Shown here piece by piece: positions 1-64,000 of a DNA stretch of 64,000 nt. Location: positions 47,211-111,210 of IMG/VR virus record IMGVR_UViG_3300028920_000043; one strand, written 5' to 3'. This stretch comes from a virus. How positions within the stretch are numbered: position 1 is the first letter of the stretch; every line of letters starts with the position of its first letter. Both the position numbers and the translations under genes were made by a program. Below the pieces are notes generated by a model. It was given only the letters and a program-made list of their open reading frames with translations. It was not told where the DNA came from and did not search any database.

Positions 1-1383
1 CAGAGATCCTAAATAATCATAAGATATCTCTCCGTCTTCCTCAAGCTCTATAGAATAAGGCTCAGTTGATGGAGTAAAGCTTGCGATATGACGAGCGATT
101 CCATTGGAGAATCTAATCTCGTCATAGAATCCATCCATGGCTGAAAGCACTCCACCGTCAGATGTGGTGATGTTTGGAAATCTAAACTCGCCTGAGAAGT
201 TAGAAAATGTTATAGAGAGTGGTGCCGTTCCAAGAAGATCACCATCCTTGAAAGCATACACAGTATTTCCAAACCGACAGATTTCAAAATGTACCCACTC
301 TTCTCCTGATCCAAACCCTGGTGACCAATCAATGCCCACTCCGAAAGGCGTATCCGCGGATTCTCCGTTTACAAAAATATCAGAATTGCCACCAGCATTA
401 TAAGGGTAAACATAAATATAATTAGCAGCATCTTGTCTTTGGCTGAAGCCTGCCACTCTATCATCAGTTGAGTACAATGGGTAGAACCAAAAATCAATCG
501 TCCAGTCACCATTCAAAAACCAATCATCAGAATCTGGAATAGCAAAATACGAAACACTGTCAAAGCGTTTCCATAGGGATCCAAGTCCAAACTTCTTCAC
601 ACTCTTAATCAGTTTGGCTTGAGGTAATCCTGATGAAGTAAATACGTGTCCGGTATCATCCGTAAATGGAGTCGGATTGTCTGTTGTTTTTGGCTGGACT
701 AAAACTTTTGTATTTCCATCAACCGTGAACTTCGTAGTCGGCTTGGAAAAGTTTGTGGTGTATCGAGCATTATCACTAATCCGCAGAACTGCCATATGTC
801 CTTGCCAGGGTCTTACAATATTCTGCTTTCTTGCAAGATGAAACGTTCCACCACTGAAACTAGGAATGGTATCGGAATCCGTAGCCGTTCCAATGCTCGT
901 ACCATCCACAAACATTTCATAAGACGTTCCTTGCTTCACTACTGCCAAATGATAATACGTGAACTGATTCAAGCTAGTTGCTTTTGAGATATCTATGATT
1001 GTTGCACCACCGCTGACCACCGTGAATCTCAGATTAGCCCCATCATACCAAAAGCCCCAAGCATTGTTGTCATCAATTCTATATCCACAGATGCCATTAT
1101 CAACCGGCCACGAAATCGGATTGTAATTGTTGAACACGTAAGTCTCAACCGTAAAGTCTGTTCCGGTGAGATCAAAATCAGAATCGGAAGGAGAGTTGAA
1201 TCTATAACCACTGCTGAAGTACAGAATCCCTTCACCGTCCGTGAACGGATGGCGATATGCAGCGCACTGATTTTGACAAGTGACAGCATGATCCGAAGTA
1301 CTGAAATCTTTCAGACTCTGTTGCTTATCGTCTTCATCACAATGAAGAATCAGTTTGGTATATTCATCAATTCCGCCAGCCAT
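1..1383 (-). CDS. LamG-repeat tail adhesin, 3' end beyond window
   Basis: Open from an ATG at 1383 to the window edge (461 codons, no stop). An AGAGGT ribosome site lies just upstream, and the start overlaps the end of the preceding sulfotransferase by 17 nt. It begins MAGGIDEYTKL, nearly the same opening as the 1241-residue LamG protein at 2563-6288. Two concanavalin/LamG-like segments follow (roughly residues 10-210 and 215-440), each with the FTVE(T/F) strand, a FVDG or KDG hairpin and a closing IARxxxxFTP motif. At the edge the sequence reads DGEISYDY, the start of the 14-residue repeat that fills the C-terminal part of the paralogue. I infer a carbohydrate-binding adhesin on the tail or particle surface. 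The family assignment is good; the ligand is unknown. Confidence 0.85.
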   Translation of the reverse strand, partial: MAGGIDEYTKLILHCDEDDKQQSLKDFSTSDHAVTCQNQCAAYRHPFTDGEGILYFSSGYRFNSPSDSDFDLTGTDFTVETYVFNNYNPISWPVDNGICGYRIDDNNAWGFWYDGANLRFTVVSGGATIIDISKATSLNQFTYYHLAVVKQGTSYEMFVDGTSIGTATDSDTIPSFSGGTFHLARKQNIVRPWQGHMAVLRISDNARYTTNFSKPTTKFTVDGNTKVLVQPKTTDNPTPFTDDTGHVFTSSGLPQAKLIKSVKKFGLGSLWKRFDSVSYFAIPDSDDWFLNGDWTIDFWFYPLYSTDDRVAGFSQRQDAANYIYVYPYNAGGNSDIFVNGESADTPFGVGIDWSPGFGSGEEWVHFEICRFGNTVYAFKDGDLLGTAPLSITFSNFSGEFRFPNITTSDGGVLSAMDGFYDEIRFSNGIARHIASFTPSTEPYSIELEEDGEISYDYLGSL

Positions 1384-2014
1384 CGTCTACTACCTCTTGG
1401 AATGCTGTATTAATAACAGAAGCATAAGCCTTTTCTATCTGAACTCCTGTCGGATTCAATTTCAAAAACTTAACTATTCTGTCAATTTCATATTTCTTAT
1501 TTCTCAATATTCTCTCGAAACTGCAATGGAGCACTGGATAAGCTCCATCATTCTCTCGTACCCAATTTATTATCTCCGTATAATCCCTCAAGCGATTGAG
1601 CATCGTCCCACTCAATGGAGCATCGTCAGCGTCTCGGTAGTGTATGGATTGCGCCATTGCAAACACATCTCTCCAGACACAGATGACATAAGGATTCCTC
1701 ACTGATGAAATAATCTGCTCTATGTAAGTATAGAGTAACTGATCCTTCCAGCCCCATACGTTGTAAGTTTTGTTTCTTTCTTCAATAATCGGTTTTATCT
1801 TATCACCGATCTCGCTGTGCTTGCCTTCAAAAGCCAATGGGTAACTCTCCCGAGTAAACGTCCAGTCCTCATAATCGTAACCAAACCAGGACGGCTCGAA
1901 CTCTTCAGTCTTTCCCATGAAGATTCCGAGATGATCCATGATCTTCGCCACGCTGGACGTTCCACCCCTACCCAGCCCCATTACTAATATAGTCTGACAG
2001 TTTGTATTTTCCAT
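1367..2014 (-). CDS. Sulfotransferase-like protein (downstream copy)
   Basis: About 215 residues from the ATG at 2014. An in-frame upstream extension to 2107 exists but lies inside the previous gene. The N-terminus has a PAPS-type P-loop, VMGLGRGGTSS, and a later VWRDVFAMAQS segment fits the 3'-phosphate binding region (Arg...Ser) of sulfotransferases; VWGWKD and SFER are also shared with the neighbour. Members move sulfate from PAPS to a hydroxyl or amine, often on a carbohydrate. The gene overlaps its paralogue upstream (1968-2573) and the LamG gene downstream, so the pair is coupled to adhesin genes. The substrate is not visible; a glycan made by the phage's own glycosyltransferases is my inference. 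Another P-loop kinase-like role cannot be excluded. Confidence 0.72.
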   Translation of the reverse strand: MENTNCQTILVMGLGRGGTSSVAKIMDHLGIFMGKTEEFEPSWFGYDYEDWTFTRESYPLAFEGKHSEIGDKIKPIIEERNKTYNVWGWKDQLLYTYIEQIISSVRNPYVICVWRDVFAMAQSIHYRDADDAPLSGTMLNRLRDYTEIINWVRENDGAYPVLHCSFERILRNKKYEIDRIVKFLKLNPTGVQIEKAYASVINTAFQEVVDDGWRN

Positions 2015-2573
2015 TATCGAAATCAACCAATCTCTTTCTGTTGAACCCAACCAATGCCTTCTCAACTCTACTCTCATCAATATCCAAAAACGCCAACATC
2101 TTTTCAACTTCTCGTTTCGGATTCCGTATTAAGCGCTCGAAGCTCAATAGTAAAAATGGATACGAACTTTCAGAAATGAAATCCAAAATCTTTTGATATA
2201 TTACCAAACGACTTCGGATGAACGATTTTGGAACATACTTAACCTTGTCTCTGTTTGTAACCGAATCAAATGCCGCTATAGGATCTCTGAATACAAAAAT
2301 CAATCTTGGGTTTCTAATCTCGTGAATAATCTCCAATCGATTAACCAAGAACGGATCCTTCCAACCCCAAATGTCAAACTGTTTATTCCGCTCTTCAATC
2401 TTAACGCGCATCTCATCCAGACTCTTTCCTACAAAATCTATATCCTCGAAATTTCCAGCCTCCTTGAATTGATAACCAAAGAATAATCCGGCACTGATGA
2501 GTATGCTGGCAATGGCAGAAGTGCCACCTCTTGCCGTTCCAAGAATAACAATTGTCTTTTCGTTAGTCAACAT
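1968..2573 (-). CDS. Sulfotransferase-like protein (upstream copy)
   Basis: 201 residues. The N-terminal P-loop IVILGTARGGTSA is typical of PAPS-dependent sulfotransferases, followed by FDIWGWKDPFL and IFVFRDPIAAFDS, where Arg and Ser match the 3'-phosphate site, then LLSFERLIRNP. Overall order and spacing match the downstream gene, so the two are tandem paralogues. The ATG at 2573 overlaps the end of the LamG gene by 11 nt, indicating translational coupling. Predicted to be cytoplasmic: no signal peptide or membrane helix is seen. The target is probably a sugar or tyrosine on a phage or host surface component; this is inferred from context only. Confidence 0.75.
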   Translation of the reverse strand: MLTNEKTIVILGTARGGTSAIASILISAGLFFGYQFKEAGNFEDIDFVGKSLDEMRVKIEERNKQFDIWGWKDPFLVNRLEIIHEIRNPRLIFVFRDPIAAFDSVTNRDKVKYVPKSFIRSRLVIYQKILDFISESSYPFLLLSFERLIRNPKREVEKMLAFLDIDESRVEKALVGFNRKRLVDFDNGKYKLSDYISNGAG

Positions 2574-5500
2574 TTACCAATACATCATCCAATAAAACAT
2601 CAGGCGTTCCCCCTTGTCCCTGATCCCAATAAATACGATACTTAACAACATCCCCGGAATTAGATCCTTGCCACGTCAGAAATGCTTTATCACCCACTTG
2701 AGAATAATCGAAAGTTCTGGTACTCCAGGTAAACGGTTTGGCAATTACATCTATAATATACTTGCCTCCGCGTGCCATGCCTCCTATTACTCGTCTGAAA
2801 TCATCTTCCTCTTTTATGTTCTCTGCATACAGCGCACCATTCCGATACACGTCAAATAATACTTGCCCTGCATACCCCGCTGGCTTGCTCGTGTAGTCCC
2901 AGGTTGCTATTACTGAATCTTGCGAAGCAGGATGTTGAATTACTTTTATCCAATCCATCCACTCCTCTATCATATCATACACGAAAGAACCGTCCTTCAC
3001 CGCGGACTGATTGTACTGATACAGCAAGTTTCCATCTTTGTAAAGGGGCCCAGTATACATGTAAAAGATCGGACCGTCTACCTGTAATAATTGAATCAAC
3101 TGATAGGCAAATGCTCCATTCTTCGCCACATCCAGAACTGTATCGTACACGATAGAACCATCTTTTATCAACGTCCCCTTGTAGGCATATGCTATATTGC
3201 CATCGATCTCGAACCGGTTGATTATATCATATAGAATTCCACCATCTTTTTTGATGTCATTTAGAATTCTATAGAGTACTTGCGCGTCTTTGATGGGAAC
3301 GCCTGAATATCGATATAATAGACTTCCATCTTTCACCACTGACTTAACATAATCATAAAGTACTTGTCCATCCTTCAGGTACTCATTAATATACTTGTAA
3401 AGAATTCCTCCATCGGCATGTGGGTATTGTTGATAGTAGTCATAGACAACTTCAGCATCCTTTACCAAATTGGAAAGATAATCATAAACAACTTGACCGT
3501 CCTTACTTAATTCTTTTAGAATCTCATATAGTATATCGGAATCTTTTGAAAGCTTAGAATGATAGTCATATAGAATTGGTCCATCTGATTTTATCTTCCC
3601 ATCGTAACCATATAAGATATCTCCATCACTTCCTATGAAGACATCCCCAATAGCGTAAGTAATAGGACCATCCGATGTCCACTCTTTTGTGTATTCAGAA
3701 TTCGGTGGCGTAAAATCGGAAGTCCATCGGGCGATCCCTTTGCTGATCCGCGGTTCGTCTATCCTTCCAGCCAAATAATTCCCATCCCAGCGTCTGCCGT
3801 AGTAAACACCATTCATATCCACGCTGTTCGAATTCGACCAGTTGGATCCCTTCTGCACGCCATCCACAAAGAATTTAACGGTGCCGCTGGTCCTTATCAT
3901 CGCCATGTGCATCCATTCGCCTATTTTTATATCTGAATCAGAAAACTTTGTTGACGATCCTCCCAGCATAACATCCCACCGATTACCCGCCTTGAATGGT
4001 TGAATATAAAGTTGATTGCTGGTAATAGAACTGATGAACATATCAGTGGCGGCTTGGGCGTCCAAAAGTAGCCACCCTTCAACTGTGAAATCTCCTGTTC
4101 CAAAATTCCAATCATCGTGGTCGGCAATAGAAAGATAATCGGTGGTGCCATCAAATATACACGATCCTCTCCCAAATCTTCCGCAGGTTCTTACTTTTAC
4201 ATTTCCATAAGGTCTCAATGCTCGATTGCTGCTAGAGCTATCAATTACACCGCCACCATGTATTAATAACTTTGTGTAGGAATCAGCAGTGTACTTTGAT
4301 GTTTCTGGTGTAAAGCCTGAAGTCCATCTGGCTATCCCTCTTGAGACTCTAAACTCCGTAATTCTGCCGGTCAAATCCATCGTACCGTTTCCCCACTCTC
4401 CTATTTTCTTTGCTTCATCCTTAGTCACGATACTACCAGAAACAGTAATATCAATATCCTTAACCCCGTTTATGAACGTCATCCAATTATTACCGTTTCT
4501 AACAGCGGCGAAATGATTCCAAGTATTCAAGGTTAAGGAGGTAGACCCTATACCATTACCGCCCGGATCCGCATTTATTAAATTCCATGAACTCCCGTTA
4601 CCAGATACCCAAAGATTAATATTTCGCGTTCCTTGATAATGATAGTCAAATCCAAACCAGTAATCTGTCGATCCAGCAAATAGAGCGAATCTGCCTTCTA
4701 CCGTTGGATAAAACCAGAAATCAACGGTTAAGTCGTCTGATCCAAAATCAAAATCAGGAAAGTTTCTTATGGACAAATAATCATTGGATCCGCTAAAAAT
4801 CATCTCCCATTGATTATCCACTAGAGGCTTCGTTACTTTTACATAAGCATCTCCGGAACCAGTAATCGTATGGGAAGACCCTGATGAATCTTCCGGTGTC
4901 GTATCGCCTTCCACATCGTTGGCGTGGATTAATAGTTTTGTGTAAGAATCAGAAGAATATTGAGTGGACTGTGGTGTAAATGCGGAAGTCCACCTAGCCA
5001 CTCCTTTGGAAATTCTTATCTCGGTCAGATACCCTTTGAATACTCTGGAGGAATAATACGCGTCCCTACCAATCCCTAATAAGCTGTTTGGATCGTTTAC
5101 AGAACTGCTTCCAATATCTGAAGAAGCACTTCCCGTTCCCATAGCAACGCCATTCAGGTAAGCCGTAACGGTGGAGCCATTTCTTACCAGAGCTATGTGG
5201 CTCCAAGCATCGAAAGTGACATTCTCTGCATCATAGGATCCGTAATCATCGGATCCAGAAAAGACAACCACTCTCCATTTACTTGAAGTATGTCCTATAA
5301 AAATTCCTATAGTTGTATTACCAGAACCGGATCGAGTAGTAAGAATGTACGGATCGGATGCCCCCGATATAGGATATACCAAGAAATCTAAAGTGAAATC
5401 ACCTGAACCCAATTCCCAATCTGCCGAATCTGGTGTAGTAAAATAATCTCCAGTTCCATCAAAAACCAGTATCCCTTTACCATCATTTAGCGGATGTGTT

Positions 5501-6288
5501 TTATCTGAATAAACATCTCCAACGGTTGTTACAAAATGTCCAGAATCACTTTCGTCTTTTGCGGCAACTGTCAGGTCTGGTTCATCAGTATGGATTAATA
5601 GTAGTGTATTGGCATCTTCTGCATACTGTGAAGTCTCTGGAGTGAAACCAGACGTCCAACGGGCTATATCGGAAATTCGCATTTCCGTGATATACCCTTT
5701 ATAATATCCATTTCCGCCATCCCATGTAGCCCATCCAAGTCTAACAGAACCACCATAAGCCAAATCCAAATCGGTCGAAATACTAGAATCAGAATCTTCC
5801 AAAGTACCATCTACAAATAGGTAAAGATTACTTCCACTCCTTACCACTGCCACATGATGCCAAGTCCCAGTAGCGAAAGTATTCGTTGATGTTAAAATTG
5901 GGTCACCTTCTGGTTGCCAATGAACACTTACCTTTTGAGCTTGTCCAACATTATTGTATCGAATAGCAAACCCATTAGCCCAACCGCCTTGAGTTGCTAT
6001 AAAACTAGGATAGTTTGCAGAAGATCCATCGTCCTTAAACCAAAAGTCAATCGTAAAGGCATTGCTTCCAAAATTAAAATCATCCGAATCTGGTATGTGA
6101 AGATAGTCACCGGACCCATCAAAGTACAAAGCACCCCTCCCGTCCAATAAAGGATGGGAGAAGTGCTGTGCATCTCCATTTGCAGTTATGGTATGATTTT
6201 GTCCCGAGTAGTCTTGGAAATTCTGACCAGCGTCGGGACCATTGAAATGATCAAGAAGTTTCGTGTATTCATCGATTCCTACAGGCAT
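2563..6288 (-). CDS. Large adhesin: four LamG domains, 17 KDG-x-x-x-Y repeats, C-terminal Ig/FN3-like tail
   Basis: 1241 residues with a strong AGGAGA site before the ATG at 6288. Four concanavalin-like LamG domains occupy roughly residues 15-230, 235-450, 455-665 and 670-865; each has an FDGSGDY-type strand, a DFT(I/V)DFWF strand, a WHHVAVVR or equivalent strand and an ARWTSGFTPE linker. From about 870 to 1110 come 17 units of about 14 residues with the pattern (K/S)DGxxxYxY. The last 130 residues look like Ig/FN3-type beta domains (VIATWDYTS; FLTWQGSNSGDVVKYRIYW). LamG domains usually bind carbohydrates, so a receptor-binding or surface-decorating virion protein is likely. It is flanked by sulfotransferases and the partial paralogue at 1-1383. 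Confidence 0.88.
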   Translation of the reverse strand: MPVGIDEYTKLLDHFNGPDAGQNFQDYSGQNHTITANGDAQHFSHPLLDGRGALYFDGSGDYLHIPDSDDFNFGSNAFTIDFWFKDDGSSANYPSFIATQGGWANGFAIRYNNVGQAQKVSVHWQPEGDPILTSTNTFATGTWHHVAVVRSGSNLYLFVDGTLEDSDSSISTDLDLAYGGSVRLGWATWDGGNGYYKGYITEMRISDIARWTSGFTPETSQYAEDANTLLLIHTDEPDLTVAAKDESDSGHFVTTVGDVYSDKTHPLNDGKGILVFDGTGDYFTTPDSADWELGSGDFTLDFLVYPISGASDPYILTTRSGSGNTTIGIFIGHTSSKWRVVVFSGSDDYGSYDAENVTFDAWSHIALVRNGSTVTAYLNGVAMGTGSASSDIGSSSVNDPNSLLGIGRDAYYSSRVFKGYLTEIRISKGVARWTSAFTPQSTQYSSDSYTKLLIHANDVEGDTTPEDSSGSSHTITGSGDAYVKVTKPLVDNQWEMIFSGSNDYLSIRNFPDFDFGSDDLTVDFWFYPTVEGRFALFAGSTDYWFGFDYHYQGTRNINLWVSGNGSSWNLINADPGGNGIGSTSLTLNTWNHFAAVRNGNNWMTFINGVKDIDITVSGSIVTKDEAKKIGEWGNGTMDLTGRITEFRVSRGIARWTSGFTPETSKYTADSYTKLLIHGGGVIDSSSSNRALRPYGNVKVRTCGRFGRGSCIFDGTTDYLSIADHDDWNFGTGDFTVEGWLLLDAQAATDMFISSITSNQLYIQPFKAGNRWDVMLGGSSTKFSDSDIKIGEWMHMAMIRTSGTVKFFVDGVQKGSNWSNSNSVDMNGVYYGRRWDGNYLAGRIDEPRISKGIARWTSDFTPPNSEYTKEWTSDGPITYAIGDVFIGSDGDILYGYDGKIKSDGPILYDYHSKLSKDSDILYEILKELSKDGQVVYDYLSNLVKDAEVVYDYYQQYPHADGGILYKYINEYLKDGQVLYDYVKSVVKDGSLLYRYSGVPIKDAQVLYRILNDIKKDGGILYDIINRFEIDGNIAYAYKGTLIKDGSIVYDTVLDVAKNGAFAYQLIQLLQVDGPIFYMYTGPLYKDGNLLYQYNQSAVKDGSFVYDMIEEWMDWIKVIQHPASQDSVIATWDYTSKPAGYAGQVLFDVYRNGALYAENIKEEDDFRRVIGGMARGGKYIIDVIAKPFTWSTRTFDYSQVGDKAFLTWQGSNSGDVVKYRIYWDQGQGGTPDVLLDDVLVNVD

Positions 6289-6327
6289 CGTGACTCTCTC
6301 CTACGTCATCAGTTTGCTTCCGGATGT

Positions 6328-6843
6328 TTATGACCCGGCTGTCTGGCCTTTAAGTCTCAATGTCGCCGGAACTGACGCGTCTGCCTGAGTACCTGCTGGA
6401 ATCGTTTGCTTCAACCAAACTCCTTGTGCTGATCCGGCAGTCAAGCTGCCACTGTTGGCAACATCGATTGCCGCGCCTTCTGATGGAGCGTCAGCAAATA
6501 CGATGTCACTGGGTGCAGTGAGCGGATTGGGAATACTCTTGGTATCATCGAGTGACGATGCCAATCCGATCTGAATCTGCCCAGCGTGCTCTTGTGCCTG
6601 AATCCAAACCTTCGATGCTGTGAGCGGTGTGGTTGCGTTCTTGTTCTTTGCGAATACCTTCTGGAACCGAATCACATCCGAACCGCCTGCTTCTTGTGCT
6701 GCGACTGTATAGAACACCTGACCCAATGTTCCATCCAGCTCTGTCTCTGAACCGTCTTCTCCGCCACCTGCCGGTGCACCATCACTGGGCGCCATCATTG
6801 ACGAAAGAATCCACAATAGATCACTTGCGACTACTGGAGACAT
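6328..6843 (-). CDS. Putative virion surface/tail protein, unknown family
   Basis: 171 residues. I chose the ATG at 6843 (MSPVVASDLL) because GGAAAGGAGG lies right before it; an upstream in-frame codon would include that site. After a Gly/Asp-rich linker (about residues 18-35) the sequence reads like a beta-sandwich: GQVFYTVAAQEAGGSDVIRF, then VWIQAQ, and a C-terminal LKQTIPAGTQADASVPATLRL that resembles the end of structural beta proteins. It lies between a glycosyltransferase/DUF115 gene (23-nt overlap) and the LamG adhesin. I do not recognise the family; a small structural or fibre-base protein is a context guess. Confidence 0.6.
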   Translation of the reverse strand: MSPVVASDLLWILSSMMAPSDGAPAGGGEDGSETELDGTLGQVFYTVAAQEAGGSDVIRFQKVFAKNKNATTPLTASKVWIQAQEHAGQIQIGLASSLDDTKSIPNPLTAPSDIVFADAPSEGAAIDVANSGSLTAGSAQGVWLKQTIPAGTQADASVPATLRLKGQTAGS

Positions 6844-8749
6844 TCGTTTCCTCCTTTCCAAGTTCTGTCAAACTTTTCACCTTGATATTGGGGCCATATA
6901 AAATTCCCGCATCGGTGATATTAAAAAACTCAATTTGCTTATAAGCGCTTGTCAATTCTACCAAGGTTTCTCGCATCTCGTTATAGAGCAGATTGGTAAT
7001 TACTGCTCCGTCTTTAACATCCTTGGCAATCAATAAACCTTCTTTCTGAATATCCTCATATCTTATCGTCTCATCGTAATACTTTTTACCGCCGGTGTAT
7101 GCCAAATCAACTCCACCAATAAGAATCTTTTTGCAACCCATACCGATCAAACAACTGATACCGGTAAATACAACGGATAAGGCAGATCCGAGAATCGTCA
7201 GTTTAACTTCATCCAGTATGTTAGGATGTACCGATCCAATTCCCATAGTATGGAAAAATCTCTTCTTACCCTTCCACGCTTTAATCACTTCAGGGTGAAG
7301 TACTGACGACGCCAGCATCTCATGCTTCGATGTATCCACTCCATCAAAATGCCTTACCACATTATCCTCTGGATGGATTGCAATAAAGTAGTCTGGCTCT
7401 ATACCCCACTCACACATAATCCTGAAACCTGAATTAGCACCTATTACTATGCGCTTGGTTCTTCCCATCCCCAGAAATCCCTTCAAATCGTCTTTAATAT
7501 TATTAACTGATGGTGCGGAGGAGATCAATACTCCCACCTTATCCTCAGACGATTTGAATAGATCATCCAGAGTTTTCGATTTGGAAAGCTCAGGTTTATT
7601 CCTCTTGAAGTTTTCTGCCCAAACATTCTTCCACGTATTCATGGTTAAATCATTCACCGCTTCTCTTGCATTTCCCAACGTAACTGGTACCATAACTCTA
7701 TTCTCATCAGCGCCAGTAAACTTCAAAACATCTTTGGCTCTGTTTTCATAAGTATGATTTTTTAGAACGTGACTTCTTGCTCGTGCAATCAACTGCTCAC
7801 GTTCTTTTCTGTTCTTCATGTAGTGCTCTATGATCTTCGGTATCTCGTCTATCTCATCATAAAGTGCTACAATATCATCCGGAAATAGCTCCTTGACTGC
7901 TTCACGCTTTTTCCATGTCAGCAATAATGCTCCTGCCGCGGGCACTTCAAATACTCTCGGAGATACCGTGGTAGATAAAATCCCCGGATTGGTTCTTCCG
8001 TATTCAGAAACCATTTCGTTTCTGGGAATATCCAATGCTATCTTTGTACCGGCATCGAACTTCGCCATTTCTTCTATTGATACGCTTCCCCTTCTCCAAA
8101 TAGAATTCAAATAATCCGACTTGAAATTTCTTCTTGAGTTTCCAACGATCTTCAAGCGGTACCGTTTCAATTCCTTTTCTAGCTTATCCAGTGCATCCAT
8201 TCTTTCCGCGAATAATGATCCGCCAATTAAGACATCAGACAAATAGTTTCTGGGAACGCGGCGTGGGTAAAATACATTAGGATCCACAGCAGTGGGTAAG
8301 TACATCGTCTTATCTTCACCATGTACTTTTACTGTATTCTTTTCATTGGTAAAGACATAATCATAGTAAGGCGTGAATTCTTTTGAAACATTTACCTGCT
8401 GAGGCTCATCTGTCAAATATACTGCTGTTTTGATTCCAAGCTTCTTTACATTGGTTATTATCCCAGTATGAATATTGGCACCATGAATGACAAAGACAAA
8501 ATCTATTGCATACCTCACGCAATAGTTCAAGATGCCTTGAGCAATAAGCTCAAAGAAATCATTCTTGGACATATTCAATTCTGGATCGAATATCGAGTTT
8601 ACTTGAATCGCTTTTTGAAAGAAATCCAAAACCCGATTGGTTTCATAATCCCAGACAGTATGCCCAAGACGCCGAAATGCTTCTGAAAAGCCTTCACCAA
8701 CATCCTTCGTACTAAACGCAAATCCACTACCCACCATTAAAATATTCAT
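6821..8749 (-). CDS. Fusion: CgeB-like glycosyltransferase + DUF115/MAF-type glycosyl-transfer domain
   Basis: 642 residues. The N-terminal half (1-360) is a GT-B-like glycosyltransferase: MNILMVGSGFAFSTKDVGEG, a central VYLTDEPQQV, then VFEVPAAGALLLTWKKREAV and a nucleotide-binding DEIDEI region, as in CgeB-type enzymes. The C-terminal part (about 400-610) matches the DUF115/motility-accessory-factor family: GVLISSAPSVNN, VIGANSGFR, EPDYFIAIHPED and GGVDLAYTGGKKYYD. DUF115 proteins occur in flagellin and surface glycosylation and use nonulosonic-acid-type donors. The pairing suggests one polypeptide that attaches or extends a glycan on a protein. It sits between tail genes and the adhesins, so tail proteins are plausible acceptors (inference). 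Confidence 0.8.
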   Translation of the reverse strand: MNILMVGSGFAFSTKDVGEGFSEAFRRLGHTVWDYETNRVLDFFQKAIQVNSIFDPELNMSKNDFFELIAQGILNYCVRYAIDFVFVIHGANIHTGIITNVKKLGIKTAVYLTDEPQQVNVSKEFTPYYDYVFTNEKNTVKVHGEDKTMYLPTAVDPNVFYPRRVPRNYLSDVLIGGSLFAERMDALDKLEKELKRYRLKIVGNSRRNFKSDYLNSIWRRGSVSIEEMAKFDAGTKIALDIPRNEMVSEYGRTNPGILSTTVSPRVFEVPAAGALLLTWKKREAVKELFPDDIVALYDEIDEIPKIIEHYMKNRKEREQLIARARSHVLKNHTYENRAKDVLKFTGADENRVMVPVTLGNAREAVNDLTMNTWKNVWAENFKRNKPELSKSKTLDDLFKSSEDKVGVLISSAPSVNNIKDDLKGFLGMGRTKRIVIGANSGFRIMCEWGIEPDYFIAIHPEDNVVRHFDGVDTSKHEMLASSVLHPEVIKAWKGKKRFFHTMGIGSVHPNILDEVKLTILGSALSVVFTGISCLIGMGCKKILIGGVDLAYTGGKKYYDETIRYEDIQKEGLLIAKDVKDGAVITNLLYNEMRETLVELTSAYKQIEFFNITDAGILYGPNIKVKSLTELGKEETNVSSSRK

Positions 8750-8792
8750 CCTAATCTTCTCCTAGAAACTCAATTGCCAATTATCCTAATCT

Positions 8793-9173
8793 TCACGCAA
8801 TCGATCTTAAAAAGTTAGCACTGAATGTAGCCCAATGCCTGTCTTCAGTGCCGTAAGACAAGCCCTGAAAAAAACAATTAGAATATTCATAGGTAAAATC
8901 ATACAAGGATGCCGGAGCTGATACCGCCGATAGCTGTTCCAGTAACTGCTGTAAGTAGGCTATCAATGTCATCCTGCTCCGAGTCTCTTGGGTGATCCAA
9001 CCCGCCACTGAAAGAGACTGTTGACCCCCTCCGAGATCTTTAATATAAACTCCTTCGGCTCTCGGTATTTGTTCCGTCAGCAAATTACGCTCAACATTAG
9101 GAACAGCATAAGAATGAGTTCCAATCTTTACTGTTCCAAACGTAACTACCGAACCGTGTTGAAGTATTGCCAT
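8793..9173 (-). CDS. Small tail protein following the tape measure
   Basis: 126 residues; its ATG overlaps the tape measure stop (TAATG at 9173), so the two are coupled. The sequence is beta-rich: VVTFGTVKIGTHSYAVPNVE, then LGGGQQSLSVAGWI and YDFTYEYSNCFFQGLSYG. Position directly after the tape measure is where distal tail or tail-completion proteins lie in siphoviruses. There is no certain family match by eye; the GGQQSLSVAGWI segment recalls small tail-tip proteins that combine a ligand-like beta layer. Predicted role: distal tail/baseplate component. Confidence 0.6.
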   Translation of the reverse strand: MAILQHGSVVTFGTVKIGTHSYAVPNVERNLLTEQIPRAEGVYIKDLGGGQQSLSVAGWITQETRSRMTLIAYLQQLLEQLSAVSAPASLYDFTYEYSNCFFQGLSYGTEDRHWATFSANFLRSIA

Positions 9174-11575
9174 TATCCGCTCCAGTAAGCTCTGCGTTCA
9201 CTCAATGACGTTTGTCCGGATCCCTCAACTTCAAACTGACGTAACCGAACTTGAATAGCACCCAGAGCTTTTCGTTCTGCTTCGGTATTAATATACTGCT
9301 TCTGTTGATCAATGAGATCTAAAAATCCCTTATATGTTTCTTCTTTCATTGTACGCGACTTGCCCAGCAACTCGCGCAGCAGTTTTACCTGTGATAGTAA
9401 TTGTGGTACTACATTTCTGTCCTCAACCACTGCCTCTCCCCCAGTCTTTGCTTCCTTAGGCGCTACTGCTTTCTTTGCTTCGACCGACGCTGCTTTCATT
9501 CGAGAGCCAGCCTCTTTTGCAATACCAGCACCGAAAGGCTGTCCCTTTCCTACATCGGATACCTTCTTCCAAAGATTACCAATTTCTTGTTGCATCAAAG
9601 GAGTAATTCCCTTAACTTTGTTCCGCATATCATCAATCTTAGACTGAGGAATGAGATCCGGCGCTTTGGTTTCGATAATTTGCCGGAGACCCTCATTTAT
9701 GGTCTCACCAGCTTTCTTAGCTTGAATCTTTGCTATCTTGGAAGAGTCACCTAGAAAATCAACCTTTCTTACCTTGATTACTTTTTCCAAACGCAAAGCA
9801 TAAATGGTCTGCTGTGCCTTCTTAATAAAAAAATTCAAGGCATTGTTTAACGATGTAGTAATAGCGGCTGACATTTTCCAAAACATTTGCTGAGCAGTTC
9901 CTGATACTACCTTAAACATTCCAATCATTCTTCCCTTGAAGCTCGCCATCTGTTGCCAAATCCAATTTATTGCTTCGGCAACTTGAGTAGCCATGCTCCA
10001 GAAGGCTACTTGTACCGTTGGTATTGCAGCCTTGATTAATTGAATTCCGATTATGATTCCTTCATAAATTTTCTTTCCTACCCACATTGCCGCAGAACCA
10101 ATTCCTCTTATGGTAGAAGTAATGGAACTGATTACTTCTTTGTTCTTTGCTAAATCCTGCAACTTCAAACCAAGCTGAGTAACCCCTTCTACAAAAGCAC
10201 TACCTGACTCTTTTGCAGGACCAAACAAGTCGATACCAATAGCTCCGACCATATCGATTATTCCGCGTGCCAATGAAGAAACCGCTACCCATATTTTATT
10301 CACCATGGTTCTGAAAGTTTCTGAAGTTCTGACAGACTTCGCCACGGCGCCTATCCAGGCTGCGGTTCTTCTTATGATATTTGACAGCTTCTGGGAATAC
10401 GTCTCGAATACTTCAATGGAAAGAGCCTGCATTGCCGACTTGAGAATATGCAAAGCAGGAAACAATCCTTTATCCATTTCCTTCTGCATTGAAATTGTTC
10501 TTCCTTCAATACCCTGCAATCCTGCTTGATATTTTTTGATTGCTACCGATCCTTTATCCAGTAGCGCCTTTACTGCTGGACCACCACGTTCACCAAACAA
10601 CTCGAAAGCTGTTGCCGAATCCAATCCGGCCTTCTCCATCTTCTGAATGATCTCGGTGAGCGAATTGGTTTTGGGATCGAGATCCGCAACCTCAAGGCCG
10701 TACTTCTTCAATGCCTTGGTCAATGCGGGAGAGGCCTTATACAAAGCTGAAAACATTCTCCTCAAACCTGTGCCGGCCATGCCTCCCTTCAAACCTGACT
10801 CCGCAAGAACGTCCAATGCCGCGGCGGCTTCTTTCACGCTTGTCTTCGCTGTTGTGATTGCCGGAGCCACGAACTTAAATGCTTCCTTCATTTCCATTAT
10901 ATTGGTATTGGCTTGCGCTGAAGCAACAGTAACAATATCCATTACTTCTCCAGCATCCTTCACTTTCTTTGCCAATGGGCCATAAATACGAGCAACGATA
11001 TCCGCAGAATCCGCTAATGCTATATTATTCGCTTGTGCTCCTGCAAGTACCGTACTCATAGCACCAATTGTTTTATCCGCATTGAATCCAGCACGAGTCA
11101 ATAACTCCATACCATCCGCGGCTTCTTTAGCAGTGAACTTTGTAGTCGCTCCTAGATCTTTCGCTTTTGCCCTCATTCTATCCAGAGCTTCCGCAGTATA
11201 ATTTCCTGCGCCGACCATTACTCCTTTTATAATGTTCATCTGCTTTTCAAATGTACCACCTACATAGGTCATTCCGGCAAATGCTATGGTTCCGATTGTC
11301 CCCATTCTCTTTGCCGCTCGACCCAAGCCCTGCACTCCATTGGCGGCCGCTGTTATTCCCTTACTCAATCCTGCAAACGAAACCGCTGCAACCTTTCTCA
11401 TGGATGCCGCCATGAGTGTAAGCGATTTAGAAGCAACTGAAGCAGAGGCAGCAACAGTCCGTGCCATTCCGGATAGTGACGCCAACTTTGCCGCCGCCAT
11501 TCTTATGCCAGTATTGAATTTCCTTACATTGGCAGAAACACGAACTGAAAGATCACCAATCACTTGTGCAGGCAT
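9173..11575 (-). CDS. Tail tape measure protein (TP901 core family)
   Basis: 800 residues. The start ATG at 11575 follows an AAGGAG site that lies in the end of the preceding gene. The conserved TP901 tape measure core spans about residues 85-380: FEKQMNIIKGVMVGAG, LGATTKFTAKEAADGMELL, VTVASAQANTNIMEMKEAF, and ALDVLAESGLKGGMAGTGLR. Ala-rich helical stretches precede it and hydrophobic segments lie near 440-560. The protein sets tail length and exits during DNA delivery; by the usual helix rule 800 residues would fit a tail of very roughly 120 nm. The gene comes right after the gpG/gpGT frameshift pair, the standard order in long-tailed phages. Confidence 0.95.
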   Translation of the reverse strand: MPAQVIGDLSVRVSANVRKFNTGIRMAAAKLASLSGMARTVAASASVASKSLTLMAASMRKVAAVSFAGLSKGITAAANGVQGLGRAAKRMGTIGTIAFAGMTYVGGTFEKQMNIIKGVMVGAGNYTAEALDRMRAKAKDLGATTKFTAKEAADGMELLTRAGFNADKTIGAMSTVLAGAQANNIALADSADIVARIYGPLAKKVKDAGEVMDIVTVASAQANTNIMEMKEAFKFVAPAITTAKTSVKEAAAALDVLAESGLKGGMAGTGLRRMFSALYKASPALTKALKKYGLEVADLDPKTNSLTEIIQKMEKAGLDSATAFELFGERGGPAVKALLDKGSVAIKKYQAGLQGIEGRTISMQKEMDKGLFPALHILKSAMQALSIEVFETYSQKLSNIIRRTAAWIGAVAKSVRTSETFRTMVNKIWVAVSSLARGIIDMVGAIGIDLFGPAKESGSAFVEGVTQLGLKLQDLAKNKEVISSITSTIRGIGSAAMWVGKKIYEGIIIGIQLIKAAIPTVQVAFWSMATQVAEAINWIWQQMASFKGRMIGMFKVVSGTAQQMFWKMSAAITTSLNNALNFFIKKAQQTIYALRLEKVIKVRKVDFLGDSSKIAKIQAKKAGETINEGLRQIIETKAPDLIPQSKIDDMRNKVKGITPLMQQEIGNLWKKVSDVGKGQPFGAGIAKEAGSRMKAASVEAKKAVAPKEAKTGGEAVVEDRNVVPQLLSQVKLLRELLGKSRTMKEETYKGFLDLIDQQKQYINTEAERKALGAIQVRLRQFEVEGSGQTSLSERRAYWSG

Positions 11576-11576
11576 A

Positions 11577-12232
11577 TCAACTCCTTGCTTTCGCTTTCGC
11601 TACATTCAAACACGCTTGCCGAGTGTCCATGACTATTGAACCATCCTGCTTATCCGGATCAACTCCATGCAGAATGAACCACGCTCTCAATCCGTCTTCG
11701 GAATCGCAGTCTATAACATCCTTTCTTTTTGATGAAGGCAAAGAATCAGGATGTTCTGATAATGCCAATTCCAAATCTTCTTGATCTTCTCCTATCCGTT
11801 TGAGAAGCTCAAAAGCCATAGTAGAATCCAGGCTCTCGATATACTCAATGGACCATCCATAGGACGTAGCAAGTCTATGGATTAAATCGACAAGGTTTAT
11901 TCCGAAGGGTTTTCAGCTTCTGAATCTCCTTCGTTCTGTTTGGGCATTTTTCCCGAAATCAAGTCGGTAATTATTTCAACGTCTCCCATATCCACGACTT
12001 TACTCACCCTCTCTTCAGTTATATCTGAATGAGTACGCCGTGCTGATGCCGTGAACAAACGAAGGATTAACTGCCACTGTTCGATGATAGGCGTTTGATC
12101 TCCTTCTGCGTTCAACTTCATCAGCTTTTCCAGATCTTCACCATGCTGCATCATCTGCTCTATGGTGTACGGGCGAAACGTTACTTGCTCACTACCATCC
12201 TCCGACTTCAATACTACCCTTACCTTACTCAT
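11577..12232 (-). CDS. Tail assembly chaperone gpGT-like, made by -1 frameshift
   Basis: Predicted 218-residue fusion: 109 residues of the gpG frame (12232-11906), then -1 slippage on A AAC CCT (11912-11906) into the frame ending at 11577. The downstream frame is open from just after a TGA at 11915-11913. Its extension reads FGINLVDLIHRLATSYGWS, followed by IEYIESLDSTMAFELLKRIG, a plausible chaperone T domain. The internal ATG at 11819 has no ribosome site, so this part is unlikely to be made alone. It directly precedes the tape measure gene, as in lambda gpG/gpGT. The product would coat the tape measure and recruit tail-tube subunits. The frameshift is inferred from sequence, not shown. Confidence 0.82.
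11897..12232 (-). CDS. Tail assembly chaperone gpG-like
   Basis: 111 residues, zero-frame product ending EAENPSE. The sequence MSKVRVVLKSEDGSEQVTFR continues with an acidic, helical region (TIEQMMQHGEDLEKLMKL) and a short helix before an acidic tail. Size, acidic C-terminus, position between the tail tube gene and the tape measure gene, and the slippery site in its last codons all fit a gpG-type chaperone. It is expected to be the abundant partner of the frameshifted long form and absent from mature particles. Confidence 0.82.
   Translation of the reverse strand: MSKVRVVLKSEDGSEQVTFRPYTIEQMMQHGEDLEKLMKLNAEGDQTPIIEQWQLILRLFTASARRTHSDITEERVSKVVDMGDVEIITDLISGKMPKQNEGDSEAENPSE
11906..11912 (-). 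promoter_or_regulatory. Programmed -1 ribosomal frameshift site A AAC CCT
   Basis: In the gpG frame the codons read GAA AAC CCT TCG GAA TAA. The heptamer A AAC CCT has the canonical X XXY YYZ form. After a one-base slip the tRNAs can re-pair as AAA CCC, and the new frame runs to 11577 without a stop. The slip window is tight: it must occur between the TGA at 11915-11913 in the -1 frame and the TAA at 11899-11897 in the zero frame. Confidence 0.8.
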
Positions 12233-12273
12233 AATAATCCTCTCCTTCGTTAAAAATGAAACATGCTACTTGC

Positions 12274-12672
12274 TTATGACGTTTGCTTCGTCATATCACT
12301 TCCCGGATCGATCTGCCGGAAGGTAAATGTACCGGTGACATAATCGGTCTGGGCTGAACTGATTTCGTGAGAAACCAATTTGCATCCCGCGATAGTACCG
12401 ACCAAGCCACCACTGTTCTTTCCAACACCCAGAACCACATCGACCTTAGCACCATCCAAGATATCCTGGATATTGCCATACGTGTTGATTCTGATTGCCG
12501 TTGCTGTGATCTCAACCGACATATCGCCGAGTTCGATTGCCAAGGGTAAACGATAATCTCCACCGCGCAGTTCTTCCGGCGAACCATCATAGCTCACAGT
12601 GCAATCTTGCAGGGTACCGATGTCATTGCCACCCATCTGCAATGTTCCAACTGAAAAACGATACTTAGCCAT
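12274..12672 (-). CDS. Major tail tube protein candidate
   Basis: 132 residues, strong AAGGAGATTAT site before the ATG. It is beta-rich: MAKYRFSVGTLQMGGNDIGT, CTVSYDGSPEELRGGDYRLP, then VDVVLGVGKN and a closing YVTGTFTFRQIDPGSD. Patterns with a GG-rich N-terminal loop and a closing GTFTF strand are typical of small siphovirus tail tube proteins. It lies upstream of gpG/gpGT and the tape measure, in the expected place. Expected to polymerise into hexameric rings. No extra Ig-like domain is fused. Confidence 0.75.
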   Translation of the reverse strand: MAKYRFSVGTLQMGGNDIGTLQDCTVSYDGSPEELRGGDYRLPLAIELGDMSVEITATAIRINTYGNIQDILDGAKVDVVLGVGKNSGGLVGTIAGCKLVSHEISSAQTDYVTGTFTFRQIDPGSDMTKQTS

Positions 12673-12693
12673 TTATAATCTCCTTCTCAAAGA

Positions 12694-13956
12694 TTAAGTT
12701 AACAAAGAGCTGACTGTCTCAATCCTAGAATCCCATGAGCATTCAAGAACTTCTTTATACAGATTTTCAGCTCTTAAATTTCTTTCAGAGCTATCTCGCT
12801 CTACTGCTTTCATTTTATCAACCAAATCATCCTCATCTACAACTGCAAATTCTTCTCCTTTATAATAATCAGAAGTACCCAAATAAAGATCTTTATCCGC
12901 TTCCCGAAATCCTTTCACGCGCACCAAATAAGAATTGCCGTGGTTCAAATAGTCTCGGAATCCACCCCAATCTGTTTGAATCACTGGCTTCTTCATAGCA
13001 CCGAATTGCAATCCGGGCAACCATGTACTTTCTCCCTTGGAAGCGCCGATACCACAATCCATTCTTGCCATGAGATGCGGCATTAAATTCGGATGAAGCG
13101 AAACATCACAGATCTTTATTGTAGGAATCTGTGAGTTAAGGAAATCAGACGTTATATCAGAATACTCTTTTTGTATCGTCCAATGATCCTTTATGAATCT
13201 CTTCCAACCATAAGGCCGATTTGAATACTTGGCAAACATTAAAAGAGCCACGTCCTTCCGGCCTTCAAAAGCACGAATAAAACTTCTTACTATTTCCTTC
13301 ACTCCTTTTCTCGCATTCCATGATCCAACGAATCCAAAAACAAACTTATCCTGCAATCCTTCAATCTTCATGGGTTCCACGTTTGGATTATACTTGTTAA
13401 TATCGACACCCAAACGAACTACCTTTACCGAGCATCCGGTTACTTTCAAATACTCGAATCTCACCTTGTCCAATGGCGTAGGCATCCAAACTTCGTCCAC
13501 CTGATCAAACCATTTCTTCATATACTTTGGAAACTTTCGGCTCTCCGTCATCGTCCACGCTATTTTTGTTTTTACTTTCCGCTTCCTTTCATGCCACATC
13601 CAACCAGGGCCGGCAATCAATAGCATAGTAGCCTTTTTTGGATTGACTCTCCGGAATGTATAGCGTAGAATTCGCTGATACTCAAATGGATCCAGATCTA
13701 TCAGCGATGGTATTTTCTCAAGCTGTATGTGAAACTTATGACTCTCATCCAATCGTGTCAATACTTCTCTCGTATGCTCCGCATATCCTCCAAGAAAATC
13801 AGTGAAGCCTTTTATCAATAATGGAGTGCTGTCAATATTAGACAATGAAAAGAAATTAAATGTCCGATCATTACAAGTCACGGATTCCAAGCTCTCTGGA
13901 TTGAGCGTTGGAAAATCAGACTTCTTTTGGTTTACTTTTCTTGTATCTAACTTCAT
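12694..13956 (-). CDS. GT4-family glycosyltransferase inside the tail operon
   Basis: 420 residues, GT-B type. Visible features: FLGGYAEHTREVLTRL near residue 55, a hinge with VVRLGVDINKYNP, FVFGFVGSWNARKGVKEIV at the start of the nucleotide-binding half, and GIGASKGESTWLPGLQFGA with MKKPVIQTDWGG near the C-terminus, the usual E-x7-E-like donor site region. The ATG overlaps the stop of the gp10-like gene (ATGA), so it is translationally coupled to head-tail genes. The acceptor is unknown; the position between joining protein and tail tube genes points to virion glycosylation. No membrane helices. Confidence 0.85.
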   Translation of the reverse strand: MKLDTRKVNQKKSDFPTLNPESLESVTCNDRTFNFFSLSNIDSTPLLIKGFTDFLGGYAEHTREVLTRLDESHKFHIQLEKIPSLIDLDPFEYQRILRYTFRRVNPKKATMLLIAGPGWMWHERKRKVKTKIAWTMTESRKFPKYMKKWFDQVDEVWMPTPLDKVRFEYLKVTGCSVKVVRLGVDINKYNPNVEPMKIEGLQDKFVFGFVGSWNARKGVKEIVRSFIRAFEGRKDVALLMFAKYSNRPYGWKRFIKDHWTIQKEYSDITSDFLNSQIPTIKICDVSLHPNLMPHLMARMDCGIGASKGESTWLPGLQFGAMKKPVIQTDWGGFRDYLNHGNSYLVRVKGFREADKDLYLGTSDYYKGEEFAVVDEDDLVDKMKAVERDSSERNLRAENLYKEVLECSWDSRIETVSSLLT

Positions 13957-14438
13957 TTCATCTTATACACTTTCTTGAACCGACTCAATAATACGCGCTC
14001 ACCATATTTGATTGCCGGCCTCATAAACGGTTGTTTCTTTTGTCCTTTGACCCTCTTTCTTACTATCTCTGTTCCATCCGGCAACTCAAATGCCATTGCT
14101 TCCTGCGTCTTCGGATAGATCCATTGCTTCTTCGGACCGTACATTCCAGTTCCATACTCAACAAAGTACGCATAAGGAATATCTGTCTTTCCTTGCATCC
14201 GTGTTCCAACATAACCCTCAAAAACATGAGGACCGCTTTTGGTCATCCAACTCTCAATGCTTGCTGCCAAAGCACCTGATTCACCAACCGGAGCTTTTTC
14301 AGTTGCTCGCGTCTCCACCGCCAGCAGTATTTGCTGAAATGCCATCTTTGCTTCCAATTGCTTTTGTTTGCGAACCATTGCAAACTTCCGCATGAGGCTT
14401 GGAAGCCCGATGACTTTTATCTCTACTACGCCTGCCAT
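13953..14438 (-). CDS. HK97 gp10-like head-tail morphogenesis/tail completion protein
   Basis: 161 residues. Family hallmarks are visible: an N-terminal EIKVIGLPSLMRKF, ETRATEKAPVGESGALAASI, PYAYFVEYGTGMYGPKKQW and KKQPFMRPAIKYGE. This family (HK97 gp10/putative phage morphogenesis) acts at the neck or in tail completion. The ATG at 14438 overlaps the stop of the head closure gene (TGATG). The downstream glycosyltransferase begins within its last codons. Confidence 0.87.
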   Translation of the reverse strand: MAGVVEIKVIGLPSLMRKFAMVRKQKQLEAKMAFQQILLAVETRATEKAPVGESGALAASIESWMTKSGPHVFEGYVGTRMQGKTDIPYAYFVEYGTGMYGPKKQWIYPKTQEAMAFELPDGTEIVRKRVKGQKKQPFMRPAIKYGERVLLSRFKKVYKMK

Positions 14439-14785
14439 CAGTCGTTCTCGTCATCAGTATGCTGAATCTCATCAGCAAGAATTTCCAAATGATGTCCTTG
14501 TCCACCTGCATCGTGAGGCTTAATTATTTTATACCTATCCGAGTTGACCCAGATCTCGTAGTTATTTTTTACTGGCGCATTGATAGAAGCGAAGATAACC
14601 ACATCGGCATTTGTAACTTCACCAAACTCCTCCTGCTCCTCCTTAGCGCTTATGGGCTGAACTCGAACTCTAACCTCTGATGCTATGATCTGCAGAACAT
14701 TCTTGGACTCACCGAACTCGTTTACCGATCCAGCAGTCCATTTCTTAATAACGGCCGTAGTATTCAATAAAGAACTGAAAGACAT
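14438..14785 (-). CDS. Head closure / head-tail joining protein
   Basis: 115 residues. MSFSSLLNTTAVIKKWT, then ASEVRVRVQPISAKEEQEEFG and an INAPVKNNYEIWVNSDRYKI strand fit the small beta-barrel head closure family (SPP1 gp16/HK97 head-tail adaptor type). In that family the protein plugs the connector after packaging and docks the tail. Gene order connector, this family, gp10-like is standard. The C-terminus is acidic (HTDDEND). Confidence 0.75.
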   Translation of the reverse strand: MSFSSLLNTTAVIKKWTAGSVNEFGESKNVLQIIASEVRVRVQPISAKEEQEEFGEVTNADVVIFASINAPVKNNYEIWVNSDRYKIIKPHDAGGQGHHLEILADEIQHTDDEND

Positions 14786-14802
14786 TTCTGATTCCTCAAG
14801 AC

Positions 14803-15237
14803 TTATGGATCGTTGTTTGCTGGATCTTCCTCATACACCGTGTCAAAGTTTATTGGGTATGACCATATATCCAGATCAGAATCATATACCGCGAATCCTC
14901 CTCCCGACTTTACAAACAAGTTTACTACCAAGCCACCGGTGCTCAGTGCTACATTCTGTTTGTTTAGTAAGGTAATCAATCGCTCACCAATATCACTCAC
15001 CAATGTCTTGTAAGGCTGATCATCCGACCCCTTGACCCACGCAGTAATTATTATGGTGTCGCTTGCTGATGGAAATACAGCATGGCTCTCGCCAGGCGTC
15101 TCGCGTATAGTGATCATCGGATAAGTCATGTCCTTCTCAGGATCGACCCATCCGGTTTTGACTTTCTTAACAGGACTGGGATAGAGCTGGTTGTCCTGCA
15201 TTATTCGCGTCAGGATATTTGGAATTAACAATGGCAT
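14803..15237 (-). CDS. Head-tail region protein, tail terminator-like
   Basis: 144 residues; its start overlaps the connector stop at 15237. It has an N-terminal helix MPLLIPNILTRIMQDNQLYP, a TYPMITIRETPGES strand, DTIIITAWVKGSDDQPYK and DIGERLITLLNKQN, then YSYPI-type closing strands (WSYPINFDTVYEED). This helix-strand layout resembles tail terminator or DUF3168-type proteins, which cap the tail tube. Here it precedes head closure rather than following gp10, so the assignment is tentative. Confidence 0.6.
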   Translation of the reverse strand: MPLLIPNILTRIMQDNQLYPSPVKKVKTGWVDPEKDMTYPMITIRETPGESHAVFPSASDTIIITAWVKGSDDQPYKTLVSDIGERLITLLNKQNVALSTGGLVVNLFVKSGGGFAVYDSDLDIWSYPINFDTVYEEDPANNDP

Positions 15238-15887
15238 TATATTGCCTCCCCTACTATATCACCCGCACCACCATACCGAGACATGATGTCATCCATCTCC
15301 TCTTCGATGACTTGCTTGGGCGATAACGTTTCACCGGTTGACTTTTTCTTGTAGGAGTATCGACCAATCGTCTCGGCTATGATGTCACCGGTTGCTTCTC
15401 CTCCTTTGAACGTCAACGCTTTCTTGACCACAAACAAAGTGGCGAGTGCTATAATATCATTCGGAACTGTTGGCCATCCGAATATGCCAGTGATCTCGAT
15501 ATTCAACAGTCCGCGTTTCTCCGGGGAGTAATCAGGGCTTATCGTCCTGACGTAAGAACCGTCCACTTGCAAGTCCGAAAGATCATCCGCCCAACTGGTC
15601 AGGCGGATGTATCCTTCTGAAGTGTAGATCTTCATATTTGCAGCATCAACTTCGTTGCCATCAATCTTCAGACTGGAAATAGATTGGATCGGACCATGGG
15701 TCTCTCGCTGATTGATGTCGATGAAGTTCGAGTCAATCGAATCTATCTCTATTGTTTCTGATTCGGTATTGCCGAACTTTCCAAGATTAGAATTCACAAA
15801 ATCATCTGCTTCTTGGATCCATGTATCCGGAATATCCGCTTCGGCAATGCCATACTCTGTTACTTTTGTTTTATTTGTATATGGCAT
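15237..15887 (-). CDS. Head-tail connector protein (gp6-like)
   Basis: 216 residues. MPYTNKTKVTEYGIAEADIP followed by an EADDFVNSNLGKFG helix, a beta insertion and a C-terminal helical part (NDIIALATLFVVKKALTFKG; GETLSPKQVIEEEMDDI) match the connector/gp6-type family that forms a ring under the portal. It is the first head-tail joining gene after the sugar island; in a standard late operon it would follow the capsid gene directly. Confidence 0.78.
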   Translation of the reverse strand: MPYTNKTKVTEYGIAEADIPDTWIQEADDFVNSNLGKFGNTESETIEIDSIDSNFIDINQRETHGPIQSISSLKIDGNEVDAANMKIYTSEGYIRLTSWADDLSDLQVDGSYVRTISPDYSPEKRGLLNIEITGIFGWPTVPNDIIALATLFVVKKALTFKGGEATGDIIAETIGRYSYKKKSTGETLSPKQVIEEEMDDIMSRYGGAGDIVGEAI

Positions 15888-15898
15888 TTCCTATCTCC

Positions 15899-16936
15899 TC
15901 AAAAAATATCACCGCACTCCGCAAAAAAGCTTTCCATATCTTTCATCAGGTTCAGAAACTTTATGTTGTAATATTTTGGATTGAGAAGATCAGAACGATC
16001 TGGAAACTCACTCATCAACTGTTTCCACAATGTCTGTACCGTTTCAATCACTCCCGTCTTTGGCGCATCGAATCCAATTAACTGTTTAAGCCTCTCTCCT
16101 GATATACTGTAACTTCTGACTTCCCTGCTGTCGTAGTCCGGAATCACTTCTATAGGAATATCCGGCTCTACTGTATGTATGCAATGCCGAACATAATTTC
16201 CAAGCTCAGAAATACGGTAGTTCTTATGCATTACATTTACTGTCTGATACTTTATATTATCTATCGGCATTTCCAGTAGCTTTGTCCAAACTTTCGCCAC
16301 GTCTACAACGTTCACCAATGGACGCCAACACTCCCCTCCGGCTACCAACAAAATCCGACCAAGAAGTAATGCGTCCTTGACCATCGTATTCACCACCAGA
16401 TCAAACCGCGGCCGGATAGATGCACCCATCACTGTCGCTTGCCGAAGCAATGTAGGTTTGAGTGTTCCGTGCTCCGCGATCTTTAACATTCCGCATTCCG
16501 CATTGTACTTTGCTTCCGCGTAGAATGATTTAGGATCTACAGGACTTTCTTCCGTGAGAATATTCGTATCCTGGAATCCATACACTGCGGCAGAAGACGC
16601 AAAGATGAAACGCTCAATTCCAGCCTTCGCGCACTCCTCCGCGAACTTCACAGCACCAACATTGTTTATGGCATCGTTGGCCTCCGGATTAAAATTCGCC
16701 ATTGGATCGTTTGACAATCCAGCAAGATGGCAAACGGCATCAAAGCCTTTCAAATCCTCAGCGGTGAATGATCTGAAATCCTTTCGGATGAACTCAGGCC
16801 GACCACTCAGCTCATTTAGATATTCTGTTCCGAACATTCCTTTATCCACAATCGTTATGGCATAGCCTTCGCCAAGAAGAATGTCAGACAGCACTGTACC
16901 AATATATCCTAGACCACCTGTTACCAAAATCTTCAT
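15899..16936 (-). CDS. NAD-dependent sugar epimerase/dehydratase (extended SDR)
   Basis: 345 residues. Rossmann motif VTGGLGYIGTVLSDILLGEG at the N-terminus, FDAVCHLAGLSNDP, then FASSAAVYG (catalytic Ser region) and FYAEAKYNAE (YxxxK catalytic pair). The C-terminal VAGGECWRPLVNVVDVAKVW segment binds the sugar nucleotide. This is the extended SDR class that acts on NDP-sugars (C4/C3 epimerase or 4,6-dehydratase type). It closes the sugar island and ends just before the connector gene. The exact substrate cannot be read from sequence. Confidence 0.88.
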   Translation of the reverse strand: MKILVTGGLGYIGTVLSDILLGEGYAITIVDKGMFGTEYLNELSGRPEFIRKDFRSFTAEDLKGFDAVCHLAGLSNDPMANFNPEANDAINNVGAVKFAEECAKAGIERFIFASSAAVYGFQDTNILTEESPVDPKSFYAEAKYNAECGMLKIAEHGTLKPTLLRQATVMGASIRPRFDLVVNTMVKDALLLGRILLVAGGECWRPLVNVVDVAKVWTKLLEMPIDNIKYQTVNVMHKNYRISELGNYVRHCIHTVEPDIPIEVIPDYDSREVRSYSISGERLKQLIGFDAPKTGVIETVQTLWKQLMSEFPDRSDLLNPKYYNIKFLNLMKDMESFFAECGDIF

Positions 16937-16952
16937 TTCCTGATCCGTCCTC

Positions 16953-17228
16953 TCATTTTGAATAGAATTCTTTTTCCTTCTCGTCAGAAGTACGTTTCCC
17001 TAATCCCGACACTCGCTCATTCTCAGCAGAGTTGAACCAGCGTCTCGATTTCTTTTCCCACGTCCAAGGACCATTGACATTAGAGTCCTTAAACAACACT
17101 TGAGGATTTCCGATCTTGCGTTCCATCTTGTGCTTGCACTTCGGACACGCAACAAGCGGATTCTCCTTCATAGAGTGAGTCACTTCTTTCTCGAAGTTGC
17201 ATACCGGACAGTAATAATCATACCGCAT
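16953..17228 (-). CDS. FmdB-type zinc ribbon protein
   Basis: 91 residues with a GGAGGCGG site before the ATG. MRYDYYCPVCNFEKEVTHSM and CPKCKHKMERKIG give the four-cysteine ribbon of the FmdB/putative regulatory family; the tail is basic and Trp-rich (WTWEKKSRRWFN). FmdB-like genes are common in bacteria and sit in phage structural operons as well. It is placed between the RmlC-like and epimerase genes, and a palindromic hairpin element lies 26 nt upstream of its start codon. Confidence 0.75.
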   Translation of the reverse strand: MRYDYYCPVCNFEKEVTHSMKENPLVACPKCKHKMERKIGNPQVLFKDSNVNGPWTWEKKSRRWFNSAENERVSGLGKRTSDEKEKEFYSK

Positions 17229-17253
17229 GAATTCCGCCTCCGCGCGGCTTCCT

Positions 17254-17273
17254 GGCTTTCACGCATGAAAGCC
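17254..17273. repeat. Dispersed palindromic element, copy 1
   Basis: GGCTTTCACGCATGAAAGCC, a perfect 8-bp stem around CGCA, 26 nt upstream of the FmdB-like start codon. The core GCTTTCAYGCRTGAAAGC recurs six more times in the window, always between genes. This copy lacks the GAGCYAGTTCA flank seen in the others. Confidence 0.85.
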
Positions 17274-17447
17274 GCATAAATCGATAGGTTTCTCCGCACA
17301 TACCTAAGAAAACCTATACTATTTCCACATCAACCGAATATATGACGCTCTCAGACCGCGCTGAGCGCTCCGGTATACGCCATATGATAAATCACTCATG
17401 CCCTTACATTTCAGTAAGGAATAGCGTAGGATTTCGCAGTGTCCTGA
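17274..17447. other. Intergenic segment with two further inverted repeats
   Basis: Between the RmlC-like stop and the hairpin element. It holds ATAGGTTT/AAACCTAT arms (17284-17291 and 17310-17317) and CCTTAC/GTAAGG arms (17402-17407 and 17414-17419). Neither is followed by a T-run on the coding strand, so I do not call them terminators. No convincing ORF is present. It may hold a promoter for the FmdB-epimerase-connector segment. Confidence 0.5.
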
Positions 17448-17942
17448 TTATTTGAACTGTATATCCCACACGTCCTTTCCCAGGACATCCCAAGAAATGC
17501 GTTCTTCATCAGGATTCTTTTTATTATATATCTCTGATCCGGTCGAGCAGAGAATAGTGTTCTGTTCCAAACTCATCCAGCCATGCCAGATTGTGGGAGG
17601 CACCACAAGCAGTTTCGGAGTTCTCGCGTGAATGTTGAAAATCTTCACCCGGTCCATATTGATATCCGGATCCCCAGACTTAGCCACCAATTCTGCTCCC
17701 GGGATATTATCTATCAATATGAACTTCGCGGATCCGTTGACAATGCAAAAGTAATCCCAGAGAATCCGGTGACGATGAAACGCCCTGACCGTCATCGATT
17801 GCATATCGCCTACCATATAGACCTGACCAAACTTCTCAAAGAACTCATCAGTCTCGTGGACGATTTCAAACAACCAACCGCGGTCATCCTCCATGACCTT
17901 CAAATCCACAAGCTTAACTCTATCCCACAAATCCATTTCCAT
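17448..17942 (-). CDS. RmlC-like sugar 3,5-epimerase / cupin
   Basis: 164 residues, GTAAGGAGA site before the ATG. The cupin pattern is visible: MEDDRGWLFEIV at the N-terminus, VYMVGDMQSMTVRAFHRHR, then YFCIVNGSAKFILIDN and LLVVPPTIWHGWMSL. RmlC-type enzymes epimerise C3/C5 of 4-keto-6-deoxy sugar nucleotides. Here AFHRHR replaces the common GLHYQ, so a relative of RmlC or a sugar 3,4-ketoisomerase is possible. It lies two genes from an RmlD-like reductase. Confidence 0.77.
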   Translation of the reverse strand: MEMDLWDRVKLVDLKVMEDDRGWLFEIVHETDEFFEKFGQVYMVGDMQSMTVRAFHRHRILWDYFCIVNGSAKFILIDNIPGAELVAKSGDPDINMDRVKIFNIHARTPKLLVVPPTIWHGWMSLEQNTILCSTGSEIYNKKNPDEERISWDVLGKDVWDIQFK

Positions 17943-17962
17943 TCTCCTTACAAAAAATTATC

Positions 17963-19060
17963 CTAGAACTTCCTTCCTATAAAATAATGCAACCAAGTAT
18001 TATCTCCCACCGCGAACTTTGCATTATCGTACTCAATAAAGTAACGCTTGAGTATCGACAAAGCAAACTTGGGCGGGAAGAAATATTGGATCTCGTGCGG
18101 AATATAATCAACTGCTTCCGCTGCCCAGAAAATCAATCCCAGTACTCCGCCGGGTTTGAGTACTCTATTGTATTCACTTATTGCTGATTCTATTTCCTCC
18201 GGATGTATATGATCCAACGTTGACAGATCTAACACCAAATCGAATTTACCATACCAATCTTTTTTCAAGAACCTGACGTCTCCCACTTCCGCATGGATAT
18301 CTGAGAAGTCCGCCTCATTGAATACATCAATATAATACTTTTCAATATCAATAGTATACTTCTCTCCGGTACATTTCAAACGTGGGAAAACACCTCCGGG
18401 CGGGAATCCCATTATCTCGTTATATACGTCTGTCTTCAATACTGTTGGAAGAGCCTTTGAAATGTTCACGCAGTACTGACTGAACCAAATATACTCCTCC
18501 GTAATTCCTTGGCGCCATTTATGTGTTGCGAATACCTGCTTAGTCAATTCATAAATCTGATAATGACGTTTTCCAATAAACGAATCCTCTACCGTTATTG
18601 ATTCTTCCCTTACTAGAGTGTACCATGGGAGCTCTTTTTCAAGACGAGTAAAAAATCCATAGTGCTCTTGCCATGCTATAATTGACTCCACCGCGATATA
18701 CCTAGGACGGAAGCGCCGTACCAGATCTAAGAACGCAAGGTAACCGTATTCACTTTCGTCTTCGTTCTTTGTGAAGTAGCCACCACCCGCACCGATATAT
18801 AAAAGAATATCGCATTGCGTTACTTCTTTAACAAACTCACCATCTGTCTGGCATTTGAAATCAATATCTTCTCTGCAATCAAGATCTCGCGTATCATTTC
18901 CAATATACGCTTTGAAATCATCATCCAGATATTTATGAAGACGCGCAGAGCCACAGTTCAAATCAATAATGACTTTGTTCTTCGTCTTGTCTTTCAAATA
19001 ATTAGCAATGGGAATGAATCTCTCATCCCATTTCTCAGTATCAAGATATTCCCAAGCCAT
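17963..19060 (-). CDS. Two-domain SAM methyltransferase
   Basis: 365 residues. The C-terminal half has a class I methyltransferase core: AEVGDVRFLKKDWYGKFDLV, DLSTLDHIHPEEIE and YNRVLKPGGVLGLIFWAAEA. The N-terminal half has a second, partly degenerate core with VIIDLNCGSARLHKYL and CDILLYIGAGGGYF. The arrangement suggests a methyltransferase that duplicated or a regulatory N-terminal domain. It starts at the stop of the RmlD-like gene (GGGATAAATGG). Context suggests O- or N-methylation of a sugar. Confidence 0.75.
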   Translation of the reverse strand: MAWEYLDTEKWDERFIPIANYLKDKTKNKVIIDLNCGSARLHKYLDDDFKAYIGNDTRDLDCREDIDFKCQTDGEFVKEVTQCDILLYIGAGGGYFTKNEDESEYGYLAFLDLVRRFRPRYIAVESIIAWQEHYGFFTRLEKELPWYTLVREESITVEDSFIGKRHYQIYELTKQVFATHKWRQGITEEYIWFSQYCVNISKALPTVLKTDVYNEIMGFPPGGVFPRLKCTGEKYTIDIEKYYIDVFNEADFSDIHAEVGDVRFLKKDWYGKFDLVLDLSTLDHIHPEEIESAISEYNRVLKPGGVLGLIFWAAEAVDYIPHEIQYFFPPKFALSILKRYFIEYDNAKFAVGDNTWLHYFIGRKF

Positions 19061-19771
19061 TTATCCCACCCTCAATCCTCTCCACTTACTACTATCCAAA
19101 GACGTATCGGGAGGAACATTGAATTGGACATCTTGTATTGACATTTCTTTTACTTCCGGAGATAATCTCTTTGCCAGATCATAAAAGGATTTTCTTGTGG
19201 TACCTATATGAATAAGTCCTAATATATCTTTCCTCACCGCTTTGATAATCTCCTTAGCAATAACATCCACGGTATCGAAGGATGTAAACTTATCAATGAA
19301 TGCTCCCGGATAAGGCCATTTATCTTTAGAACAAAAAGATGTCCTAATAATTAAACCATTCGGATAATTCTCTACTGCTACTTCTCCCAATCTTTTTGTC
19401 ACTGCATAAAAATTAACTGGATGAGGTAAGTCATTTTCTTTATACATCCCTCCTTCTTTTAATCCATCGAAGACATAATCAGTAGATATATAGATCAATG
19501 GAATATCATATGCCGAACAAATCTTGACCAGATTTTCGGTACCGACTTTATTTACTTGAATTGCCGCATCTTTGTTCTGATCACACACCGGAGGAGACGT
19601 AAGAGCAGCACAATGCAAAACCTTATCAGGTTTATGCATTACTATCTCCTTCTTTGCTTTGTCAAAGTTGGTAACATCCAGTATAGAACGTGCTGGATAG
19701 TACCATTCGGAACGCTGAGCTTTCAGCTCTGTTCCCAATAATCCTGAACCACCGGTTACTAAGACTTTCAT
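19061..19771 (-). CDS. RmlD-like dTDP-4-dehydro-sugar reductase
   Basis: 236 residues. MKVLVTGGSGLLGTELKAQ is the NAD(P) Rossmann motif; KPDKVLHCAALTSPPVCDQN, YISTDYVFDG and FYAVTKRLGE (YxxxK) are RmlD-family signatures. It is shorter than typical RmlD of about 290 residues. RmlD reduces dTDP-4-dehydrorhamnose to dTDP-rhamnose; a 6-deoxyhexose route with the neighbouring RmlC-like protein is likely. RmlA and RmlB homologues are not in this window, though the epimerase-type SDR nearby could act as dehydratase. Confidence 0.83.
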   Translation of the reverse strand: MKVLVTGGSGLLGTELKAQRSEWYYPARSILDVTNFDKAKKEIVMHKPDKVLHCAALTSPPVCDQNKDAAIQVNKVGTENLVKICSAYDIPLIYISTDYVFDGLKEGGMYKENDLPHPVNFYAVTKRLGEVAVENYPNGLIIRTSFCSKDKWPYPGAFIDKFTSFDTVDVIAKEIIKAVRKDILGLIHIGTTRKSFYDLAKRLSPEVKEMSIQDVQFNVPPDTSLDSSKWRGLRVG

Positions 19772-19775
19772 GGCA

Positions 19776-20336
19776 TTATCTCACTCTATGTTTTGCTATA
19801 CTGCCTATGAATCCTACTTCATGTACTATATTGAATAAATGCTTTCTGGCAAACTCCAGAGTTATATTCATAGGCCCCAATTCATTTCTTAAGGTTGCAG
19901 GACTCTTGACATAGTGATACTCAAATCTTTCCAGAACGAAAGGTAAAGTACCCGCCGTAAACCATGCGTCTGAAAAGTTACAAGAAATATGCTCAAATAC
20001 AGTTTCCGAGAGTGCATACTTATGACCAGGACAAAGTGCCATATCATTTCGCGCACATGGTACCCAAAGTTCCAAACGAGCTCTATCTCTGCATACTCTC
20101 ACTATCTCATGGAGTATAGGTTGAAGAGGATCGATATGCTCCAGAAAGTGAGAAGAATAAATCTCACCAACACAGTTATCTGGCAGTGGTATTCCCTTTG
20201 TCAAATCACAAACATGATCCACTCCTGGAAGTTGGCAAAAATCGAATCCGAAATAGCCTTCACGTTTTTTGCTACCGCATCCCAAATCTATCTTTTCTAC
20301 ATTATGCTCTTTCGGATCTATAAACCCTGATGGCAT
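19776..20336 (-). CDS. SAM-dependent methyltransferase (class I)
   Basis: 186 residues from the ATG at 20336, chosen for its GAGAGGATCAG ribosome site; a longer in-frame form to 20387 would overlap the glycosyltransferase by 70 nt. KIDLGCGSKKREGYFGFDF is motif I; YSSHFLEHIDPLQPILHEIV and ARLELWVPCA are later core motifs. Similar small methyltransferases are often found beside glycosyltransferases in O-antigen loci. Likely methylates a sugar residue in the glycan built by this island. Confidence 0.78.
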   Translation of the reverse strand: MPSGFIDPKEHNVEKIDLGCGSKKREGYFGFDFCQLPGVDHVCDLTKGIPLPDNCVGEIYSSHFLEHIDPLQPILHEIVRVCRDRARLELWVPCARNDMALCPGHKYALSETVFEHISCNFSDAWFTAGTLPFVLERFEYHYVKSPATLRNELGPMNITLEFARKHLFNIVHEVGFIGSIAKHRVR

Positions 20337-23044
20337 TCTCTGATCCTCTCTCTTGATTGTTTTCTTGTATTCAATTGCTTCTCCCATCTCTTTCGGAATA
20401 TCAATGCATCAGAATCCGACTGCAGTCCCGAACGACTAAGAGACTCAAAATGAAATCCCTTAGACCAGGGAGTATACATAATCTTATATCCTTTTGATTT
20501 TGCTTTCATGCAGAAGTCAATATCGTTGAACTCAATCGCCATCTTCTCATCGAGTACAACTCCATCTTCCAATACTTTTATATTGATTAATGCACAAGCA
20601 AACGTAACAGCGTCCACCTCCCTTACAAAGTTAACGGCTGAAGAATTACAATCGAATTGGTAGTAATCGTGAATAGCACCTATATCCGATACCAAGCTGA
20701 CTCCTGCATGCTGAATTCTATAACCATTCAGTATCCATGAGAAGTTAAAGAACATAGGCGCTCCTAAAGAATGCTTCAAAGGATATAATAATTGAGATCC
20801 GACTATGCCCACTTTCTCATCTTGTGTTACAATAGATAAGAGTTCATACAACCAACCTGGTCCAACTATCACGTCATCATTAAGCAACACCACATGAGTA
20901 TAGCCCTTGGGGATATTATCTAGCAAGAAATTATTCATCTTCGAATAATTGAACTGCTCCTTCCATTCCCAATTAGTATATCCATTTGCTTCGATGATCT
21001 TATGGTTCGCCATCGTTCCGGGTGAGTCGTCAATATGATGGTGCATAACAAAGACATGATAATCCAATCCGACCGTTTCACGTTGAACCGAATCCAAACA
21101 CGCTTTGAAATGCTGCGTCTTGTCCTTCGTCAAGATAAGTATGGCTACTTTTGGCTTTCCAATCACATCTCGATAGACGCGATAGAATCCGGCAGTCGAT
21201 GTAGGCAAAAGTGATCCCTTGAAGTTGACTCGCTTCATAGAATCACGAACTGCTTTCTTTGCAAACTCATGAGCAAGCAGTTGTGGTTCGGCGCGCCCTG
21301 ACGATGTATTGCTTCCGTGTATTCGCCAGTCAACCAATATCTTTGGAATGTGTCCGATCTCGTTGTCCTTCAGTGCTTCGGTTATCCTCAAGATGAAATC
21401 ATAGTCTTGAGATCCTTCATACTCCGGCCGCGGATAACCTACTTTCTTGATTAACTTTCGGTCAAAGCATTTGAAGTGATTAATAAACATTCCTTGCCAA
21501 AAGAAATCACGATTCCAATCCGGCTTCAATACCTTCTCGAATACCTTACCGGATGCATCTATCTTCTGCTCGTTTGTATAAATCAAACGGTACCGCGGAT
21601 TGTCCTCAGCAAACTTCTCTATGCTCGCGAGTAAATTGGTATGTGCAATGTCATCCGAATCCAGGAATCCAATGAAATCGCCAGTTGCTTCTTCCAATGC
21701 TTTCTTCGTTGCAACAGGTATGCCTGAATTCTTTTTCAGATTGAATAACTTTATCCGTTCATCCTTCTCACTTATATGCTCTAGCAAATCCGAAGTGGAT
21801 TTATTTGAACCATCATTTACTATTATCAACTCCCAATTAGTATAGGTTTGATCCAATACGGAATTGACCATATCACGCAAATACTTTTCCGGAGTGTTGT
21901 AACAAGGAGTGATTATAGAAAACTTAAGATCGCCCGACCTCTTTTCTGGTTCATTGGATATAAAAGCCGTATCCACATTCTCAACTAAATCCACTACCGG
22001 TTTGCATCTATCCGCATAATCAAAGAATGAAAAGCGTTTGGCGAATCTGGCGCTTATTTCCGCTTGTGTAGGATCGTCCGGAGCATTTAATACTTTATTT
22101 ACTTTATCCGCCAATATCTCAAAATCTTTTAAGGGTGCATAAGTTACCAATCCCCCAAATACTTCCTGATACACAGGCAGATCAAATGCAACCACCGGTG
22201 TTCCACAATACAACGCTTCCGCCACTGTCAATCCAAACCCTTCAAAGCACGATGGTGCAGCAAATACCTTTGCGCGCTTCAATGCTTTGAACTTATCTGC
22301 ATCATTGCTACCATCAAAGTATCTGACTTCATATCCTTTTGACTGCGCCGCCGCCTCTATTGCTTCGCGCTCTCCATTGGCCATCTGAGTCGTAAAGATA
22401 TCAAGATACGTCTGATCCTCTACACGTTTAAGGGATCTCACCAATTTCTGGAAGCCTTTGTGCGCCGCACTCCTTCCAACCATGAGAATGCTATTATCGC
22501 GTTTCTTGGGTTTTGGTGCCTTGTCTGCGGCTAAAGAATTGATTGCTGGAGGAATGATAAGCTGAGTAGCTTTAGATTCTGAATACCACTCATTAAAATA
22601 CTTCTTACCTTCCTCTGTGGAATGAATAATTACTGAGGCATCACTGAGAGCATTTCTCGTACCCTTCCAGAAATCATCTACCGTGTCATATCCTTCTCCA
22701 CGATACTCACGCATCCAATTAGGAGTATCAAAGAATAAGGCTACTAATGGTATTTGCTTGGAACGGGCGAAGTATGAAGCGTGCTCAAGGCCTTTGTATG
22801 GAGTTCCAATTACAAAGTCAAACTCATGGAAAAGAAATTCCTTTCCCCAATTTTCTCCTTCTATCCATGAGATTCTTCTTACCGCTTCATACCCAAAGAA
22901 GTCGGAATGAAAGGATGGCATTAAGTTAGTTACATAGAAAACATCAATTCCACTGTTTGCCAATGACAATGCAAACAGTAAAGCATGATAACGCCCTCCG
23001 GTATACTTGCCCCGGAAGTTCTCGGAAAATAAGATCGCTTTCAT
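20318..23044 (-). CDS. Trifunctional glycosyltransferase (GT4-GT2-GT2)
   Basis: 908 residues. Residues 1-350: GT4 with GGRYHALLFALSLANSGI, ILMVGRSAAHKGFQKLVRSL and the donor site SCFEGFGLTVAEALYCGTPV. Residues 365-610: GT2 with FSIITPCYNTPEKYLRDMV, VLDQTYTNWELIIVNDGS and DFIGFLDSDD. Residues 635-890: second GT2 with PKVAILILTKDKTQHFKACL, HVVLLNDDVIVGPGWLYEL and a FNDIDFCMKAK acceptor-side motif. Such fusions make repeating or branched glycans. It follows the capsid gene after a terminator. The GT4 part is a paralogue of the gene at 47291-48535. Confidence 0.9.
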   Translation of the reverse strand: MKAILFSENFRGKYTGGRYHALLFALSLANSGIDVFYVTNLMPSFHSDFFGYEAVRRISWIEGENWGKEFLFHEFDFVIGTPYKGLEHASYFARSKQIPLVALFFDTPNWMREYRGEGYDTVDDFWKGTRNALSDASVIIHSTEEGKKYFNEWYSESKATQLIIPPAINSLAADKAPKPKKRDNSILMVGRSAAHKGFQKLVRSLKRVEDQTYLDIFTTQMANGEREAIEAAAQSKGYEVRYFDGSNDADKFKALKRAKVFAAPSCFEGFGLTVAEALYCGTPVVAFDLPVYQEVFGGLVTYAPLKDFEILADKVNKVLNAPDDPTQAEISARFAKRFSFFDYADRCKPVVDLVENVDTAFISNEPEKRSGDLKFSIITPCYNTPEKYLRDMVNSVLDQTYTNWELIIVNDGSNKSTSDLLEHISEKDERIKLFNLKKNSGIPVATKKALEEATGDFIGFLDSDDIAHTNLLASIEKFAEDNPRYRLIYTNEQKIDASGKVFEKVLKPDWNRDFFWQGMFINHFKCFDRKLIKKVGYPRPEYEGSQDYDFILRITEALKDNEIGHIPKILVDWRIHGSNTSSGRAEPQLLAHEFAKKAVRDSMKRVNFKGSLLPTSTAGFYRVYRDVIGKPKVAILILTKDKTQHFKACLDSVQRETVGLDYHVFVMHHHIDDSPGTMANHKIIEANGYTNWEWKEQFNYSKMNNFLLDNIPKGYTHVVLLNDDVIVGPGWLYELLSIVTQDEKVGIVGSQLLYPLKHSLGAPMFFNFSWILNGYRIQHAGVSLVSDIGAIHDYYQFDCNSSAVNFVREVDAVTFACALINIKVLEDGVVLDEKMAIEFNDIDFCMKAKSKGYKIMYTPWSKGFHFESLSRSGLQSDSDALIFRKRWEKQLNTRKQSRERIRECHQGL

Positions 23045-23082
23045 TTAATATTATCCTTGTCTTCATTTTAGCAATCCAACAT

Positions 23083-23122
23083 AAAAGAAAAACGAAAGGA
23101 GAGCGGCTGGTGAGGGCCGCTC
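23083..23122 (-). terminator. Intrinsic terminator after the capsid gene
   Basis: On the coding strand GAGCGGC (23122-23116) pairs with GCCGCTC (23107-23101) around an 8-nt loop, followed by CCTTTCGTTTTTCTTTT. It lies 29 nt after the capsid stop. It would limit read-through from capsid into the sugar island, setting glycan enzyme levels below capsid levels. Confidence 0.8.
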
Positions 23123-23150
23123 CCCTTCCTAGAGGCGGAACAGAATCCTA

Positions 23151-24122
23151 TTAGGATGCTGAGGGCTGTTCCAGACTGTCGACCAGGCACAATGCGTCCT
23201 GCCACCTGACCACGAAGTCCAGGCGCTCAGAAACCACATAGCGCATCTGATCTGTTGCGATCTCCTCATCCGAACGAATCTTGATGAGGCGCCGATCACC
23301 AATAACCGGCGATTCTTTCAGAAGGACAATTGCTTTTCCTTCCGGAGCGAAACCACTCTCGACTACGGGCACGCCGTAGACGTTTGTGATCTGGCCGGTG
23401 GTGATTGTTGCTGCCGGGCCGTACTTGTCGACCGTGTTGATCTTGCTGTCTTCGCGCAACTGGTACGCGGAGTAGCTGTTCACAACACAAACCAGCCGAC
23501 CTTTGTTCCGGCCGTACTTGCCGAGACGATAGATCGCCTCATTGATATGGCTTGTGGTCATGGGATTGCCACCCGCATCCACCGGCGTTGCGGCACCAGC
23601 TTCACCTGCATAGGTGAAAATACCTTTGAAGGCCAGCCGTGCATCTTTGCTGTACCACGTGGTACTGGTAGCCGCGCTCTCATCATTGGTGAGAGGCGTG
23701 TGGGACGGATCGCCTTCCATGAAAGCCATCTCTTCAGCTTCCGCTGCCGCCAGCGAAAACTCTTCCAGGATGATATCCACAATATCAGGCTGGGAATCTT
23801 CAATCAGCTCTGTATCCAGGAGAACCTGAGACATGAGCTTCTTGGCAATCATCTGAACCGTGCCAGATGTGATACCGGTCTCAACTGCCGTGCTGCCTTC
23901 AGTTGCATAGTACACCTTGGCGCCTGAGGTCTTCTTCGGCAGATTGAAAGTCTTGGCCGGCATCTTGATTTCCCGGAACAACTGCCGTCCGAAATTGAGA
24001 TCTCGGATATTGTCAATGATTTCCATTGCCAACGGGGTCGGCAGGAAATCCGGCAGATCCGAAGTGCCAAGAGCCTTCTGAAGAACCATATCAGACTGGC
24101 TCGCTTTTTTCTTGCGCTTCAT
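23151..24122 (-). CDS. Major capsid protein, HK97 fold
   Basis: 323 residues. N-terminal basic MKRKKKASQSD, then LPTPLAMEIIDNIRDLNFGR, ATEGSTAVETGITSGTVQM, LMSQVLLDTELIEDS and EFSLAAAEAEEMAFMEGD, the E-loop, spine-helix and P-domain patterns of the HK97 family. The C-terminal part has VYGVPVVESG and DQMRYVVSERLDFVVRWQDA. No long N-terminal delta domain is present, consistent with a separate scaffold from the upstream gene. Codon use looks more GC-rich than in the neighbouring sugar genes. Confidence 0.9.
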   Translation of the reverse strand: MKRKKKASQSDMVLQKALGTSDLPDFLPTPLAMEIIDNIRDLNFGRQLFREIKMPAKTFNLPKKTSGAKVYYATEGSTAVETGITSGTVQMIAKKLMSQVLLDTELIEDSQPDIVDIILEEFSLAAAEAEEMAFMEGDPSHTPLTNDESAATSTTWYSKDARLAFKGIFTYAGEAGAATPVDAGGNPMTTSHINEAIYRLGKYGRNKGRLVCVVNSYSAYQLREDSKINTVDKYGPAATITTGQITNVYGVPVVESGFAPEGKAIVLLKESPVIGDRRLIKIRSDEEIATDQMRYVVSERLDFVVRWQDALCLVDSLEQPSAS

Positions 24123-24229
24123 CGAATGATACCTCCGTCTTGGTTAAAAAAGGTTTTGAAATAATGACCAACTACAATCACTTACTTACCGTTTTGTTTT
24201 TCAGCCTCCGCTTTTATTTAACGTTTGGC

Positions 24230-25099
24230 TTATTCGCCACGGTGTCCGGTGATATAGCTGTCCATCATTTTCTTCTTGAAAGCCTTCTGTTTGCTTTCGT
24301 CCATTTTCTTGAACTCGTCGGACTCCACAAACTCCTGTGCATCCTCCCAGCTCATTTCTTCATCGGAGTCATCTTCTTCGTCCTCTGCATCCTCTGACTT
24401 GTTGATCTCCGACTTGCGAATCCGACCCTTGCGATCCGGAACGATCTGGAGTTTCTTGCACATCTTTTCACTGACCATGTCTGCCAGCTTCTCCATGTCA
24501 AGCTCTTCCTTCTCGTCACCGGCTTCAGATTTCTTGATCTTCTTGTCCTTTTTGGACTTTGAAGATTTCTTGACGGATTTCTTGTCCTTCTCGTCATCAT
24601 CTCCATCTTCCAGGCCAACAAGAAGGTTTGTCAGATTCTGAAGCTCCTTGCGGGCTTCTTTATCCTTAACCATTCCCATCAGCTTGCCAACGGACATGAG
24701 AGATTTGGACAGAGTAGAAAGACCTTTCTCAACATCATCTTTCTCGTCCTTGTCGTCATCTGACTCCTCATCGTCCGATGAATCATCATCCGATGAATCA
24801 TCTTCCTCAGAGTCATCTGAATCTTCCTCATCCGAATCATCGGAATCGTCTTCCTCATCATCCGAGTCATCGTCTTCCTCCTCTTCATCACCGGCCTTCT
24901 CATCATCTTCCTTCTTCGCGTCATCGTCACCGGCTTTGTCATCGTCCTTCTCGTCCTCTTTCTCTTCGTCCTCTTTCTTTTTGTCCTTCTCGTCCTTCTC
25001 GTCCTCTTCCTGCTTCTTGAGGTCTTTCTTTTTCTGCTCCTCATCCTCCTCATTCTTCTGTTTGATCTGCTTGCGAACTTCGCTGATCTTGCCTGCCAT
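24230..25099 (-). CDS. Nested scaffold protein from an internal start
   Basis: Same frame as the protease gene: codon 173 (MAGKISEVRKQIKQ) is preceded by a near-perfect AAGGAGGT (25113-25106) at 6-nt spacing. The product would be 289 residues and contain only the acidic scaffold. This matches the lambda C/Nu3 arrangement where the protease is made in low amount and the scaffold in high amount from a nested gene. Confidence 0.78.
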   Translation of the reverse strand: MAGKISEVRKQIKQKNEEDEEQKKKDLKKQEEDEKDEKDKKKEDEEKEDEKDDDKAGDDDAKKEDDEKAGDEEEEDDDSDDEEDDSDDSDEEDSDDSEEDDSSDDDSSDDEESDDDKDEKDDVEKGLSTLSKSLMSVGKLMGMVKDKEARKELQNLTNLLVGLEDGDDDEKDKKSVKKSSKSKKDKKIKKSEAGDEKEELDMEKLADMVSEKMCKKLQIVPDRKGRIRKSEINKSEDAEDEEDDSDEEMSWEDAQEFVESDEFKKMDESKQKAFKKKMMDSYITGHRGE

Positions 25100-25615
25100 G
25101 AGTGTACCTCCTTCTTCCTTCCAATCAGTAATGGCTTTTTCGATATACCAGCGAATACTTTTGGCTTTAGGATTCGCTGGAACGGATACAAGTGAAACCT
25201 CGGTCAAGTACATCTCCTTGATGACCTGAATGACCTTCTTTGCTTCTTCGATATATTCCTCAGCGGCGTCAAGAACTTTTCCCTTGATGGAGAACTTGTT
25301 AAGAACTCCTTCTGTAATCTTTTTCCAGATTGCGGGAACAGTTTTGGAGATTAAAACCTTGATCCACAAACCATTATCCTTGACCTTGCTCTTCAAAACC
25401 TTACCAATTTCCTCATCAAGGTTATGGTTTCTCAAGACCGTAGAATTGTGTTCAAGATCTTTCTCGGAATTCTTGAGCGCCTCTTTGAGAATCTTATCTC
25501 CCTGAAGGTCGATGTCCGTGGTAGCCGCGTAGCCTTCAATAATCCAAAGCCCTTCTTCGTCTTCATAAGACTTAATGATGTTTAGATCAACATCAAAAGG
25601 GATTGCTACCTTCAT
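24230..25615 (-). CDS. Prohead protease fused to an acidic scaffold
   Basis: 461 residues. Residues 1-170 are an HK97-type (U35-like) prohead protease: GYAATTDIDLQGDKI, LRNH (His64), NKFSIKG (Ser109) and YLTEVSLVSVPANPKAKS. Residues 180-355 are extremely acidic and Ser/Asp/Glu/Lys-rich, and the rest contains Lys-rich helices and an acidic C-terminus, as in scaffolds. The protease cleaves scaffold and itself during head maturation. A strong internal start at 25099 can make the scaffold part alone. Located directly upstream of the capsid gene. Confidence 0.87.
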   Translation of the reverse strand: MKVAIPFDVDLNIIKSYEDEEGLWIIEGYAATTDIDLQGDKILKEALKNSEKDLEHNSTVLRNHNLDEEIGKVLKSKVKDNGLWIKVLISKTVPAIWKKITEGVLNKFSIKGKVLDAAEEYIEEAKKVIQVIKEMYLTEVSLVSVPANPKAKSIRWYIEKAITDWKEEGGTLMAGKISEVRKQIKQKNEEDEEQKKKDLKKQEEDEKDEKDKKKEDEEKEDEKDDDKAGDDDAKKEDDEKAGDEEEEDDDSDDEEDDSDDSDEEDSDDSEEDDSSDDDSSDDEESDDDKDEKDDVEKGLSTLSKSLMSVGKLMGMVKDKEARKELQNLTNLLVGLEDGDDDEKDKKSVKKSSKSKKDKKIKKSEAGDEKEELDMEKLADMVSEKMCKKLQIVPDRKGRIRKSEINKSEDAEDEEDDSDEEMSWEDAQEFVESDEFKKMDESKQKAFKKKMMDSYITGHRGE

Positions 25616-25644
25616 CTTAACCTCCTTAAAAACTTTTGAACCAC

Positions 25645-25685
25645 AAGAGTTCTCGGCGTCGCTCGATTAAAAATAAGAGTTCTCG
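25645..25685. repeat. Paired 11-bp direct repeats upstream of the protease gene
   Basis: AAGAGTTCTCG occurs at 25645-25655 and 25675-25685, exactly 30 bp apart (about three helical turns), 30-70 bp before the protease start. Possible operator pair or chance; no protein is assigned. Confidence 0.5.
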
Positions 25686-25712
25686 ATTTCTTCAATTCAA
25701 AATCCTATATTA

Positions 25713-27197
25713 TCATTTCGTAATATTGCCCGAGATTCTTAAATCTATCTCTCGGTTCTTTATTAAATCCAGCAGACGTTTGCGAATATCCAACTGCTCA
25801 GATCCTGATAGTCTCCAATATTCATAGCCTTCCGGAATTCGTTTTTTGATCTCACTGGGTAGTGCGGAAACGCCAAGAGGCGTAGTATACTCTTTATCTA
25901 TTACTGACTGTGTCAGTATTGAAGGCATTTGGTCGATGGGTTTCACTGCTAACCATAATGGTCCGCGTATATGATTGCAACTCGGAAGTGCCTGTTCCTT
26001 CCGCAGAAATGAGAATAACTTGCTTTCCAAAACATCCAAGGTCAGCTCTGTTATCTCTTGTTTCTGGAACCACATCTCGAATTGAATAGTATTACTTCCC
26101 AACCGTCTGTCTACATATCCTGAAATCGTTCCTAACAGATCATATAAGGAAGAAACACCTGTCTCACTGTAAAGAGTTTCTTTATCAAATGTACTTGCTA
26201 AGCCCTCCTCTCTTTCTCGTTGTTCTAACATGGCATCAAATGCTTGATAGCCTATTATAGGTTTACACAATTTATAAAAAGATTTCAGTGCTTCAGTACC
26301 AACAGTTATCCTTCTCAGGATAATGCGAAAGTTCAAAGCACTGCCCTTTAAGAAATACTCATGAGAAAGGAATTGTTGAATACCAAAGTCTATTGATCCA
26401 GAATCCACTACTGAAATGATTCCGGCAGTCTTATCTTCAGCATCAATAAATCCCTCATGCTTCATGGTGTCGATAGATTCTGGGATTCCTTTTTGAGCAA
26501 AGACCGATGTATTTATGACTCCGGATTGACTTGTTTCCGAAATCCATTTCCCACTCTCCCAATCTATCCTCCAATTATCAGAATCCAAATCGTTCTGTTT
26601 TGCACGTTCAAGCGTATCGGTAGGCTTTTCAAAGGAAAGACGTTTCTGATCCTCCAATTTCCAGCATAAGCATTTCTTGCTGTCCTTGGATGTGATTTTA
26701 AGATATGATTTAACTGAAGCATCTTTATAGATATGATGAACGCAAAAAAGAAAGTCATTCGATTCCGATGGATATTGAGAATACAAATCTCCTGCTTTTG
26801 CAAAATCTAAATCCCCCGGATTCCGCAGATCGATCTCAAAACCTTTTTCCGATACATACGAATAATTCAGAAGCTTTCGATATAGAATCATATTGCTAAT
26901 TATTCGATCTGATGCCGCTATGATATATCTGCCTGCTTTATCTATCTCGAGAGCTCCTGTTACCACGCGCTTTACAGCATCAAGAGATTTCGCTTTTATA
27001 ATGAGTGAGGGCCCCTTCGCTGTTTGTTTTAGAATCAAAAACTCTTGACTATCGTAAGGCTTTGAATCCCCACGCCCATTGGACATTGCAGTAAGTTGAG
27101 TAATGGCAGTGTCTTCATTGGATCCGAGACTTTTTATCGTACCATCCGGTTGCAATGTCAAATAATTATTACTTGCAAGGGCAACCTCTACACCCAT
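25713..27197 (-). CDS. Unknown 494-residue protein between MuF and protease
   Basis: I do not recognise this family. The ATG at 27197 has a GAGGAATAATC site. It begins MGVEVALASNNYLTLQPDGT and is rich in charged and aromatic residues. Notable segments: KGPSLIIKAKSLDAVKRVV, NDFLFCVHHIYKDASVK, GIISVVDSGSIDFGIQQF, HEYFLKGSALNFRIILRR and WLAVKPIDQMPSILTQSV. No signal peptide or helix pair for membrane insertion. Position between the MuF-toxin fusion and the protease suggests a capsid-linked or DNA-delivery protein. Two copies of the palindromic element lie in its upstream region. Confidence 0.75.
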   Translation of the reverse strand: MGVEVALASNNYLTLQPDGTIKSLGSNEDTAITQLTAMSNGRGDSKPYDSQEFLILKQTAKGPSLIIKAKSLDAVKRVVTGALEIDKAGRYIIAASDRIISNMILYRKLLNYSYVSEKGFEIDLRNPGDLDFAKAGDLYSQYPSESNDFLFCVHHIYKDASVKSYLKITSKDSKKCLCWKLEDQKRLSFEKPTDTLERAKQNDLDSDNWRIDWESGKWISETSQSGVINTSVFAQKGIPESIDTMKHEGFIDAEDKTAGIISVVDSGSIDFGIQQFLSHEYFLKGSALNFRIILRRITVGTEALKSFYKLCKPIIGYQAFDAMLEQREREEGLASTFDKETLYSETGVSSLYDLLGTISGYVDRRLGSNTIQFEMWFQKQEITELTLDVLESKLFSFLRKEQALPSCNHIRGPLWLAVKPIDQMPSILTQSVIDKEYTTPLGVSALPSEIKKRIPEGYEYWRLSGSEQLDIRKRLLDLIKNREIDLRISGNITK

Positions 27198-27222
27198 GAT
27201 TATTCCTCAAATTATTCAAATT

Positions 27223-27268
27223 GAGCTAGTTCATTAGCTTTCATGCGTGAAAGCTTTTGAACTGGCTC
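27223..27268. repeat. Dispersed palindromic element, copy 2 (extended 46 bp)
   Basis: Core AGCTTTCATGCGTGAAAGCT at 27236-27255. Extended arms GAGCTAGTTCA (left) and TGAACTGGCTC (right) pair, separated from the core stem by a TT/TT mismatch. Its loop and flank order are the inverse of the copy at 45378-45423. It ends 26 bp upstream of the start of the 494-residue protein. Confidence 0.85.
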
Positions 27269-27287
27269 TGTCCGAAACTTTCAAATT

Positions 27288-27319
27288 GGCCTAGTTCATT
27301 AGCTTTCATGCGTGAAAGC
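27288..27319. repeat. Dispersed palindromic element, copy 3
   Basis: GGCCTAGTTCATTAGCTTTC continues into the core at 27301-27319. It is spaced 65 bp from copy 2 and shares the preceding TTTCAAATTG flank, so copies 2 and 3 form a tandem repeat. Confidence 0.82.
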
Positions 27320-27381
27320 CAGTAATCTGGGAATCTTTGTGTTTATATCTTAATCGAACAGTCCCAGGTTATTCTTAAATT

Positions 27382-27549
27382 TTATCCTTCAGTCTCTTCG
27401 CCAAATTCCTTAGGACGTTTTTTTCTACGTTTTAAGAGCCAAAGCTGAGACTCATCAGACGAATCCAATAAACCTACAACTCCTGGTTCCCGTTCTTTCT
27501 CATACTTCAACTGATCTTGATACATCTCATCAAACTTTTTCTTTGCCAT
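27382..27549 (-). CDS. Small charged protein, unknown
   Basis: 55 residues: MAKKKFDEMYQDQLKYEKE at the N-terminus, then LLDSSDESQLWLLKRRKKR and an acidic end. It lies 17 nt after the MuF-ART stop. It could be an accessory or immunity-like partner of the toxin fusion by position, but nothing in the sequence proves that. Followed by the repeat region. Confidence 0.6.
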   Translation of the reverse strand: MAKKKFDEMYQDQLKYEKEREPGVVGLLDSSDESQLWLLKRRKKRPKEFGEETEG

Positions 27550-27566
27550 CATAGATTTCCTATAGA

Positions 27567-29876
27567 TTAAGGCTGCGTCAAAGATAATACCTTCAATGCT
27601 TTCTTACCCAAAAGAACGAACTCCTGCTCACCACTGTATCCAATACCCATCGGAGCTAATGCTCCCACTTCAGAGGCCGGAACCTCAACTTTCAAAACCA
27701 TTCCATGAGCATCCTCAGCAAAACTCTTTGCTACACTCCTTGTCTGTGAAAAGCTGGATCCGGGAGATACTGCTAACTTCTTTCCTTCCAGCTTAGAAAG
27801 CGCTTGTACGACACCTCCAGGAGTCTTACCATAGGGAGATTGCTCAATAAGAGTAACCAATTCGTTATTCCCCAATCCCCTATAGAGTGTTATGGACTTC
27901 TTTCCACCCACTTTCAACAATTCTTTTGTGCCAGCTTCAGCGTAGTTTATAATGGAATTCAAGGTTGTCTCTACTTCTTCTTTAGTGAGATTATATTTAC
28001 GCATACTATCCTCAATAAATCTCTCATAGAAACCCTCAAATTTCTGTAGCTGTCCTTTATCCTTATCAATAAATCCAGTCATCTTTGAATGAAATACAGG
28101 CCTCTTTGCTTTTAATGACATTGCTTTTCTCAGCATTAATTGTTGAGGCTCTTGGAAGCGCGTCCAATTAACAATAATCTCATGAGAAAATCCAGACATG
28201 CTTCTTGCTTTGTTAGGATCAATTCCTGCTTTAACGTAATAATCAAATAACTCCTTACTGGTACTCTTTGCTGCTTCTCTATAATCCACAGGTGTCAGGG
28301 CTCTAGAAACAAAACTTTTGCTTACTCCTTGCTTTGCTATGGTATCAGCAATAGTCTGTTCCAAAGTTCTCTTCGGTTTCGGTTTTGCCTTTGGTTTCGG
28401 CTTGGGTTTCGGTTTTGGTTTTGGAACCACGTTTGCTTTAGGAATAACAACAGTGCTTCCTTGTCCCTTCTGGTACCCTGGTGGTATTATATTCTTATCA
28501 GCAAACTGATATGGAACCCAAGTACAACGGCAACGAGTATGTAAAGGTAATTGACCATAAGCTTTATTAATATCATAAATAGTATTTGCTTTTGGTTTGC
28601 AATACTTACAAGTCCGCTCATCCCAATGAATCAGCCACCGGACTTTAGTGACCCCCATTTTCTTATAACGATAAAGCTTCCCTTCATTACTGGCACGTAA
28701 GACTTCTGTACGAGCAACACGTCCCGCCCAGTCCTTGTTGGTTATCGTATATGGTGCGGAGCCATCCTTCGGAACCACGCGCAATGGAGCATTATATACT
28801 TCTTGAATTCTTTTCTTTAATTGTGGTACCGTCTCCCCCAGACGAATACCATCAATTAATTGAACCTTCAACCGTGAGTTTATATCTGCTGCTACTTTAG
28901 TTGATATAGCCGCGGATCTAGCACGAATAAAACGCAGTTCATTAGATGCTGGTGCTTTCCAAACAACCTTCAAACGTCCTTCGGCAATTGCCTTCTTATC
29001 CCCCTTAACAAATGCCTTGGCGGAATTCGCTGTAATGACCTTCTCCATCTCTTTCGGATTGATAGTGGAAATAACTTCAATATCCGAAAGCTTCGCCTTT
29101 TTCAACTCTGCTGGTAGCTTGAAATCCTTATATAAGTATCCGTCATCCTCTCTCCATGTGTAAGATACAAAGAACTCCTTGCCTTTTATAGAATCGATTA
29201 TCTTATCCAAATCATCCTTTAATGATTTTCTGAATAGCCGCTCCAATGTAGCAATCGATTCTCTTTCCCACTTACGAAGTACGCGCTGAATCTGATCGGA
29301 TGTCTTTTCTTCTAAATCTTCAGTTTCTGCAAAGTAAAGATCATAATCCTTGGGCTTCTCTCCTTCCAATACCAATTCGGTATCGTCTTGCTTCTTTATT
29401 GATTTTTTCTTATCACTTATCAACATCAATTTAGCAAGATTCGGAAGATCGGTATACTTTATCTCTTTATCTGCGATCTGAATCCGTGAGGATGATTTCA
29501 ATCCAACGGTATGCAAACCCATAAGTGCTTTTATTGTTTTCCGAAACTCAGCACTTTCCGTGAGAGAAAGCATACTATCATATTCCGGAAAAGAATTCAG
29601 AACCTGAAGAACTCCTGAGTTACTGAGTTTACATTTTATCCACGTCTGTTCTGGATTGAGTTTCCAGTTTCGCATTAATGAAAAAATACTATCGAATTTA
29701 CTGGAGCCCAAAACTATAGAAAAGTTATCAGGATTAATAACAATCAAGTCCGCCGGACCCGTATCGTATTCCCAATCCTCTACAGACTTGGAAAACTCGG
29801 ATGAACGATAGCACAGATCCTGTCCTATCCCTACCGTACCATCGTTCCAAGGATTATTGAGTAAAGTATATTTCAT
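27567..29876 (-). CDS. MuF head morphogenesis protein fused to an ADP-ribosyltransferase toxin domain
   Basis: 769 residues. Residues 1-315 are an N-terminal helical region of unknown fold. Residues 320-455 are a MuF-type minor head domain with WDERTCKYCKPKAN, LPLHTRCRC (Cys423, Cys426, His446, Cys449, Cys451). A Lys-Pro linker spans about 485-503. Residues 505-769 are an ADP-ribosyltransferase: ITLYRGLGN (Arg666), VSPGSSFSQT (Ser707-Ser710) and SGEQEFVLLG (E750-x-E752), the R-S-E triad. MuF proteins are packaged with DNA, so the toxin domain could be delivered at infection to modify a host target. The triad appears intact. Confidence 0.9.
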   Translation of the reverse strand: MKYTLLNNPWNDGTVGIGQDLCYRSSEFSKSVEDWEYDTGPADLIVINPDNFSIVLGSSKFDSIFSLMRNWKLNPEQTWIKCKLSNSGVLQVLNSFPEYDSMLSLTESAEFRKTIKALMGLHTVGLKSSSRIQIADKEIKYTDLPNLAKLMLISDKKKSIKKQDDTELVLEGEKPKDYDLYFAETEDLEEKTSDQIQRVLRKWERESIATLERLFRKSLKDDLDKIIDSIKGKEFFVSYTWREDDGYLYKDFKLPAELKKAKLSDIEVISTINPKEMEKVITANSAKAFVKGDKKAIAEGRLKVVWKAPASNELRFIRARSAAISTKVAADINSRLKVQLIDGIRLGETVPQLKKRIQEVYNAPLRVVPKDGSAPYTITNKDWAGRVARTEVLRASNEGKLYRYKKMGVTKVRWLIHWDERTCKYCKPKANTIYDINKAYGQLPLHTRCRCTWVPYQFADKNIIPPGYQKGQGSTVVIPKANVVPKPKPKPKPKPKAKPKPKRTLEQTIADTIAKQGVSKSFVSRALTPVDYREAAKSTSKELFDYYVKAGIDPNKARSMSGFSHEIIVNWTRFQEPQQLMLRKAMSLKAKRPVFHSKMTGFIDKDKGQLQKFEGFYERFIEDSMRKYNLTKEEVETTLNSIINYAEAGTKELLKVGGKKSITLYRGLGNNELVTLIEQSPYGKTPGGVVQALSKLEGKKLAVSPGSSFSQTRSVAKSFAEDAHGMVLKVEVPASEVGALAPMGIGYSGEQEFVLLGKKALKVLSLTQP

Positions 29877-29897
29877 TGATCTTCTTCGAGTAATAGA

Positions 29898-30359
29898 TTA
29901 CTGAGCAGAGTAAATAATTGTTTCCGTAACTGCCTCAGAGCTATTATTGTTTTTTCTCTTAAGTGTCAGATGAGAATATCCTTCCAACTTGACACTCTGA
30001 ATAACTGTGGCACCCCCTGCTTGATTAAAAGTCAATGTTGCCAGGGCTGTAACATTGTCAACAGTGGTACCTCCATCCGAAGAATTCCAGACTTCAATTA
30101 CATAAGTACCATCTGGAGAAGAACCAAAGACTGCTTTTCCTTGAATAACAATTGAGTCTATTCCCAGTTCCGCACAGTCAATTTCTGCCAAGGCTTCAGC
30201 GCCCGCGGCAAGAGCATTTTCTGCTACTGCGGATTGATTGATTCTGTGCTTTCCTTTCGAGTAACGTTTAGAATGTGATTGCGGATTCCAAACATCCTTC
30301 TCAACTACGTCCTGTCCTGCTACCGGCTTATTTTGAAGATCAAGATCGCTCAAGTCCAC
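29898..30359 (-). CDS. Putative structural protein, unknown
   Basis: 153 residues from a GTG at 30359 with an AAAGGAG site. The N-terminus is polar (DVWNPQSHSKRYSKGKHRIN), then an Ala-rich helix and beta strands such as DSIVIQGKAVFGSSPDGTYV and YVIEVWNSSDGGTTVDN. The C-terminus reads SHLTLKRKNNNSSEAVTETI, a jelly-roll-like edge. Family not recognised; probably a particle or fibre accessory protein. Confidence 0.6.
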   Translation of the reverse strand: MDLSDLDLQNKPVAGQDVVEKDVWNPQSHSKRYSKGKHRINQSAVAENALAAGAEALAEIDCAELGIDSIVIQGKAVFGSSPDGTYVIEVWNSSDGGTTVDNVTALATLTFNQAGGATVIQSVKLEGYSHLTLKRKNNNSSEAVTETIIYSAQ

Positions 30360-30377
30360 AATAATCTCCTTTCCACA

Positions 30378-30662
30378 TTAAATATGTTTATTGATTTCTT
30401 TAGTTGCCTCTTCTCCGCGTCCTTTCCATCCAGGCATTTCAACATATACCTGAAAGCGCCAAGTTCCAGATATATCCAAATCATTTTCTTCAGTGATATA
30501 ATAGACATAAGACGTATTTTCTATAGTACCATCCCATATCACTTCAATACCATTTGGCTTTCTTACGTAGATCTTGGTGACTGTTGCTCCGCATGCCACC
30601 AAATCATGCTCAGTATCCAAAGTAAATTTAGTACCGATGTCGCCAACAAATACTTCACCCAT
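30378..30662 (-). CDS. Ig-like small baseplate/fibre protein
   Basis: 94 residues with a GAGAGGATTAT site. MGEVFVGDIGTKFTLDTEHD, then IYVRKPNGIEVIWDG and ISGTWRFQVYVEMPGWKGRG form the pattern of BppU N-terminal/Ig-like phage baseplate domains (Asp-rich turn, KPNG, GTW-x-x-Q). Likely part of the tail tip or fibre network; family match by eye only. Confidence 0.6.
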   Translation of the reverse strand: MGEVFVGDIGTKFTLDTEHDLVACGATVTKIYVRKPNGIEVIWDGTIENTSYVYYITEENDLDISGTWRFQVYVEMPGWKGRGEEATKEINKHI

Positions 30663-30678
30663 GGTATAATCCTCTCAC

Positions 30679-30855
30679 TTAATTGTCATTGAATATTCTT
30701 GATCTTAACTCAACAAGAGTAGTGATTATAGAATCATCTGAAACTTCTGTAGTAATGACAGATTTCAATGGAACCTCCAGAGTTATTTCGCTTTCCAAGT
30801 CTACTTCAAAAGTTAAACGGCTTTTTAATGACACTATCTCTTTGCATACGGTCAT
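30679..30855 (-). CDS. Small unknown protein coupled to the PKD adhesin
   Basis: 58 residues, MTVCKEIVSLKSRLTFEVDL at the start and ELRSRIFNDN at the end. The ATG overlaps the upstream stop as TAATG, indicating translational coupling. Val/Glu-rich alternating pattern suggests beta structure. The motif LKSRIF at the end of the preceding adhesin and LRSRIF here are similar, but whether this means anything is unclear. Confidence 0.6.
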   Translation of the reverse strand: MTVCKEIVSLKSRLTFEVDLESEITLEVPLKSVITTEVSDDSIITTLVELRSRIFNDN

Positions 30856-32486
30856 TAGAATATCCTTGATTTCAATACAATCACTTCTCTACATACAACT
30901 CCACCTTCATAATCATAAAGGATATTTCCATCCTTCTGTACTTCTGGTGCTCCTTCATAATCATAAAGGATATTGGCGTCCTTTATTGTTGGCTCTATCG
31001 GTATTAAAATTGTTATCTGCCGATGCTGAGTATGCCCATCGACAGTAAGCCAAATATCGTATACTCCTGACTTATAAAAGATAACTGTGAGTTCATTCTC
31101 ATTTCCCGTCTTGACTGTCTGACCCAACCAATCTTTAACTACCCACGAATAAGTCGAGCCTTCATCATCTGTCTGGAACGTCACTTGTTCCGCGGTAATC
31201 GTGAACTCGTCCCACGTAAACATCAACCGAACTATTTTTTCCAGCTCAGTTGTTTGTGGAGCGAATCCATCGTTCCAATGAACAAGTTGCTTTATGTTGT
31301 AATACTCATGATCTTCACTGAATACATACTGCCATGTATCCGTCTTGCTCAACCCGGATTCAACTACCACATTATCAATCTTATAATCTACTGACGTTAC
31401 TCGATTATTCGGATCAACTATGTCCGGTATAAAAGTAACGAGATCGCCAGCGAACGGATCAACAGGTAACCAATCGAATCCAGGAGTAACTGACCATGTT
31501 TGCTGTGTAACTGTCCTCTCTTTATAATCTGTCTGAAAAGCAAAACCATCCCACCACTTGACTTCAATCCGCACCGTATGTGGTCCTGGTGTTACAAACG
31601 TCCACTTAAACAGTGCTGACCAGCTCGTATTCCAATCTACTTTTACATCACCGTCCACCAACCACCGCACTTCTGAATCCACCGGGTTCTCTGGATCGGT
31701 GTCGGTCGATGTATTAGTAAACGTGACTTCCTGTCCCGGATTCGGATTATAGTCGTCTGCAACAAAATCCGCATCCGCAGGATTCCAATATACTGCTATC
31801 CCCCACTCCTCATAATCATCCGCATTGGACTTGTCAAATGCATATGCTCGGATAGTATAATTTCCACCACCAAGCCAATACGAAGAATACCCAACGAAAT
31901 TAGTCTTCCCCATATATTCTGTATATTCGGCAGGATGTCCTACAAAATCTAAATAGTACCGAACTTTCAGAATATCATTTATGGCATTTATTGTTTGCCC
32001 ATAACGTACCAACCATTGATATATCGTTATTCCATGAGCAACCCAACTATGCACGTCATTTAATGACGCGGCGCCAATGGTTATGTTCTCCTCAAAGAAA
32101 GGAGTAAGGTCAGGATCGACAAAGTTAGCATTCGGCGGGAAGTTAACCTTGATCTGAAAATCTTGAACATAAACATCCGCCGCAGTGAGAACAATCTCAA
32201 TGGCACCCCATTCAGTTAATGAAAGACTATTTCTATCCGAATCTCCTTTCCAAGCAACTATAAGTATCTTGTCACCAGCCGCCGCGCTTCCACTCTGGGT
32301 TAGGAAATCGGCATCACCCAGGTTGAAGGAATAGTAACCGCCGGAAGCGGTCTGGCGGACATTGTTCCACTTGGACGAAGAAGACGTTGGGTTGACCTTG
32401 TAGAAGAAAGCCTGATAATATATCCCGTCTTCGACAACATCCGCATTGTTATATGTAAAGCCAGCAAAGCTGATATTGAGCGCCAC
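30855..32486 (-). CDS. PKD/Ig-like tail adhesin with two KDG-x-x-x-Y repeats
   Basis: 543 residues from a GTG at 32486 with an upstream GGGGTTAAG site. Several Ig/PKD-like domains: DYNPNPGQEVTFTNTSTD, KWTFVTPGPHTVRIEVKWWD and WLPVDPFAGDLVTFIPDI are typical PKD strands (PG-x-x-V-x-F; T-x-x-G-x-H-x-V). Near the C-terminus KDANILYDYEGAPEV and KDGNILYDYEGG are two copies of the repeat found in the LamG adhesin at 2563-6288. Predicted extracellular, particle-bound protein. No signal peptide, as expected for a virion protein. Confidence 0.78.
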   Translation of the reverse strand: MALNISFAGFTYNNADVVEDGIYYQAFFYKVNPTSSSSKWNNVRQTASGGYYSFNLGDADFLTQSGSAAAGDKILIVAWKGDSDRNSLSLTEWGAIEIVLTAADVYVQDFQIKVNFPPNANFVDPDLTPFFEENITIGAASLNDVHSWVAHGITIYQWLVRYGQTINAINDILKVRYYLDFVGHPAEYTEYMGKTNFVGYSSYWLGGGNYTIRAYAFDKSNADDYEEWGIAVYWNPADADFVADDYNPNPGQEVTFTNTSTDTDPENPVDSEVRWLVDGDVKVDWNTSWSALFKWTFVTPGPHTVRIEVKWWDGFAFQTDYKERTVTQQTWSVTPGFDWLPVDPFAGDLVTFIPDIVDPNNRVTSVDYKIDNVVVESGLSKTDTWQYVFSEDHEYYNIKQLVHWNDGFAPQTTELEKIVRLMFTWDEFTITAEQVTFQTDDEGSTYSWVVKDWLGQTVKTGNENELTVIFYKSGVYDIWLTVDGHTQHRQITILIPIEPTIKDANILYDYEGAPEVQKDGNILYDYEGGVVCREVIVLKSRIF

Positions 32487-32490
32487 ACTC

Positions 32491-32838
32491 TTAACCCCAA
32501 GGCAGAATCATTACTGAACCGTATACGTTCTTGATCCAGTAAGCAGTGTATTCATAATAAATCCCGTCGATGTAAATCAATTCAAAATTATTCGGACTGG
32601 CCGGCGGCGTCACACCCGGTATATAAGTCTTGAACGCGCCTTCCCCGCCGAAATACGTGTTGGCAACTTCAACGCAACCCGGGGCATATGTCGCTTCCAA
32701 ATAGTCGATGATGCTTTTTATTCTCTGGCCGGTCACCGGCGTCGAAATAAGCTGCCAGTCAACGTCTATCTCGACCACACCCGCCGGCGCGCCGCCGCTT
32801 TTCGGCATTGCCCCCATTACTGGCGCTATTGTTTGCAT
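32491..32838 (-). CDS. Small putative tail protein
   Basis: 115 residues: Gly/Ala-rich N-terminus, VVEIDVDWQLISTPVTGQRI, a helix IKSIIDYLEATYAPGC and a beta C-terminus ELIYIDGIYYEYTAYWIKNV. Ends directly before the PKD adhesin. Not recognised; structural role by context. Confidence 0.55.
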   Translation of the reverse strand: MQTIAPVMGAMPKSGGAPAGVVEIDVDWQLISTPVTGQRIKSIIDYLEATYAPGCVEVANTYFGGEGAFKTYIPGVTPPASPNNFELIYIDGIYYEYTAYWIKNVYGSVMILPWG

Positions 32839-32847
32839 AATTCACCA

Positions 32848-34815
32848 TTATATTTTCGTGCTCAATCTTCTTACTACCAAGTCAGTTTCAGCATCAACAG
32901 GGACCGTCCCGTCATCTTTGTATAACCATTTTCTGGCAATTACAACTGAAGTGTCCTTCCTATAATAAATCTCACTCCAGTGGTTTGGGTCGGTAGTTTT
33001 ATCCAAAACAATATCAATATCCCGAAGGTCCGTGGTGTATCCAAGATTCTGTGTTGTTATGTCGGTAATATTCAGCTGGGATACATATGGCTCTTTATAC
33101 TGAAGTGGCAGTCTCAATCTTGTAAAATAAATTGGATTTGCACCGCCTACCTCTGATAAGCGGACAGCGATAACCTCTGTACCAAATCCCATAAACACGC
33201 CCTCTGCCGCCCAGTTTGCATCGTTCAATGTCTTCCACGCTCCCCACGTCACACCGCCATCCTCTGAAACTCTGAATTCATATAGGGAAGTACCACTCCC
33301 AGACTCCTCAGCATAAAAACCAGTCAACCCATTTACAAAAGATATTGGTTGAGCCAGCATAATAATAGAACCGTTTGGATCTATTCTTAACCTACCGGGA
33401 CCAAAAGTGGTGATTTCAAATTCAGCATCCGTAAGAATAAAAGAATTGGTATCATCCCTGTTAGCCGGATATTGAAAATCCCATTGGAGTATTCCTTCAT
33501 ATAACAATTCATCCGTAGAATAGAGCATTGGTTCATTCTGGTTGAATTGGTTATCCAAAAAGAACTTTCTATTGGATTCATTTATAAATATTTGGTTAGT
33601 GGTCATTGTAAAAGAATTAACACGCTCAGGACTGGCTCCCAAATAAACATCTTCTGGATCGGTTAGCGTTCCACTCACCCTACAACGGAATCCAGAAAGT
33701 GGATTGAACCACATATAGGTACTCGGTCCCCATTGAAGGACTAGCAACCTCTTGGAATTCCGACATTCAATTTCTAAATCTCCACCAGACTCCCATACCC
33801 CTTGCATGTACGCGGCTACTGATCCATCATCCAAAAGACGGTAATAATGATTTGAATAGCCATAGGCATTAATCACAGTTATCTTTTGGTATATGTCCAT
33901 CCTCAATATAGACCTGTCCAAAGTATGCACTGCTGAATTTAACCCGCAGACACCTTTTAGAGTTGCTCGAGCTTTTGAATCATCGTCTATGAGTTCAATC
34001 TCAACTTCCCCGTAGATATAAACATTGCCTCCAAATAATCCGTTTGATTGAGCACCTGTCCAATCCGATAAATCAACGGTAATTTTTCCAAGTCCCATTA
34101 TTTCCATATTGGTAAACCCTACAGTGTTTGTCGGCAGGGTTGTCGGCTTCTGGAAAGTAATCAGAGTATCAGCGTGAAGGTGCATTGATTCACTATTCTG
34201 CATACAGTACCCGGTCCATTCTTCGACCGTTATTTGATAAAGATGTAAAGCGTAATCCCCTAACTCTGGACGATACTTATTGGTGAGTCTAGTACACATT
34301 GAGCTACCGTTATCTATTCTTGATATGTATAAATTACCAATCTCACCAACACATCTATAAAAATAAATATAGGTCCAATTCACTCCAACGCCGCTGGTTG
34401 TTATTTTTATAGGTTCTGCCCCAACTGCATAATCCCCACTGCCTCCTATTTCCACATAGGTAAACTGACGCATATAAAAAGTGGATCCATCGGTGTGTAG
34501 TATAATCTGCGCCCCATTCCCAGCGCCGTCCTCATCCATTATTAATCTGGCGCCAAGGCTATAGTAAGCACCTCCCTGATTGCCTGTAAAGTTTCCATAT
34601 AAATCTAAAACACCACCGCTACCCATATGTAGTGTAGCATCATTATTAATCGTCATTGTCTTTGCATCGTTGCCGGAAGCTTGACTGATTAATACTTCAT
34701 TCCCAGTGGTCGTTGCAATTACAACATCATCCCCAGAAGTTGGAACGATCCCTCCTGTCCATGTCGTACCTTGATGATATAATCCACCAGCGGCGGTTGA
34801 TATTACTGTCGGCAT
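32848..34815 (-). CDS. Beta-helix/G8-like tail protein, copy B
   Basis: 655 residues, a clear paralogue of the next gene upstream. Opening MPTVISTAAGGLYHQGTTWT followed by GGIVPTSGDDVVIATT, a pattern also seen in G8-type and other right-handed beta-helix proteins, then repeated turns of NDATLHMGSGGVLDLYGNF. The C-terminal third has YEFRVSEDGGVTWGAWKTLN (an Ig/BNR-like strand), then YFTRLRLPLQYKEPY. Probably a fibre or tail spike subunit that binds or degrades a glycan; no catalytic residues are assigned. Confidence 0.75.
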   Translation of the reverse strand: MPTVISTAAGGLYHQGTTWTGGIVPTSGDDVVIATTTGNEVLISQASGNDAKTMTINNDATLHMGSGGVLDLYGNFTGNQGGAYYSLGARLIMDEDGAGNGAQIILHTDGSTFYMRQFTYVEIGGSGDYAVGAEPIKITTSGVGVNWTYIYFYRCVGEIGNLYISRIDNGSSMCTRLTNKYRPELGDYALHLYQITVEEWTGYCMQNSESMHLHADTLITFQKPTTLPTNTVGFTNMEIMGLGKITVDLSDWTGAQSNGLFGGNVYIYGEVEIELIDDDSKARATLKGVCGLNSAVHTLDRSILRMDIYQKITVINAYGYSNHYYRLLDDGSVAAYMQGVWESGGDLEIECRNSKRLLVLQWGPSTYMWFNPLSGFRCRVSGTLTDPEDVYLGASPERVNSFTMTTNQIFINESNRKFFLDNQFNQNEPMLYSTDELLYEGILQWDFQYPANRDDTNSFILTDAEFEITTFGPGRLRIDPNGSIIMLAQPISFVNGLTGFYAEESGSGTSLYEFRVSEDGGVTWGAWKTLNDANWAAEGVFMGFGTEVIAVRLSEVGGANPIYFTRLRLPLQYKEPYVSQLNITDITTQNLGYTTDLRDIDIVLDKTTDPNHWSEIYYRKDTSVVIARKWLYKDDGTVPVDAETDLVVRRLSTKI

Positions 34816-36705
34816 TTATTTAACCCTGTCCCAAATTCGTCTCAGAAGGTTATAAAGTGAATCGACACGGAAGCCGGTTCTGGCTGAAACAGCGGCATCA
34901 GCGGCTATGTCGTTCACAAGTTTTCCAAAAGTACCTCCGGCAACATGCTCTAGGTTTGGTTCCTCCCAAATACGATCTGGCTGGTCAACAGTAAGCCCTA
35001 ATGTCTGAGTTCCCATCTGCGTCAATGATAACTGGGACGTATAGAGGTCTCTGTACTCAATTGGCAATCTCAATTCAGAAATAGATGCTGCTGAACCTGC
35101 TGTCTCTTTTACTCGTATATTTATAGACTCATTTCCAAATCCTTGATATCCAGATTCCGCTCCCCAGTTTGCATCATTTAGTGTCTTGAACGGTGACCAG
35201 GTTACTCCCCCGTCTTGTGATATGGAATATTCTAACGTAACTGTTCCGGTCGTACTCGACACTATTCCGGCAATTCCCGCCACAAAAGAAACAGGTTGAA
35301 CAAAAAGCATTGCCGTTCCATATGGATCAATATCAATTCTTAAATTACTGAGGCTCCATTGAGCATTGGTCAGTTCAAAGAAATCAGGATCATCTCGATT
35401 ATACGGATACTTGAATGACCAATAAATCTGCGCTTCTTTTAGACCTTCATCTGTTGCATAAATCACCGGATCATATTGATTGATTGGCTCATTAATGTCT
35501 AGATCAGTTCCAGTTTCATTTACAATAAGAAAATCTGCCTTCATGCTGAAATCATTAACGAAATCTCCACTAGAATCTAACCTAACATCTCCCGTACAGG
35601 TTCCGGTAAGATATAATCTGAATCCGTCTTTCTGTACCCAATGATTCCGCATGAGATTAATATAAGAAGTATCTCCAGCAGGATCGCAAAAGATCTGAAC
35701 TATTCCAGCGCTATACCAATAAATATTCAAGTTTATATAATCGGGTACACCATTCAAAGTATGTCTGAAGATTAAACTGGAATCATCATAAAATGATGAA
35801 TAAATTGCTTTCTGTGTTTCAATATCATAGGTAGCTTGCTCATGGCAACGGAGATCAGCACCCGGATTTGAGTCATAGGTAAAAGAAGGTGTTGCTGGAT
35901 TAATATCAACATCAATATATACTGAACCAAATATACCAAAGGATACAATTAAATAATTGGTGGGCGCGCCGGTATATCCAGTATAATCGAGATGAACTTT
36001 TCCCTCCCCAAAAAGATTTCCAACATATAAACCATGCTGGTCCGATAATGATACCGGATTTCTATAGGTCAGCAAAGTATCAGCGTGGAGATAAGCTTGC
36101 CCGCGCCAAGCACGCCTTTGCCAATACTCCATAGTAATCTGACCCAAGTGCATCGGATAATCAGCCAGGTCATCCTGGTAAAGATTACTTACATATAAAA
36201 CTCCTGAAGCGTGTCTGACGTTATGAATTCTGACATTGTGGATTTCTCCGACAACGTTAATACACCAGACATATTCCAGATACCCTGCTGAACTGTGAAT
36301 CCAGATTGGTTCGTTAGAAACTGTGTATGCTCCGGGTCCAGTCCAATCTACTTCTGAATATACATCCATTTCAAAAGTAGCAGGACTCACTTTGAAATCC
36401 AATTCAAACCCATTACCAAATCCATCCTCTACCATTTCAAACCGACTTCCTGTATTCGTCCAGCTGACCCCGGCGACTCCTAAAAAGTTTCCATACATTT
36501 CAAGCTTACCGGTTGAATCTCCTCTTAAAATAGCGCCTAGATTTATAGTTAAGTTTTTGGCTTGACGAGTGTCCGTAATAACAACTTTATTTCCCCCAGT
36601 CGTTGCTATCACCACATCGTCCGAAGAGAGTGGGACAATACCCCCTATCCAGGTACCCCCAACTCCATAATCACCACCAGAAGATGTTGAAATAATAGTT
36701 CCCAT
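34816..36705 (-). CDS. Beta-helix/G8-like tail protein, copy A
   Basis: 629 residues. MGTIISTSSGGDYGVGGTWI with GGIVPLSSDDVVIATTGG matches the N-terminus of the following gene almost position for position, and both share YSISQDGGVTWSPFKTLNDA and LRLPIEYRDLYTSQL near the C-terminus. It ends VDSLYNLLRRIWDRVK, a motif also seen as YTYVRNIWKRLR in the preceding gene, perhaps an attachment helix. The central parts differ more, as expected for variable binding regions after tandem duplication. Confidence 0.75.
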   Translation of the reverse strand: MGTIISTSSGGDYGVGGTWIGGIVPLSSDDVVIATTGGNKVVITDTRQAKNLTINLGAILRGDSTGKLEMYGNFLGVAGVSWTNTGSRFEMVEDGFGNGFELDFKVSPATFEMDVYSEVDWTGPGAYTVSNEPIWIHSSAGYLEYVWCINVVGEIHNVRIHNVRHASGVLYVSNLYQDDLADYPMHLGQITMEYWQRRAWRGQAYLHADTLLTYRNPVSLSDQHGLYVGNLFGEGKVHLDYTGYTGAPTNYLIVSFGIFGSVYIDVDINPATPSFTYDSNPGADLRCHEQATYDIETQKAIYSSFYDDSSLIFRHTLNGVPDYINLNIYWYSAGIVQIFCDPAGDTSYINLMRNHWVQKDGFRLYLTGTCTGDVRLDSSGDFVNDFSMKADFLIVNETGTDLDINEPINQYDPVIYATDEGLKEAQIYWSFKYPYNRDDPDFFELTNAQWSLSNLRIDIDPYGTAMLFVQPVSFVAGIAGIVSSTTGTVTLEYSISQDGGVTWSPFKTLNDANWGAESGYQGFGNESINIRVKETAGSAASISELRLPIEYRDLYTSQLSLTQMGTQTLGLTVDQPDRIWEEPNLEHVAGGTFGKLVNDIAADAAVSARTGFRVDSLYNLLRRIWDRVK

Positions 36706-37134
36706 TTATCTTAATCTCTTCCAGATATTTCTTACATAAGTATAAACACTCAAAACGCGAGAGAGTACCAATGGAATATCACTTGCATGAGCTCCCGTCT
36801 GATTTATCACTCCGCCGAATGATCCGCCAATCTGATGATCTACGGTAGGCTCATCCCAAATCTCGTTCGGCATATCTTCTATCTTCAAAGCAGTTTCAGT
36901 AGAGCCGTAAACATAGCGCTCTCCACCCATTAAACTCGCCCCACCATCCGCTGTAAAAACATAAGTAATACTAGCATCCAAAGCAGTGGCATTATAAAAA
37001 TAATGTCCACCATCTATTTCGGTCATGGCAACGGCAGTCAAAACTTGGGTCCCATCTGTTTGCCAAGCGTCAAGCGTAGGAGATAATCCTGTCTTTGGTG
37101 ATCCGTTCTCTGTAAAGAATGCCGTTATGTGCAT
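36706..37134 (-). CDS. Fibre/baseplate accessory protein
   Basis: 142 residues. MHITAFFTENGSPKTGLSPT, HYFYNATALDASITYVFTAD form an Ig-like domain; the C-terminal half, MPNEIWDEPTVDHQIGGSFG and YTYVRNIWKRLR, shares EIWDEP and the terminal helix with the beta-helix protein downstream (EEPNLEHVAGGTFG; NLLRRIWDRVK). This shared tail suggests that the proteins dock to the same partner. Adjacent stops and starts have no gap. Confidence 0.65.
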   Translation of the reverse strand: MHITAFFTENGSPKTGLSPTLDAWQTDGTQVLTAVAMTEIDGGHYFYNATALDASITYVFTADGGASLMGGERYVYGSTETALKIEDMPNEIWDEPTVDHQIGGSFGGVINQTGAHASDIPLVLSRVLSVYTYVRNIWKRLR

Positions 37135-37641
37135 CTAAAATATCCTTGATAGATTCGGATCCGTTAGTATATGTTCTGCCACTGTATTATCTGGAAATTC
37201 TCCTCCGATCTTCAATCCTACTTTATGATAACACACAGAAACAAACTCCGTACAAACATGCTTTGCCGGATCGTCATTCATTGGCGCTTTTCCCAAAGTT
37301 CCAAGAATTATTCTCCATAGATAATTTACTATATGAAAATAATCATAGCCCTTGCCAATGAATGTTTCAGCAAGAGCAATAATCTTCTCGGCTTTCTTTT
37401 TTGAAAGCTTGGAACGCATACAAGCAACACGGCGTCCAAGCCCTGTTACCTTTTTAAGCGAATACTTTTTTATTCCCATTAAATGCGCACCAATACAAAA
37501 TCCATCTCCCACATAAATTTCAGCGTGAGAGAATTTCGATCTGGTCACCAATTGAATAATAACCGACAATGGAATCCACCAAGAACCGGTTAAAAGAATA
37601 TCTCCCGGTTTCAATAAATCTTCCTGTTCCTTAGTTATCAT
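37135..37641 (-). CDS. Permuted NlpC/P60 (YiiX-like) hydrolase
   Basis: 168 residues. The ATG at 37641 is preferred: AAAGGAG lies about 10 nt upstream. EDLLKPGDILLTGSWWIPLS, then FSHAEIYVGDG (catalytic His) and later KHVCTEFVSVCYH (Cys) give the His-before-Cys order of the circularly permuted papain-like family (YiiX/YebB-type). Such enzymes hydrolyse peptidoglycan peptides or amide/ester bonds. The setting among tail adhesins suggests a cell-wall-penetration or lysis role; a separate endolysin was not found in this window. Confidence 0.75.
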   Translation of the reverse strand: MITKEQEDLLKPGDILLTGSWWIPLSVIIQLVTRSKFSHAEIYVGDGFCIGAHLMGIKKYSLKKVTGLGRRVACMRSKLSKKKAEKIIALAETFIGKGYDYFHIVNYLWRIILGTLGKAPMNDDPAKHVCTEFVSVCYHKVGLKIGGEFPDNTVAEHILTDPNLSRIF

Positions 37642-37654
37642 AATCCACACTCCT

Positions 37655-38749
37655 TTAGCATGTATCTTCCCTATGCATAGTAAGCGCGCAACTCACTTTC
37701 CATGCATGATCCTCTCCATGAGTTTCTGCCGTTGCCTTCAACCGCATCCCCTGTCCTATTCTAGCGGTATCAGCAGATTGTAACATCTCGAATCCCCAGC
37801 CTAATAAATGGACATGGTTGACAAATCTACCGAATACTATCTCGCTGGTAAACATATTGTAGCGCCCCTGTGCCTGAGCATTCGCTGCTATATTCTCGAA
37901 TGCTTTGGATGTTGAATTCCAATCCGCATCCCAATAAGCAACCGGAGGTACTCCCAAATCCGTATCGGGTATATAAATCAATCCATCTCTTGGATCGGTC
38001 ATGTCGTTTGTTGGCTGTATAGTTCCGTCTCCAGCGGCTGGCACAATAAGATATCCCCCATATAAATTATAATAAGTATTTTCTCCAGCAGAGTAGGGGG
38101 TTAAAATCGGAACCATCTCAAGAGTGATAGAATCAAACTCGGCATCCCTCCAAATAATGTATCCTTCGTGAATCCACGTTTCGTTTTCTATTATATTGAA
38201 ATCAAGATAGCAGTGTTGTTTCCAAATAAATACGGAACCACTTGAAGATTTTTCGGACTCATCATCTCCCGTATTAGACACCGTAAATGAAGTGGTGCCG
38301 GGCATTGATAAAACAACTGCCGTTTCAACATCGTAAGCATTATCAGCACAATCTATGACTACTATATCACCAACTCTTAATTTGGTTTCCTTATCACATT
38401 TTATAGTAGCAATATTTGAAGCCCTGGAAACGTGAGTGATGGATATGTCAGCAATATGCTCTATGATAAAATCATCACCACCGCCTTTTTTGGTTATGTC
38501 AGATATATCATCCGCCTGTCCTGTGAAGTATGTTTCTAATCCCAATGGACGAGATGTTTCGTGAATCCTCATCTTATTAGAAGAGTCCCGCGGATCTTCA
38601 TCAGTTACCGTACCTATAGCAACTATGCTTTCCGAATTAATAGAATGTTCATTATTATTCGGGCATACGGTAGGGGCTTCTTCTCGGTAATCTGTTTCAA
38701 CATTGGCCGCTTCCGTATTACAGTATAGTCTATATTTTTTCAATTCCAT
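37655..38749 (-). CDS. Putative virion structural protein
   Basis: 364 residues. The N-terminus MELKKYRLYCNTEAANVETD is followed by CPNNNEHSINSESIVAI, a motif I associate with phage virion proteins of the fibre region. Beta-rich: TIKCDKETKLRVGDIVVIDC and SFTVSNTGDDESEKSSSGSV. The C-terminus contains NHVHLLGWGFEMLQSADTAR and MRLKATAETHGEDHAWKVSC. No enzyme motif seen. Lies between fibres and the hydrolase. Confidence 0.62.
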   Translation of the reverse strand: MELKKYRLYCNTEAANVETDYREEAPTVCPNNNEHSINSESIVAIGTVTDEDPRDSSNKMRIHETSRPLGLETYFTGQADDISDITKKGGGDDFIIEHIADISITHVSRASNIATIKCDKETKLRVGDIVVIDCADNAYDVETAVVLSMPGTTSFTVSNTGDDESEKSSSGSVFIWKQHCYLDFNIIENETWIHEGYIIWRDAEFDSITLEMVPILTPYSAGENTYYNLYGGYLIVPAAGDGTIQPTNDMTDPRDGLIYIPDTDLGVPPVAYWDADWNSTSKAFENIAANAQAQGRYNMFTSEIVFGRFVNHVHLLGWGFEMLQSADTARIGQGMRLKATAETHGEDHAWKVSCALTMHREDTC

Positions 38750-38759
38750 GGTTTCAATC

Positions 38760-40499
38760 CTATACGATCTTAAAAGAATGAAGAGCAGATTTACTGCCTG
38801 TAGTTTTTACCTGTATTTCAATAATAGCTGGATCTACCGGAAGATTGGAGATGTCTGAAGTTTCATATATCGCCTTTTCTTCTGCGGTGTAAATTATCTT
38901 TGCTATTTCTAAGCTGTTGTCCAAGTCCCACAGTCTTACTTCCGCTTGTCCGGATGTACTTGACCTGCTTCCGACTATTCTGAATGCTTGAATAGCGGCT
39001 ACAGCCGTCCCATCATAAATCTGAGAAGATATAACCTGCCAACTTGATGAAGTCCATTCCAACTTATCTTCTTTGGTACTGGTATTGAAATATGAAAAGT
39101 TAGAATAGACACCGGACAGTTTTCCCAGAATAAATTCCAGCGGCGTTTCTTCTTTGTTGAATGGAGCCACGCGCAGCACGTGTCTCAATGCCGCCTTCGG
39201 GGTATTGGAATAGGAACTCTTTGTTTCAAAAGTCAACCGATACAAAACACGAATTTCTTGGAATGGTAAATTGGTTGTGTCCAATCCAGCAAAGCTGTTA
39301 GTGAGAATCGCGCCAACCAATGAATCGTGATACCGTTCTCCAAGTATAACAAACACCGGTTCGGAAGTGCATGTTGACGCGCAAATCCAAACTGCCGTGA
39401 ATCCATCCGATGGAACATCTTCCAGAGACCACGTGCCGCCGGTATCTTTGTTGTATTGAATTCTGGACGTTCCCTCTTTCAACGGGAATGCCGTGGCGTC
39501 CGCCCTTCTCCAATCTGGACTTGAACCCGATTTGTAAAATACCGGGGCATATAGTACCGTGGATAATTTCTGTTCAAAGGGTTCTGTTGGTGTCGCATCA
39601 TTAACAATAGATATTCTTATATCTTCATCAGCCAGCACTCCGTCCGTCAAGGACATCTGAGCATCTGAATCCGTTGTTCCATCTCCTCCTGTTGTATAGT
39701 TTCCTATCTCTAATCCAGATTCAAGCCACGCGCCTCTTGTCAAGTGCAAATATTTATGAGTTGCCCATGACATTACAAGTCCGTGCCGTTCCTCAGCAAT
39801 AAACAAGGATTCATTTGCTGTGGCGTTCCAATAAACAAGGGCTACTTGAGCGGTCGATCCTATATCCCAAACTGTTTGGCTTGCCGTCAATACTGCTGAA
39901 CTGTTATAATAAATAAACCAAAGTCCTTCCGTATCATCTATAACAACATTTTCACTTGATTCTTTTGTATAACGTTCTCCCATTAAAAAGACATCGAAAC
40001 TGGAATCTGTTGGAGAAATTGTGAATGTTCTTGAACCATCATTAAAAGAAATTTGGGAATCCGTTCTATTCGGAAATCCCATCGGTTCATCATCCGGATG
40101 TAATTCTCCGATAACGTCTGCTTCTATTTCAAACCAAACTGCGGATGCTGTAGTATTAACAAAACAAATAAAGAACTTTTTACTATCAGAGTTTAACCAT
40201 AAGTTTCCTACTTTGAAAGTTCTGTCAATGTTTGCTGTATCCACGCCATCATTGTTTGCCGTTGGATTTGACGTTGTTACATAAGGATTATCAGCAATAG
40301 GGCTCCATGCTTTATTATCATCGTCATACTTTCTCCATATTCTAGATTCACCGGAGGCGGGAATTTCCACAAGAATAGAACCCTTTGGTGCAGGTTCACC
40401 GCCTCCGGTAGTCGGGTCTGTGGCAGAGTAGAAAATACCAAATACATCATCTACTGCCAATCCCACGTCAACACTAAAAGCATCATTTATGTCAGGCAT
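38760..40499 (-). CDS. Fibre-like protein with shared N-terminal segment (579 residues)
   Basis: Begins MPDINDAFSVDVGLAVDDVF and then ATDPTTGGGEPAPKGSILVE, which matches the DDPTSGGGVEAPIGSLYL segment of the neighbouring 617-residue protein. The shared N-terminus is probably the attachment module. The remainder is beta-rich with many Thr/Ser/Asn residues, for example WFEIEADVIGELHPDDEPMG and YVTTSNPTANNDGVDTANID. C-terminal part has RLWDLDNSLEIAKIIYTAEE. Likely a tail or capsid fibre. Confidence 0.68.
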   Translation of the reverse strand: MPDINDAFSVDVGLAVDDVFGIFYSATDPTTGGGEPAPKGSILVEIPASGESRIWRKYDDDNKAWSPIADNPYVTTSNPTANNDGVDTANIDRTFKVGNLWLNSDSKKFFICFVNTTASAVWFEIEADVIGELHPDDEPMGFPNRTDSQISFNDGSRTFTISPTDSSFDVFLMGERYTKESSENVVIDDTEGLWFIYYNSSAVLTASQTVWDIGSTAQVALVYWNATANESLFIAEERHGLVMSWATHKYLHLTRGAWLESGLEIGNYTTGGDGTTDSDAQMSLTDGVLADEDIRISIVNDATPTEPFEQKLSTVLYAPVFYKSGSSPDWRRADATAFPLKEGTSRIQYNKDTGGTWSLEDVPSDGFTAVWICASTCTSEPVFVILGERYHDSLVGAILTNSFAGLDTTNLPFQEIRVLYRLTFETKSSYSNTPKAALRHVLRVAPFNKEETPLEFILGKLSGVYSNFSYFNTSTKEDKLEWTSSSWQVISSQIYDGTAVAAIQAFRIVGSRSSTSGQAEVRLWDLDNSLEIAKIIYTAEEKAIYETSDISNLPVDPAIIEIQVKTTGSKSALHSFKIV

Positions 40500-40538
40500 T
40501 AAAATCTTCTTTTCAAAATCTTAAACGGAGTTAAGATT

Positions 40539-42392
40539 TTATTCAGCGTTTGCTATTCTCGTACCTCTCCAGTCGATGTTCTCTGTAGCGGTAACTCGTA
40601 AACGCATATTCCCACCACTGACATCGACTGAAATAGAAAGTCCAGAAATACTGGAACCTGTTTTCAATTTGGCATACTGGGTTGAATCCACTGACCCGGA
40701 TCCATCGTGCAAGGCATGAACTTCATATGCTTCACGTTTCGTTCCGGTTGCATTGGACATTACTGTGACAAGCCACCACGCCTCACAGTAACTTGCTGTG
40801 GCAACCTGATCCATTGTCAATCCAGAAGAAGCGTCCTGATTGTCTGCGCTGAACTTCTTTGGAGCGTTGATAGTAACATCCAACTCGGTGTCACCAATAC
40901 TGCCTGCCTTGACGTAAAGCTGATTGGATCCATTCTCACCAATCGTATCATCGTCAATCTTAACGGCAACACCGTTTGAGGTCACACTAATAACAGTAGC
41001 CAGGTTCACCCCACCAGTCGCATCAGGCTTCACCTGAAGATCATCTGATCCATTATCCTCCAGACCATTACCAGCGAAGTCTGCCGGTTCAATATCCAAC
41101 AGATAAGAACTAACTCCGTTCTGCTTCAGACCGTCACCGGCAATCTCACTTGCATCAATCTCAAGATCATCAGCATTGACTTGAACACCCTTGTTTGCAT
41201 CGCCAACATTGATAGTATTACCACTCTTGGTAAGACCGGCGCCGGCGATAACCTGACCCGCTCCAGAGAACTGAACCCATGTAATATTGGTTGTACCAAC
41301 TGTTATGGGCTCGTCCGTAGTACACAGATAACCATTATCAGCTTGAGTAGTGCCTTCTTCCACAAACGTATAGGCTGCCGCGAACTCGTCTGCTTCGTCA
41401 TTATCCGTTGCTCTTGTCAATTGCCATGGAGTACCACCATCACCAACAGTGGTCAGGACATAAATACCATTATACGGGGCATTACCCCCAGTTTCATTCT
41501 TGATCAGAACGCGGTCACCCTGTACCAGGGTAATGTCATCCTGCGAAGGGAAAGCACCGTTGGTGTTTTTAGTAAGGGTAGCGCCAACACCTAATGTTCC
41601 ATTGTTATAGGTATATGCATCTACCAATGCCGCAGTCGTTGCTGCCCTTGAGGATCCTTTACCGTGTAAGCCTTGCGCTATATTATCAACGTAGAGTTTA
41701 TTTGCCACATCGGTGTCGCTGGTTGGCGCATCGACCACCGTCATAGCACCGCCAGTCTCAACGTTGATAGCACCACCGGATTGAATCGTTATTGTTCCGT
41801 TGGTTTGACCATCCTGCTGAACAACTGCATCCAAATCCGTTTGGTGTGGATTCGTTGTATCATCAGCGTGAGTTTTCAAAGCGCCATCAAGATCTGACGC
41901 CTTGGCCATTACCGTACTGTCAACGGAAATATAATTCGTATTTGATACATCTGAATCAGCACCAATGGCATCATCTAACGCTTCAATGTTGTCATTGACA
42001 TCCTCTCCGGCAACAATCGGATTGTTTGTACGAGAATTGGCAGCGGGGTCAGCACCAATTTCGGCATCAAGTTTTCCGGCGGCAGTTTCAAGAGAATCAT
42101 CATTGGCAATATGATGAGTACTTGAATAACTGGGCAAAACATTCCCGGTTGAATCCTTGCCCATGAAAGTATTCTGATAGCCATCTTCAAGACTGGCACC
42201 AGAGCTGTCAACGATCAAGGTCCAATCCGTATTCCCTGCACCTGTCTTATGGTATGTGGATCCATTAGTTCTCAGGTACAGAGATCCGATAGGTGCTTCA
42301 ACTCCTCCTCCTGATGTTGGATCATCTACACCATCAAGAACCTCAACATCATTTTCTAAAATTAGGCCTTCGCCTATTTTGAACTTACCCAT
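40539..42392 (-). CDS. Fibre-like protein (617 residues)
   Basis: AGGAGACATCC precedes the ATG. N-terminus MGKFKIGEGLILENDVEVLD, then DDPTSGGGVEAPIGSLYLRT shared with the downstream fibre. Middle: helical KTHADDTTNPHQTDLDAV (a DDTTNPHQT motif typical of phage fibre proteins), and GGAINVETGGAMTVVDAPTS. Later repeats of (I/L)xIDASEIAGDGL and VTSNGVAVKIDDDTIGENGS recall T4-like and other long fibre stalks. C-terminal domain ends TENIDWRGTRIANAE. Receptor-binding fibre or stalk. Confidence 0.78.
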   Translation of the reverse strand: MGKFKIGEGLILENDVEVLDGVDDPTSGGGVEAPIGSLYLRTNGSTYHKTGAGNTDWTLIVDSSGASLEDGYQNTFMGKDSTGNVLPSYSSTHHIANDDSLETAAGKLDAEIGADPAANSRTNNPIVAGEDVNDNIEALDDAIGADSDVSNTNYISVDSTVMAKASDLDGALKTHADDTTNPHQTDLDAVVQQDGQTNGTITIQSGGAINVETGGAMTVVDAPTSDTDVANKLYVDNIAQGLHGKGSSRAATTAALVDAYTYNNGTLGVGATLTKNTNGAFPSQDDITLVQGDRVLIKNETGGNAPYNGIYVLTTVGDGGTPWQLTRATDNDEADEFAAAYTFVEEGTTQADNGYLCTTDEPITVGTTNITWVQFSGAGQVIAGAGLTKSGNTINVGDANKGVQVNADDLEIDASEIAGDGLKQNGVSSYLLDIEPADFAGNGLEDNGSDDLQVKPDATGGVNLATVISVTSNGVAVKIDDDTIGENGSNQLYVKAGSIGDTELDVTINAPKKFSADNQDASSGLTMDQVATASYCEAWWLVTVMSNATGTKREAYEVHALHDGSGSVDSTQYAKLKTGSSISGLSISVDVSGGNMRLRVTATENIDWRGTRIANAE

Positions 42393-42402
42393 TGGATGTC
42401 TC

Positions 42403-42750
42403 CTATAACATAAATCGTAAAAATTTTACTGTTATGGTTACCCCTTCATTATTGGTTATTGTCAACGTCATATCAGATCCATCACTTGTTACCACCAGGT
42501 CATAGTCAATATCCTCTCCAGCTATAGAATATCTGGAGTAATCACAACTGGTAGAACGTGCTCTCGCCAAAACTTCTAATGATTGAGACTTCAAACCCCC
42601 ATTATCAATATTGATAATCCACTTTATAGTTTTAGACAGAGATAAGGATACGGTGTCCACATCCTCCGTTCCTGAAGCGGCAATATTAACCGTTCCACGG
42701 ATTCCTGCACCGCCACCGCCGACTTGTCTAAGCTGAACATTTATTCCCAT
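42403..42750 (-). CDS. Small Gly-rich beta protein
   Basis: 115 residues: MGINVQLRQVGGGGAGIRGT, then SLSLSKTIKWIINIDNGGLK and LVVTSDGSDMTLTITNNEG. A single beta-sandwich is likely. It sits directly upstream of the 617-residue fibre gene and could be a fibre cap or chaperone; not recognised. Confidence 0.55.
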   Translation of the reverse strand: MGINVQLRQVGGGGAGIRGTVNIAASGTEDVDTVSLSLSKTIKWIINIDNGGLKSQSLEVLARARSTSCDYSRYSIAGEDIDYDLVVTSDGSDMTLTITNNEGVTITVKFLRFML

Positions 42751-42767
42751 CTAACTCACCAATACTG

Positions 42768-42998
42768 TTATGGCTGGGCGTCAATGTATGCTTGCAAGGC
42801 GGCACCGTCTGTAATAATATTGGAAATTGCCGTCTGTTCCGATTCTGGGATCTTCGACTGAATGATCCCATAGATGTTGGCATCGTTCAAAACTGCAAGC
42901 CCGCTGAACAATGAATTCCGAATTCCGTTGATAGCGTTCTCACACTGTTCCGCAAGTAATTTCTCATCGTCTGTCAAACCACTCTTGTCAATAGTCAT
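42768..42998 (-). CDS. Small helical protein
   Basis: 76 residues, GAGGATAAAC site. MTIDKSGLTDDEKLLAEQCE and a helix through ISNIITDGAALQAYIDAQP. No family recognised. Position between fibre and membrane genes gives no clear role. Confidence 0.55.
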   Translation of the reverse strand: MTIDKSGLTDDEKLLAEQCENAINGIRNSLFSGLAVLNDANIYGIIQSKIPESEQTAISNIITDGAALQAYIDAQP

Positions 42999-43039
42999 TT
43001 TTGTTTATCCTCGGCACTGATAGTCCTTTTTCTGTTTGT

Positions 43040-43390
43040 TTATAAATCAGCTCCGGTAAGATCCTTCAACTCTCTCCGAAGTAATTTTACTGCTGTTGGA
43101 TTGACCGCATCATCCGGAATAGTCTTGCACATCTCTTCCAACTTCAAATCGATTTCTGCTTGAGTGGGAGTTTTGCCACTCTTATTAGTTTGACGAATGA
43201 CCCACTCACGAAGAGAAAACATCACTTTCTTGAGTTTCTTTTCGAGTGCTTCTTGATCCACGACTTTCTTTATGCCGGGATATTTTACATAAAGCCAATC
43301 AACCGCTTTCCCCAAAAGCCAAAGCAAAATCATAAATGCAAATGTTATTACTGCCGGCTGAGACACCAATGATTTCAAAAACTCAACCAT
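43040..43390 (-). CDS. Membrane protein, holin-like candidate 2
   Basis: 116 residues from ATG 43390 (GGAGGTGGAGTG upstream). One strong N-terminal helix: AVITFAFMILLWLLGKAVDW, followed by a charged cytoplasmic part KKVVDQEALEKKLKKVMF. Phages often carry two adjacent one-helix genes near lysis genes; this one and the next fit a holin/antiholin or spanin-like role. No sequence-specific proof. Confidence 0.58.
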   Translation of the reverse strand: MVEFLKSLVSQPAVITFAFMILLWLLGKAVDWLYVKYPGIKKVVDQEALEKKLKKVMFSLREWVIRQTNKSGKTPTQAEIDLKLEEMCKTIPDDAVNPTAVKLLRRELKDLTGADL

Positions 43391-43412
43391 CACTCCACCT
43401 CCATTAAAAAAA

Positions 43413-43724
43413 TTAGGCTTTCTTGCCGTTCAAACTTCGTAGAATAGATATCTGCTCATCTGCCTTAAGCAGCATCTTCAAATGCTCTTCCTTCTGAAAC
43501 TTATGCGCTTCAGCATGGCGCTCATCTGCCTTCTCTATTCTTATGTGTAACTCATTAAGAGATTTTGTATGCTCTCCCAAGGACTCTGTGTTCTTTTCAA
43601 GTTGTTTGGTCATATTGGTAATAATATGCTTTACCATCCAGACGCAAAGCAAGAAAATTCCGACTGATAGCGCCATACCCAGGCCTACATCCTTAACAGC
43701 CTGGTATATCGACAGTCCATCCAT
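43413..43724 (-). CDS. Membrane/coiled-coil protein, holin-like candidate 1
   Basis: 103 residues. MDGLSIYQAVKDVGLGMALS and SVGIFLLCVWMVKHIITNM form a single helix, then a coiled coil (QLEKNTESLGEHTKSLNEL; RIEKADERHAEAHKFQKEEH). This layout resembles BhlA-like or other phage holin-like proteins. It lies directly after the portal gene. Confidence 0.6.
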   Translation of the reverse strand: MDGLSIYQAVKDVGLGMALSVGIFLLCVWMVKHIITNMTKQLEKNTESLGEHTKSLNELHIRIEKADERHAEAHKFQKEEHLKMLLKADEQISILRSLNGKKA

Positions 43725-43740
43725 TGGTTCTCCTTTCAGA

Positions 43741-45288
43741 TTAAGCTACATCATTGAATAAACTGGAAAGTAAGTATTCCATCTCTCGTGGATCCACATC
43801 AAAATCCATGAAAAGTTTTTCACCATCCATACTAATAATATCCTTCATCTTATCCTCAGCCGTCACCGATGGCTTGACAGCTGGTTGAGATTGAACGGGC
43901 TTAATCGGATTTCCACCTTGCGTCTGCTGTCCGGGAACGAAAGGAGCATCTCCCCACGGTACAGGTCCAAGTCCCTTCAATGCTCGAACTTCATTAATGG
44001 TATTGACCGCGTTCTGCACATAAGTCTTATCTATATTTGCTTGCGTTTCTACATCAGCGCGGTCAATATCATCAAAATCCGCTACCACATCATAAATACC
44101 AAGACCATCCTGAACGATCTCTTTGGTATATGTATAGGATTCCAAGGCTAAAATAGGCTTGATTGCGTTTGCTTTGAATACTTCAATCTGCTGAACTGAA
44201 TTGAGACGCCCAGTTCCCACATCTCTTATTCCAAGAACAATCGGTTGCATGGAATAACATGACATAACTTTCTGAAGCAACCATCTTGCATACTCCATGA
44301 ACTCCATGTCTTTATTCTTGCCCGTTAGATCGAGAAATTCTGGTTTAGTTCCCACAAATGCCATTTTATGAGAGCGCCCTTTGAATTGAGCCCTCCACCA
44401 ATCGGCAAAACGTTTCAGTGCCGGCTTCTTCATTCCTCCCAAACCAACAATGCCGGACGGCATTGCATTGTTCTGAAAGAACTCGAGATTGTGGCGATCA
44501 GCAAACAGATCGGCAGCGATTGTTTGCTTCAATGATTCCAGGGGTGACAATCCATAAACTGATCCGGGTTGCGGATATTGGATCATGTAGATCAGTTCAT
44601 CCTTTTGAAACTCTGCGGCAGGTTCTCTGGGATTTTCAGGAAGGTATTGTAGATATGCCCGATTCGGAATAAGATTGCCATGCTTGTTTATATTTTTTCG
44701 TATGTATCTTGATTCTTGATTATAGATCTCTGCCAACTTTCCGGTTGTATCTTTTACTTTCTCCATGCACCCAGAATCCGATACCAATAAATCCAGTATC
44801 GTCTTCTTTCTGATATCCATGAAGCTTTCTTTTTCGAGATTAGGATCTTCAAAGAAGTCCATAACCGCATCCATATTTCTCTTGGTCTTATCCGGAATGC
44901 CTGTTGCTTCAGGACGCTTGGGACGGACCCTTACATGGACTGCTGTTGCCGTCTTTACTATGAGATCAATTATTGCACGAGACCAGGAATGGCTCCGATA
45001 GACTCCCCACATGAGATCAAGGGAGACCAAAGGTTCTCTAGGTACCCCATTTCTTCCCCCGTACCCCATTGCAGTCCGTAACTGCTGATTAATCGTTCCG
45101 CGCCGATTGCTCGAATCTCCTCGGGGCTTACCAAAATCGGGTCCGGTATCATTGTCGTCCGCCTTTATCATCTCTGCCTTTCTTTCGATATGAACAGCAG
45201 GCACCGGCAAGACTTTTGTTTCCTCAGCTTCTGTTTCTGATCCAGGAGATGATCCCAGACGCTTGAAGAATGTAATAATTTTACTCAT
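43741..45288 (-). CDS. Portal protein, HK97 family
   Basis: 515 residues from ATG 45288; a TTG extension to 45309 lacks a ribosome site. Portal signatures: VYRSHSWSRAIIDLIVKTAT, YGLSPLESLKQTIAADLFAD (hallmark SPLE), FFQNNAMPSGIVGLGG, MPSG loop, and LNSVQQIEVFKANAIKPILA. The C-terminus contains INEVRALKGLGPVPWGDAP, common in HK97-type portals. Forms the 12-mer DNA gate. Unusually, 18 kb of fibre, hydrolase and toxin-fusion genes separate it from the protease and capsid genes. Two palindromic elements lie in its upstream region. Confidence 0.93.
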   Translation of the reverse strand: MSKIITFFKRLGSSPGSETEAEETKVLPVPAVHIERKAEMIKADDNDTGPDFGKPRGDSSNRRGTINQQLRTAMGYGGRNGVPREPLVSLDLMWGVYRSHSWSRAIIDLIVKTATAVHVRVRPKRPEATGIPDKTKRNMDAVMDFFEDPNLEKESFMDIRKKTILDLLVSDSGCMEKVKDTTGKLAEIYNQESRYIRKNINKHGNLIPNRAYLQYLPENPREPAAEFQKDELIYMIQYPQPGSVYGLSPLESLKQTIAADLFADRHNLEFFQNNAMPSGIVGLGGMKKPALKRFADWWRAQFKGRSHKMAFVGTKPEFLDLTGKNKDMEFMEYARWLLQKVMSCYSMQPIVLGIRDVGTGRLNSVQQIEVFKANAIKPILALESYTYTKEIVQDGLGIYDVVADFDDIDRADVETQANIDKTYVQNAVNTINEVRALKGLGPVPWGDAPFVPGQQTQGGNPIKPVQSQPAVKPSVTAEDKMKDIISMDGEKLFMDFDVDPREMEYLLSSLFNDVA

Positions 45289-45312
45289 TGAAGATCCCCA
45301 AATATTCAAGCA

Positions 45313-45358
45313 GAGCTAGTTCAAAAGCTTTCACGCATGAAAGCTAACCATCCAGTCC
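45313..45358. repeat. Dispersed palindromic element, copy 4
   Basis: Core AGCTTTCACGCATGAAAGCT at 45326-45345, left flank GAGCTAGTTCAAA. It is 38-57 bp upstream of the portal ATG. Copy 5 repeats it, with 65 bp between equal positions. Confidence 0.85.
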
Positions 45359-45377
45359 AATTTGAAACTTTCAAGCA

Positions 45378-45423
45378 GAGCTAGTTCAAAAGCTTTCACG
45401 CATGAAAGCTAATGAACCGGTTA
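45378..45423. repeat. Dispersed palindromic element, copy 5 (extended 46 bp)
   Basis: Core at 45391-45410; left GAGCTAGTTCA, right TGAACCGGTT pair across an AA/AA mismatch. The order of loop and flanks is the inverse of copy 2. Confidence 0.85.
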
Positions 45424-45428
45424 AAAAT

Positions 45429-45450
45429 CTTATATAATTCTTATATAATT
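45429..45450. repeat. Tandem 11-bp AT-rich repeat
   Basis: CTTATATAATT occurs twice in tandem between the hairpin elements and the preceding stop. On the coding strand this reads AATTATATAAG twice, which contains possible -10-like sequence. Candidate promoter for portal and later genes; no clear -35 box. Confidence 0.5.
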
Positions 45451-45637
45451 ATGATCGATCAGACCCAGGAGAATCCTTAAACTTATCCTTAAGGGATTCC
45501 ACAAGATCTTTAAGCTCAATAAGGTTCTGATGAAAACCTCTCAATTCTATTATGACTATCAGCCCCAAGAGAGCATTAAGAAACCAAAAAATCAAAAAGC
45601 ATGTAAAGAATAAAGCATTCATATTAAGCAAATCCAA
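45449..45637 (-). CDS. Small membrane protein
   Basis: 62 residues; its start overlaps the TerL stop by 14 nt. One helix: FFTCFLIFWFLNALLGLIVI, then a charged helix ELRGFHQNLIELKDLVESLK. Ends DSPGSDRS. The nucleotides encoding PGSDRS are matched by a non-coding relic in the 27 kb repeat region. Function unknown. Confidence 0.65.
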   Translation of the reverse strand: MDLLNMNALFFTCFLIFWFLNALLGLIVIIELRGFHQNLIELKDLVESLKDKFKDSPGSDRS

Positions 45638-47288
45638 TATCCGATCCGGACTCCGTTATGACATCATAAATAGAACCACTTACTGCGTCCCATACATCCT
45701 TAGTTCCTTTAGAGCCATCTTCAAAGCGCTTAGGATGATCTACTTTCTTTCCCCCTTTATCTTCTAACCCTTTCGCTTCTTTAACCAAAACAGGATGGTA
45801 TGGAATCAAGGCACGGTTATCTAGTATGCAAGCCTGTACTTCCTCAAAAACAGTCAAGCCTCTATCAACAGATAATAAATCGACATCGTAACCGCGTTCC
45901 TCTAACTGTTGTCTGGTATCTAAAGATAATGCTTGGTCAAATGTTATTACTCCAAACTGCATACCCAAACCGGATAGCTGATAGATAAGCTCTCGCACCA
46001 CTCGAAGTTTTACATTCTTATTGGGTTCGGGCTTCCACCATGCTATTATATCCGTCTGAATTATCGGCTCTTCCCAGTCCTCTTCCTCTTCATCGTCCTT
46101 CCTCTTCTTACCTGTTACGCTTTTCCAACCCTCCAGATGTGAAACAGCAAAAGCACAAGGATCTTTTATTGATCCCAGGTCACCATGGGCACAATAAATA
46201 GTTCCGCGTTGAGGTCTGAAATTTGGATCCAACTGCTTCTTAGTAATACTGAAATTATAAGACAAATCTTTTCTAAAATATTCGTCCAAGCTCTCTACTT
46301 GCTCTTCTGTTCCCCAAACCGAATTAACTGATCTGGTGGGAATGGCAGCAAAGTTTCGCCTGGCTTTGATTGGATTCTTTTTGAATTCTGATTTGAAATC
46401 ATCCTTGGATACCTTCTCATTTATTTCCCATGTAGCTTTCTGAGACACAAAAGCAGAATCTTTCTCTTTTCTTAACTCCTCAAACTTTTGCATCTCAAAA
46501 CCATCAACCGATCTTGGTGAGGTAATGCCGATGAGTTTATAATGATTTGGAAAACGTGTGAAGCATGAGTCATAAAACGTATCCCAGCATGCCTCCGCGT
46601 TTGGCTTGTCATTTACATCCGTGAAATATGCAAGCTCATCCAGTATACCAACTCTAACAGCATACCCCAACCAAGAAATCGATCTTGAGTTACCAGATAA
46701 TACAAAGAGATTCTTATTGAATCTAATCTCTCCCCCGAATGGTAAAAACTCACCGAGATCCAACCCTTTGAATGAGTGCTCGACTTGTCTGAACCATTCA
46801 GAATGTTTTAACCGATTAACTGTAGAACCAAAGACAACATCCTGGGCTTGGCGACCGGCAGTCGATGTATTTATATAAAATATGGGATCACCGGGCGCCA
46901 AACCATAAAAGGATTGAGGACTTCTGTAGCCCAAATCAATATAGGCCTGACGAGCCATAATACAAGCAACGGCAAAACTTTTACCACTCCCCTTTCCCCA
47001 TAATAAAACAGCCTGTCTCACATTTGGCTGATCAATGGCTATAAGGGTATCCAAAACTTTATTGAAAATCTTGCCGCCCTTCGCCGGTGGGAATAAAGGC
47101 TTACTCCAACGTTCCAAGGCCATAAATTCCCTTCCGAGATAAAACTCTTCAGCGTCAACTGGATACTCCTCATAAACGCCTTGTTCTTCTTTTATTCCCG
47201 TGGCGATTTGAGAGAGCATCCAACTAGGACTTACACGCTTCTCTTCTCGGCGTTTTTGTGCTGTAGGCCTATCCTGCAGAATTCCCAT
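45624..47288 (-). CDS. terL: Terminase large subunit
   Basis: 554 residues. ATPase: Walker A GKGSGKS at residues 98-104 (VLLWGKGSGKSFAVA), Walker B GILDE with Asp217 and Glu218. The C-terminal nuclease half has IYCAHGDLGSIKDPCAFAVS (Asp370 a metal-ligand candidate), FGVITFDQALSLDTRQQL and GTKDVWDAVSGSIYDV, typical of the RNase H-fold terminase nuclease. An SPRSVDGFEM loop follows the motor core. TerL packages DNA through the portal. It lies after a glycosyltransferase rather than directly after a small subunit. Confidence 0.95.
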   Translation of the reverse strand: MGILQDRPTAQKRREEKRVSPSWMLSQIATGIKEEQGVYEEYPVDAEEFYLGREFMALERWSKPLFPPAKGGKIFNKVLDTLIAIDQPNVRQAVLLWGKGSGKSFAVACIMARQAYIDLGYRSPQSFYGLAPGDPIFYINTSTAGRQAQDVVFGSTVNRLKHSEWFRQVEHSFKGLDLGEFLPFGGEIRFNKNLFVLSGNSRSISWLGYAVRVGILDELAYFTDVNDKPNAEACWDTFYDSCFTRFPNHYKLIGITSPRSVDGFEMQKFEELRKEKDSAFVSQKATWEINEKVSKDDFKSEFKKNPIKARRNFAAIPTRSVNSVWGTEEQVESLDEYFRKDLSYNFSITKKQLDPNFRPQRGTIYCAHGDLGSIKDPCAFAVSHLEGWKSVTGKKRKDDEEEEDWEEPIIQTDIIAWWKPEPNKNVKLRVVRELIYQLSGLGMQFGVITFDQALSLDTRQQLEERGYDVDLLSVDRGLTVFEEVQACILDNRALIPYHPVLVKEAKGLEDKGGKKVDHPKRFEDGSKGTKDVWDAVSGSIYDVITESGSDIGFA

Positions 47289-47290
47289 GA

Positions 47291-48535
47291 TTACTCCTTA
47301 GCAGATGTCGACTCCGGTTCCTTTTCTTTTTCTTTCTCTGGCTCTTTGGTTTTGCTTGGTTTCTTCTTCAAATCCTTATCGAAGAATATTTGACCTGCTT
47401 GATACTGCTCAGCAGAGAAAGTACAGATTCTCTCGAGAATCTTAACCGCCCTCTTTCCCGTATCTTCAAGAGAGAGTGTGGTTTTCAATTTAGAAAGCTT
47501 ATCAGCTTTCTGTTTCTGCGCTTTCTTATCCTTGCCGTCTGATTCCGATGCCACTATAACTTCAATGGCTTTCTTTATGTAATCGCTCTCATCTCCCCAC
47601 TTAGCATAGGTAAGAAGATCCCCATACGTTTCCCGAAGTACCGGAAGATCGTAAGCGATACAAGGCTTATCAAGGCATAATGCCTCTCCCGGTGGCATAC
47701 CAAATCCCTCAAACGATGACGGAAATAGTAATGCCTTTGATTCTGCCAGATGATGAAACTTAGCCTCATCCCCAATCTCATCGATAAGGGAAATCTTCAC
47801 ATCCGACTTTCTTGCCAGGGATTCCAATGAACTTCGGATTTCAGGTTTCAGAAATCCACCGATCATTACCAACTCAAAATCCTTTCCCTGGCGCTTGAGC
47901 TCCGCGGCTACCCTTACAGGGGTCTTATAATTCTTATGCTCGATGAATCTGGAAATAAAGATGAGCTTGTCTTTTTCCTGCACATCCTTTATTTCCGAAA
48001 TGATTTTGGAATTGAGCGGGGTATTGAGAACGTAAAATGTCATCGGATTGGCCTCATCCAAATATTCCACCGCATACTTTTTACCGATCTCGGTGGAACA
48101 GAATATTCCGGAACAGCCCATTGCGGAAAACTTGATACCGCGCCATTGCTGTTCAACGTGCTTTGGAATATCACCGTTATACTTAACGCTGTATTCCCAG
48201 TTCGGAACATCAAAGATGAGAAGTAGCAGATGCTTCAGAAAGCGCTTTGCAAAGAACTTCGCACGTTCCGCGGCATCGAATGGAACTCCCATGACAAAAT
48301 CATAGTCATTGACTCGATTCTCAATCTGCTTTTCCCACTTCTCTGAGGTTACCACGCCAACGCTGGAATCCAACACACTCAGTACCGGTGATGGTCTTTC
48401 CGTCAAGACATCAACTCCAATACCCTGACCTACCAGAGCATTAGCAAGAAGACATGCATGATATTTTCCACCGGCATAGAACTTATAGTTACTGTTCATA
48501 AATAGGGCTACTTTACCCTTTTTGCCGAAACCCAT
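47291..48535 (-). CDS. GT4 glycosyltransferase between terminase genes
   Basis: 414 residues from ATG 48535 with a GAGGAGG site in the end of the previous gene. N-terminal Rossmann half: KYHACLLANALVGQGIGVDV and LLIFDVPNWEYS. The C-terminal donor half has LIFISRFIEHKNYKTPVRVA and FPSSFEGFGMPPGEALCLDK, the E-x7-E donor site. A charged linker KKKPSKTKEPEKEKEKEPES ends the protein. It is clearly paralogous to the GT4 domain of the 908-residue enzyme (shared GKYHA, DxPNW, STEIGKKY, FEGFG...AYDLPV). Ends 3 nt from the TerL ATG. Confidence 0.88.
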   Translation of the reverse strand: MGFGKKGKVALFMNSNYKFYAGGKYHACLLANALVGQGIGVDVLTERPSPVLSVLDSSVGVVTSEKWEKQIENRVNDYDFVMGVPFDAAERAKFFAKRFLKHLLLLIFDVPNWEYSVKYNGDIPKHVEQQWRGIKFSAMGCSGIFCSTEIGKKYAVEYLDEANPMTFYVLNTPLNSKIISEIKDVQEKDKLIFISRFIEHKNYKTPVRVAAELKRQGKDFELVMIGGFLKPEIRSSLESLARKSDVKISLIDEIGDEAKFHHLAESKALLFPSSFEGFGMPPGEALCLDKPCIAYDLPVLRETYGDLLTYAKWGDESDYIKKAIEVIVASESDGKDKKAQKQKADKLSKLKTTLSLEDTGKRAVKILERICTFSAEQYQAGQIFFDKDLKKKPSKTKEPEKEKEKEPESTSAKE

Positions 48536-48536
48536 T

Positions 48537-49094
48537 CTAATCCTCCTCATACCTAAATGGTTTCAACTCGTCAATAATCTTCAGACGTATCTTGTAATTA
48601 GAATATTTCTTTCCTATTAACTTTATCTTCTTTAGACGCCTAACCTCCTCTGTTATGTTTGACTGCCCTTTGAATACACGCCGAGCAGATGAGCGTGCCA
48701 ATCTCCTTTCCTTTACCGGCCAGTCAGGTGTTACCGGCCATTCATTATGCTTTTTAACTAACGCATAAATCTCTGTCCGTTTCCAATCCTTATACTGTGC
48801 CAGTACGTCAAGAAAATTGATAATCCTGTCAAACTCCTGTTGAGACTCCGGAATAAGCATGTTGTATCCGGTACTAGACGAACTACGAATTGGAGGACGA
48901 GTCGAGAGTTTCTCACTACCATTATCCTCTCCCGAAAGTCCTTTCTTTCTCCAACGATTATAGCACCGGGTACACATACCGCGGGCTTGCATATGGCATA
49001 TAATTCCTTGATATCTTTTCCCGAACTTTCTTCGGCACCTTATGCAGGTAGTACGCTTCCGCTTGTTTATTTTTCGCTTCCGTGTACCGCCCAT
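48537..49094 (-). CDS. Zinc-finger/HTH protein, possible terminase small subunit
   Basis: 185 residues from ATG 49094 (a GTG at 49103 is an alternative). N-terminal CIRCRRKFGKRYQGIICHM with ARGMCTRCYNRWRKKG forms a zinc finger or ribbon, then a Ser-rich linker and a helical segment (EFDRIINFLDVLAQYKDWKR; RRLARSSARRVFKGQSNITE) that may be a DNA-binding helix-turn-helix. Position two genes before TerL makes a small terminase subunit plausible, though a homing-type or other DNA-binding protein is possible. Confidence 0.6.
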   Translation of the reverse strand: MGGTRKRKINKRKRTTCIRCRRKFGKRYQGIICHMQARGMCTRCYNRWRKKGLSGEDNGSEKLSTRPPIRSSSSTGYNMLIPESQQEFDRIINFLDVLAQYKDWKRTEIYALVKKHNEWPVTPDWPVKERRLARSSARRVFKGQSNITEEVRRLKKIKLIGKKYSNYKIRLKIIDELKPFRYEED

Positions 49095-49115
49095 GTATGT
49101 CACCCAAAAGAAGAG

Positions 49116-49286
49116 TTATTTATGTTTACTCGGCCTCCCCTCTCTTGGAATAAAATCTGTTTCATCGTTATAAAACTTCTTTCGTTTATTCTTCCTATCT
49201 TTGTGAAGTTGCCTTACTACCGGGATTAGTAAAGCAATCAAAAGAAGAACAAACAGAACAACAGAAAAATATACATAGGATGGCAT
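49116..49286 (-). CDS. Small membrane protein
   Basis: 56 residues, AAAAGGAGG ribosome site. One helix: VYFSVVLFVLLLIALLIPVV, then basic RQLHKDRKNKRKKFYN. Function unknown. This gene is too short for many ORF filters but start, SD and amino-acid pattern are convincing. Confidence 0.65.
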   Translation of the reverse strand: MPSYVYFSVVLFVLLLIALLIPVVRQLHKDRKNKRKKFYNDETDFIPREGRPSKHK

Positions 49287-49287
49287 A

Positions 49288-49413
49288 TTAGCCTCCTTTT
49301 CTTATCTCCTCCTTTTTCTGTTTGGTTTCAGAATCAAGAGGATGTTTCCGCTTTTCATTCTTGAATGCTGCTGTCTTGACATCCTTCGTCTTTTTTATCC
49401 TTATCTTTTCCAC
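49288..49413 (-). CDS. Small basic protein
   Basis: 41 residues from a GTG at 49413 with AAGGAGC upstream: EKIRIKKTKDVKTAAFKNEK and a Lys/Glu-rich end. Highly charged, no domain. It ends within the ribosome site of the next gene. Confidence 0.55.
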   Translation of the reverse strand: MEKIRIKKTKDVKTAAFKNEKRKHPLDSETKQKKEEIRKGG

Positions 49414-49423
49414 GTATAGCTCC

Positions 49424-49633
49424 TTATGCCAAGATATTTATATTTTTTCCCAAATGAGGATATACTGACTCTTCTTGGACCAATGATTCGGCAATCAATT
49501 TCATTTCGTTTTCTGGATTTATCTTTACTCGTCTTCGGCGTACTCTATCTGCTTTCATCATTTTTTGAACTTCTCTTATCCAATACTGCTGAGTTATTGG
49601 ATCCACTGATGAAGATATTCTTCCTACTCTCAT
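49424..49633 (-). CDS. Small unknown protein
   Basis: 69 residues: MRVGRISSSVDPITQQYWIR, then a basic helix KMMKADRVRRRRVKINPENE. It starts inside the previous gene (89-nt overlap), preceded by AGAGGATTAGG. Possible DNA- or RNA-binding peptide; not recognised. Confidence 0.55.
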   Translation of the reverse strand: MRVGRISSSVDPITQQYWIREVQKMMKADRVRRRRVKINPENEMKLIAESLVQEESVYPHLGKNINILA

Positions 49634-49835
49634 ATCCTAATCCTCTAAGAATGTAATGAGTACTTTTCCATACCAAATAAAAAATAAATCCGAATAAACG
49701 AAGTATGAGCAAAAATGGTCCACCTATCAAGAGAACTGCTATAAGGACACAAGCCTTCTGCAGATTCTCTATACAAAATACATAGGCACCGTCCGCTTTT
49801 TTAGCGAACCAGTGATCTATTTCTTCAAAGGACAT
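49545..49835 (-). CDS. Membrane protein with two close helices
   Basis: 96 residues. N-terminal MSFEEIDHWFAKKADGAYVF, then KACVLIAVLLIGGPFLLILR and LFGFIFYLVWKSTHYILRG, i.e. a long hydrophobic hairpin. The C-terminus is basic. Unknown role; a reader may consider an inner-membrane superinfection or host-takeover protein. Confidence 0.6.
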   Translation of the reverse strand: MSFEEIDHWFAKKADGAYVFCIENLQKACVLIAVLLIGGPFLLILRLFGFIFYLVWKSTHYILRGLGYESRKNIFISGSNNSAVLDKRSSKNDESR

Positions 49836-49880
49836 TGGATCCGTTGAGATCCAAATGAAGAATAAAGATCTATTTTAATA

Positions 49881-50093
49881 TTAGGCAATAGCTACCTCCT
49901 TAAAGATTTCTTTAAGATCGCGAATATTCAATAACCGGAAATTCCTACAACAACAAAAGCACTCTCCGGATACTGTCGTTTCCGATCTCTGTTCCAAAGA
50001 TATCGGTCCATTGCAACTAGGACACTTACAAAAGAAGCCCAGTCTTTTAGCGTTATATACAGGAAGCTTCTGGCACTTAAAAGTACCTGACAT
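49881..50093 (-). CDS. Zinc-ribbon protein
   Basis: 70 residues from ATG 50093; a longer in-frame form from TTG 50237 overlaps the previous gene by 107 nt and is less likely. FFCKCPSCNGPISLEQRSET and ECFCCCRNFRLLN give a Cys-rich ribbon like Com-type or zinc-finger phage proteins. The C-terminal helix is DLKEIFKEVAIA. Function unknown. Confidence 0.6.
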   Translation of the reverse strand: MSGTFKCQKLPVYNAKRLGFFCKCPSCNGPISLEQRSETTVSGECFCCCRNFRLLNIRDLKEIFKEVAIA

Positions 50094-50130
50094 TCCCGAT
50101 TCTTGTGATTGGCTTGTCTGGATTTTGAAA

Positions 50131-50850
50131 TTAAACTTTCCCAGACTCTGATAAATTGGGCTGTCCCAAATGTTTTGGCGTTTCACGCCCTCCTGGCAAT
50201 CCAACACGCTTTTTATTCCTCCTTTCGAGAATCTCAATGATTACTTTGTTTTTGTCAGCCTCATTACTCAATACCGGACAGTTCGTTTTATCCTTCATGC
50301 AGTCTTCGTATTGAGGACAATTAACCGTATACTCAAAACTGTATCCTAATGCTTGTCGTTTATCTGGAACGTCATCCCGAATATTCATCTCCAGATGCTT
50401 CACGATAACTTCTACTTTCTTCTTGCTGGTGCTACAAACAATCTCGACTACCGTTTCTTCTTCAACCGTTTCTATCATCTTCTTAATCTCCTCATACTCT
50501 TCCAACAGTCGAAGTTGGTTAACCTCATCCGCAACTGCTTCTAATCGTCTTGCTTTTTGAAGCCGCCGTGGCATCATATATTGCCGAACAATCTCCTTTC
50601 TCGCCGCCTTCGACCGCATGACATAGCAGACCTTTCCGATCTCAGCACACCGAGAACAATTAATCAAACCCTTCGGCAAATAATCGAGAGCTCTATAATC
50701 CCGTGTCGTTTCAATAAACGAGTCACCAACATCCATCAGTATTTCCTTGTTGACAACAGGACACCAAAACTTAATGGCTCTCGGGGCCATGGATGCTTCG
50801 ATGGCTTCCAACTGCTTCATCTTATCCTTTGGTCTTATTATGTCCGCCAT
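50131..50850 (-). CDS. Unknown protein with Cys clusters and a coiled coil
   Basis: 239 residues. MADIIRPKDKMKQLEAIEAS, then INCSRCAEIGKVCYVMRSKA (C-x2-C...C), a long helix EVNQLRLLEEYEEIKKMIET, and a Cys-rich segment NCPQYEDCMKDKTNCPVLSN. No recognised family; probably an early metal-binding protein. Confidence 0.65.
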   Translation of the reverse strand: MADIIRPKDKMKQLEAIEASMAPRAIKFWCPVVNKEILMDVGDSFIETTRDYRALDYLPKGLINCSRCAEIGKVCYVMRSKAARKEIVRQYMMPRRLQKARRLEAVADEVNQLRLLEEYEEIKKMIETVEEETVVEIVCSTSKKKVEVIVKHLEMNIRDDVPDKRQALGYSFEYTVNCPQYEDCMKDKTNCPVLSNEADKNKVIIEILERRNKKRVGLPGGRETPKHLGQPNLSESGKV

Positions 50851-50851
50851 A

Positions 50852-51058
50852 TCAGTTCTCTCTACTTATTTGTTTTAGAGATTTAATCTCAATCCTATTA
50901 CCACAATTGAAACACTTACCATACCGCGTTCCATCATTTCTTTGCTTCAACTGTCCCCATCTAATAAACGCTTGGCATTTATCACAATGAACATACAACC
51001 GGCCCTGTGGTTCCGGACCGTTCTCCTTCAAAGACTTTTGTCTTTTGCGCTTTGCCAT
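50852..51058 (-). CDS. Zinc-ribbon protein
   Basis: 68 residues with a basic N-terminus. VHCDKCQAFIRWGQLKQRND followed by GKCFNCGNRIEIKSLKQI forms a C-x2-C...C-x2-C ribbon. Nucleic-acid binding is plausible. Confidence 0.65.
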   Translation of the reverse strand: MAKRKRQKSLKENGPEPQGRLYVHCDKCQAFIRWGQLKQRNDGTRYGKCFNCGNRIEIKSLKQISREN

Positions 51059-51082
51059 GTTACGCCTCCTTTCGGCAACACG

Positions 51083-51268
51083 TCAAGAAGCGCTTCCCCT
51101 TTCCTCCCTTCTATGTTTCAATATCATCTGCCTAACCGTCTGACCTATGATAATATCGGAATAGCGAGTTCTTTCTTCCTCAGACGGTATGTTCTGAGAT
51201 CTTCGTTCTTGTTTCCGCCTTTGCTTCTCCAAACGCTTTCGCTTACTCTTACTTTTAATCTTCTCCAT
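51083..51268 (-). CDS. Small basic helical protein
   Basis: 61 residues, Lys/Arg/Glu-rich: MEKIKSKSKRKRLEKQRRKQ, then ERTRYSDIIIGQTVRQMILK. Overlaps the previous gene by 14 nt. Not recognised. Confidence 0.55.
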   Translation of the reverse strand: MEKIKSKSKRKRLEKQRRKQERRSQNIPSEEERTRYSDIIIGQTVRQMILKHRREERGSAS

Positions 51269-51560
51269 CTTTTTCCTTCTTATCCACTATCAAAACGGTA
51301 TGAGTGAGCCCCAGCTTCTCGTAAGTCTCCATCCGGATAGAAATCCTGAACTTGTCGTTCTTGCAGTGAGGACAATATTCACAGACCCATTCATATGGAG
51401 GCACCTGAACGAACTCCTCACCAACTGCCAAAAAACCTTCGCACGATGGGCAAAGGGATCCCCAGCGGCATGTGCTTTCATCGATCTCCTGCCCTTCCGG
51501 AGTGTTCTTCAGCTCTACAGTGCTAAACAGACTCTGAGGAAGTTTGGTCTTTATTGTCAT
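51255..51560 (-). CDS. Zinc-ribbon protein
   Basis: 101 residues from ATG 51560, preceded by GGGAGGTGAGGACG. CRWGSLCPSCEGFLAVGEEF and WVCEYCPHCKNDKFRISIRM give several Cys pairs. Ends KKEKDGED. Unknown role. Confidence 0.65.
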   Translation of the reverse strand: MTIKTKLPQSLFSTVELKNTPEGQEIDESTCRWGSLCPSCEGFLAVGEEFVQVPPYEWVCEYCPHCKNDKFRISIRMETYEKLGLTHTVLIVDKKEKDGED

Positions 51561-51774
51561 CGTCCTCACCTCCCGTCTCTGATATTGGTACCGGCTTACC
51601 ATCGATCCAAGCGTTGGAGGTTGTTACGATCTTGCATGAGATTCCGTCATCCACTTCCTTCCTCTCGCGCTTAATCATAAGATGATGCCATTTACCTTCC
51701 GGATCGAACTTGATCCATGAATCAACATCGATACCAAAACCAAATCCACTGGGAGATTGCCTTATAATTATCAT
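51523..51774 (-). CDS. Small unknown protein
   Basis: 83 residues from ATG 51774, which overlaps the upstream stop (ATGA). MIIIRQSPSGFGFGIDVDSW and KWHHLMIKRERKEVDDG suggest a small alpha/beta protein; ends acidic. Not recognised. Confidence 0.58.
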   Translation of the reverse strand: MIIIRQSPSGFGFGIDVDSWIKFDPEGKWHHLMIKRERKEVDDGISCKIVTTSNAWIDGKPVPISETGGEDDDNKDQTSSESV

Positions 51775-51998
51775 TTCTTTTTCCGCCTTTCCTTGAAGAC
51801 ACACTTGCATGTCTGATAAAGGCCAGTATCCCTATTCCGTCCTGTCCAACCTCTACCAAAACATTTCGGGCAACCAGGAATGGCATCCTGTTTTAATTTT
51901 ATTAATAAAGCCTCACCCCTAGTTGCCCGATCTTCGTTTATACTATCAACTTCTTTATCCGTCATCCTGTGTATTTTTCCCGTATTAGGATCCATCAT
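51771..51998 (-). CDS. DnaJ-like zinc finger protein
   Basis: 75 residues. CPKCFGRGWTGRNRDTG followed by YQTCKCVFKERRKKK gives a CxxCxGxG-type half-finger as in DnaJ Cys-rich domains. Small phage proteins of this kind are common; function unknown. Confidence 0.62.
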   Translation of the reverse strand: MMDPNTGKIHRMTDKEVDSINEDRATRGEALLIKLKQDAIPGCPKCFGRGWTGRNRDTGLYQTCKCVFKERRKKK

Positions 51999-52006
51999 AT
52001 CACCTG

Positions 52007-52561
52007 CTAATGAAGTCCATGTTTAGTCTTTATGTTGTCAATCACATTTCTTACTGTACCGTAATGGGAATTACCGACATTCTTAGCGACCTCCGCTATA
52101 CAATCAGTAACAGATGAGCCCTCCGACCCATTACGGTGTTTCTCAACACCTTTGGTCACTGTCTCCAATACTTTATTTACCACAGTAAATCTTGATCCAA
52201 ATACTGCCGTTCCCACAAATCCGAGTCCTGTTAGTATCCAATGCCACCATGGAGTTTTCTGTAATACTTTTTCGTGTTCTTCTTGATCTCTTTTGACTGC
52301 CACTGGATCATCAATATTAGTTCTTTCTTTTGGGGAACCGAGAGTTCTCTCATTCAATTCTGAATCAGTAACTTGATTCTCAAAATCTTCTTTCTTATTT
52401 TCTATTCCTGCCTTTTTCTTTGCCAGCATCTTTCTACTTCTGTCGGTCAGTCTACCTCCGGTCTTTTTTTCCGGTTCCTTGATCTGTTTCCATCCACACC
52501 CGCTGAAGGTCATCCATGAAAATAATAGCACCACAAAAATAACGAAGAACTTTTTCATCAT
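52007..52561 (-). CDS. Lipoprotein with a membrane helix
   Basis: 184 residues, AAGGAGAAG site. Signal peptide MMKKFFVIFVVLLFSWMTFS with a lipobox FSGC (Cys22). A charged middle (KKTGGRLTDRSRKMLAKKKA) and a second hydrophobic segment WWHWILTGLGFVGTAVFGS near residues 105-123, then a helical C-terminus. Phage lipoproteins serve as superinfection-exclusion or spanin components; in this early region exclusion is a reasonable guess. Confidence 0.7.
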   Translation of the reverse strand: MMKKFFVIFVVLLFSWMTFSGCGWKQIKEPEKKTGGRLTDRSRKMLAKKKAGIENKKEDFENQVTDSELNERTLGSPKERTNIDDPVAVKRDQEEHEKVLQKTPWWHWILTGLGFVGTAVFGSRFTVVNKVLETVTKGVEKHRNGSEGSSVTDCIAEVAKNVGNSHYGTVRNVIDNIKTKHGLH

Positions 52562-52657
52562 CTTCTCCTTGCTTAGTAAATATTACGCCGATGCCAAATG
52601 CATCATACAATCATGGCCAGTGCTTTTAGTAACGATCTCTGTTTTCCAAAGGCAATG

Positions 52658-52948
52658 TCAGCTTTTCGTTCCTTTGGCCGGCTCCATCTTGACATACTTG
52701 ATATTATGATCCTTCACCCACTTCTTGACCTTCGTATAAGTCCATTTGCTTTTTGGAAAACGAAGTGCCTGTGGAATAACAGGATCGCTTGGAGCGGCGC
52801 GTCCTTTCAACTTGCCCCATATAACGCTCACCGTGGATGGAACACGGACACTTCCATAAATAGTCCCTCCTTTCGTTCTACGAAAAGTCTTACCCTCAAA
52901 ATCACCAGGATCTCTCAACCGTACAGCATGCTCATTCGGATACGGCAT
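52658..52948 (-). CDS. Phage protein with PYPNEHA-RLRDPGDF motif
   Basis: 96 residues from ATG 52948 (AAAGGAGAAGAT upstream); the longer in-frame form to 53125 runs through the neighbour. MPYPNEHAVRLRDPGDFEGK, FRRTKGGTIYGSVRVPSTVS, then KSKWTYTKVKKWVKDHNIKY. I recall this as a recurring phage motif in which a Trp-x7-Trp helix ends the protein, often at the end of larger Mu-like or XkdF-like proteins. Function unknown. Confidence 0.62.
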   Translation of the reverse strand: MPYPNEHAVRLRDPGDFEGKTFRRTKGGTIYGSVRVPSTVSVIWGKLKGRAAPSDPVIPQALRFPKSKWTYTKVKKWVKDHNIKYVKMEPAKGTKS

Positions 52949-53204
52949 TATCTTCTCCTTTCTTAAAAAGTTTAATATACGAGACAGGCGGTTCTGGAAG
53001 TTCAACGTAACCGATCGCTTTGAGTACGAAGAACTCGCAACCTTCTTTCTTGGCCAAGCGTTTGGCTTCTTCAATGGCCGCGGCTTCGGTTTCGTGGCGT
53101 TTGGTCGGCATTGTGTCGTAACCATTGCACTGCTCGGAACGCATTACCATCCAGAACTCGGTATTGGTCAGATATTCCTTTTCTTCCAAATACTCATCCG
53201 CCAT
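52932..53204 (-). CDS. Small unknown protein
   Basis: 90 residues: YLTNTEFWMVMRSEQCNGYD, RHETEAAAIEEAKRLAKKEG and FFVLKAIGYVELPEPPVSYI. The strand-helix-strand pattern with EAxxEAxRLA resembles small phage proteins of unknown function. Overlaps both neighbours by a few bases. Confidence 0.6.
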   Translation of the reverse strand: MADEYLEEKEYLTNTEFWMVMRSEQCNGYDTMPTKRHETEAAAIEEAKRLAKKEGCEFFVLKAIGYVELPEPPVSYIKLFKKGEDNAVSE

Positions 53205-53424
53205 AACCCTGCCTCCTGTCCAATTCCTTGACCAGTTTCATTATTGCGACCGCCTCTCCAAGAGATATGTTGGAACGGCCGGCAACATCAATTGCCAAGC
53301 GTGTTGCATCGACCGAGTCAAGACGCATATACGCTGCCTTTATTTCACTGAACTGATACGGCATATGCTGCGCCAAGACAAACAGCATGCGCTCGGTAAT
53401 TTTATCAATGTCTTTTACTACCAT
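53194..53424 (-). CDS. Small helical protein
   Basis: 76 residues, GAGGACGTCC site. Helices MVVKDIDKITERMLFVLAQH and DATRLAIDVAGRSNISLGEA. Ends GYGG. Unknown. Confidence 0.58.
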   Translation of the reverse strand: MVVKDIDKITERMLFVLAQHMPYQFSEIKAAYMRLDSVDATRLAIDVAGRSNISLGEAVAIMKLVKELDRRQGYGG

Positions 53425-53433
53425 TGGACGTCC

Positions 53434-53841
53434 TCACTTCTTTTTTGTTTTCATTTGTATGAACCGGTTTACTTCGTGCTTTTGCTGTTGCGGCGGTTCG
53501 TACCGCTTTTGTTTTATATCGTCAAATATCTTTTTGATGTCCAATGTTGCATGGGGCCTGGGTGAGTCTCCTCCCTCTTCGAGTTCCGGCACTTGCATGC
53601 CGCGCAATCGCTCCAACACGCTCACGCGGACGCGAAGCTCTATGGTGTCATCCGTGACTGCCTTGATTGCTTCCCATTGCGCTCGATCCTGACGCATCTT
53701 GCTTTCCAATACGGCCAAGTCCGCATTGGTATTCCACACCCAGCCGGCGAGCGCCATGAGCATGACCGGCGTAACCGCCTTCAAAATGCTGGTGGCGAAT
53801 TTATTGTTCTGAAACAATCCGGTAATTGTGTCTCGCGTCAT
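53434..53841 (-). CDS. One-helix membrane/coiled-coil protein
   Basis: 135 residues. TSILKAVTPVMLMALAGWVW is a helix, followed by LAVLESKMRQDRAQWEAIKA coiled coil and a basic C-terminus. Starts at TAATG with the upstream stop. Its layout (N-terminal helix, extra-membrane coiled coil) resembles phage spanin- or Rz-like proteins, not proven. Confidence 0.58.
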   Translation of the reverse strand: MTRDTITGLFQNNKFATSILKAVTPVMLMALAGWVWNTNADLAVLESKMRQDRAQWEAIKAVTDDTIELRVRVSVLERLRGMQVPELEEGGDSPRPHATLDIKKIFDDIKQKRYEPPQQQKHEVNRFIQMKTKKK

Positions 53842-54062
53842 TATTCTTTCTCCGGAATTCGTGAATGAAACACAGGCGCTTGAATCATAAACTTAAGCGT
53901 CTGAAGCGTCAGGTTTTGATTGACCAGTATTCTGTCCAGCATGTCCGGGACTTTTGTCAGGTTCTGCAGGCCGTGCAACTTCGCCAGGCATTTCTCGGTG
54001 CTCTGGTGCGCGCTGTCCAGCCTTTCCAGGAGTGCCTTGCGTTCTACCGCCAGGTCGTTCAT
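53841..54062 (-). CDS. Coiled-coil protein embedded in a long overlap
   Basis: 73 residues from ATG 54062 with an AAAGGAAAG site. NDLAVERKALLERLDSAHQS and NLTKVPDMLDRILVNQNLTL look like a real heptad protein. For 170 nt it shares DNA with the C-terminal part of the gene at 53893-54333 in another frame. Confidence 0.6.
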   Translation of the reverse strand: MNDLAVERKALLERLDSAHQSTEKCLAKLHGLQNLTKVPDMLDRILVNQNLTLQTLKFMIQAPVFHSRIPEKE

Positions 54063-54333
54063 CTTTCTTTCCTTTCCGCTGTGCATACAGTTTTATTGAC
54101 TCGAAAGTAACTGCCGGGATTAACCGGAACATCAATATTACCACGGCGATCATCAACCAGAACCCGTAAGTCTCGCTGTCCTTTGCCACCAATGCCAGGA
54201 CGGACAACAAGAACGCGAACTGCATCCAGTCAAACTTCATTATAACCGTTGGCGTCTCCTGAGAAGCTTGAACCATTCGTTGCTGCTGTGCTCTACGAAT
54301 CATTGCTTCCCTCATCTTTTCGTTCTGTTTCAT
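53893..54333 (-). CDS. Two-helix membrane protein with low-complexity tail
   Basis: 146 residues from ATG 54333 (GGAGATCGAG upstream). FDWMQFAFLLSVLALVAKDS and YGFWLMIAVVILMFRLIPA are membrane helices; the tail from about residue 92 is Pro/Gly/Ala/Glu/Lys-rich (ERPGGRTQGTPGKAGQRAPE), as expected where another frame constrains the DNA. The first 90 residues are convincing; the tail may be a by-product of the overlap. Confidence 0.6.
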   Translation of the reverse strand: MKQNEKMREAMIRRAQQQRMVQASQETPTVIMKFDWMQFAFLLSVLALVAKDSETYGFWLMIAVVILMFRLIPAVTFESIKLYAQRKGKKDERPGGRTQGTPGKAGQRAPEHREMPGEVARPAEPDKSPGHAGQNTGQSKPDASDA

Positions 54334-54640
54334 TTTTCTCGATCTCCAACTTTCCAAGTTTAGGATCGTATTTGAAATTGAAAGAAGGCAGGGGTTCACC
54401 ACTTCCCAATCTGTAATGATACCACCCAATTCCCAATTTATTTTTGATCCGGTCTATTATCCGTCTCCACCATGGTCTCGGTTTTGGTTGCCAGCTACTA
54501 AAATCTATATTGACTATCTCACCATCCTTTGTGCAAAAAAATCCCTCAATACAGAAGTCACCATCGAGATTAAAATCTTCGTCATCTGATATTTCCAGAT
54601 AATCACCTTTACCATCGAATTTCAGATTCTTCTCTTTCAT
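54293..54640 (-). CDS. Small protein with a LamG-like fragment
   Basis: 115 residues from ATG 54640, AAAGGAGATACT site, ATGA overlap with the previous stop. MKEKNLKFDGKGDYLEISDD followed by EDFNLDGDFCIEGFFCTKD closely matches the LamG opening FDGSGDY...DFNFGSNAFTIDFWF of the adhesin at 2563-6288, but the rest of that domain is missing. Basic Trp-rich segment KPRPWWRRIIDRIKNKLGIG follows. Likely a truncated or recruited LamG relic in the early region. Confidence 0.65.
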   Translation of the reverse strand: MKEKNLKFDGKGDYLEISDDEDFNLDGDFCIEGFFCTKDGEIVNIDFSSWQPKPRPWWRRIIDRIKNKLGIGWYHYRLGSGEPLPSFNFKYDPKLGKLEIEKNETERKDEGSNDS

Positions 54641-54843
54641 AGTATCTCCTTTACTTCCTCCCAACAATCAGGACAATAGTGCATCCACGCATCTCCGATC
54701 TTTCGGATGACCCATCCGTCCGCTTTTAAGCCTTCGATAAACTCATAGAAATCCCCATCGGTATCATACCATTCACTTTCGGTATCACATCGAGTACAAT
54801 GAGTCCTGAAGGCACCGTCTTCCTTTTCGATATTATCCGACAT
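54637..54843 (-). CDS. Zinc-ribbon protein
   Basis: 68 residues from ATG 54843 (GGGAGACGAG). FRTHCTRCDTESEWYDTDGD and WMHYCPDCWEEVKEIL give two CxxC pairs. Small metal-binding early protein. Confidence 0.62.
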   Translation of the reverse strand: MSDNIEKEDGAFRTHCTRCDTESEWYDTDGDFYEFIEGLKADGWVIRKIGDAWMHYCPDCWEEVKEIL

Positions 54844-55036
54844 CTTTCTCGTCTCCCGGATGCTTACTAATTTCTGTTCCGATCTCGGTGAGCATGGTAT
54901 CAAGCACGTCCGCGGCTGTTCTACGCAGCCTCAGTAACTCATCGGCCTTTACCAAGCCATTCTCGGGCTCAAACGTCACTATATCGGTCAGTAACGTCAT
55001 AAGCTCCAGCTCCCTTTCCTGCAATAATGTTCTCAC
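54833..55036 (-). CDS. Small helical protein (GTG start)
   Basis: 67 residues from GTG 55036; AAGGAGG lies 6 nt before it, whereas longer in-frame starts up to 55084 lack a good site. RTLLQERELELMTLLTDIVT and LRLRRTAADVLDTMLTEIGT are amphipathic helices. Not recognised. Confidence 0.6.
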   Translation of the reverse strand: MRTLLQERELELMTLLTDIVTFEPENGLVKADELLRLRRTAADVLDTMLTEIGTEISKHPGDEKDVG

Positions 55037-55065
55037 TTTCCGCCTCCTTAAAATAAATCCTGTGC

Positions 55066-55290
55066 TCATTCCCAACAATGGCACTCACTTCGTTTCCTGT
55101 CCCAACAATGCGGACAAATATCGCCGATGGTTTCCAACACTACTGCGACCATCTTATCCGCATCTTTCACGCATGGAACGACCACGAACTTTTCCCTCAG
55201 CTTTCGGATGAGTAAGCAATTTGTTGTGGTACTATTCCTGCTTGCCCATTCCGTCAGGCGTTCTCGTCCTGTCTTTTCCCTGTTCATCAT
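55066..55290 (-). CDS. Small Cys-His protein
   Basis: 74 residues. KVVAVVLETI-like middle and a C-terminal CPHCWDRKRSECHCWE. Overlaps the upstream gene by 59 nt. Unknown. Confidence 0.58.
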   Translation of the reverse strand: MMNREKTGRERLTEWASRNSTTTNCLLIRKLREKFVVVPCVKDADKMVAVVLETIGDICPHCWDRKRSECHCWE

Positions 55291-55411
55291 TCTCCACCGG
55301 GCACGGAATGGTTGGAATCATATTCGATGTAGCCATTCCGCGCTTTTTCAATGCTTCGATGACTTTCGGATGCAAGAATATCTTACCAAATGGCGATTCC
55401 TTATCCGTCAT
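55232..55411 (-). CDS. Small unknown protein
   Basis: 59 residues from ATG 55411 with a GGAGGTGAGGAT site. MTDKESPFGKIFLHPKVIEA and KKRGMATSNMIPTIPCPVEN. Not recognised. Confidence 0.55.
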   Translation of the reverse strand: MTDKESPFGKIFLHPKVIEALKKRGMATSNMIPTIPCPVENDEQGKDRTRTPDGMGKQE

Positions 55412-56060
55412 CGTTATCCTCACCTCCAATACTCGATACTGAATCCCGTTTGCACTTTCGCTTCTTTCGATACTCCGCATAGGTCGCCGCGTCCATGATC
55501 TGATCATCTCGACACTTCGGACAGGTCAATGGAAATTCATTGCGTGAGCCTTCGAAGTCACAAGTATCACAATATAGAATCTCCTCACCACGTCTCAAAG
55601 TCTCTCGCATATTAAATGAAGTGCGCTTTGCTGACTCTACTGCCTCCGCGAACTCCCGGTTGAGTTTATCTTGATCTGCAACAAACACAAACCGGTAGCC
55701 TTTGACGTTCATGCCAAAAACAAAAAGCTGTGAATTAGATGGCGCGTCACTTCTCGCTTTCTTTACTACCTCACGCACTATCTGCCGCGTCCACATCTTT
55801 CCTTCTTCCGGACATAATATGATGATCTTGTCCAGAATGTCCTTCGTTATCATCACCGGATCATGTTGAATTGTGATCTTCTTTTCTGTCTCGTCCACCT
55901 CAATGATTTCATAAGGACGCGCCGCCGGCACCAACTGCGATCTCAAGAATTCGATTTCTCGCTTCGCCGCGTGCTCATACACTGTCTTCGGTCGGCGTGG
56001 ATCCATCAGCTTTTTAATCAGTGACTCATGCTTCTCTGCTTTGCTCCCTCTCTCACTCAC
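55401..56060 (-). CDS. Unknown protein with C-terminal zinc ribbon
   Basis: 219 residues from a GTG at 56060 (AAAGGAGGTGAGTAGGCA upstream). Helical N-terminus SLIKKLMDPRRPKTVYEHAA, alpha/beta middle with MWTRQIVREVVKKARSDAPS and GYRFVFVADQDKLNREFAEA, then ILYCDTCDFEGSRNEFPLTC with CPKC. Perhaps a nucleic-acid-binding early protein. Confidence 0.62.
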   Translation of the reverse strand: MSERGSKAEKHESLIKKLMDPRRPKTVYEHAAKREIEFLRSQLVPAARPYEIIEVDETEKKITIQHDPVMITKDILDKIIILCPEEGKMWTRQIVREVVKKARSDAPSNSQLFVFGMNVKGYRFVFVADQDKLNREFAEAVESAKRTSFNMRETLRRGEEILYCDTCDFEGSRNEFPLTCPKCRDDQIMDAATYAEYRKKRKCKRDSVSSIGGEDNDDG

Positions 56061-56096
56061 TGCCTACTCACCTCCTTTCTCACCAATCACCAATAA

Positions 56097-57242
56097 TCAA
56101 ACACCAATAATCAAATCGCTTCCTTTCTCTTTCCATCCTTTGAGTTCTCTGGTTATCAGATTGCATTGCTTACACCGATCAACCATATCAACTCCTTCCC
56201 CTCCGAACTCGCACGTTTCACAGCTCTTCTTCAATGTGCTGACCATCTTGACTTCTTTTTCCATAATGCTTTCCACCGCGGATCTATAATTTGCAAACCA
56301 ACCGACCATAAGCGCTTCATCAATGTCAGCAATGGTCCAGTTATTGCGTTTGATATGCGCCATGAACTCACGAGCCCATACCATTGCATCATTCGACTGA
56401 GTAAACGGCATCGGCTCCTCTTTCTTAGAGTGTACCGAATTGTTGCACGGTAGATTCTGATCGGATGTTCCATAACCGTCACAGTCCGGACAGTCTATTT
56501 TTTCTGGCTCTTCTTTTGGATAAACTTCAGAAAATGGTTTCTGAAGTTCCTTTTGCTTCCAATTAGGAAAGTTGCCTCCTTTCCTGTTTGCATCCTTGCA
56601 ACTGATACAGAGACAAGAGTCTTTATCAATTTTTTCATATCGGCAAGTTTTGCATCCTCTGTCATTCCTTAAGATATCCTCGGGCACATCAATACTTACT
56701 TCAGGCGCGGCCCTAATAATCAACTTCTTTCCAATCCAGTCCCCCACTCGAAATCCCTCAATATCCAGATTATAATAATATTTTCCTTTTAATTGCTCCA
56801 ACTGATATATTATGTTCTCTACTCTTTCATCTTGTGTAAACTTAAACTCAACTACCCCCAATGGATTTACCTCATCTTCTCTGAAACCATCCGGAGCATT
56901 CTTTGGTAAGAATACCCAGGCCTGCTTCAGTAACTCATCCACATCATCCGTCCACTTCGTTCCGACACCACAGTTCTTTTCGTTCGGCGTGCATCCACTG
57001 CAGTATCCGGTTTGCTTGTCCTCAAATACGCAACCCTCACACTTAATCTTCTTTCGTTGGGCCAATATATTCAGATGATCCCCTAGATCATCAGTCGTCT
57101 TAATAGTTCCCGGTTTCGGTTTCAGCAATTCATATATCTCAATCAAATCATCAATGTCTCGAACACTGACATCCGAGTACCTCTTATTCAGAATCTCCTG
57201 AACTCGTGCTTCCATTCCTTCATTAGTTATTGGCGCGTTCAT
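56097..57242 (-). CDS. Multi-zinc-ribbon protein with C4-NWK domains
   Basis: 381 residues. Cys clusters: CEGCVFEDKQTGYCSGC, CKTCRYEKIDKDSCLCISC followed by GNFPNWKQKE, CPDCDGYGTSDQNLPC and CETCEFGGEGVDMVDRCKQC with GWKEK. The C-x2-C...C-x2-C...WK unit occurs twice here and once in the gene at 60087-60659. Helical N-terminus with DIDDLIEIYELLKPK. Probably an early metal-binding scaffold; no catalytic motif. Confidence 0.68.
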   Translation of the reverse strand: MNAPITNEGMEARVQEILNKRYSDVSVRDIDDLIEIYELLKPKPGTIKTTDDLGDHLNILAQRKKIKCEGCVFEDKQTGYCSGCTPNEKNCGVGTKWTDDVDELLKQAWVFLPKNAPDGFREDEVNPLGVVEFKFTQDERVENIIYQLEQLKGKYYYNLDIEGFRVGDWIGKKLIIRAAPEVSIDVPEDILRNDRGCKTCRYEKIDKDSCLCISCKDANRKGGNFPNWKQKELQKPFSEVYPKEEPEKIDCPDCDGYGTSDQNLPCNNSVHSKKEEPMPFTQSNDAMVWAREFMAHIKRNNWTIADIDEALMVGWFANYRSAVESIMEKEVKMVSTLKKSCETCEFGGEGVDMVDRCKQCNLITRELKGWKEKGSDLIIGV

Positions 57243-57272
57243 TTCTAAATCCTCCGCCGGATCATAATAATA

Positions 57273-57518
57273 CTACTTTTCAGTTTTCTTGAGTAGCTCT
57301 TCCACTCGCTCCAAAGTCTCTTTCATATGTTTATGATGATCCATGATATTTCTCATATGCTTATGGCACTGCGTTTCTTTTTCCTCATGGCGTTTTAACA
57401 GCTTCTTTATTCTTGCAGTATCCATAAAGCTTAAAACATAATGCAATACTTCTATTACTATATGAACCACCAAAACAATAGTAAGTACTGCGCTTAATAT
57501 CGTTGAATAATCGCTCAT
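57273..57518 (-). CDS. Small membrane protein
   Basis: 81 residues. Helix LSAVLTIVLVVHIVIEVLHY, then a Lys/His/Glu-rich coiled coil (LKRHEEKETQCHKHMRNIMD). A terminator lies just upstream. Function unknown. Confidence 0.65.
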   Translation of the reverse strand: MSDYSTILSAVLTIVLVVHIVIEVLHYVLSFMDTARIKKLLKRHEEKETQCHKHMRNIMDHHKHMKETLERVEELLKKTEK

Positions 57519-57536
57519 GGTATCCTACTCTCTTTG

Positions 57537-57572
57537 AAAAAAGGTGGCGGTGCCGTGGTCAACACCGCCACC
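57537..57572 (-). terminator. Intrinsic terminator
   Basis: Coding strand: GGTGGCGGTG (57572-57563) and CACCGCCACC (57552-57543) form a perfect 10-bp stem around a 10-nt loop, followed by six T (57542-57537). It follows the Gly/Arg-rich small gene and precedes the membrane protein at 57273-57518. Confidence 0.87.
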
Positions 57573-57583
57573 AACTGGTTACT

Positions 57584-57718
57584 CTACTTCTTTTTCGGCT
57601 GTCTCGATGTTCCGCGGTTTCCAACACCGCCGCCGCTTCCGTCCCTCCTGCGGGTTCCGCCACAGGCACCACGGTCTCCGCGTCCGGCGTTTCCACGAGA
57701 TGTGGCTTTCTTAGCCAT
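57584..57718 (-). CDS. Small Gly/Arg-rich protein
   Basis: 44 residues with an AAAGGAGGTGAG site: MAKKATSRGNAGRGDRGACG, then GGTRRRDGSGGGVGNRG and a basic end. Resembles RGG-like nucleic-acid-binding tails or a small phage peptide. Ends 12 nt before the terminator stem. Confidence 0.6.
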   Translation of the reverse strand: MAKKATSRGNAGRGDRGACGGTRRRDGSGGGVGNRGTSRQPKKK

Positions 57719-57725
57719 GTCTTAC

Positions 57726-58040
57726 TCACCTCCTTTCTGTTTCCATAAATTGTATTTCTTGAGATTCTGCTACTTTCTTTTTTAAGGCGTTCATAATTAT
57801 CTCGCGTTTCTTTTCTTCACTGATCATAACCGGTTTGATTTTCTTGAGCTCCTCATCCAGCTTATCGTGATCCGTATGGATGCAATAGTAACAGATGCTT
57901 CCGTACTTCGTGCTGTATATCTCGCGCACACGAAAGTGCCAACAATACCTACAGTAAAACGCGAAACCGCGCAAGTACGCCGCATACCCGAGTGGATCTT
58001 TGATCACTGCTTTAATGAAACCGACCGTTCTGTTTTTCAT
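57726..58040 (-). CDS. Zinc-ribbon protein
   Basis: 104 residues from ATG 58040. FAFYCRYCWHFRVREIYSTK and GSICYYCIHTDHDKLDEELK form C-x2-C...C-x2-C. Basic helix C-terminus. Unknown role. Confidence 0.62.
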   Translation of the reverse strand: MKNRTVGFIKAVIKDPLGYAAYLRGFAFYCRYCWHFRVREIYSTKYGSICYYCIHTDHDKLDEELKKIKPVMISEEKKREIIMNALKKKVAESQEIQFMETERR

Positions 58041-58107
58041 TATTGAATCCCCACCCATATTAGAAATAGCCAATACAAAAAGATATATAATAATCCTTCA
58101 AGCATTC

Positions 58108-58374
58108 TCATTTCTTATTCCTGTATCGTTTCAAAGTTTCGTCTGCTTGTTCATCCGTGAGCATGACAACATTGGTCCGATCTTCCAGCAACACACTGCC
58201 CGGCATCTTACCATGACCGCAACACGAAGCAACCGGACGAAACCCACCGGCTTCCAATGCGGCCACCAATCGAGCAATGCAATAATCAACATACACTACC
58301 CGACCGTTCACTGCCATAGGTACGCAGTGCTCATAAGTTCCACAATTACAGCATCTATCTGGCTTGTCCAACAC
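58108..58374 (-). CDS. Small Cys-rich protein
   Basis: 88 residues from GTG 58374 (GAGGATTGAT upstream). DRCCNCGTYEHCVPM, VDYCIARLVAALEAGGFRPV and SCCGHGKMPGSVLLEDR. The CCGH and Ala-rich helix recall small phage proteins that bind metal; unknown. Confidence 0.6.
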   Translation of the reverse strand: MLDKPDRCCNCGTYEHCVPMAVNGRVVYVDYCIARLVAALEAGGFRPVASCCGHGKMPGSVLLEDRTNVVMLTDEQADETLKRYRNKK

Positions 58375-58378
58375 TTCA

Positions 58379-58657
58379 TCAATCCTCTAATTCAAATTCA
58401 AAAACATCCCACGCCGCAAACTGCGCATAATTCTTATAATCGTCTTGCATGAATCTATCCACCACGCGCTCACCATCGTCCAACACTACCACTTCAATCT
58501 TCTTGAACTTCTTTCTCGCTTCCATTGCATCCTTGACCAATTCTTTTCTGTGTTTCAATATCGCGCGCCATGCATTCTTCCGCGTCTTGTGCAAACTCAA
58601 GACACCATAAGCACTTTCAAACGTCATAGGATTATACATGGCGGCATATATCTTCAT
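58379..58657 (-). CDS. Small unknown protein
   Basis: 92 residues: MKIYAAMYNPMTFESAYGVL, LHKTRKNAWRAILKHRKELV and VVVLDDGERVVDRFMQDD. Looks like a compact alpha/beta protein. Not recognised. Confidence 0.58.
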   Translation of the reverse strand: MKIYAAMYNPMTFESAYGVLSLHKTRKNAWRAILKHRKELVKDAMEARKKFKKIEVVVLDDGERVVDRFMQDDYKNYAQFAAWDVFEFELED

Positions 58658-58662
58658 TCCGC

Positions 58663-59139
58663 TTATCCATTGTTTTCGAGTTTTTTGACCTGCGCGTAAG
58701 TATTTATTAAAATCGCTTTGATCTCATCCGAATATTCGAACCGCTCTTGATTTTGTTTGATACTATTCATCATATTCCCGTCTTCGTGTCTCTTCGTTGC
58801 GGCCATCCAATCACAAAACATTTCCAGCAGATCAATCAATGACATTCCACTGATGCCATTCACGAAGTGTTCCGGATGATGACGATTGATCAAGTAGTGG
58901 TGTTGCAATGCCGGCTCCATTCGCTTCATGCACTCCTTATACTCGTCTGATCCATACGTCATTTGCCACAGCTTCAGCGTGTATTCGGCAAACACGTCAA
59001 ACTCCTCATCTCCCAGCTTGGAATCATCGTGCTTGGAAGCCCGTTCGGCAAGCTCTTTAACGCATAATGCCAGTAACCGTCCCACTTCCATCTTATGCAA
59101 CAAAGTCTTCTTTATGCAATTCACTTTTTTCTTATCCAA
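58663..59139 (-). CDS. DUF5662-family protein
   Basis: 158 residues from a TTG at 59139 (AAAGGAGAAGG upstream). The DUF5662 pattern is visible: ERASKHDDSKLGDEEFDVFA, YGSDEYKECMKRMEPALQHH, NRHHPEHFVNGISGMSLIDL and EMFCDWMAATKRHEDGN. Conserved His/Asp residues suggest metal binding, HD-domain like. The biochemical role of the family is not established. Confidence 0.78.
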   Translation of the reverse strand: MDKKKVNCIKKTLLHKMEVGRLLALCVKELAERASKHDDSKLGDEEFDVFAEYTLKLWQMTYGSDEYKECMKRMEPALQHHYLINRHHPEHFVNGISGMSLIDLLEMFCDWMAATKRHEDGNMMNSIKQNQERFEYSDEIKAILINTYAQVKKLENNG

Positions 59140-59153
59140 TTCCTTCTCCTTTC

Positions 59154-60080
59154 TTATTCCTTTTCATCCACCAACTTTTTGAAAAACTTCATGGCTTCCC
59201 TGGCATATTTTTTATCGTATCGATAACTGGGACTTCTCTTCTTCAATATCTTGAATAGATCGTGCAGTATCGGATACAAATCTTTTTCGTCTGTCGATCC
59301 GTACCGATCCAATATAAAATGCCCGTCTTCGTTGGTATTGGTAAGTAGGTGACACGCCAATGGAAATATCTTCACCAAGAACTTCTGAAACGCCTCCCGG
59401 GTGCCTACCATGCATTGTCTTATCTGTTCTATATTTTCTTGTTGCGCTTTATCCGGACTGGCCGTATTCAAATCACTTTCTATTTCGTCCACCGTTTTAT
59501 CATAAGGATACCAATGCTTGTGCCCGTTCCTGTGAAGATATTTCTTAACGGCAGTAAACACTCTCATCTTTTCTTTATAATCGTCTCCGTTCCGTATTTC
59601 ATTAATCAAGTTCTTTCTTTTAAGCCCGGTGGCATTGAAACAAGAACGCACTATGGACGCCCAGAACATATCGTCAGCCTTTACCCTTCTTTTTATCTTC
59701 GCGTGCTTCTTGATCACCAAGCGCTTTCCACGCATGACCATCCATCCGCACCCCTCCGGTATTTCGTCTTCCGACTTCACCACGTCTTTGGCAGTGGCAT
59801 ACCAAAACTCGTGGCAACACTTCTTGAAGAATTCGTTCTTCCCTCCTTTTTTCAATTCACTGATGAAGTCTCCCCTACTGATCTTTATTTCAAATGCCGA
59901 TCTGATCAATCCGTCCGATGGCCACAGACTGATTACCAATGCGTCTATCCAGGAACGACCGCGGTACCCGGTCCCTTCGTTCACTTCCCTCAACACGGCA
60001 AAGCGTTGAGGATCATCGAACTTACTTTCGATGGCATTGAATACGTCTTCTGCTGTAATCGGTTTCTTTTCTTTTACCAT
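59154..60080 (-). CDS. MmcB-like / PD-(D/E)XK-like protein with helical C-terminus
   Basis: 308 residues. The N-terminal 150 residues have a nuclease-like core: GYRGRSWIDALVISLWPSDG, RSAFEIKISRGDFISELK (E-x-K) and HEFWYATAKDVV, as in MmcB-type or DUF-related PD-(D/E)XK proteins. The C-terminal half is helical with AREAMKFFKKLVDEKE. The Asp (WIDA) and Glu-x-Lys (FEIK) residues could form the active site. Likely acts on DNA, but whether it is a nuclease is untested. Confidence 0.7.
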   Translation of the reverse strand: MVKEKKPITAEDVFNAIESKFDDPQRFAVLREVNEGTGYRGRSWIDALVISLWPSDGLIRSAFEIKISRGDFISELKKGGKNEFFKKCCHEFWYATAKDVVKSEDEIPEGCGWMVMRGKRLVIKKHAKIKRRVKADDMFWASIVRSCFNATGLKRKNLINEIRNGDDYKEKMRVFTAVKKYLHRNGHKHWYPYDKTVDEIESDLNTASPDKAQQENIEQIRQCMVGTREAFQKFLVKIFPLACHLLTNTNEDGHFILDRYGSTDEKDLYPILHDLFKILKKRSPSYRYDKKYAREAMKFFKKLVDEKE

Positions 60081-60086
60081 TCCACG

Positions 60087-60659
60087 TTACTTTCTTGCAT
60101 CGGTCTTATATTCCTCCTTGCTTTTCCAGTTTCTGTAAAGACCCGACTGATGGTCGCAGTCTTTACAAGGATTTCCTCCTTTCAATTCTTCGCGCTCCCA
60201 CGATCCCATTTCAGCAAACCGGCAAGTGTTGCAACACTTTTCCTTCCAAGCTAACTGCTCTTCAATCGTCTGCACTCCTCCATCCGCGTGCTCACCAGGA
60301 AACAATCCCATGGATATGAGTTTTGCGTCTTTGATAACACGTATCTTCTTTTCTTCGACTTCTACCAGTTCCATGCACGATCCGATCCGCATCTTCCCCA
60401 AATCGAGTTCCTCGGTATTTACGACCGTTACCGTTCCGCGTACCGCATCACCATCTATTCTCAGATCACTCACCGATCCGATTCGCTTGTTTCTTTTCGC
60501 GTCAAGATTAAACCCGAGTACCAACGGTAACACCATACCGTTCTTATTCGCTTCCGTTATCATTTCTTCCATCACTTCTTTTGTGATCAAATCACCGTTC
60601 TTGTCCACATGACCCACCCGTCCCACGCATATTCCTCTCATTTCAATCGTTTTTTCCAT
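60087..60659 (-). CDS. Unknown protein with C4-NWK zinc domain
   Basis: 190 residues. The N-terminal part GICVGRVGHVDKNGDLITKE and VRGTVTVVNTEELDLGKMRI is a beta-rich domain. C-terminal CCNTCRFAEMGSWEREELK, GNPCKDCDHQSGLYRNWKSK repeats the metal motif of 56097-57242. Unknown function. Confidence 0.65.
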   Translation of the reverse strand: MEKTIEMRGICVGRVGHVDKNGDLITKEVMEEMITEANKNGMVLPLVLGFNLDAKRNKRIGSVSDLRIDGDAVRGTVTVVNTEELDLGKMRIGSCMELVEVEEKKIRVIKDAKLISMGLFPGEHADGGVQTIEEQLAWKEKCCNTCRFAEMGSWEREELKGGNPCKDCDHQSGLYRNWKSKEEYKTDARK

Positions 60660-60696
60660 AGTATCCGCCTCCCTTGCATGTCCGCACGCTTAAAAT

Positions 60697-60716
60697 CGCT
60701 GTCCACAGCGCTCTTT
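60697..60716. promoter_or_regulatory. Short palindromic motif, copy 1
   Basis: CGCTGTCCACAGCG with CTCTTT following. A near-identical 19-bp block occurs at 61450-61468. This copy lies 38 bp upstream of the start at 60659. Operator candidate. Confidence 0.5.
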
Positions 60717-60739
60717 AATACATCACCATGAGGTTTGTA

Positions 60740-60955
60740 TCATGTTCCGCATTTCGAGTCCGTATTGCCGGTTATTTTGCGGCACTCACTGTCCTTGAAC
60801 GGCACCGATACTTCATAATTCCGAACTGATATTCCAGGACTCGTGATTTTGCGTCTGCACTTGCATGCCACACAAACGATAATCCACTGATAATTCGGCT
60901 TCTGTATGTAGAACTCGTCACATCCACAAAAGCACTTCAAGTTCTCGTGCTGCAT
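60740..60955 (-). CDS. Zinc-ribbon protein
   Basis: 71 residues from ATG 60955 (AAAGGAG 7 nt upstream); ATG 60985 is an alternative with GGGGAAGTGAG. MQHENLKCFCGCDEFYIQK, WIIVCVACKCRRKITS form a CxCxC...CxxCxC ribbon. Function unknown. Confidence 0.65.
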   Translation of the reverse strand: MQHENLKCFCGCDEFYIQKPNYQWIIVCVACKCRRKITSPGISVRNYEVSVPFKDSECRKITGNTDSKCGT

Positions 60956-60988
60956 CGCCAATCTCCTTTCCACGCTTTTGCTCATTTC

Positions 60989-61270
60989 TCACTTCCCCGA
61001 GTATTCGGCAATCTTGTTAATCGCATAAACGATAACCCACACCGCGCAAACGAAGAAAGCGAAATACCAAAACCAATCCATTGCTTTAATATGCCACGGT
61101 CTTCCGTTGTCCTGACTGTATACCACGACTTCCGCGCCCAACTCGTCCAACTGCGCTTTGAACTTTCGCTCTATGGCATGTTTCAGATCGTCCATGCTTT
61201 CTTGTTTCATTTCTTTTTTCAGTTGCTTGATCCTCACTTCGTTTGTTTCACTTGTTTCCTTCTCGTTCAT
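60989..61270 (-). CDS. Membrane protein with coiled-coil N-terminus
   Basis: 93 residues. N-terminal Lys/Glu-rich KQLKKEMKQESMDDLKHAIE, then GAEVVVYSQDNGRPWHIKAM and the helix WFWYFAFFVCAVWVIVYAIN. ATG overlaps the previous stop as ATGA. Unknown. Confidence 0.65.
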   Translation of the reverse strand: MNEKETSETNEVRIKQLKKEMKQESMDDLKHAIERKFKAQLDELGAEVVVYSQDNGRPWHIKAMDWFWYFAFFVCAVWVIVYAINKIAEYSGK

Positions 61271-61419
61271 TCTTCACTCCCCTCAAGACATTCCAAGCAA
61301 ATATCGAAATCTTCATCAATGCAAAACTCGCACACCATCCTCCCGCACGCTTCGCACTTGAACCGATCATCGTCTGCCATATCGCCTTCGCATATAGGAC
61401 ACAATACAGGCCAATCCAT
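61267..61419 (-). CDS. Small double zinc-ribbon protein
   Basis: 50 residues: LCPICEGDMADDDRFKCEAC and RMVCEFCIDEDFDICLECL carry four CxxC pairs, like a tiny double ribbon (B-box/RING-like spacing). Ends SEE and overlaps the membrane protein start. Confidence 0.68.
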   Translation of the reverse strand: MDWPVLCPICEGDMADDDRFKCEACGRMVCEFCIDEDFDICLECLEGSEE

Positions 61420-61449
61420 ATATCTATTCCTTTGCTGTGATCACACAGG

Positions 61450-61468
61450 CTGTCTACAGCGCACTTTG
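61450..61468. promoter_or_regulatory. Short palindromic motif, copy 2
   Basis: GCTGTCTACAGCGCACTTT, matching 60698-60716 at 16 of 19 positions if aligned directly; centred on GCTGT/ACAGC. It lies 31 bp upstream of the start of the zinc-ribbon gene at 61419. Confidence 0.5.
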
Positions 61469-61469
61469 T

Positions 61470-61898
61470 TTACTGTTCAATGCGTTTACTTGCCAAGAAC
61501 ACTGCCTTCTTAAACAGCGTATTAAAATCGGGATGCTCATATCCCGTACCGAACCCACTCATCTGATTAGATACTTTGTTCTCTTCACAATCCAATATAG
61601 CGCGCTTCAGCACATTGACCGCATAGCTCAGACGACTCAATTCCTTCAACGCGGCATCCACCGGTGTTTCTTTAATCGCTTCATGCTCAATGTCCTGACC
61701 CATCAATCCCTTTGTCAACTTGTCCAGTTCCAGTACTGCCTTACTGCGTCCTTCATCATCCGCCATGACTGAATACGACTGTTCCATATGCTCGCACCAT
61801 TCCAACACCAAATCAATAAACTCGTCTTGTCGCCCGTTCTCCTTTGCCCGCGCCCCCAGCACTTTCAAATCGTCATACGTTATTTTCACTGTACTCAT
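61470..61898 (-). CDS. Helical unknown protein
   Basis: 142 residues. Helices through DDLKVLGARAKENGRQDEFI, MEQSYSVMADDEGRSKAVLE and ALKELSRLSYAVNVLKRAIL. Starts ATG with the GGAGTCCAAGCC leader that also precedes the next gene upstream. Unknown function. Confidence 0.62.
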   Translation of the reverse strand: MSTVKITYDDLKVLGARAKENGRQDEFIDLVLEWCEHMEQSYSVMADDEGRSKAVLELDKLTKGLMGQDIEHEAIKETPVDAALKELSRLSYAVNVLKRAILDCEENKVSNQMSGFGTGYEHPDFNTLFKKAVFLASKRIEQ

Positions 61899-61910
61899 GG
61901 CTTGGACTCC

Positions 61911-62078
61911 TCATGCATTATTACTGAATTTATCAATATGCTTTCGTAATCTATCTCTAAATTTTAACAGCATATTCCATTCCTTATCCTTTGTTGAAAA
62001 ATAACAACTGGCTACCTGTTCACATTTACAAGCAACCTCCCTTAACTTACTCAACTGTTTTGTTGTTCTTATCTTCAT
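61911..62078 (-). CDS. Small basic protein
   Basis: 55 residues: MKIRTTKQLSKLREVACKCE, WNMLLKFRDRLRKHIDKFSN. Begins after the same GGAGTCCAAGCC leader. Possible nucleic-acid-binding helix; unrecognised. Confidence 0.6.
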   Translation of the reverse strand: MKIRTTKQLSKLREVACKCEQVASCYFSTKDKEWNMLLKFRDRLRKHIDKFSNNA

Positions 62079-62091
62079 GGCTTGGACTCCC

Positions 62092-62274
62092 TTACAATTC
62101 CTTCACGTCAATAATGTGAAGATCATACGCTATGCGTTCTTTGTATTCCGTTTTAATTCTAAAGCTACGACCGCAACATTTGGACACTCTTGTATGAATA
62201 CCGTTGTACCTCACCCGTTTGTATTTTTGACATATCGGACATTGCCACGCATATCTATGAAAGTTTATCTTCAT
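62092..62274 (-). CDS. Zinc-ribbon protein
   Basis: 60 residues from ATG 62274, with leader AAGGAATCCAAAGCC. MKINFHRYAWQCPICQKYKR and TRVSKCCGRSFRIKTEYKER form the CPIC...CC ribbon. Unknown. Confidence 0.6.
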   Translation of the reverse strand: MKINFHRYAWQCPICQKYKRVRYNGIHTRVSKCCGRSFRIKTEYKERIAYDLHIIDVKEL

Positions 62275-62290
62275 GGCTTTGGATTCCTTA

Positions 62291-62527
62291 TCATTTTGTG
62301 TACTCCTTATCTCCTTCAATAGCCGCTTTCGCTTCCTTATCCTTAAACCCGCAGAACATACAATCATCATTATGTCCCACGGTCATTACATTCTCCAACG
62401 TATCCAACAGCTTCAGGTGCCGTGTTTCCAATTTCCCATACTCCGCCTTCAATTGCTCCTCCGCATCCTTCAACCGCGTTATCTCCTCAACTGCCCGCGC
62501 GCTCATACTCGAATCAATCATAACCAT
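62291..62527 (-). CDS. Coiled-coil protein with a CxxC pair
   Basis: 78 residues, GGAGGATTGAG site. ARAVEEITRLKDAEEQLKAE coiled coil and CMFCGFKDKEAKAAIEG near the C-terminus, a common small phage layout. First gene after the large non-coding segment. Confidence 0.65.
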   Translation of the reverse strand: MVMIDSSMSARAVEEITRLKDAEEQLKAEYGKLETRHLKLLDTLENVMTVGHNDDCMFCGFKDKEAKAAIEGDKEYTK

Positions 62528-63016
62528 ATCTCAATCCTCCGTACCGCGTTTCCATCAGTTCAAGACGCACAGTCCCAGTCAGTCATATGTTATACCCGGT
62601 ATTCTCAAATCTTGTACGAGAATCTCCAGCCATAGACCCGTATGTAAAAAACCGGTACTACTTGACTTTTTCCCGAGGGGGTACCCGGTGCCGTTCGATA
62701 TGCGTATATACCCGTCCATTCCCGTTGTCATACGTTCATTCCTTTCCTTTGTTTGTTCTTATTCGCCTTTACAATGCTTACTGTGCTTTGAAGGTCTCAA
62801 GTATACTGAAGCCCTGTCCGTTTATTCGCGTATATCCATTACTGTGCTTCAATGTACTTAAAGGGCTTTGAAGCCTTGTAGTCCTATCGAAGGTTTATTA
62901 TTCTATGACGACTGATTCTCCATAATACTTCGTTGTACTTGTTGCCTTCGCAAGTCCTCAAGTCGTCTGCAGTCCTGTTGCTGTTTATTCGGTATTCGTG
63001 CATAATTCTAAAAAAG

Positions 63017-63060
63017 GAGCCAGTTCATTAGCTTTCACGCATGAAAGCTTTTAAGCTGAT
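63017..63060. repeat. Dispersed palindromic element, copy 6
   Basis: GAGCCAGTTCATTAGCTTTC leads into the core at 63030-63049 (loop CGCA). The right flank TTTTAAGCTGATG is less conserved. Confidence 0.83.
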
Positions 63061-63172
63061 GCTGTTTGAATACTCCTTATGGATTATATCGATAATCACG
63101 CCTTCATTGCCTTGTTGCCTTCACAAGTCCCATAGTCGTATCAAGGCGTATTCACGCATAATAGTTCAGAGT

Positions 63173-63206
63173 GGCCCAGTTCATTAGCTTTCACGCATGA
63201 AAGCTT
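63173..63206. repeat. Dispersed palindromic element, copy 7
   Basis: GGCCCAGTTCATTAGCTTTC leads into the core at 63187-63206. It forms, with copy 6, the ends of a larger direct repeat about 157-174 bp long. Confidence 0.83.
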
Positions 63207-63648
63207 CTGTATCTGCATATGACTCAAGTCGTGTGCAGTATTATGAAGCATACCCGGTATTCCTTGCGCTTGTGTTGTCATGCAATCGTATAGCGTGCAA
63301 TACACCTTTATAGTACTCGGTATACTTCAAAGGTCCGTAGTCGTTTGAAGTCATATGCGATAATAACGCAACAAACGTCCATATGACTTAAGTCGTATTC
63401 AGCCCTTTAAGCCCTGTTTATTCGTTATGACATTATTGAGTGATTGAAAGAAGGTTCTCCGGTACTCCATAGAGCTTTAAGCAGGCACTGTTCCAACGTA
63501 CCTCAAACCTCACTTTCTATACTGTTTTACCGGGCTGTGCATACCGGGTATATACCGTGTAAACAAATAGTAAATGTTTTATTGTGTTATCGTATGTATC
63601 TACAGCTATTCCTGTAAGTATCATGTATTATGCTATTGTATCGTTTCC

Positions 63649-63765
63649 TTATGCGTTATTCGTTTGAATGCCTTCCATATCCCAAAAAAAATAAGAATCC
63701 TCCTGTGGATACCCTTGTGCTTTTAGTTTTTTAGCCATATCTAACGACACCACATTAGGTTTCAT
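63649..63765 (-). CDS. Short phage protein, possibly truncated
   Basis: 38 residues: MKPNVVSLDMAKKLKAQGYP, then QEDSYFFWDMEGIQTNNA. The opening matches a recurring class of phage proteins (LxxAKKLKxxGFPQ...W) that are usually longer, so this copy may be a 5' remnant. Overlaps the end of the previous gene. Confidence 0.58.
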   Translation of the reverse strand: MKPNVVSLDMAKKLKAQGYPQEDSYFFWDMEGIQTNNA

Positions 63766-63898
63766 CCTCTTTCTCCTTTTCTTCAAACTTTTTCTTAGCA
63801 ATTAGATGTCTACGCAAAGAATCATCATAATCCTTCTGCATTATTGCCTTTAATTCTTCCCACGTTTTTGGTTCATGGCAAACAATTCTAAGACTCAT
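63755..63898 (-). CDS. Small basic protein
   Basis: 47 residues from ATG 63898 (GGAAAGGTAAGG upstream); an in-frame start at 63931 or 63940 is possible. SLRIVCHEPKTWEELKAIMQ and a Lys/Glu-rich C-terminal helix. Unknown. Confidence 0.55.
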   Translation of the reverse strand: MSLRIVCHEPKTWEELKAIMQKDYDDSLRRHLIAKKKFEEKEKEDET

Positions 63899-63952
63899 CC
63901 TTACCTTTCCTTCTCTTGTTCGAGTTGACATATCTCCCATTGCTTATCTGCT

Positions 63953-64000
63953 TTATTCCTCATCGTGTCCTTCAAACGACATCTGGCAATGCGGACAACA
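63953..64000 (-). CDS. 3' end of a gene with a CCPHC motif
   Basis: Partial: the last 15 codons at the window edge read CCPHCQMSFEGHDEE and stop. The CxxC motif fits another small zinc-ribbon gene. Its start lies outside the window. Confidence 0.5.
   Translation of the reverse strand, partial: CCPHCQMSFEGHDEE

Follow-up and report, generated by a model that had tools for sequence, protein, structure and literature searches.

Two predicted PAPS-type sulfotransferase genes set between overlapping LamG adhesin genes in a phage genome, with a possible role in sulfating virion glycans

Viral genomes from marine and glacier settings have been reported to carry genes annotated as sulfotransferases (PMC10580990 and PMC8290583, with PF13469 appearing in the former), and sulfotransferases of viral metagenomes have been listed as auxiliary metabolic genes (PMC8290583). 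In the literature that we found, phage sulfotransferases are present only as isolated annotations with a function described as "unclear" (PMC10580990), and none of the papers searched mentions, under the phrases used, a sulfotransferase encoded by a phage. To such isolated genes, the present analysis adds genomic context, gene fusions, an APS-kinase neighbour and controls.

The two phage enzymes studied here, ST-A and ST-B, belong by our tree to the same subfamily (clade support 99/98) as Sulfotransfer_3 (PF13469) enzymes encoded in polysaccharide clusters of Leisingera, Sulfitobacter and Halioglobus, with which they have GxxRGGTS and WGWK motifs in common and about 30% identity across most of their length. 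The bacterial enzymes are found in chromosomal or plasmid surface-glycan clusters, whereas the phage pair is duplicated and lies between LamG adhesin genes. The best-matching solved folds are those of TPST1 and TPST2 (with PAP), which have K-D-P-F and R-x7-S cofactor motifs in common with the phage enzymes but yield only 15-19% identity in fold alignments, their solved chains being about 300 aa long compared to about 200 aa for the phage proteins. A bacterial tyrosine sulfotransferase, RaxST, is also known (PMC4216712, PMC9372746), and the spacing of motifs differs between TPST and polysaccharide sulfotransferases (PMC9372746).

Virion glycosylation has been linked to the glycosyltransferases of actinobacteriophages (Freeman et al. 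2023, as relayed in PMC12619734 and PMC13313380). The likeness to our phage lies in phage-encoded glycosyltransferase and methyltransferase genes and a proposed modification of the particle, the genes here being interleaved with virion genes; our phage differs in the addition of sulfotransferases.

The four-gene cluster

The window, meaning the whole 64,000-nucleotide stretch that was analysed, is part of a 111-kb IMG/VR record (labelled G000) from a large bacterial virus that is uncultured. The features at its beginning are as follows:

1..1383, minus strand: LamG-2, with its start in the window and running past the window edge (Pfam LamG domains)
1367..2014, minus strand: ST-A, paralogue of ST-B, 215 aa from an ATG start (BLASTP to ST-B, AF2, Foldseek, tree)
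1968..2573, minus strand: ST-B, predicted PAPS-type sulfotransferase, 201 aa (Pfam over cut-off, AF2, Foldseek, 27-sequence alignment)
2563..6288, minus strand: LamG-1, 1241-aa tail-adhesin-like protein (Pfam Laminin_G_3, E 2e-67; PHROG baseplate and virion structural families)
3013..3672, minus strand: DGx[IVL]LYDY repeats within LamG-1, residues 873-1092 (motif scan)

An earlier note on this DNA had described two paralogous sulfotransferase genes between, and overlapping, two LamG adhesin genes, and the open reading frames bear this out. The gene order is LamG-1, ST-B, ST-A, LamG-2, with each gene overlapping the next (by 11 bp for LamG-1/ST-B, 47 bp for ST-B/ST-A, and 17 bp for ST-A/LamG-2). 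For ST-A, the ORF lister gave a TTG start at 2107; we adopted the ATG at 2014, which is backed by homologues. LamG-2 is complete in the parent record (806 aa, 46173-48593). Shine-Dalgarno sequences are clear for both LamG genes (AGGAGAG and AGAGG) and weak for both sulfotransferase genes, a pattern compatible with translational coupling, and the sulfotransferase genes are probably coupled in this way to the LamG genes.

LamG-1 consists of four Laminin_G_3 (PF13385) LamG/ConA-like domains (226.5 bits, over cut-off), sixteen short repeats and a C-terminal part, while LamG-2 has two LamG domains (PF13385, 71.8 bits, over cut-off). PF13385 is a generic concanavalin-A-like fold. The LamG-1 repeats are about 14 residues each with the core DGx[IVL]LYDY, which places tyrosines beside acidic residues, and a few DGxxxYxY repeats are also present in LamG-2. 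Judging by these motifs, the LamG-1 repeats are a possible alternative substrate for sulfation.

Identity of the sulfotransferases

ST-B passed the cut-offs of two Pfam families, scoring 30.3 bits for Sulfotransfer_3 (PF13469; cut-off 27) and 27.8 bits for Sulfotransfer_1 (cut-off 22). ST-A reached 19.8 bits for Sulfotransfer_3, under the cut-off of 27, and its assignment thus rests on its paralogue, the alignment and its fold. The two proteins are 35% identical (BLASTP E 4e-36), a similarity far above chance, and form sister sequences in the tree (support 97/97). ST-B contains the 5'-PSB loop GTARGGTS (R15), WGWKDPF (K72), the 3'-PB motif R96-x7-S104 and a candidate catalytic base, E43; the corresponding elements in ST-A are GLGRGGTS (R16), WGWKDQ (K90), R115-x7-S123 and E49. 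In an alignment of 27 homologous sequences, R15, G17, T18, S19, K72 and R96 (ST-B numbering) are invariant, and S104 and the putative base E43 are at least 90% conserved. The PAPS-site positions are kept in both copies despite their mere 35% identity, as they are in many diverse viral sulfotransferases. A profile built from 27 phage homologues retrieved sulfotransferases, TPST1/2 among them, from sequence without recourse to structure, with E-values down to 7e-9.

The AF2 models, both of high confidence (ST-B pLDDT 86.8, pTM 0.84; ST-A pLDDT 86.6, pTM 0.85), retrieved sulfotransferases as their best PDB matches in Foldseek (probability 1.00), with PAP-bound tyrosylprotein sulfotransferases foremost (TPST2-PAP for ST-B, E 2.2e-6; TPST2 for ST-A, E 1.5e-7). 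A non-sulfotransferase P-loop kinase, the outcome of structure prediction that the earlier note had named as counting against its reading, is ruled out by fold and profile within the reach of prediction, since the first kinase appears at rank 36 for each model, after 35 sulfotransferase chains. ST-A and ST-B are thus very probably PAPS-type sulfotransferases, as first proposed, predicted to attach sulfate and presumably catalytically active.

Relatives and glycosylation genes

Neither ST-A nor ST-B had a match in 50,697 phage records, in keeping with the suggestion that sulfotransferases are rare in phages as far as isolates are concerned. Three related viral queries against the same records retrieved a single match, the UNVERIFIED and unannotated record of Pseudomonas phage Y4 (H24), which was left out of the analysis. 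Exact-word scans with the window proteins returned zero viral relatives; viral relatives were recovered by broader 5-sequence and viral alignments. The comparisons below cover 33 viral records bearing a sulfotransferase gene, the window's own included. No close relative of the parent record turned up in these searches.

In the nearest viral relatives, the gene lies between tail sheath and tape measure (L061) or downstream of head-morphogenesis genes (L057), neither record having a GT2 or GT4 match, and in L018, L009 and L021 it is near capsid, portal or terminase genes. L056 encodes a GT25-sulfotransferase fusion, and L009, L048 and L049 encode fusions with an N-terminal sulfotransferase and a C-terminal part weakly matching GT2; the clade holding the window enzymes has no glycosyltransferase fusion itself. 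In L045, an APS-kinase gene overlaps the sulfotransferase gene by 4 bp. The marine bacterial homologues sit in surface-polysaccharide clusters beside glycosyltransferase, UDP-galactopyranose mutase and Rfb genes, and a Rickettsiales homologue is located among flagellin genes.

The window also encodes the following glycosylation-related genes, which together with the sulfotransferase genes are interleaved with head and tail genes, as expected of a phage virion glycosylation system:

6821..8749, minus strand: two-domain glycosyltransferase, Glyco_trans_1_2 (CgeB-like) plus MptE-like/PseD(Maf)-like domain (PF13524, E 2.8e-24; PF01973, E 5.4e-21)
12694..13956, minus strand: GT4-family glycosyltransferase within the virion module (PF13692, 29.5 bits)
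15899..16936, minus strand: NAD-dependent nucleotide-sugar epimerase/dehydratase (PF01370, E 1e-31)
17448..17942, minus strand: FdtA/RmlC-like sugar isomerase, cupin (PF05523 and PF00908 over cut-off)
17963..19060, minus strand: methyltransferase-domain protein (PF08241 over cut-off)
19061..19771, minus strand: RmlD-like sugar reductase (PF04321, E 8e-40)
19776..20387, minus strand: methyltransferase (PF08241 over cut-off)
20318..23044, minus strand: 908-aa GT4+GT2 glycosyltransferase adjoining the major head protein gene (PF00535, E 9e-34; PF00534, E 2e-20)
47291..48550, minus strand: GT4 glycosyltransferase adjoining the terminase gene (PF00534, E 1e-17)

The first of these lies two genes upstream of the sulfotransferases. 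Its MptE-like domain resembles the flagellin-modification glycosyltransferases of the Maf/PseD type, matching NCBIfam PseD at E 2e-8; it differs from PseD in its extra N-terminal CgeB-like glycosyltransferase domain, and the score is far beneath the PseD cut-off.

GT2 or GT4 matches were present in 22 of the 33 sulfotransferase-bearing viral records compared to 9 of 43 control contigs (length-blocked p=0.02). The controls were picked by an arbitrary 15-mer and replaced relatives of one head protein, which had given 8 contigs only. A test of sulfotransferase-glycosyltransferase proximity gave p 0.006 with fused domains counted and p 0.067 without them. LamG was above the Pfam cut-off in just 2 of the 33 records, one of them the window's own, and a general LamG-sulfotransferase partnership was rejected.

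Proposed role and its alternatives

Glycan sulfation is the best-supported role for ST-A and ST-B, as their relatives carry glycosyltransferase fusions or sit in clusters with glycosyltransferase genes, and as the window has glycosylation genes of its own. The earlier note had suggested that the phage may sulfate a glycan recognised by its adhesin or by its host; the glycan sulfation in that proposal is favoured by these data, and recognition of the product by the LamG adhesin is not supported, given the generic fold of PF13385 and the scarcity of LamG among the 33 records. Our best reading is phage-encoded sulfation of virion surface glycans, to which we give a probability of about 0.47, and for which we infer a glycan substrate, a virion location and a biological benefit. 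ST-B and ST-A would be made together with the tail adhesins, probably through translational coupling in the overlapping operon. The Maf/PseD-like glycosyltransferase and the scattered glycosyltransferase and sugar-nucleotide genes would glycosylate virion proteins, those of the tail or the adhesins being the likeliest targets, and ST-A and ST-B would then add sulfate to hydroxyl groups of the attached glycans, yielding a particle with a negatively charged coat. Host PAPS would be the sulfate donor: no APS kinase was found in this phage, which makes the reaction reliant on the host and led us to reject supply of PAPS by the phage itself. Points counted against this reading are the lack of GT2/GT4 matches in L061 and L057, the unfused state of the window clade, the weak proximity test without fusions (p 0.067), the tyrosine-rich repeat protein adjoining ST-B, and the tyrosine sulfotransferases as nearest folds. 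We would like to note that the genes of the parent record are largely on one strand, and gene position is therefore no proof of late expression.

ST-A and ST-B might instead act, in the course of infection, on a glycan of the host surface, be it LPS, capsule or exopolysaccharide. Such a change could keep out superinfecting phages, prevent re-adsorption to debris, or alter the receptor. Receptor modification by other phage-encoded enzymes is well established, and the bacterial homologues reside in surface-polysaccharide clusters. We consider this unlikely, however, as the sulfotransferase genes are inside a tail-adhesin operon and virion block and not by an integrase or early region, head and tail genes stand in between the phage's glycosyltransferase and sugar genes, and virion modules are also where the nearest viral relatives occur. 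No integrase match was found in the parent record and there is thus no sign of lysogenic conversion, which was rejected.

Less probable again is that the phage sulfates tyrosines of its own adhesins, in which case the repeats of LamG-1, and the few of LamG-2, would become a sulfotyrosine-rich stalk or binding surface. The candidate substrate directly adjoins and overlaps ST-B and carries regular Tyr-acid motifs, PAP-bound TPST1/2 are among the best fold and profile matches, with the KDPF motif common to TPST and ST-B, RaxST provides a bacterial precedent (PMC4216712, PMC9372746), and neither GT2 nor GT4 is matched in the nearest viral relatives, whose genes also lie in virion modules. The TPST likeness, however, mirrors the cofactor site and says nothing on substrate, and the glycosyltransferases and fusions across the wider family favour glycans. 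That the pair makes a virus-made sulfotyrosine adhesin from the LamG-1 repeats is a doubtful prospect.

A small-molecule or other metabolic role unrelated to virion or surface glycans would agree with the listing of viral-metagenome sulfotransferases as auxiliary metabolic genes (PMC8290583) and with the very diverse substrates of the superfamily, but neither the genomic setting nor the glycosyltransferase association points to metabolism, and we regard it as improbable. Least probable is ordinary cargo that does little, in which the phage took up a polysaccharide sulfotransferase gene from a bacterium and the gene was duplicated, since this fits the 99/98 clade with marine proteobacterial enzymes but not the retention of PAPS-site positions in two such divergent copies and in many diverse viral sulfotransferases.

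If sulfation of virion glycans is correct, a charged, sulfated coat could change adsorption, aggregation and recognition, and would widen known virion glycosylation. Judging by the scattered relatives in environmental viruses, some phages may add sulfate to the particles that they make, and the dozens of divergent viral sulfotransferases with conserved PAPS-site residues, some of them with glycosyltransferase fusions, one with an APS-kinase overlap and others in virion-module settings, make such self-sulfation a testable idea.

The LamG-sulfotransferase operon

The two sulfotransferase (ST) genes lie near the left edge of the window (bases 47211-111210 of the 111,210-base IMG/VR virus record G000), on which nearly all phage genes share one strand. 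In transcription order, the operon reads as follows.

Genes of the operon
2563-6288, minus strand: LamG-1, adhesin-like, first
1968-2573, minus strand: ST-B, second
1367-2014, minus strand: ST-A, third
1383 leftwards, past the window edge, minus strand: LamG-2, adhesin-like, 806 aa in full, last

The earlier note had placed the ST genes between, and overlapping, two LamG genes, and this arrangement holds: the four minus-strand genes overlap by 11 bp (LamG-1/ST-B), 47 bp (ST-B/ST-A), and 17 bp (ST-A/LamG-2). For ST-A, we used the ATG at 2014, which is backed by homologues, rather than the TTG at 2107 chosen by the ORF lister. Shine-Dalgarno sequences are strong before both LamG genes and weak before both ST genes, a pattern that fits translational coupling, short of proof. 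LamG-1 contains four Laminin_G_3 domains and LamG-2 two, with PHROG matches for each protein to tail/baseplate and virion-structural families.

Enzyme identity and relatives

ST-A and ST-B are sulfotransferases by every computational test run except one Pfam cut-off, and from this we infer sulfotransferase activity. ST-B scores over the cut-offs for Sulfotransfer_3 and Sulfotransfer_1, and ST-A falls under the cut-off. The two proteins were described as paralogues, which is borne out by 35% identity (E 4e-36) and by their placement as sisters in a tree, with support of 97/97. Across 27 phage members, both window proteins included, G12, R15, G17, T18, S19, A22, G29, K72, and R96 (ST-B numbering) are invariant, and S104 and E43 are conserved at ≥90%. 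These positions fit the 5'-PSB, lysine, and 3'-PB sites of a PAPS-binding enzyme and a candidate catalytic base, roles assigned by analogy with the superfamily. A sulfotransferase motif outline is available in PMC9372746.

AF2 models of ST-B (pLDDT 86.8, pTM 0.84) and ST-A (pLDDT 86.6, pTM 0.85) both retrieved human TPST2/TPST1, mostly PAP-bound, as top PDB matches (best E 2e-6 and 2e-7); heparan-sulfate, SULT, and bacterial sulfotransferases rank next. The first kinase appears only at rank 36 in each search, and a P-loop kinase identity, against which the earlier note had proposed structure prediction as a check, is thus ruled out to the extent that prediction allows. A sequence-only profile search of the PDB was concordant (2zq5 at 7e-9, TPST1 at 4e-7).

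Window proteins had no match among 50,697 phage records, and three related viral sulfotransferases matched one UNVERIFIED phage record only. Exact-word IMG/VR searches with the window proteins themselves retrieved no relatives; broader alignments yielded 11, then 46 viral loci, counts that are lower bounds because the scan relies on word patterns and that include some near-copies. Bacterial relatives are ~30% identical and come mostly from marine Proteobacteria, with homologues within polysaccharide clusters on Leisingera, Sulfitobacter, and Tateyamaria plasmids and within glycan clusters in Halioglobus. In a Rickettsiales MAG (L064:4792-11111), a homologue lies among flagellin genes, a setting that suggests sulfation of the flagellar filament or its glycan. 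The window pair falls in a 99/98-supported clade with bacterial enzymes and two viral ones, from loci L057 and L061; in this tree, midpoint-rooted only, the simplest history is that an ST gene was captured from bacteria and then duplicated.

Earlier papers mention sulfotransferases in phages, terming their function unclear (PMC10580990) or listing them among auxiliary metabolic genes (PMC8290583). A full-text literature search, with subscription journals outside its coverage, found no phrases like "phage-encoded sulfotransferase".

Evidence for a probable glycan substrate

Three lines of evidence point to glycans as the target: co-occurrence with glycosyltransferases (GTs), fusions, and sugar genes in the window. 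A GT2 or GT4 match is present in 22 of the 33 ST-bearing viral records (G000 included) vs 9 of 43 control contigs chosen by an arbitrary 15-mer (length-blocked p 0.02); in the 10-100 kb class the figures are 18/26 and 8/29 (p 0.002). No control (0/43) has a sulfotransferase match. Proximity of ST and GT genes within records gives p 0.006 with fusions and p 0.067 without, so adjacency is supporting evidence only.

In viral locus L056, a GT25 domain is fused to the sulfotransferase, both over the Pfam cut-off; L055 and L058, members of the same cluster, carry putative GT25-ST fusions too. In L009, L048, and L049, GT2 is matched below threshold by the C-terminal half of the ST protein. APS kinase makes PAPS, and in L045 (7207-8594) an APS-kinase gene shares 4 bp with the start of the ST gene, the two possibly forming a self-contained unit for PAPS supply and use.

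Sugar gene upstream of the operon
6821-8749: two-domain GT, one half MptE/PseD(Maf)-like

Further into the window, GT4, GT4+GT2, epimerase, RmlD, FdtA/RmlC, and methyltransferase genes are interspersed between head-protein and tape-measure genes. At 12694-23044, GT, nucleotide-sugar, and methyltransferase genes break up the block from major head protein to tape measure. Phage GTs are known to glycosylate virions, according to work cited in passages of PMC12619734 and PMC13313380. A single tRNA-Ser (GCT) gene (33687-33779, minus strand) lies within the virion module. Elsewhere in G000 (C1 32499-35825), ORFs resembling, by eye, QueC-, QueD-, QueE-, and FolE-type 7-deazaguanine genes suggest DNA base modification.

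Virion or host as the target

ST-A and ST-B sit in a tail-adhesin operon. The closest viral relatives are part of virion modules too: in L061 the ST gene has tail sheath on one side and tape measure on the other, and in L057 it is downstream of a head-morphogenesis gene, both loci being without a GT2/GT4 match; other viral ST genes have capsid, portal, or terminase genes within a few kilobases. The main rival to modification of the phage's own particle is modification of the host surface.

A second alternative, real but less likely, is tyrosine sulfation of the LamG adhesin. LamG-1 residues 873-1092 (bases 3013-3672, minus strand) form sixteen tandem ~14-residue repeats with the core DGx[IVL]LYDY, which place tyrosines beside acidic residues; the ST pair adjoins this gene, and TPST is its nearest fold. 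LamG-2 also has a few copies of the motif, which recurs near the end of the ORF at 30855-32486 as well. RaxST/RaxX is a known bacterial case of tyrosine sulfation (PMC4216712, PMC6637879). A general partnership between LamG domains and sulfated glycans is not supported, because just 2 of the 33 ST records have LamG over the cut-off; the local pairing could still be relevant here.

Lysogenic conversion is unsupported, as G000 has no integrase match. Given this, the position in the tail operon, and the relatives in virion modules, we favor the reading, drawn from gene content and context, that the STs would modify the phage's own particle. No APS kinase was found in G000, and the phage therefore needs host PAPS. 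The enzyme identity of ST-A and ST-B is well supported, and glycans are their candidate substrate.
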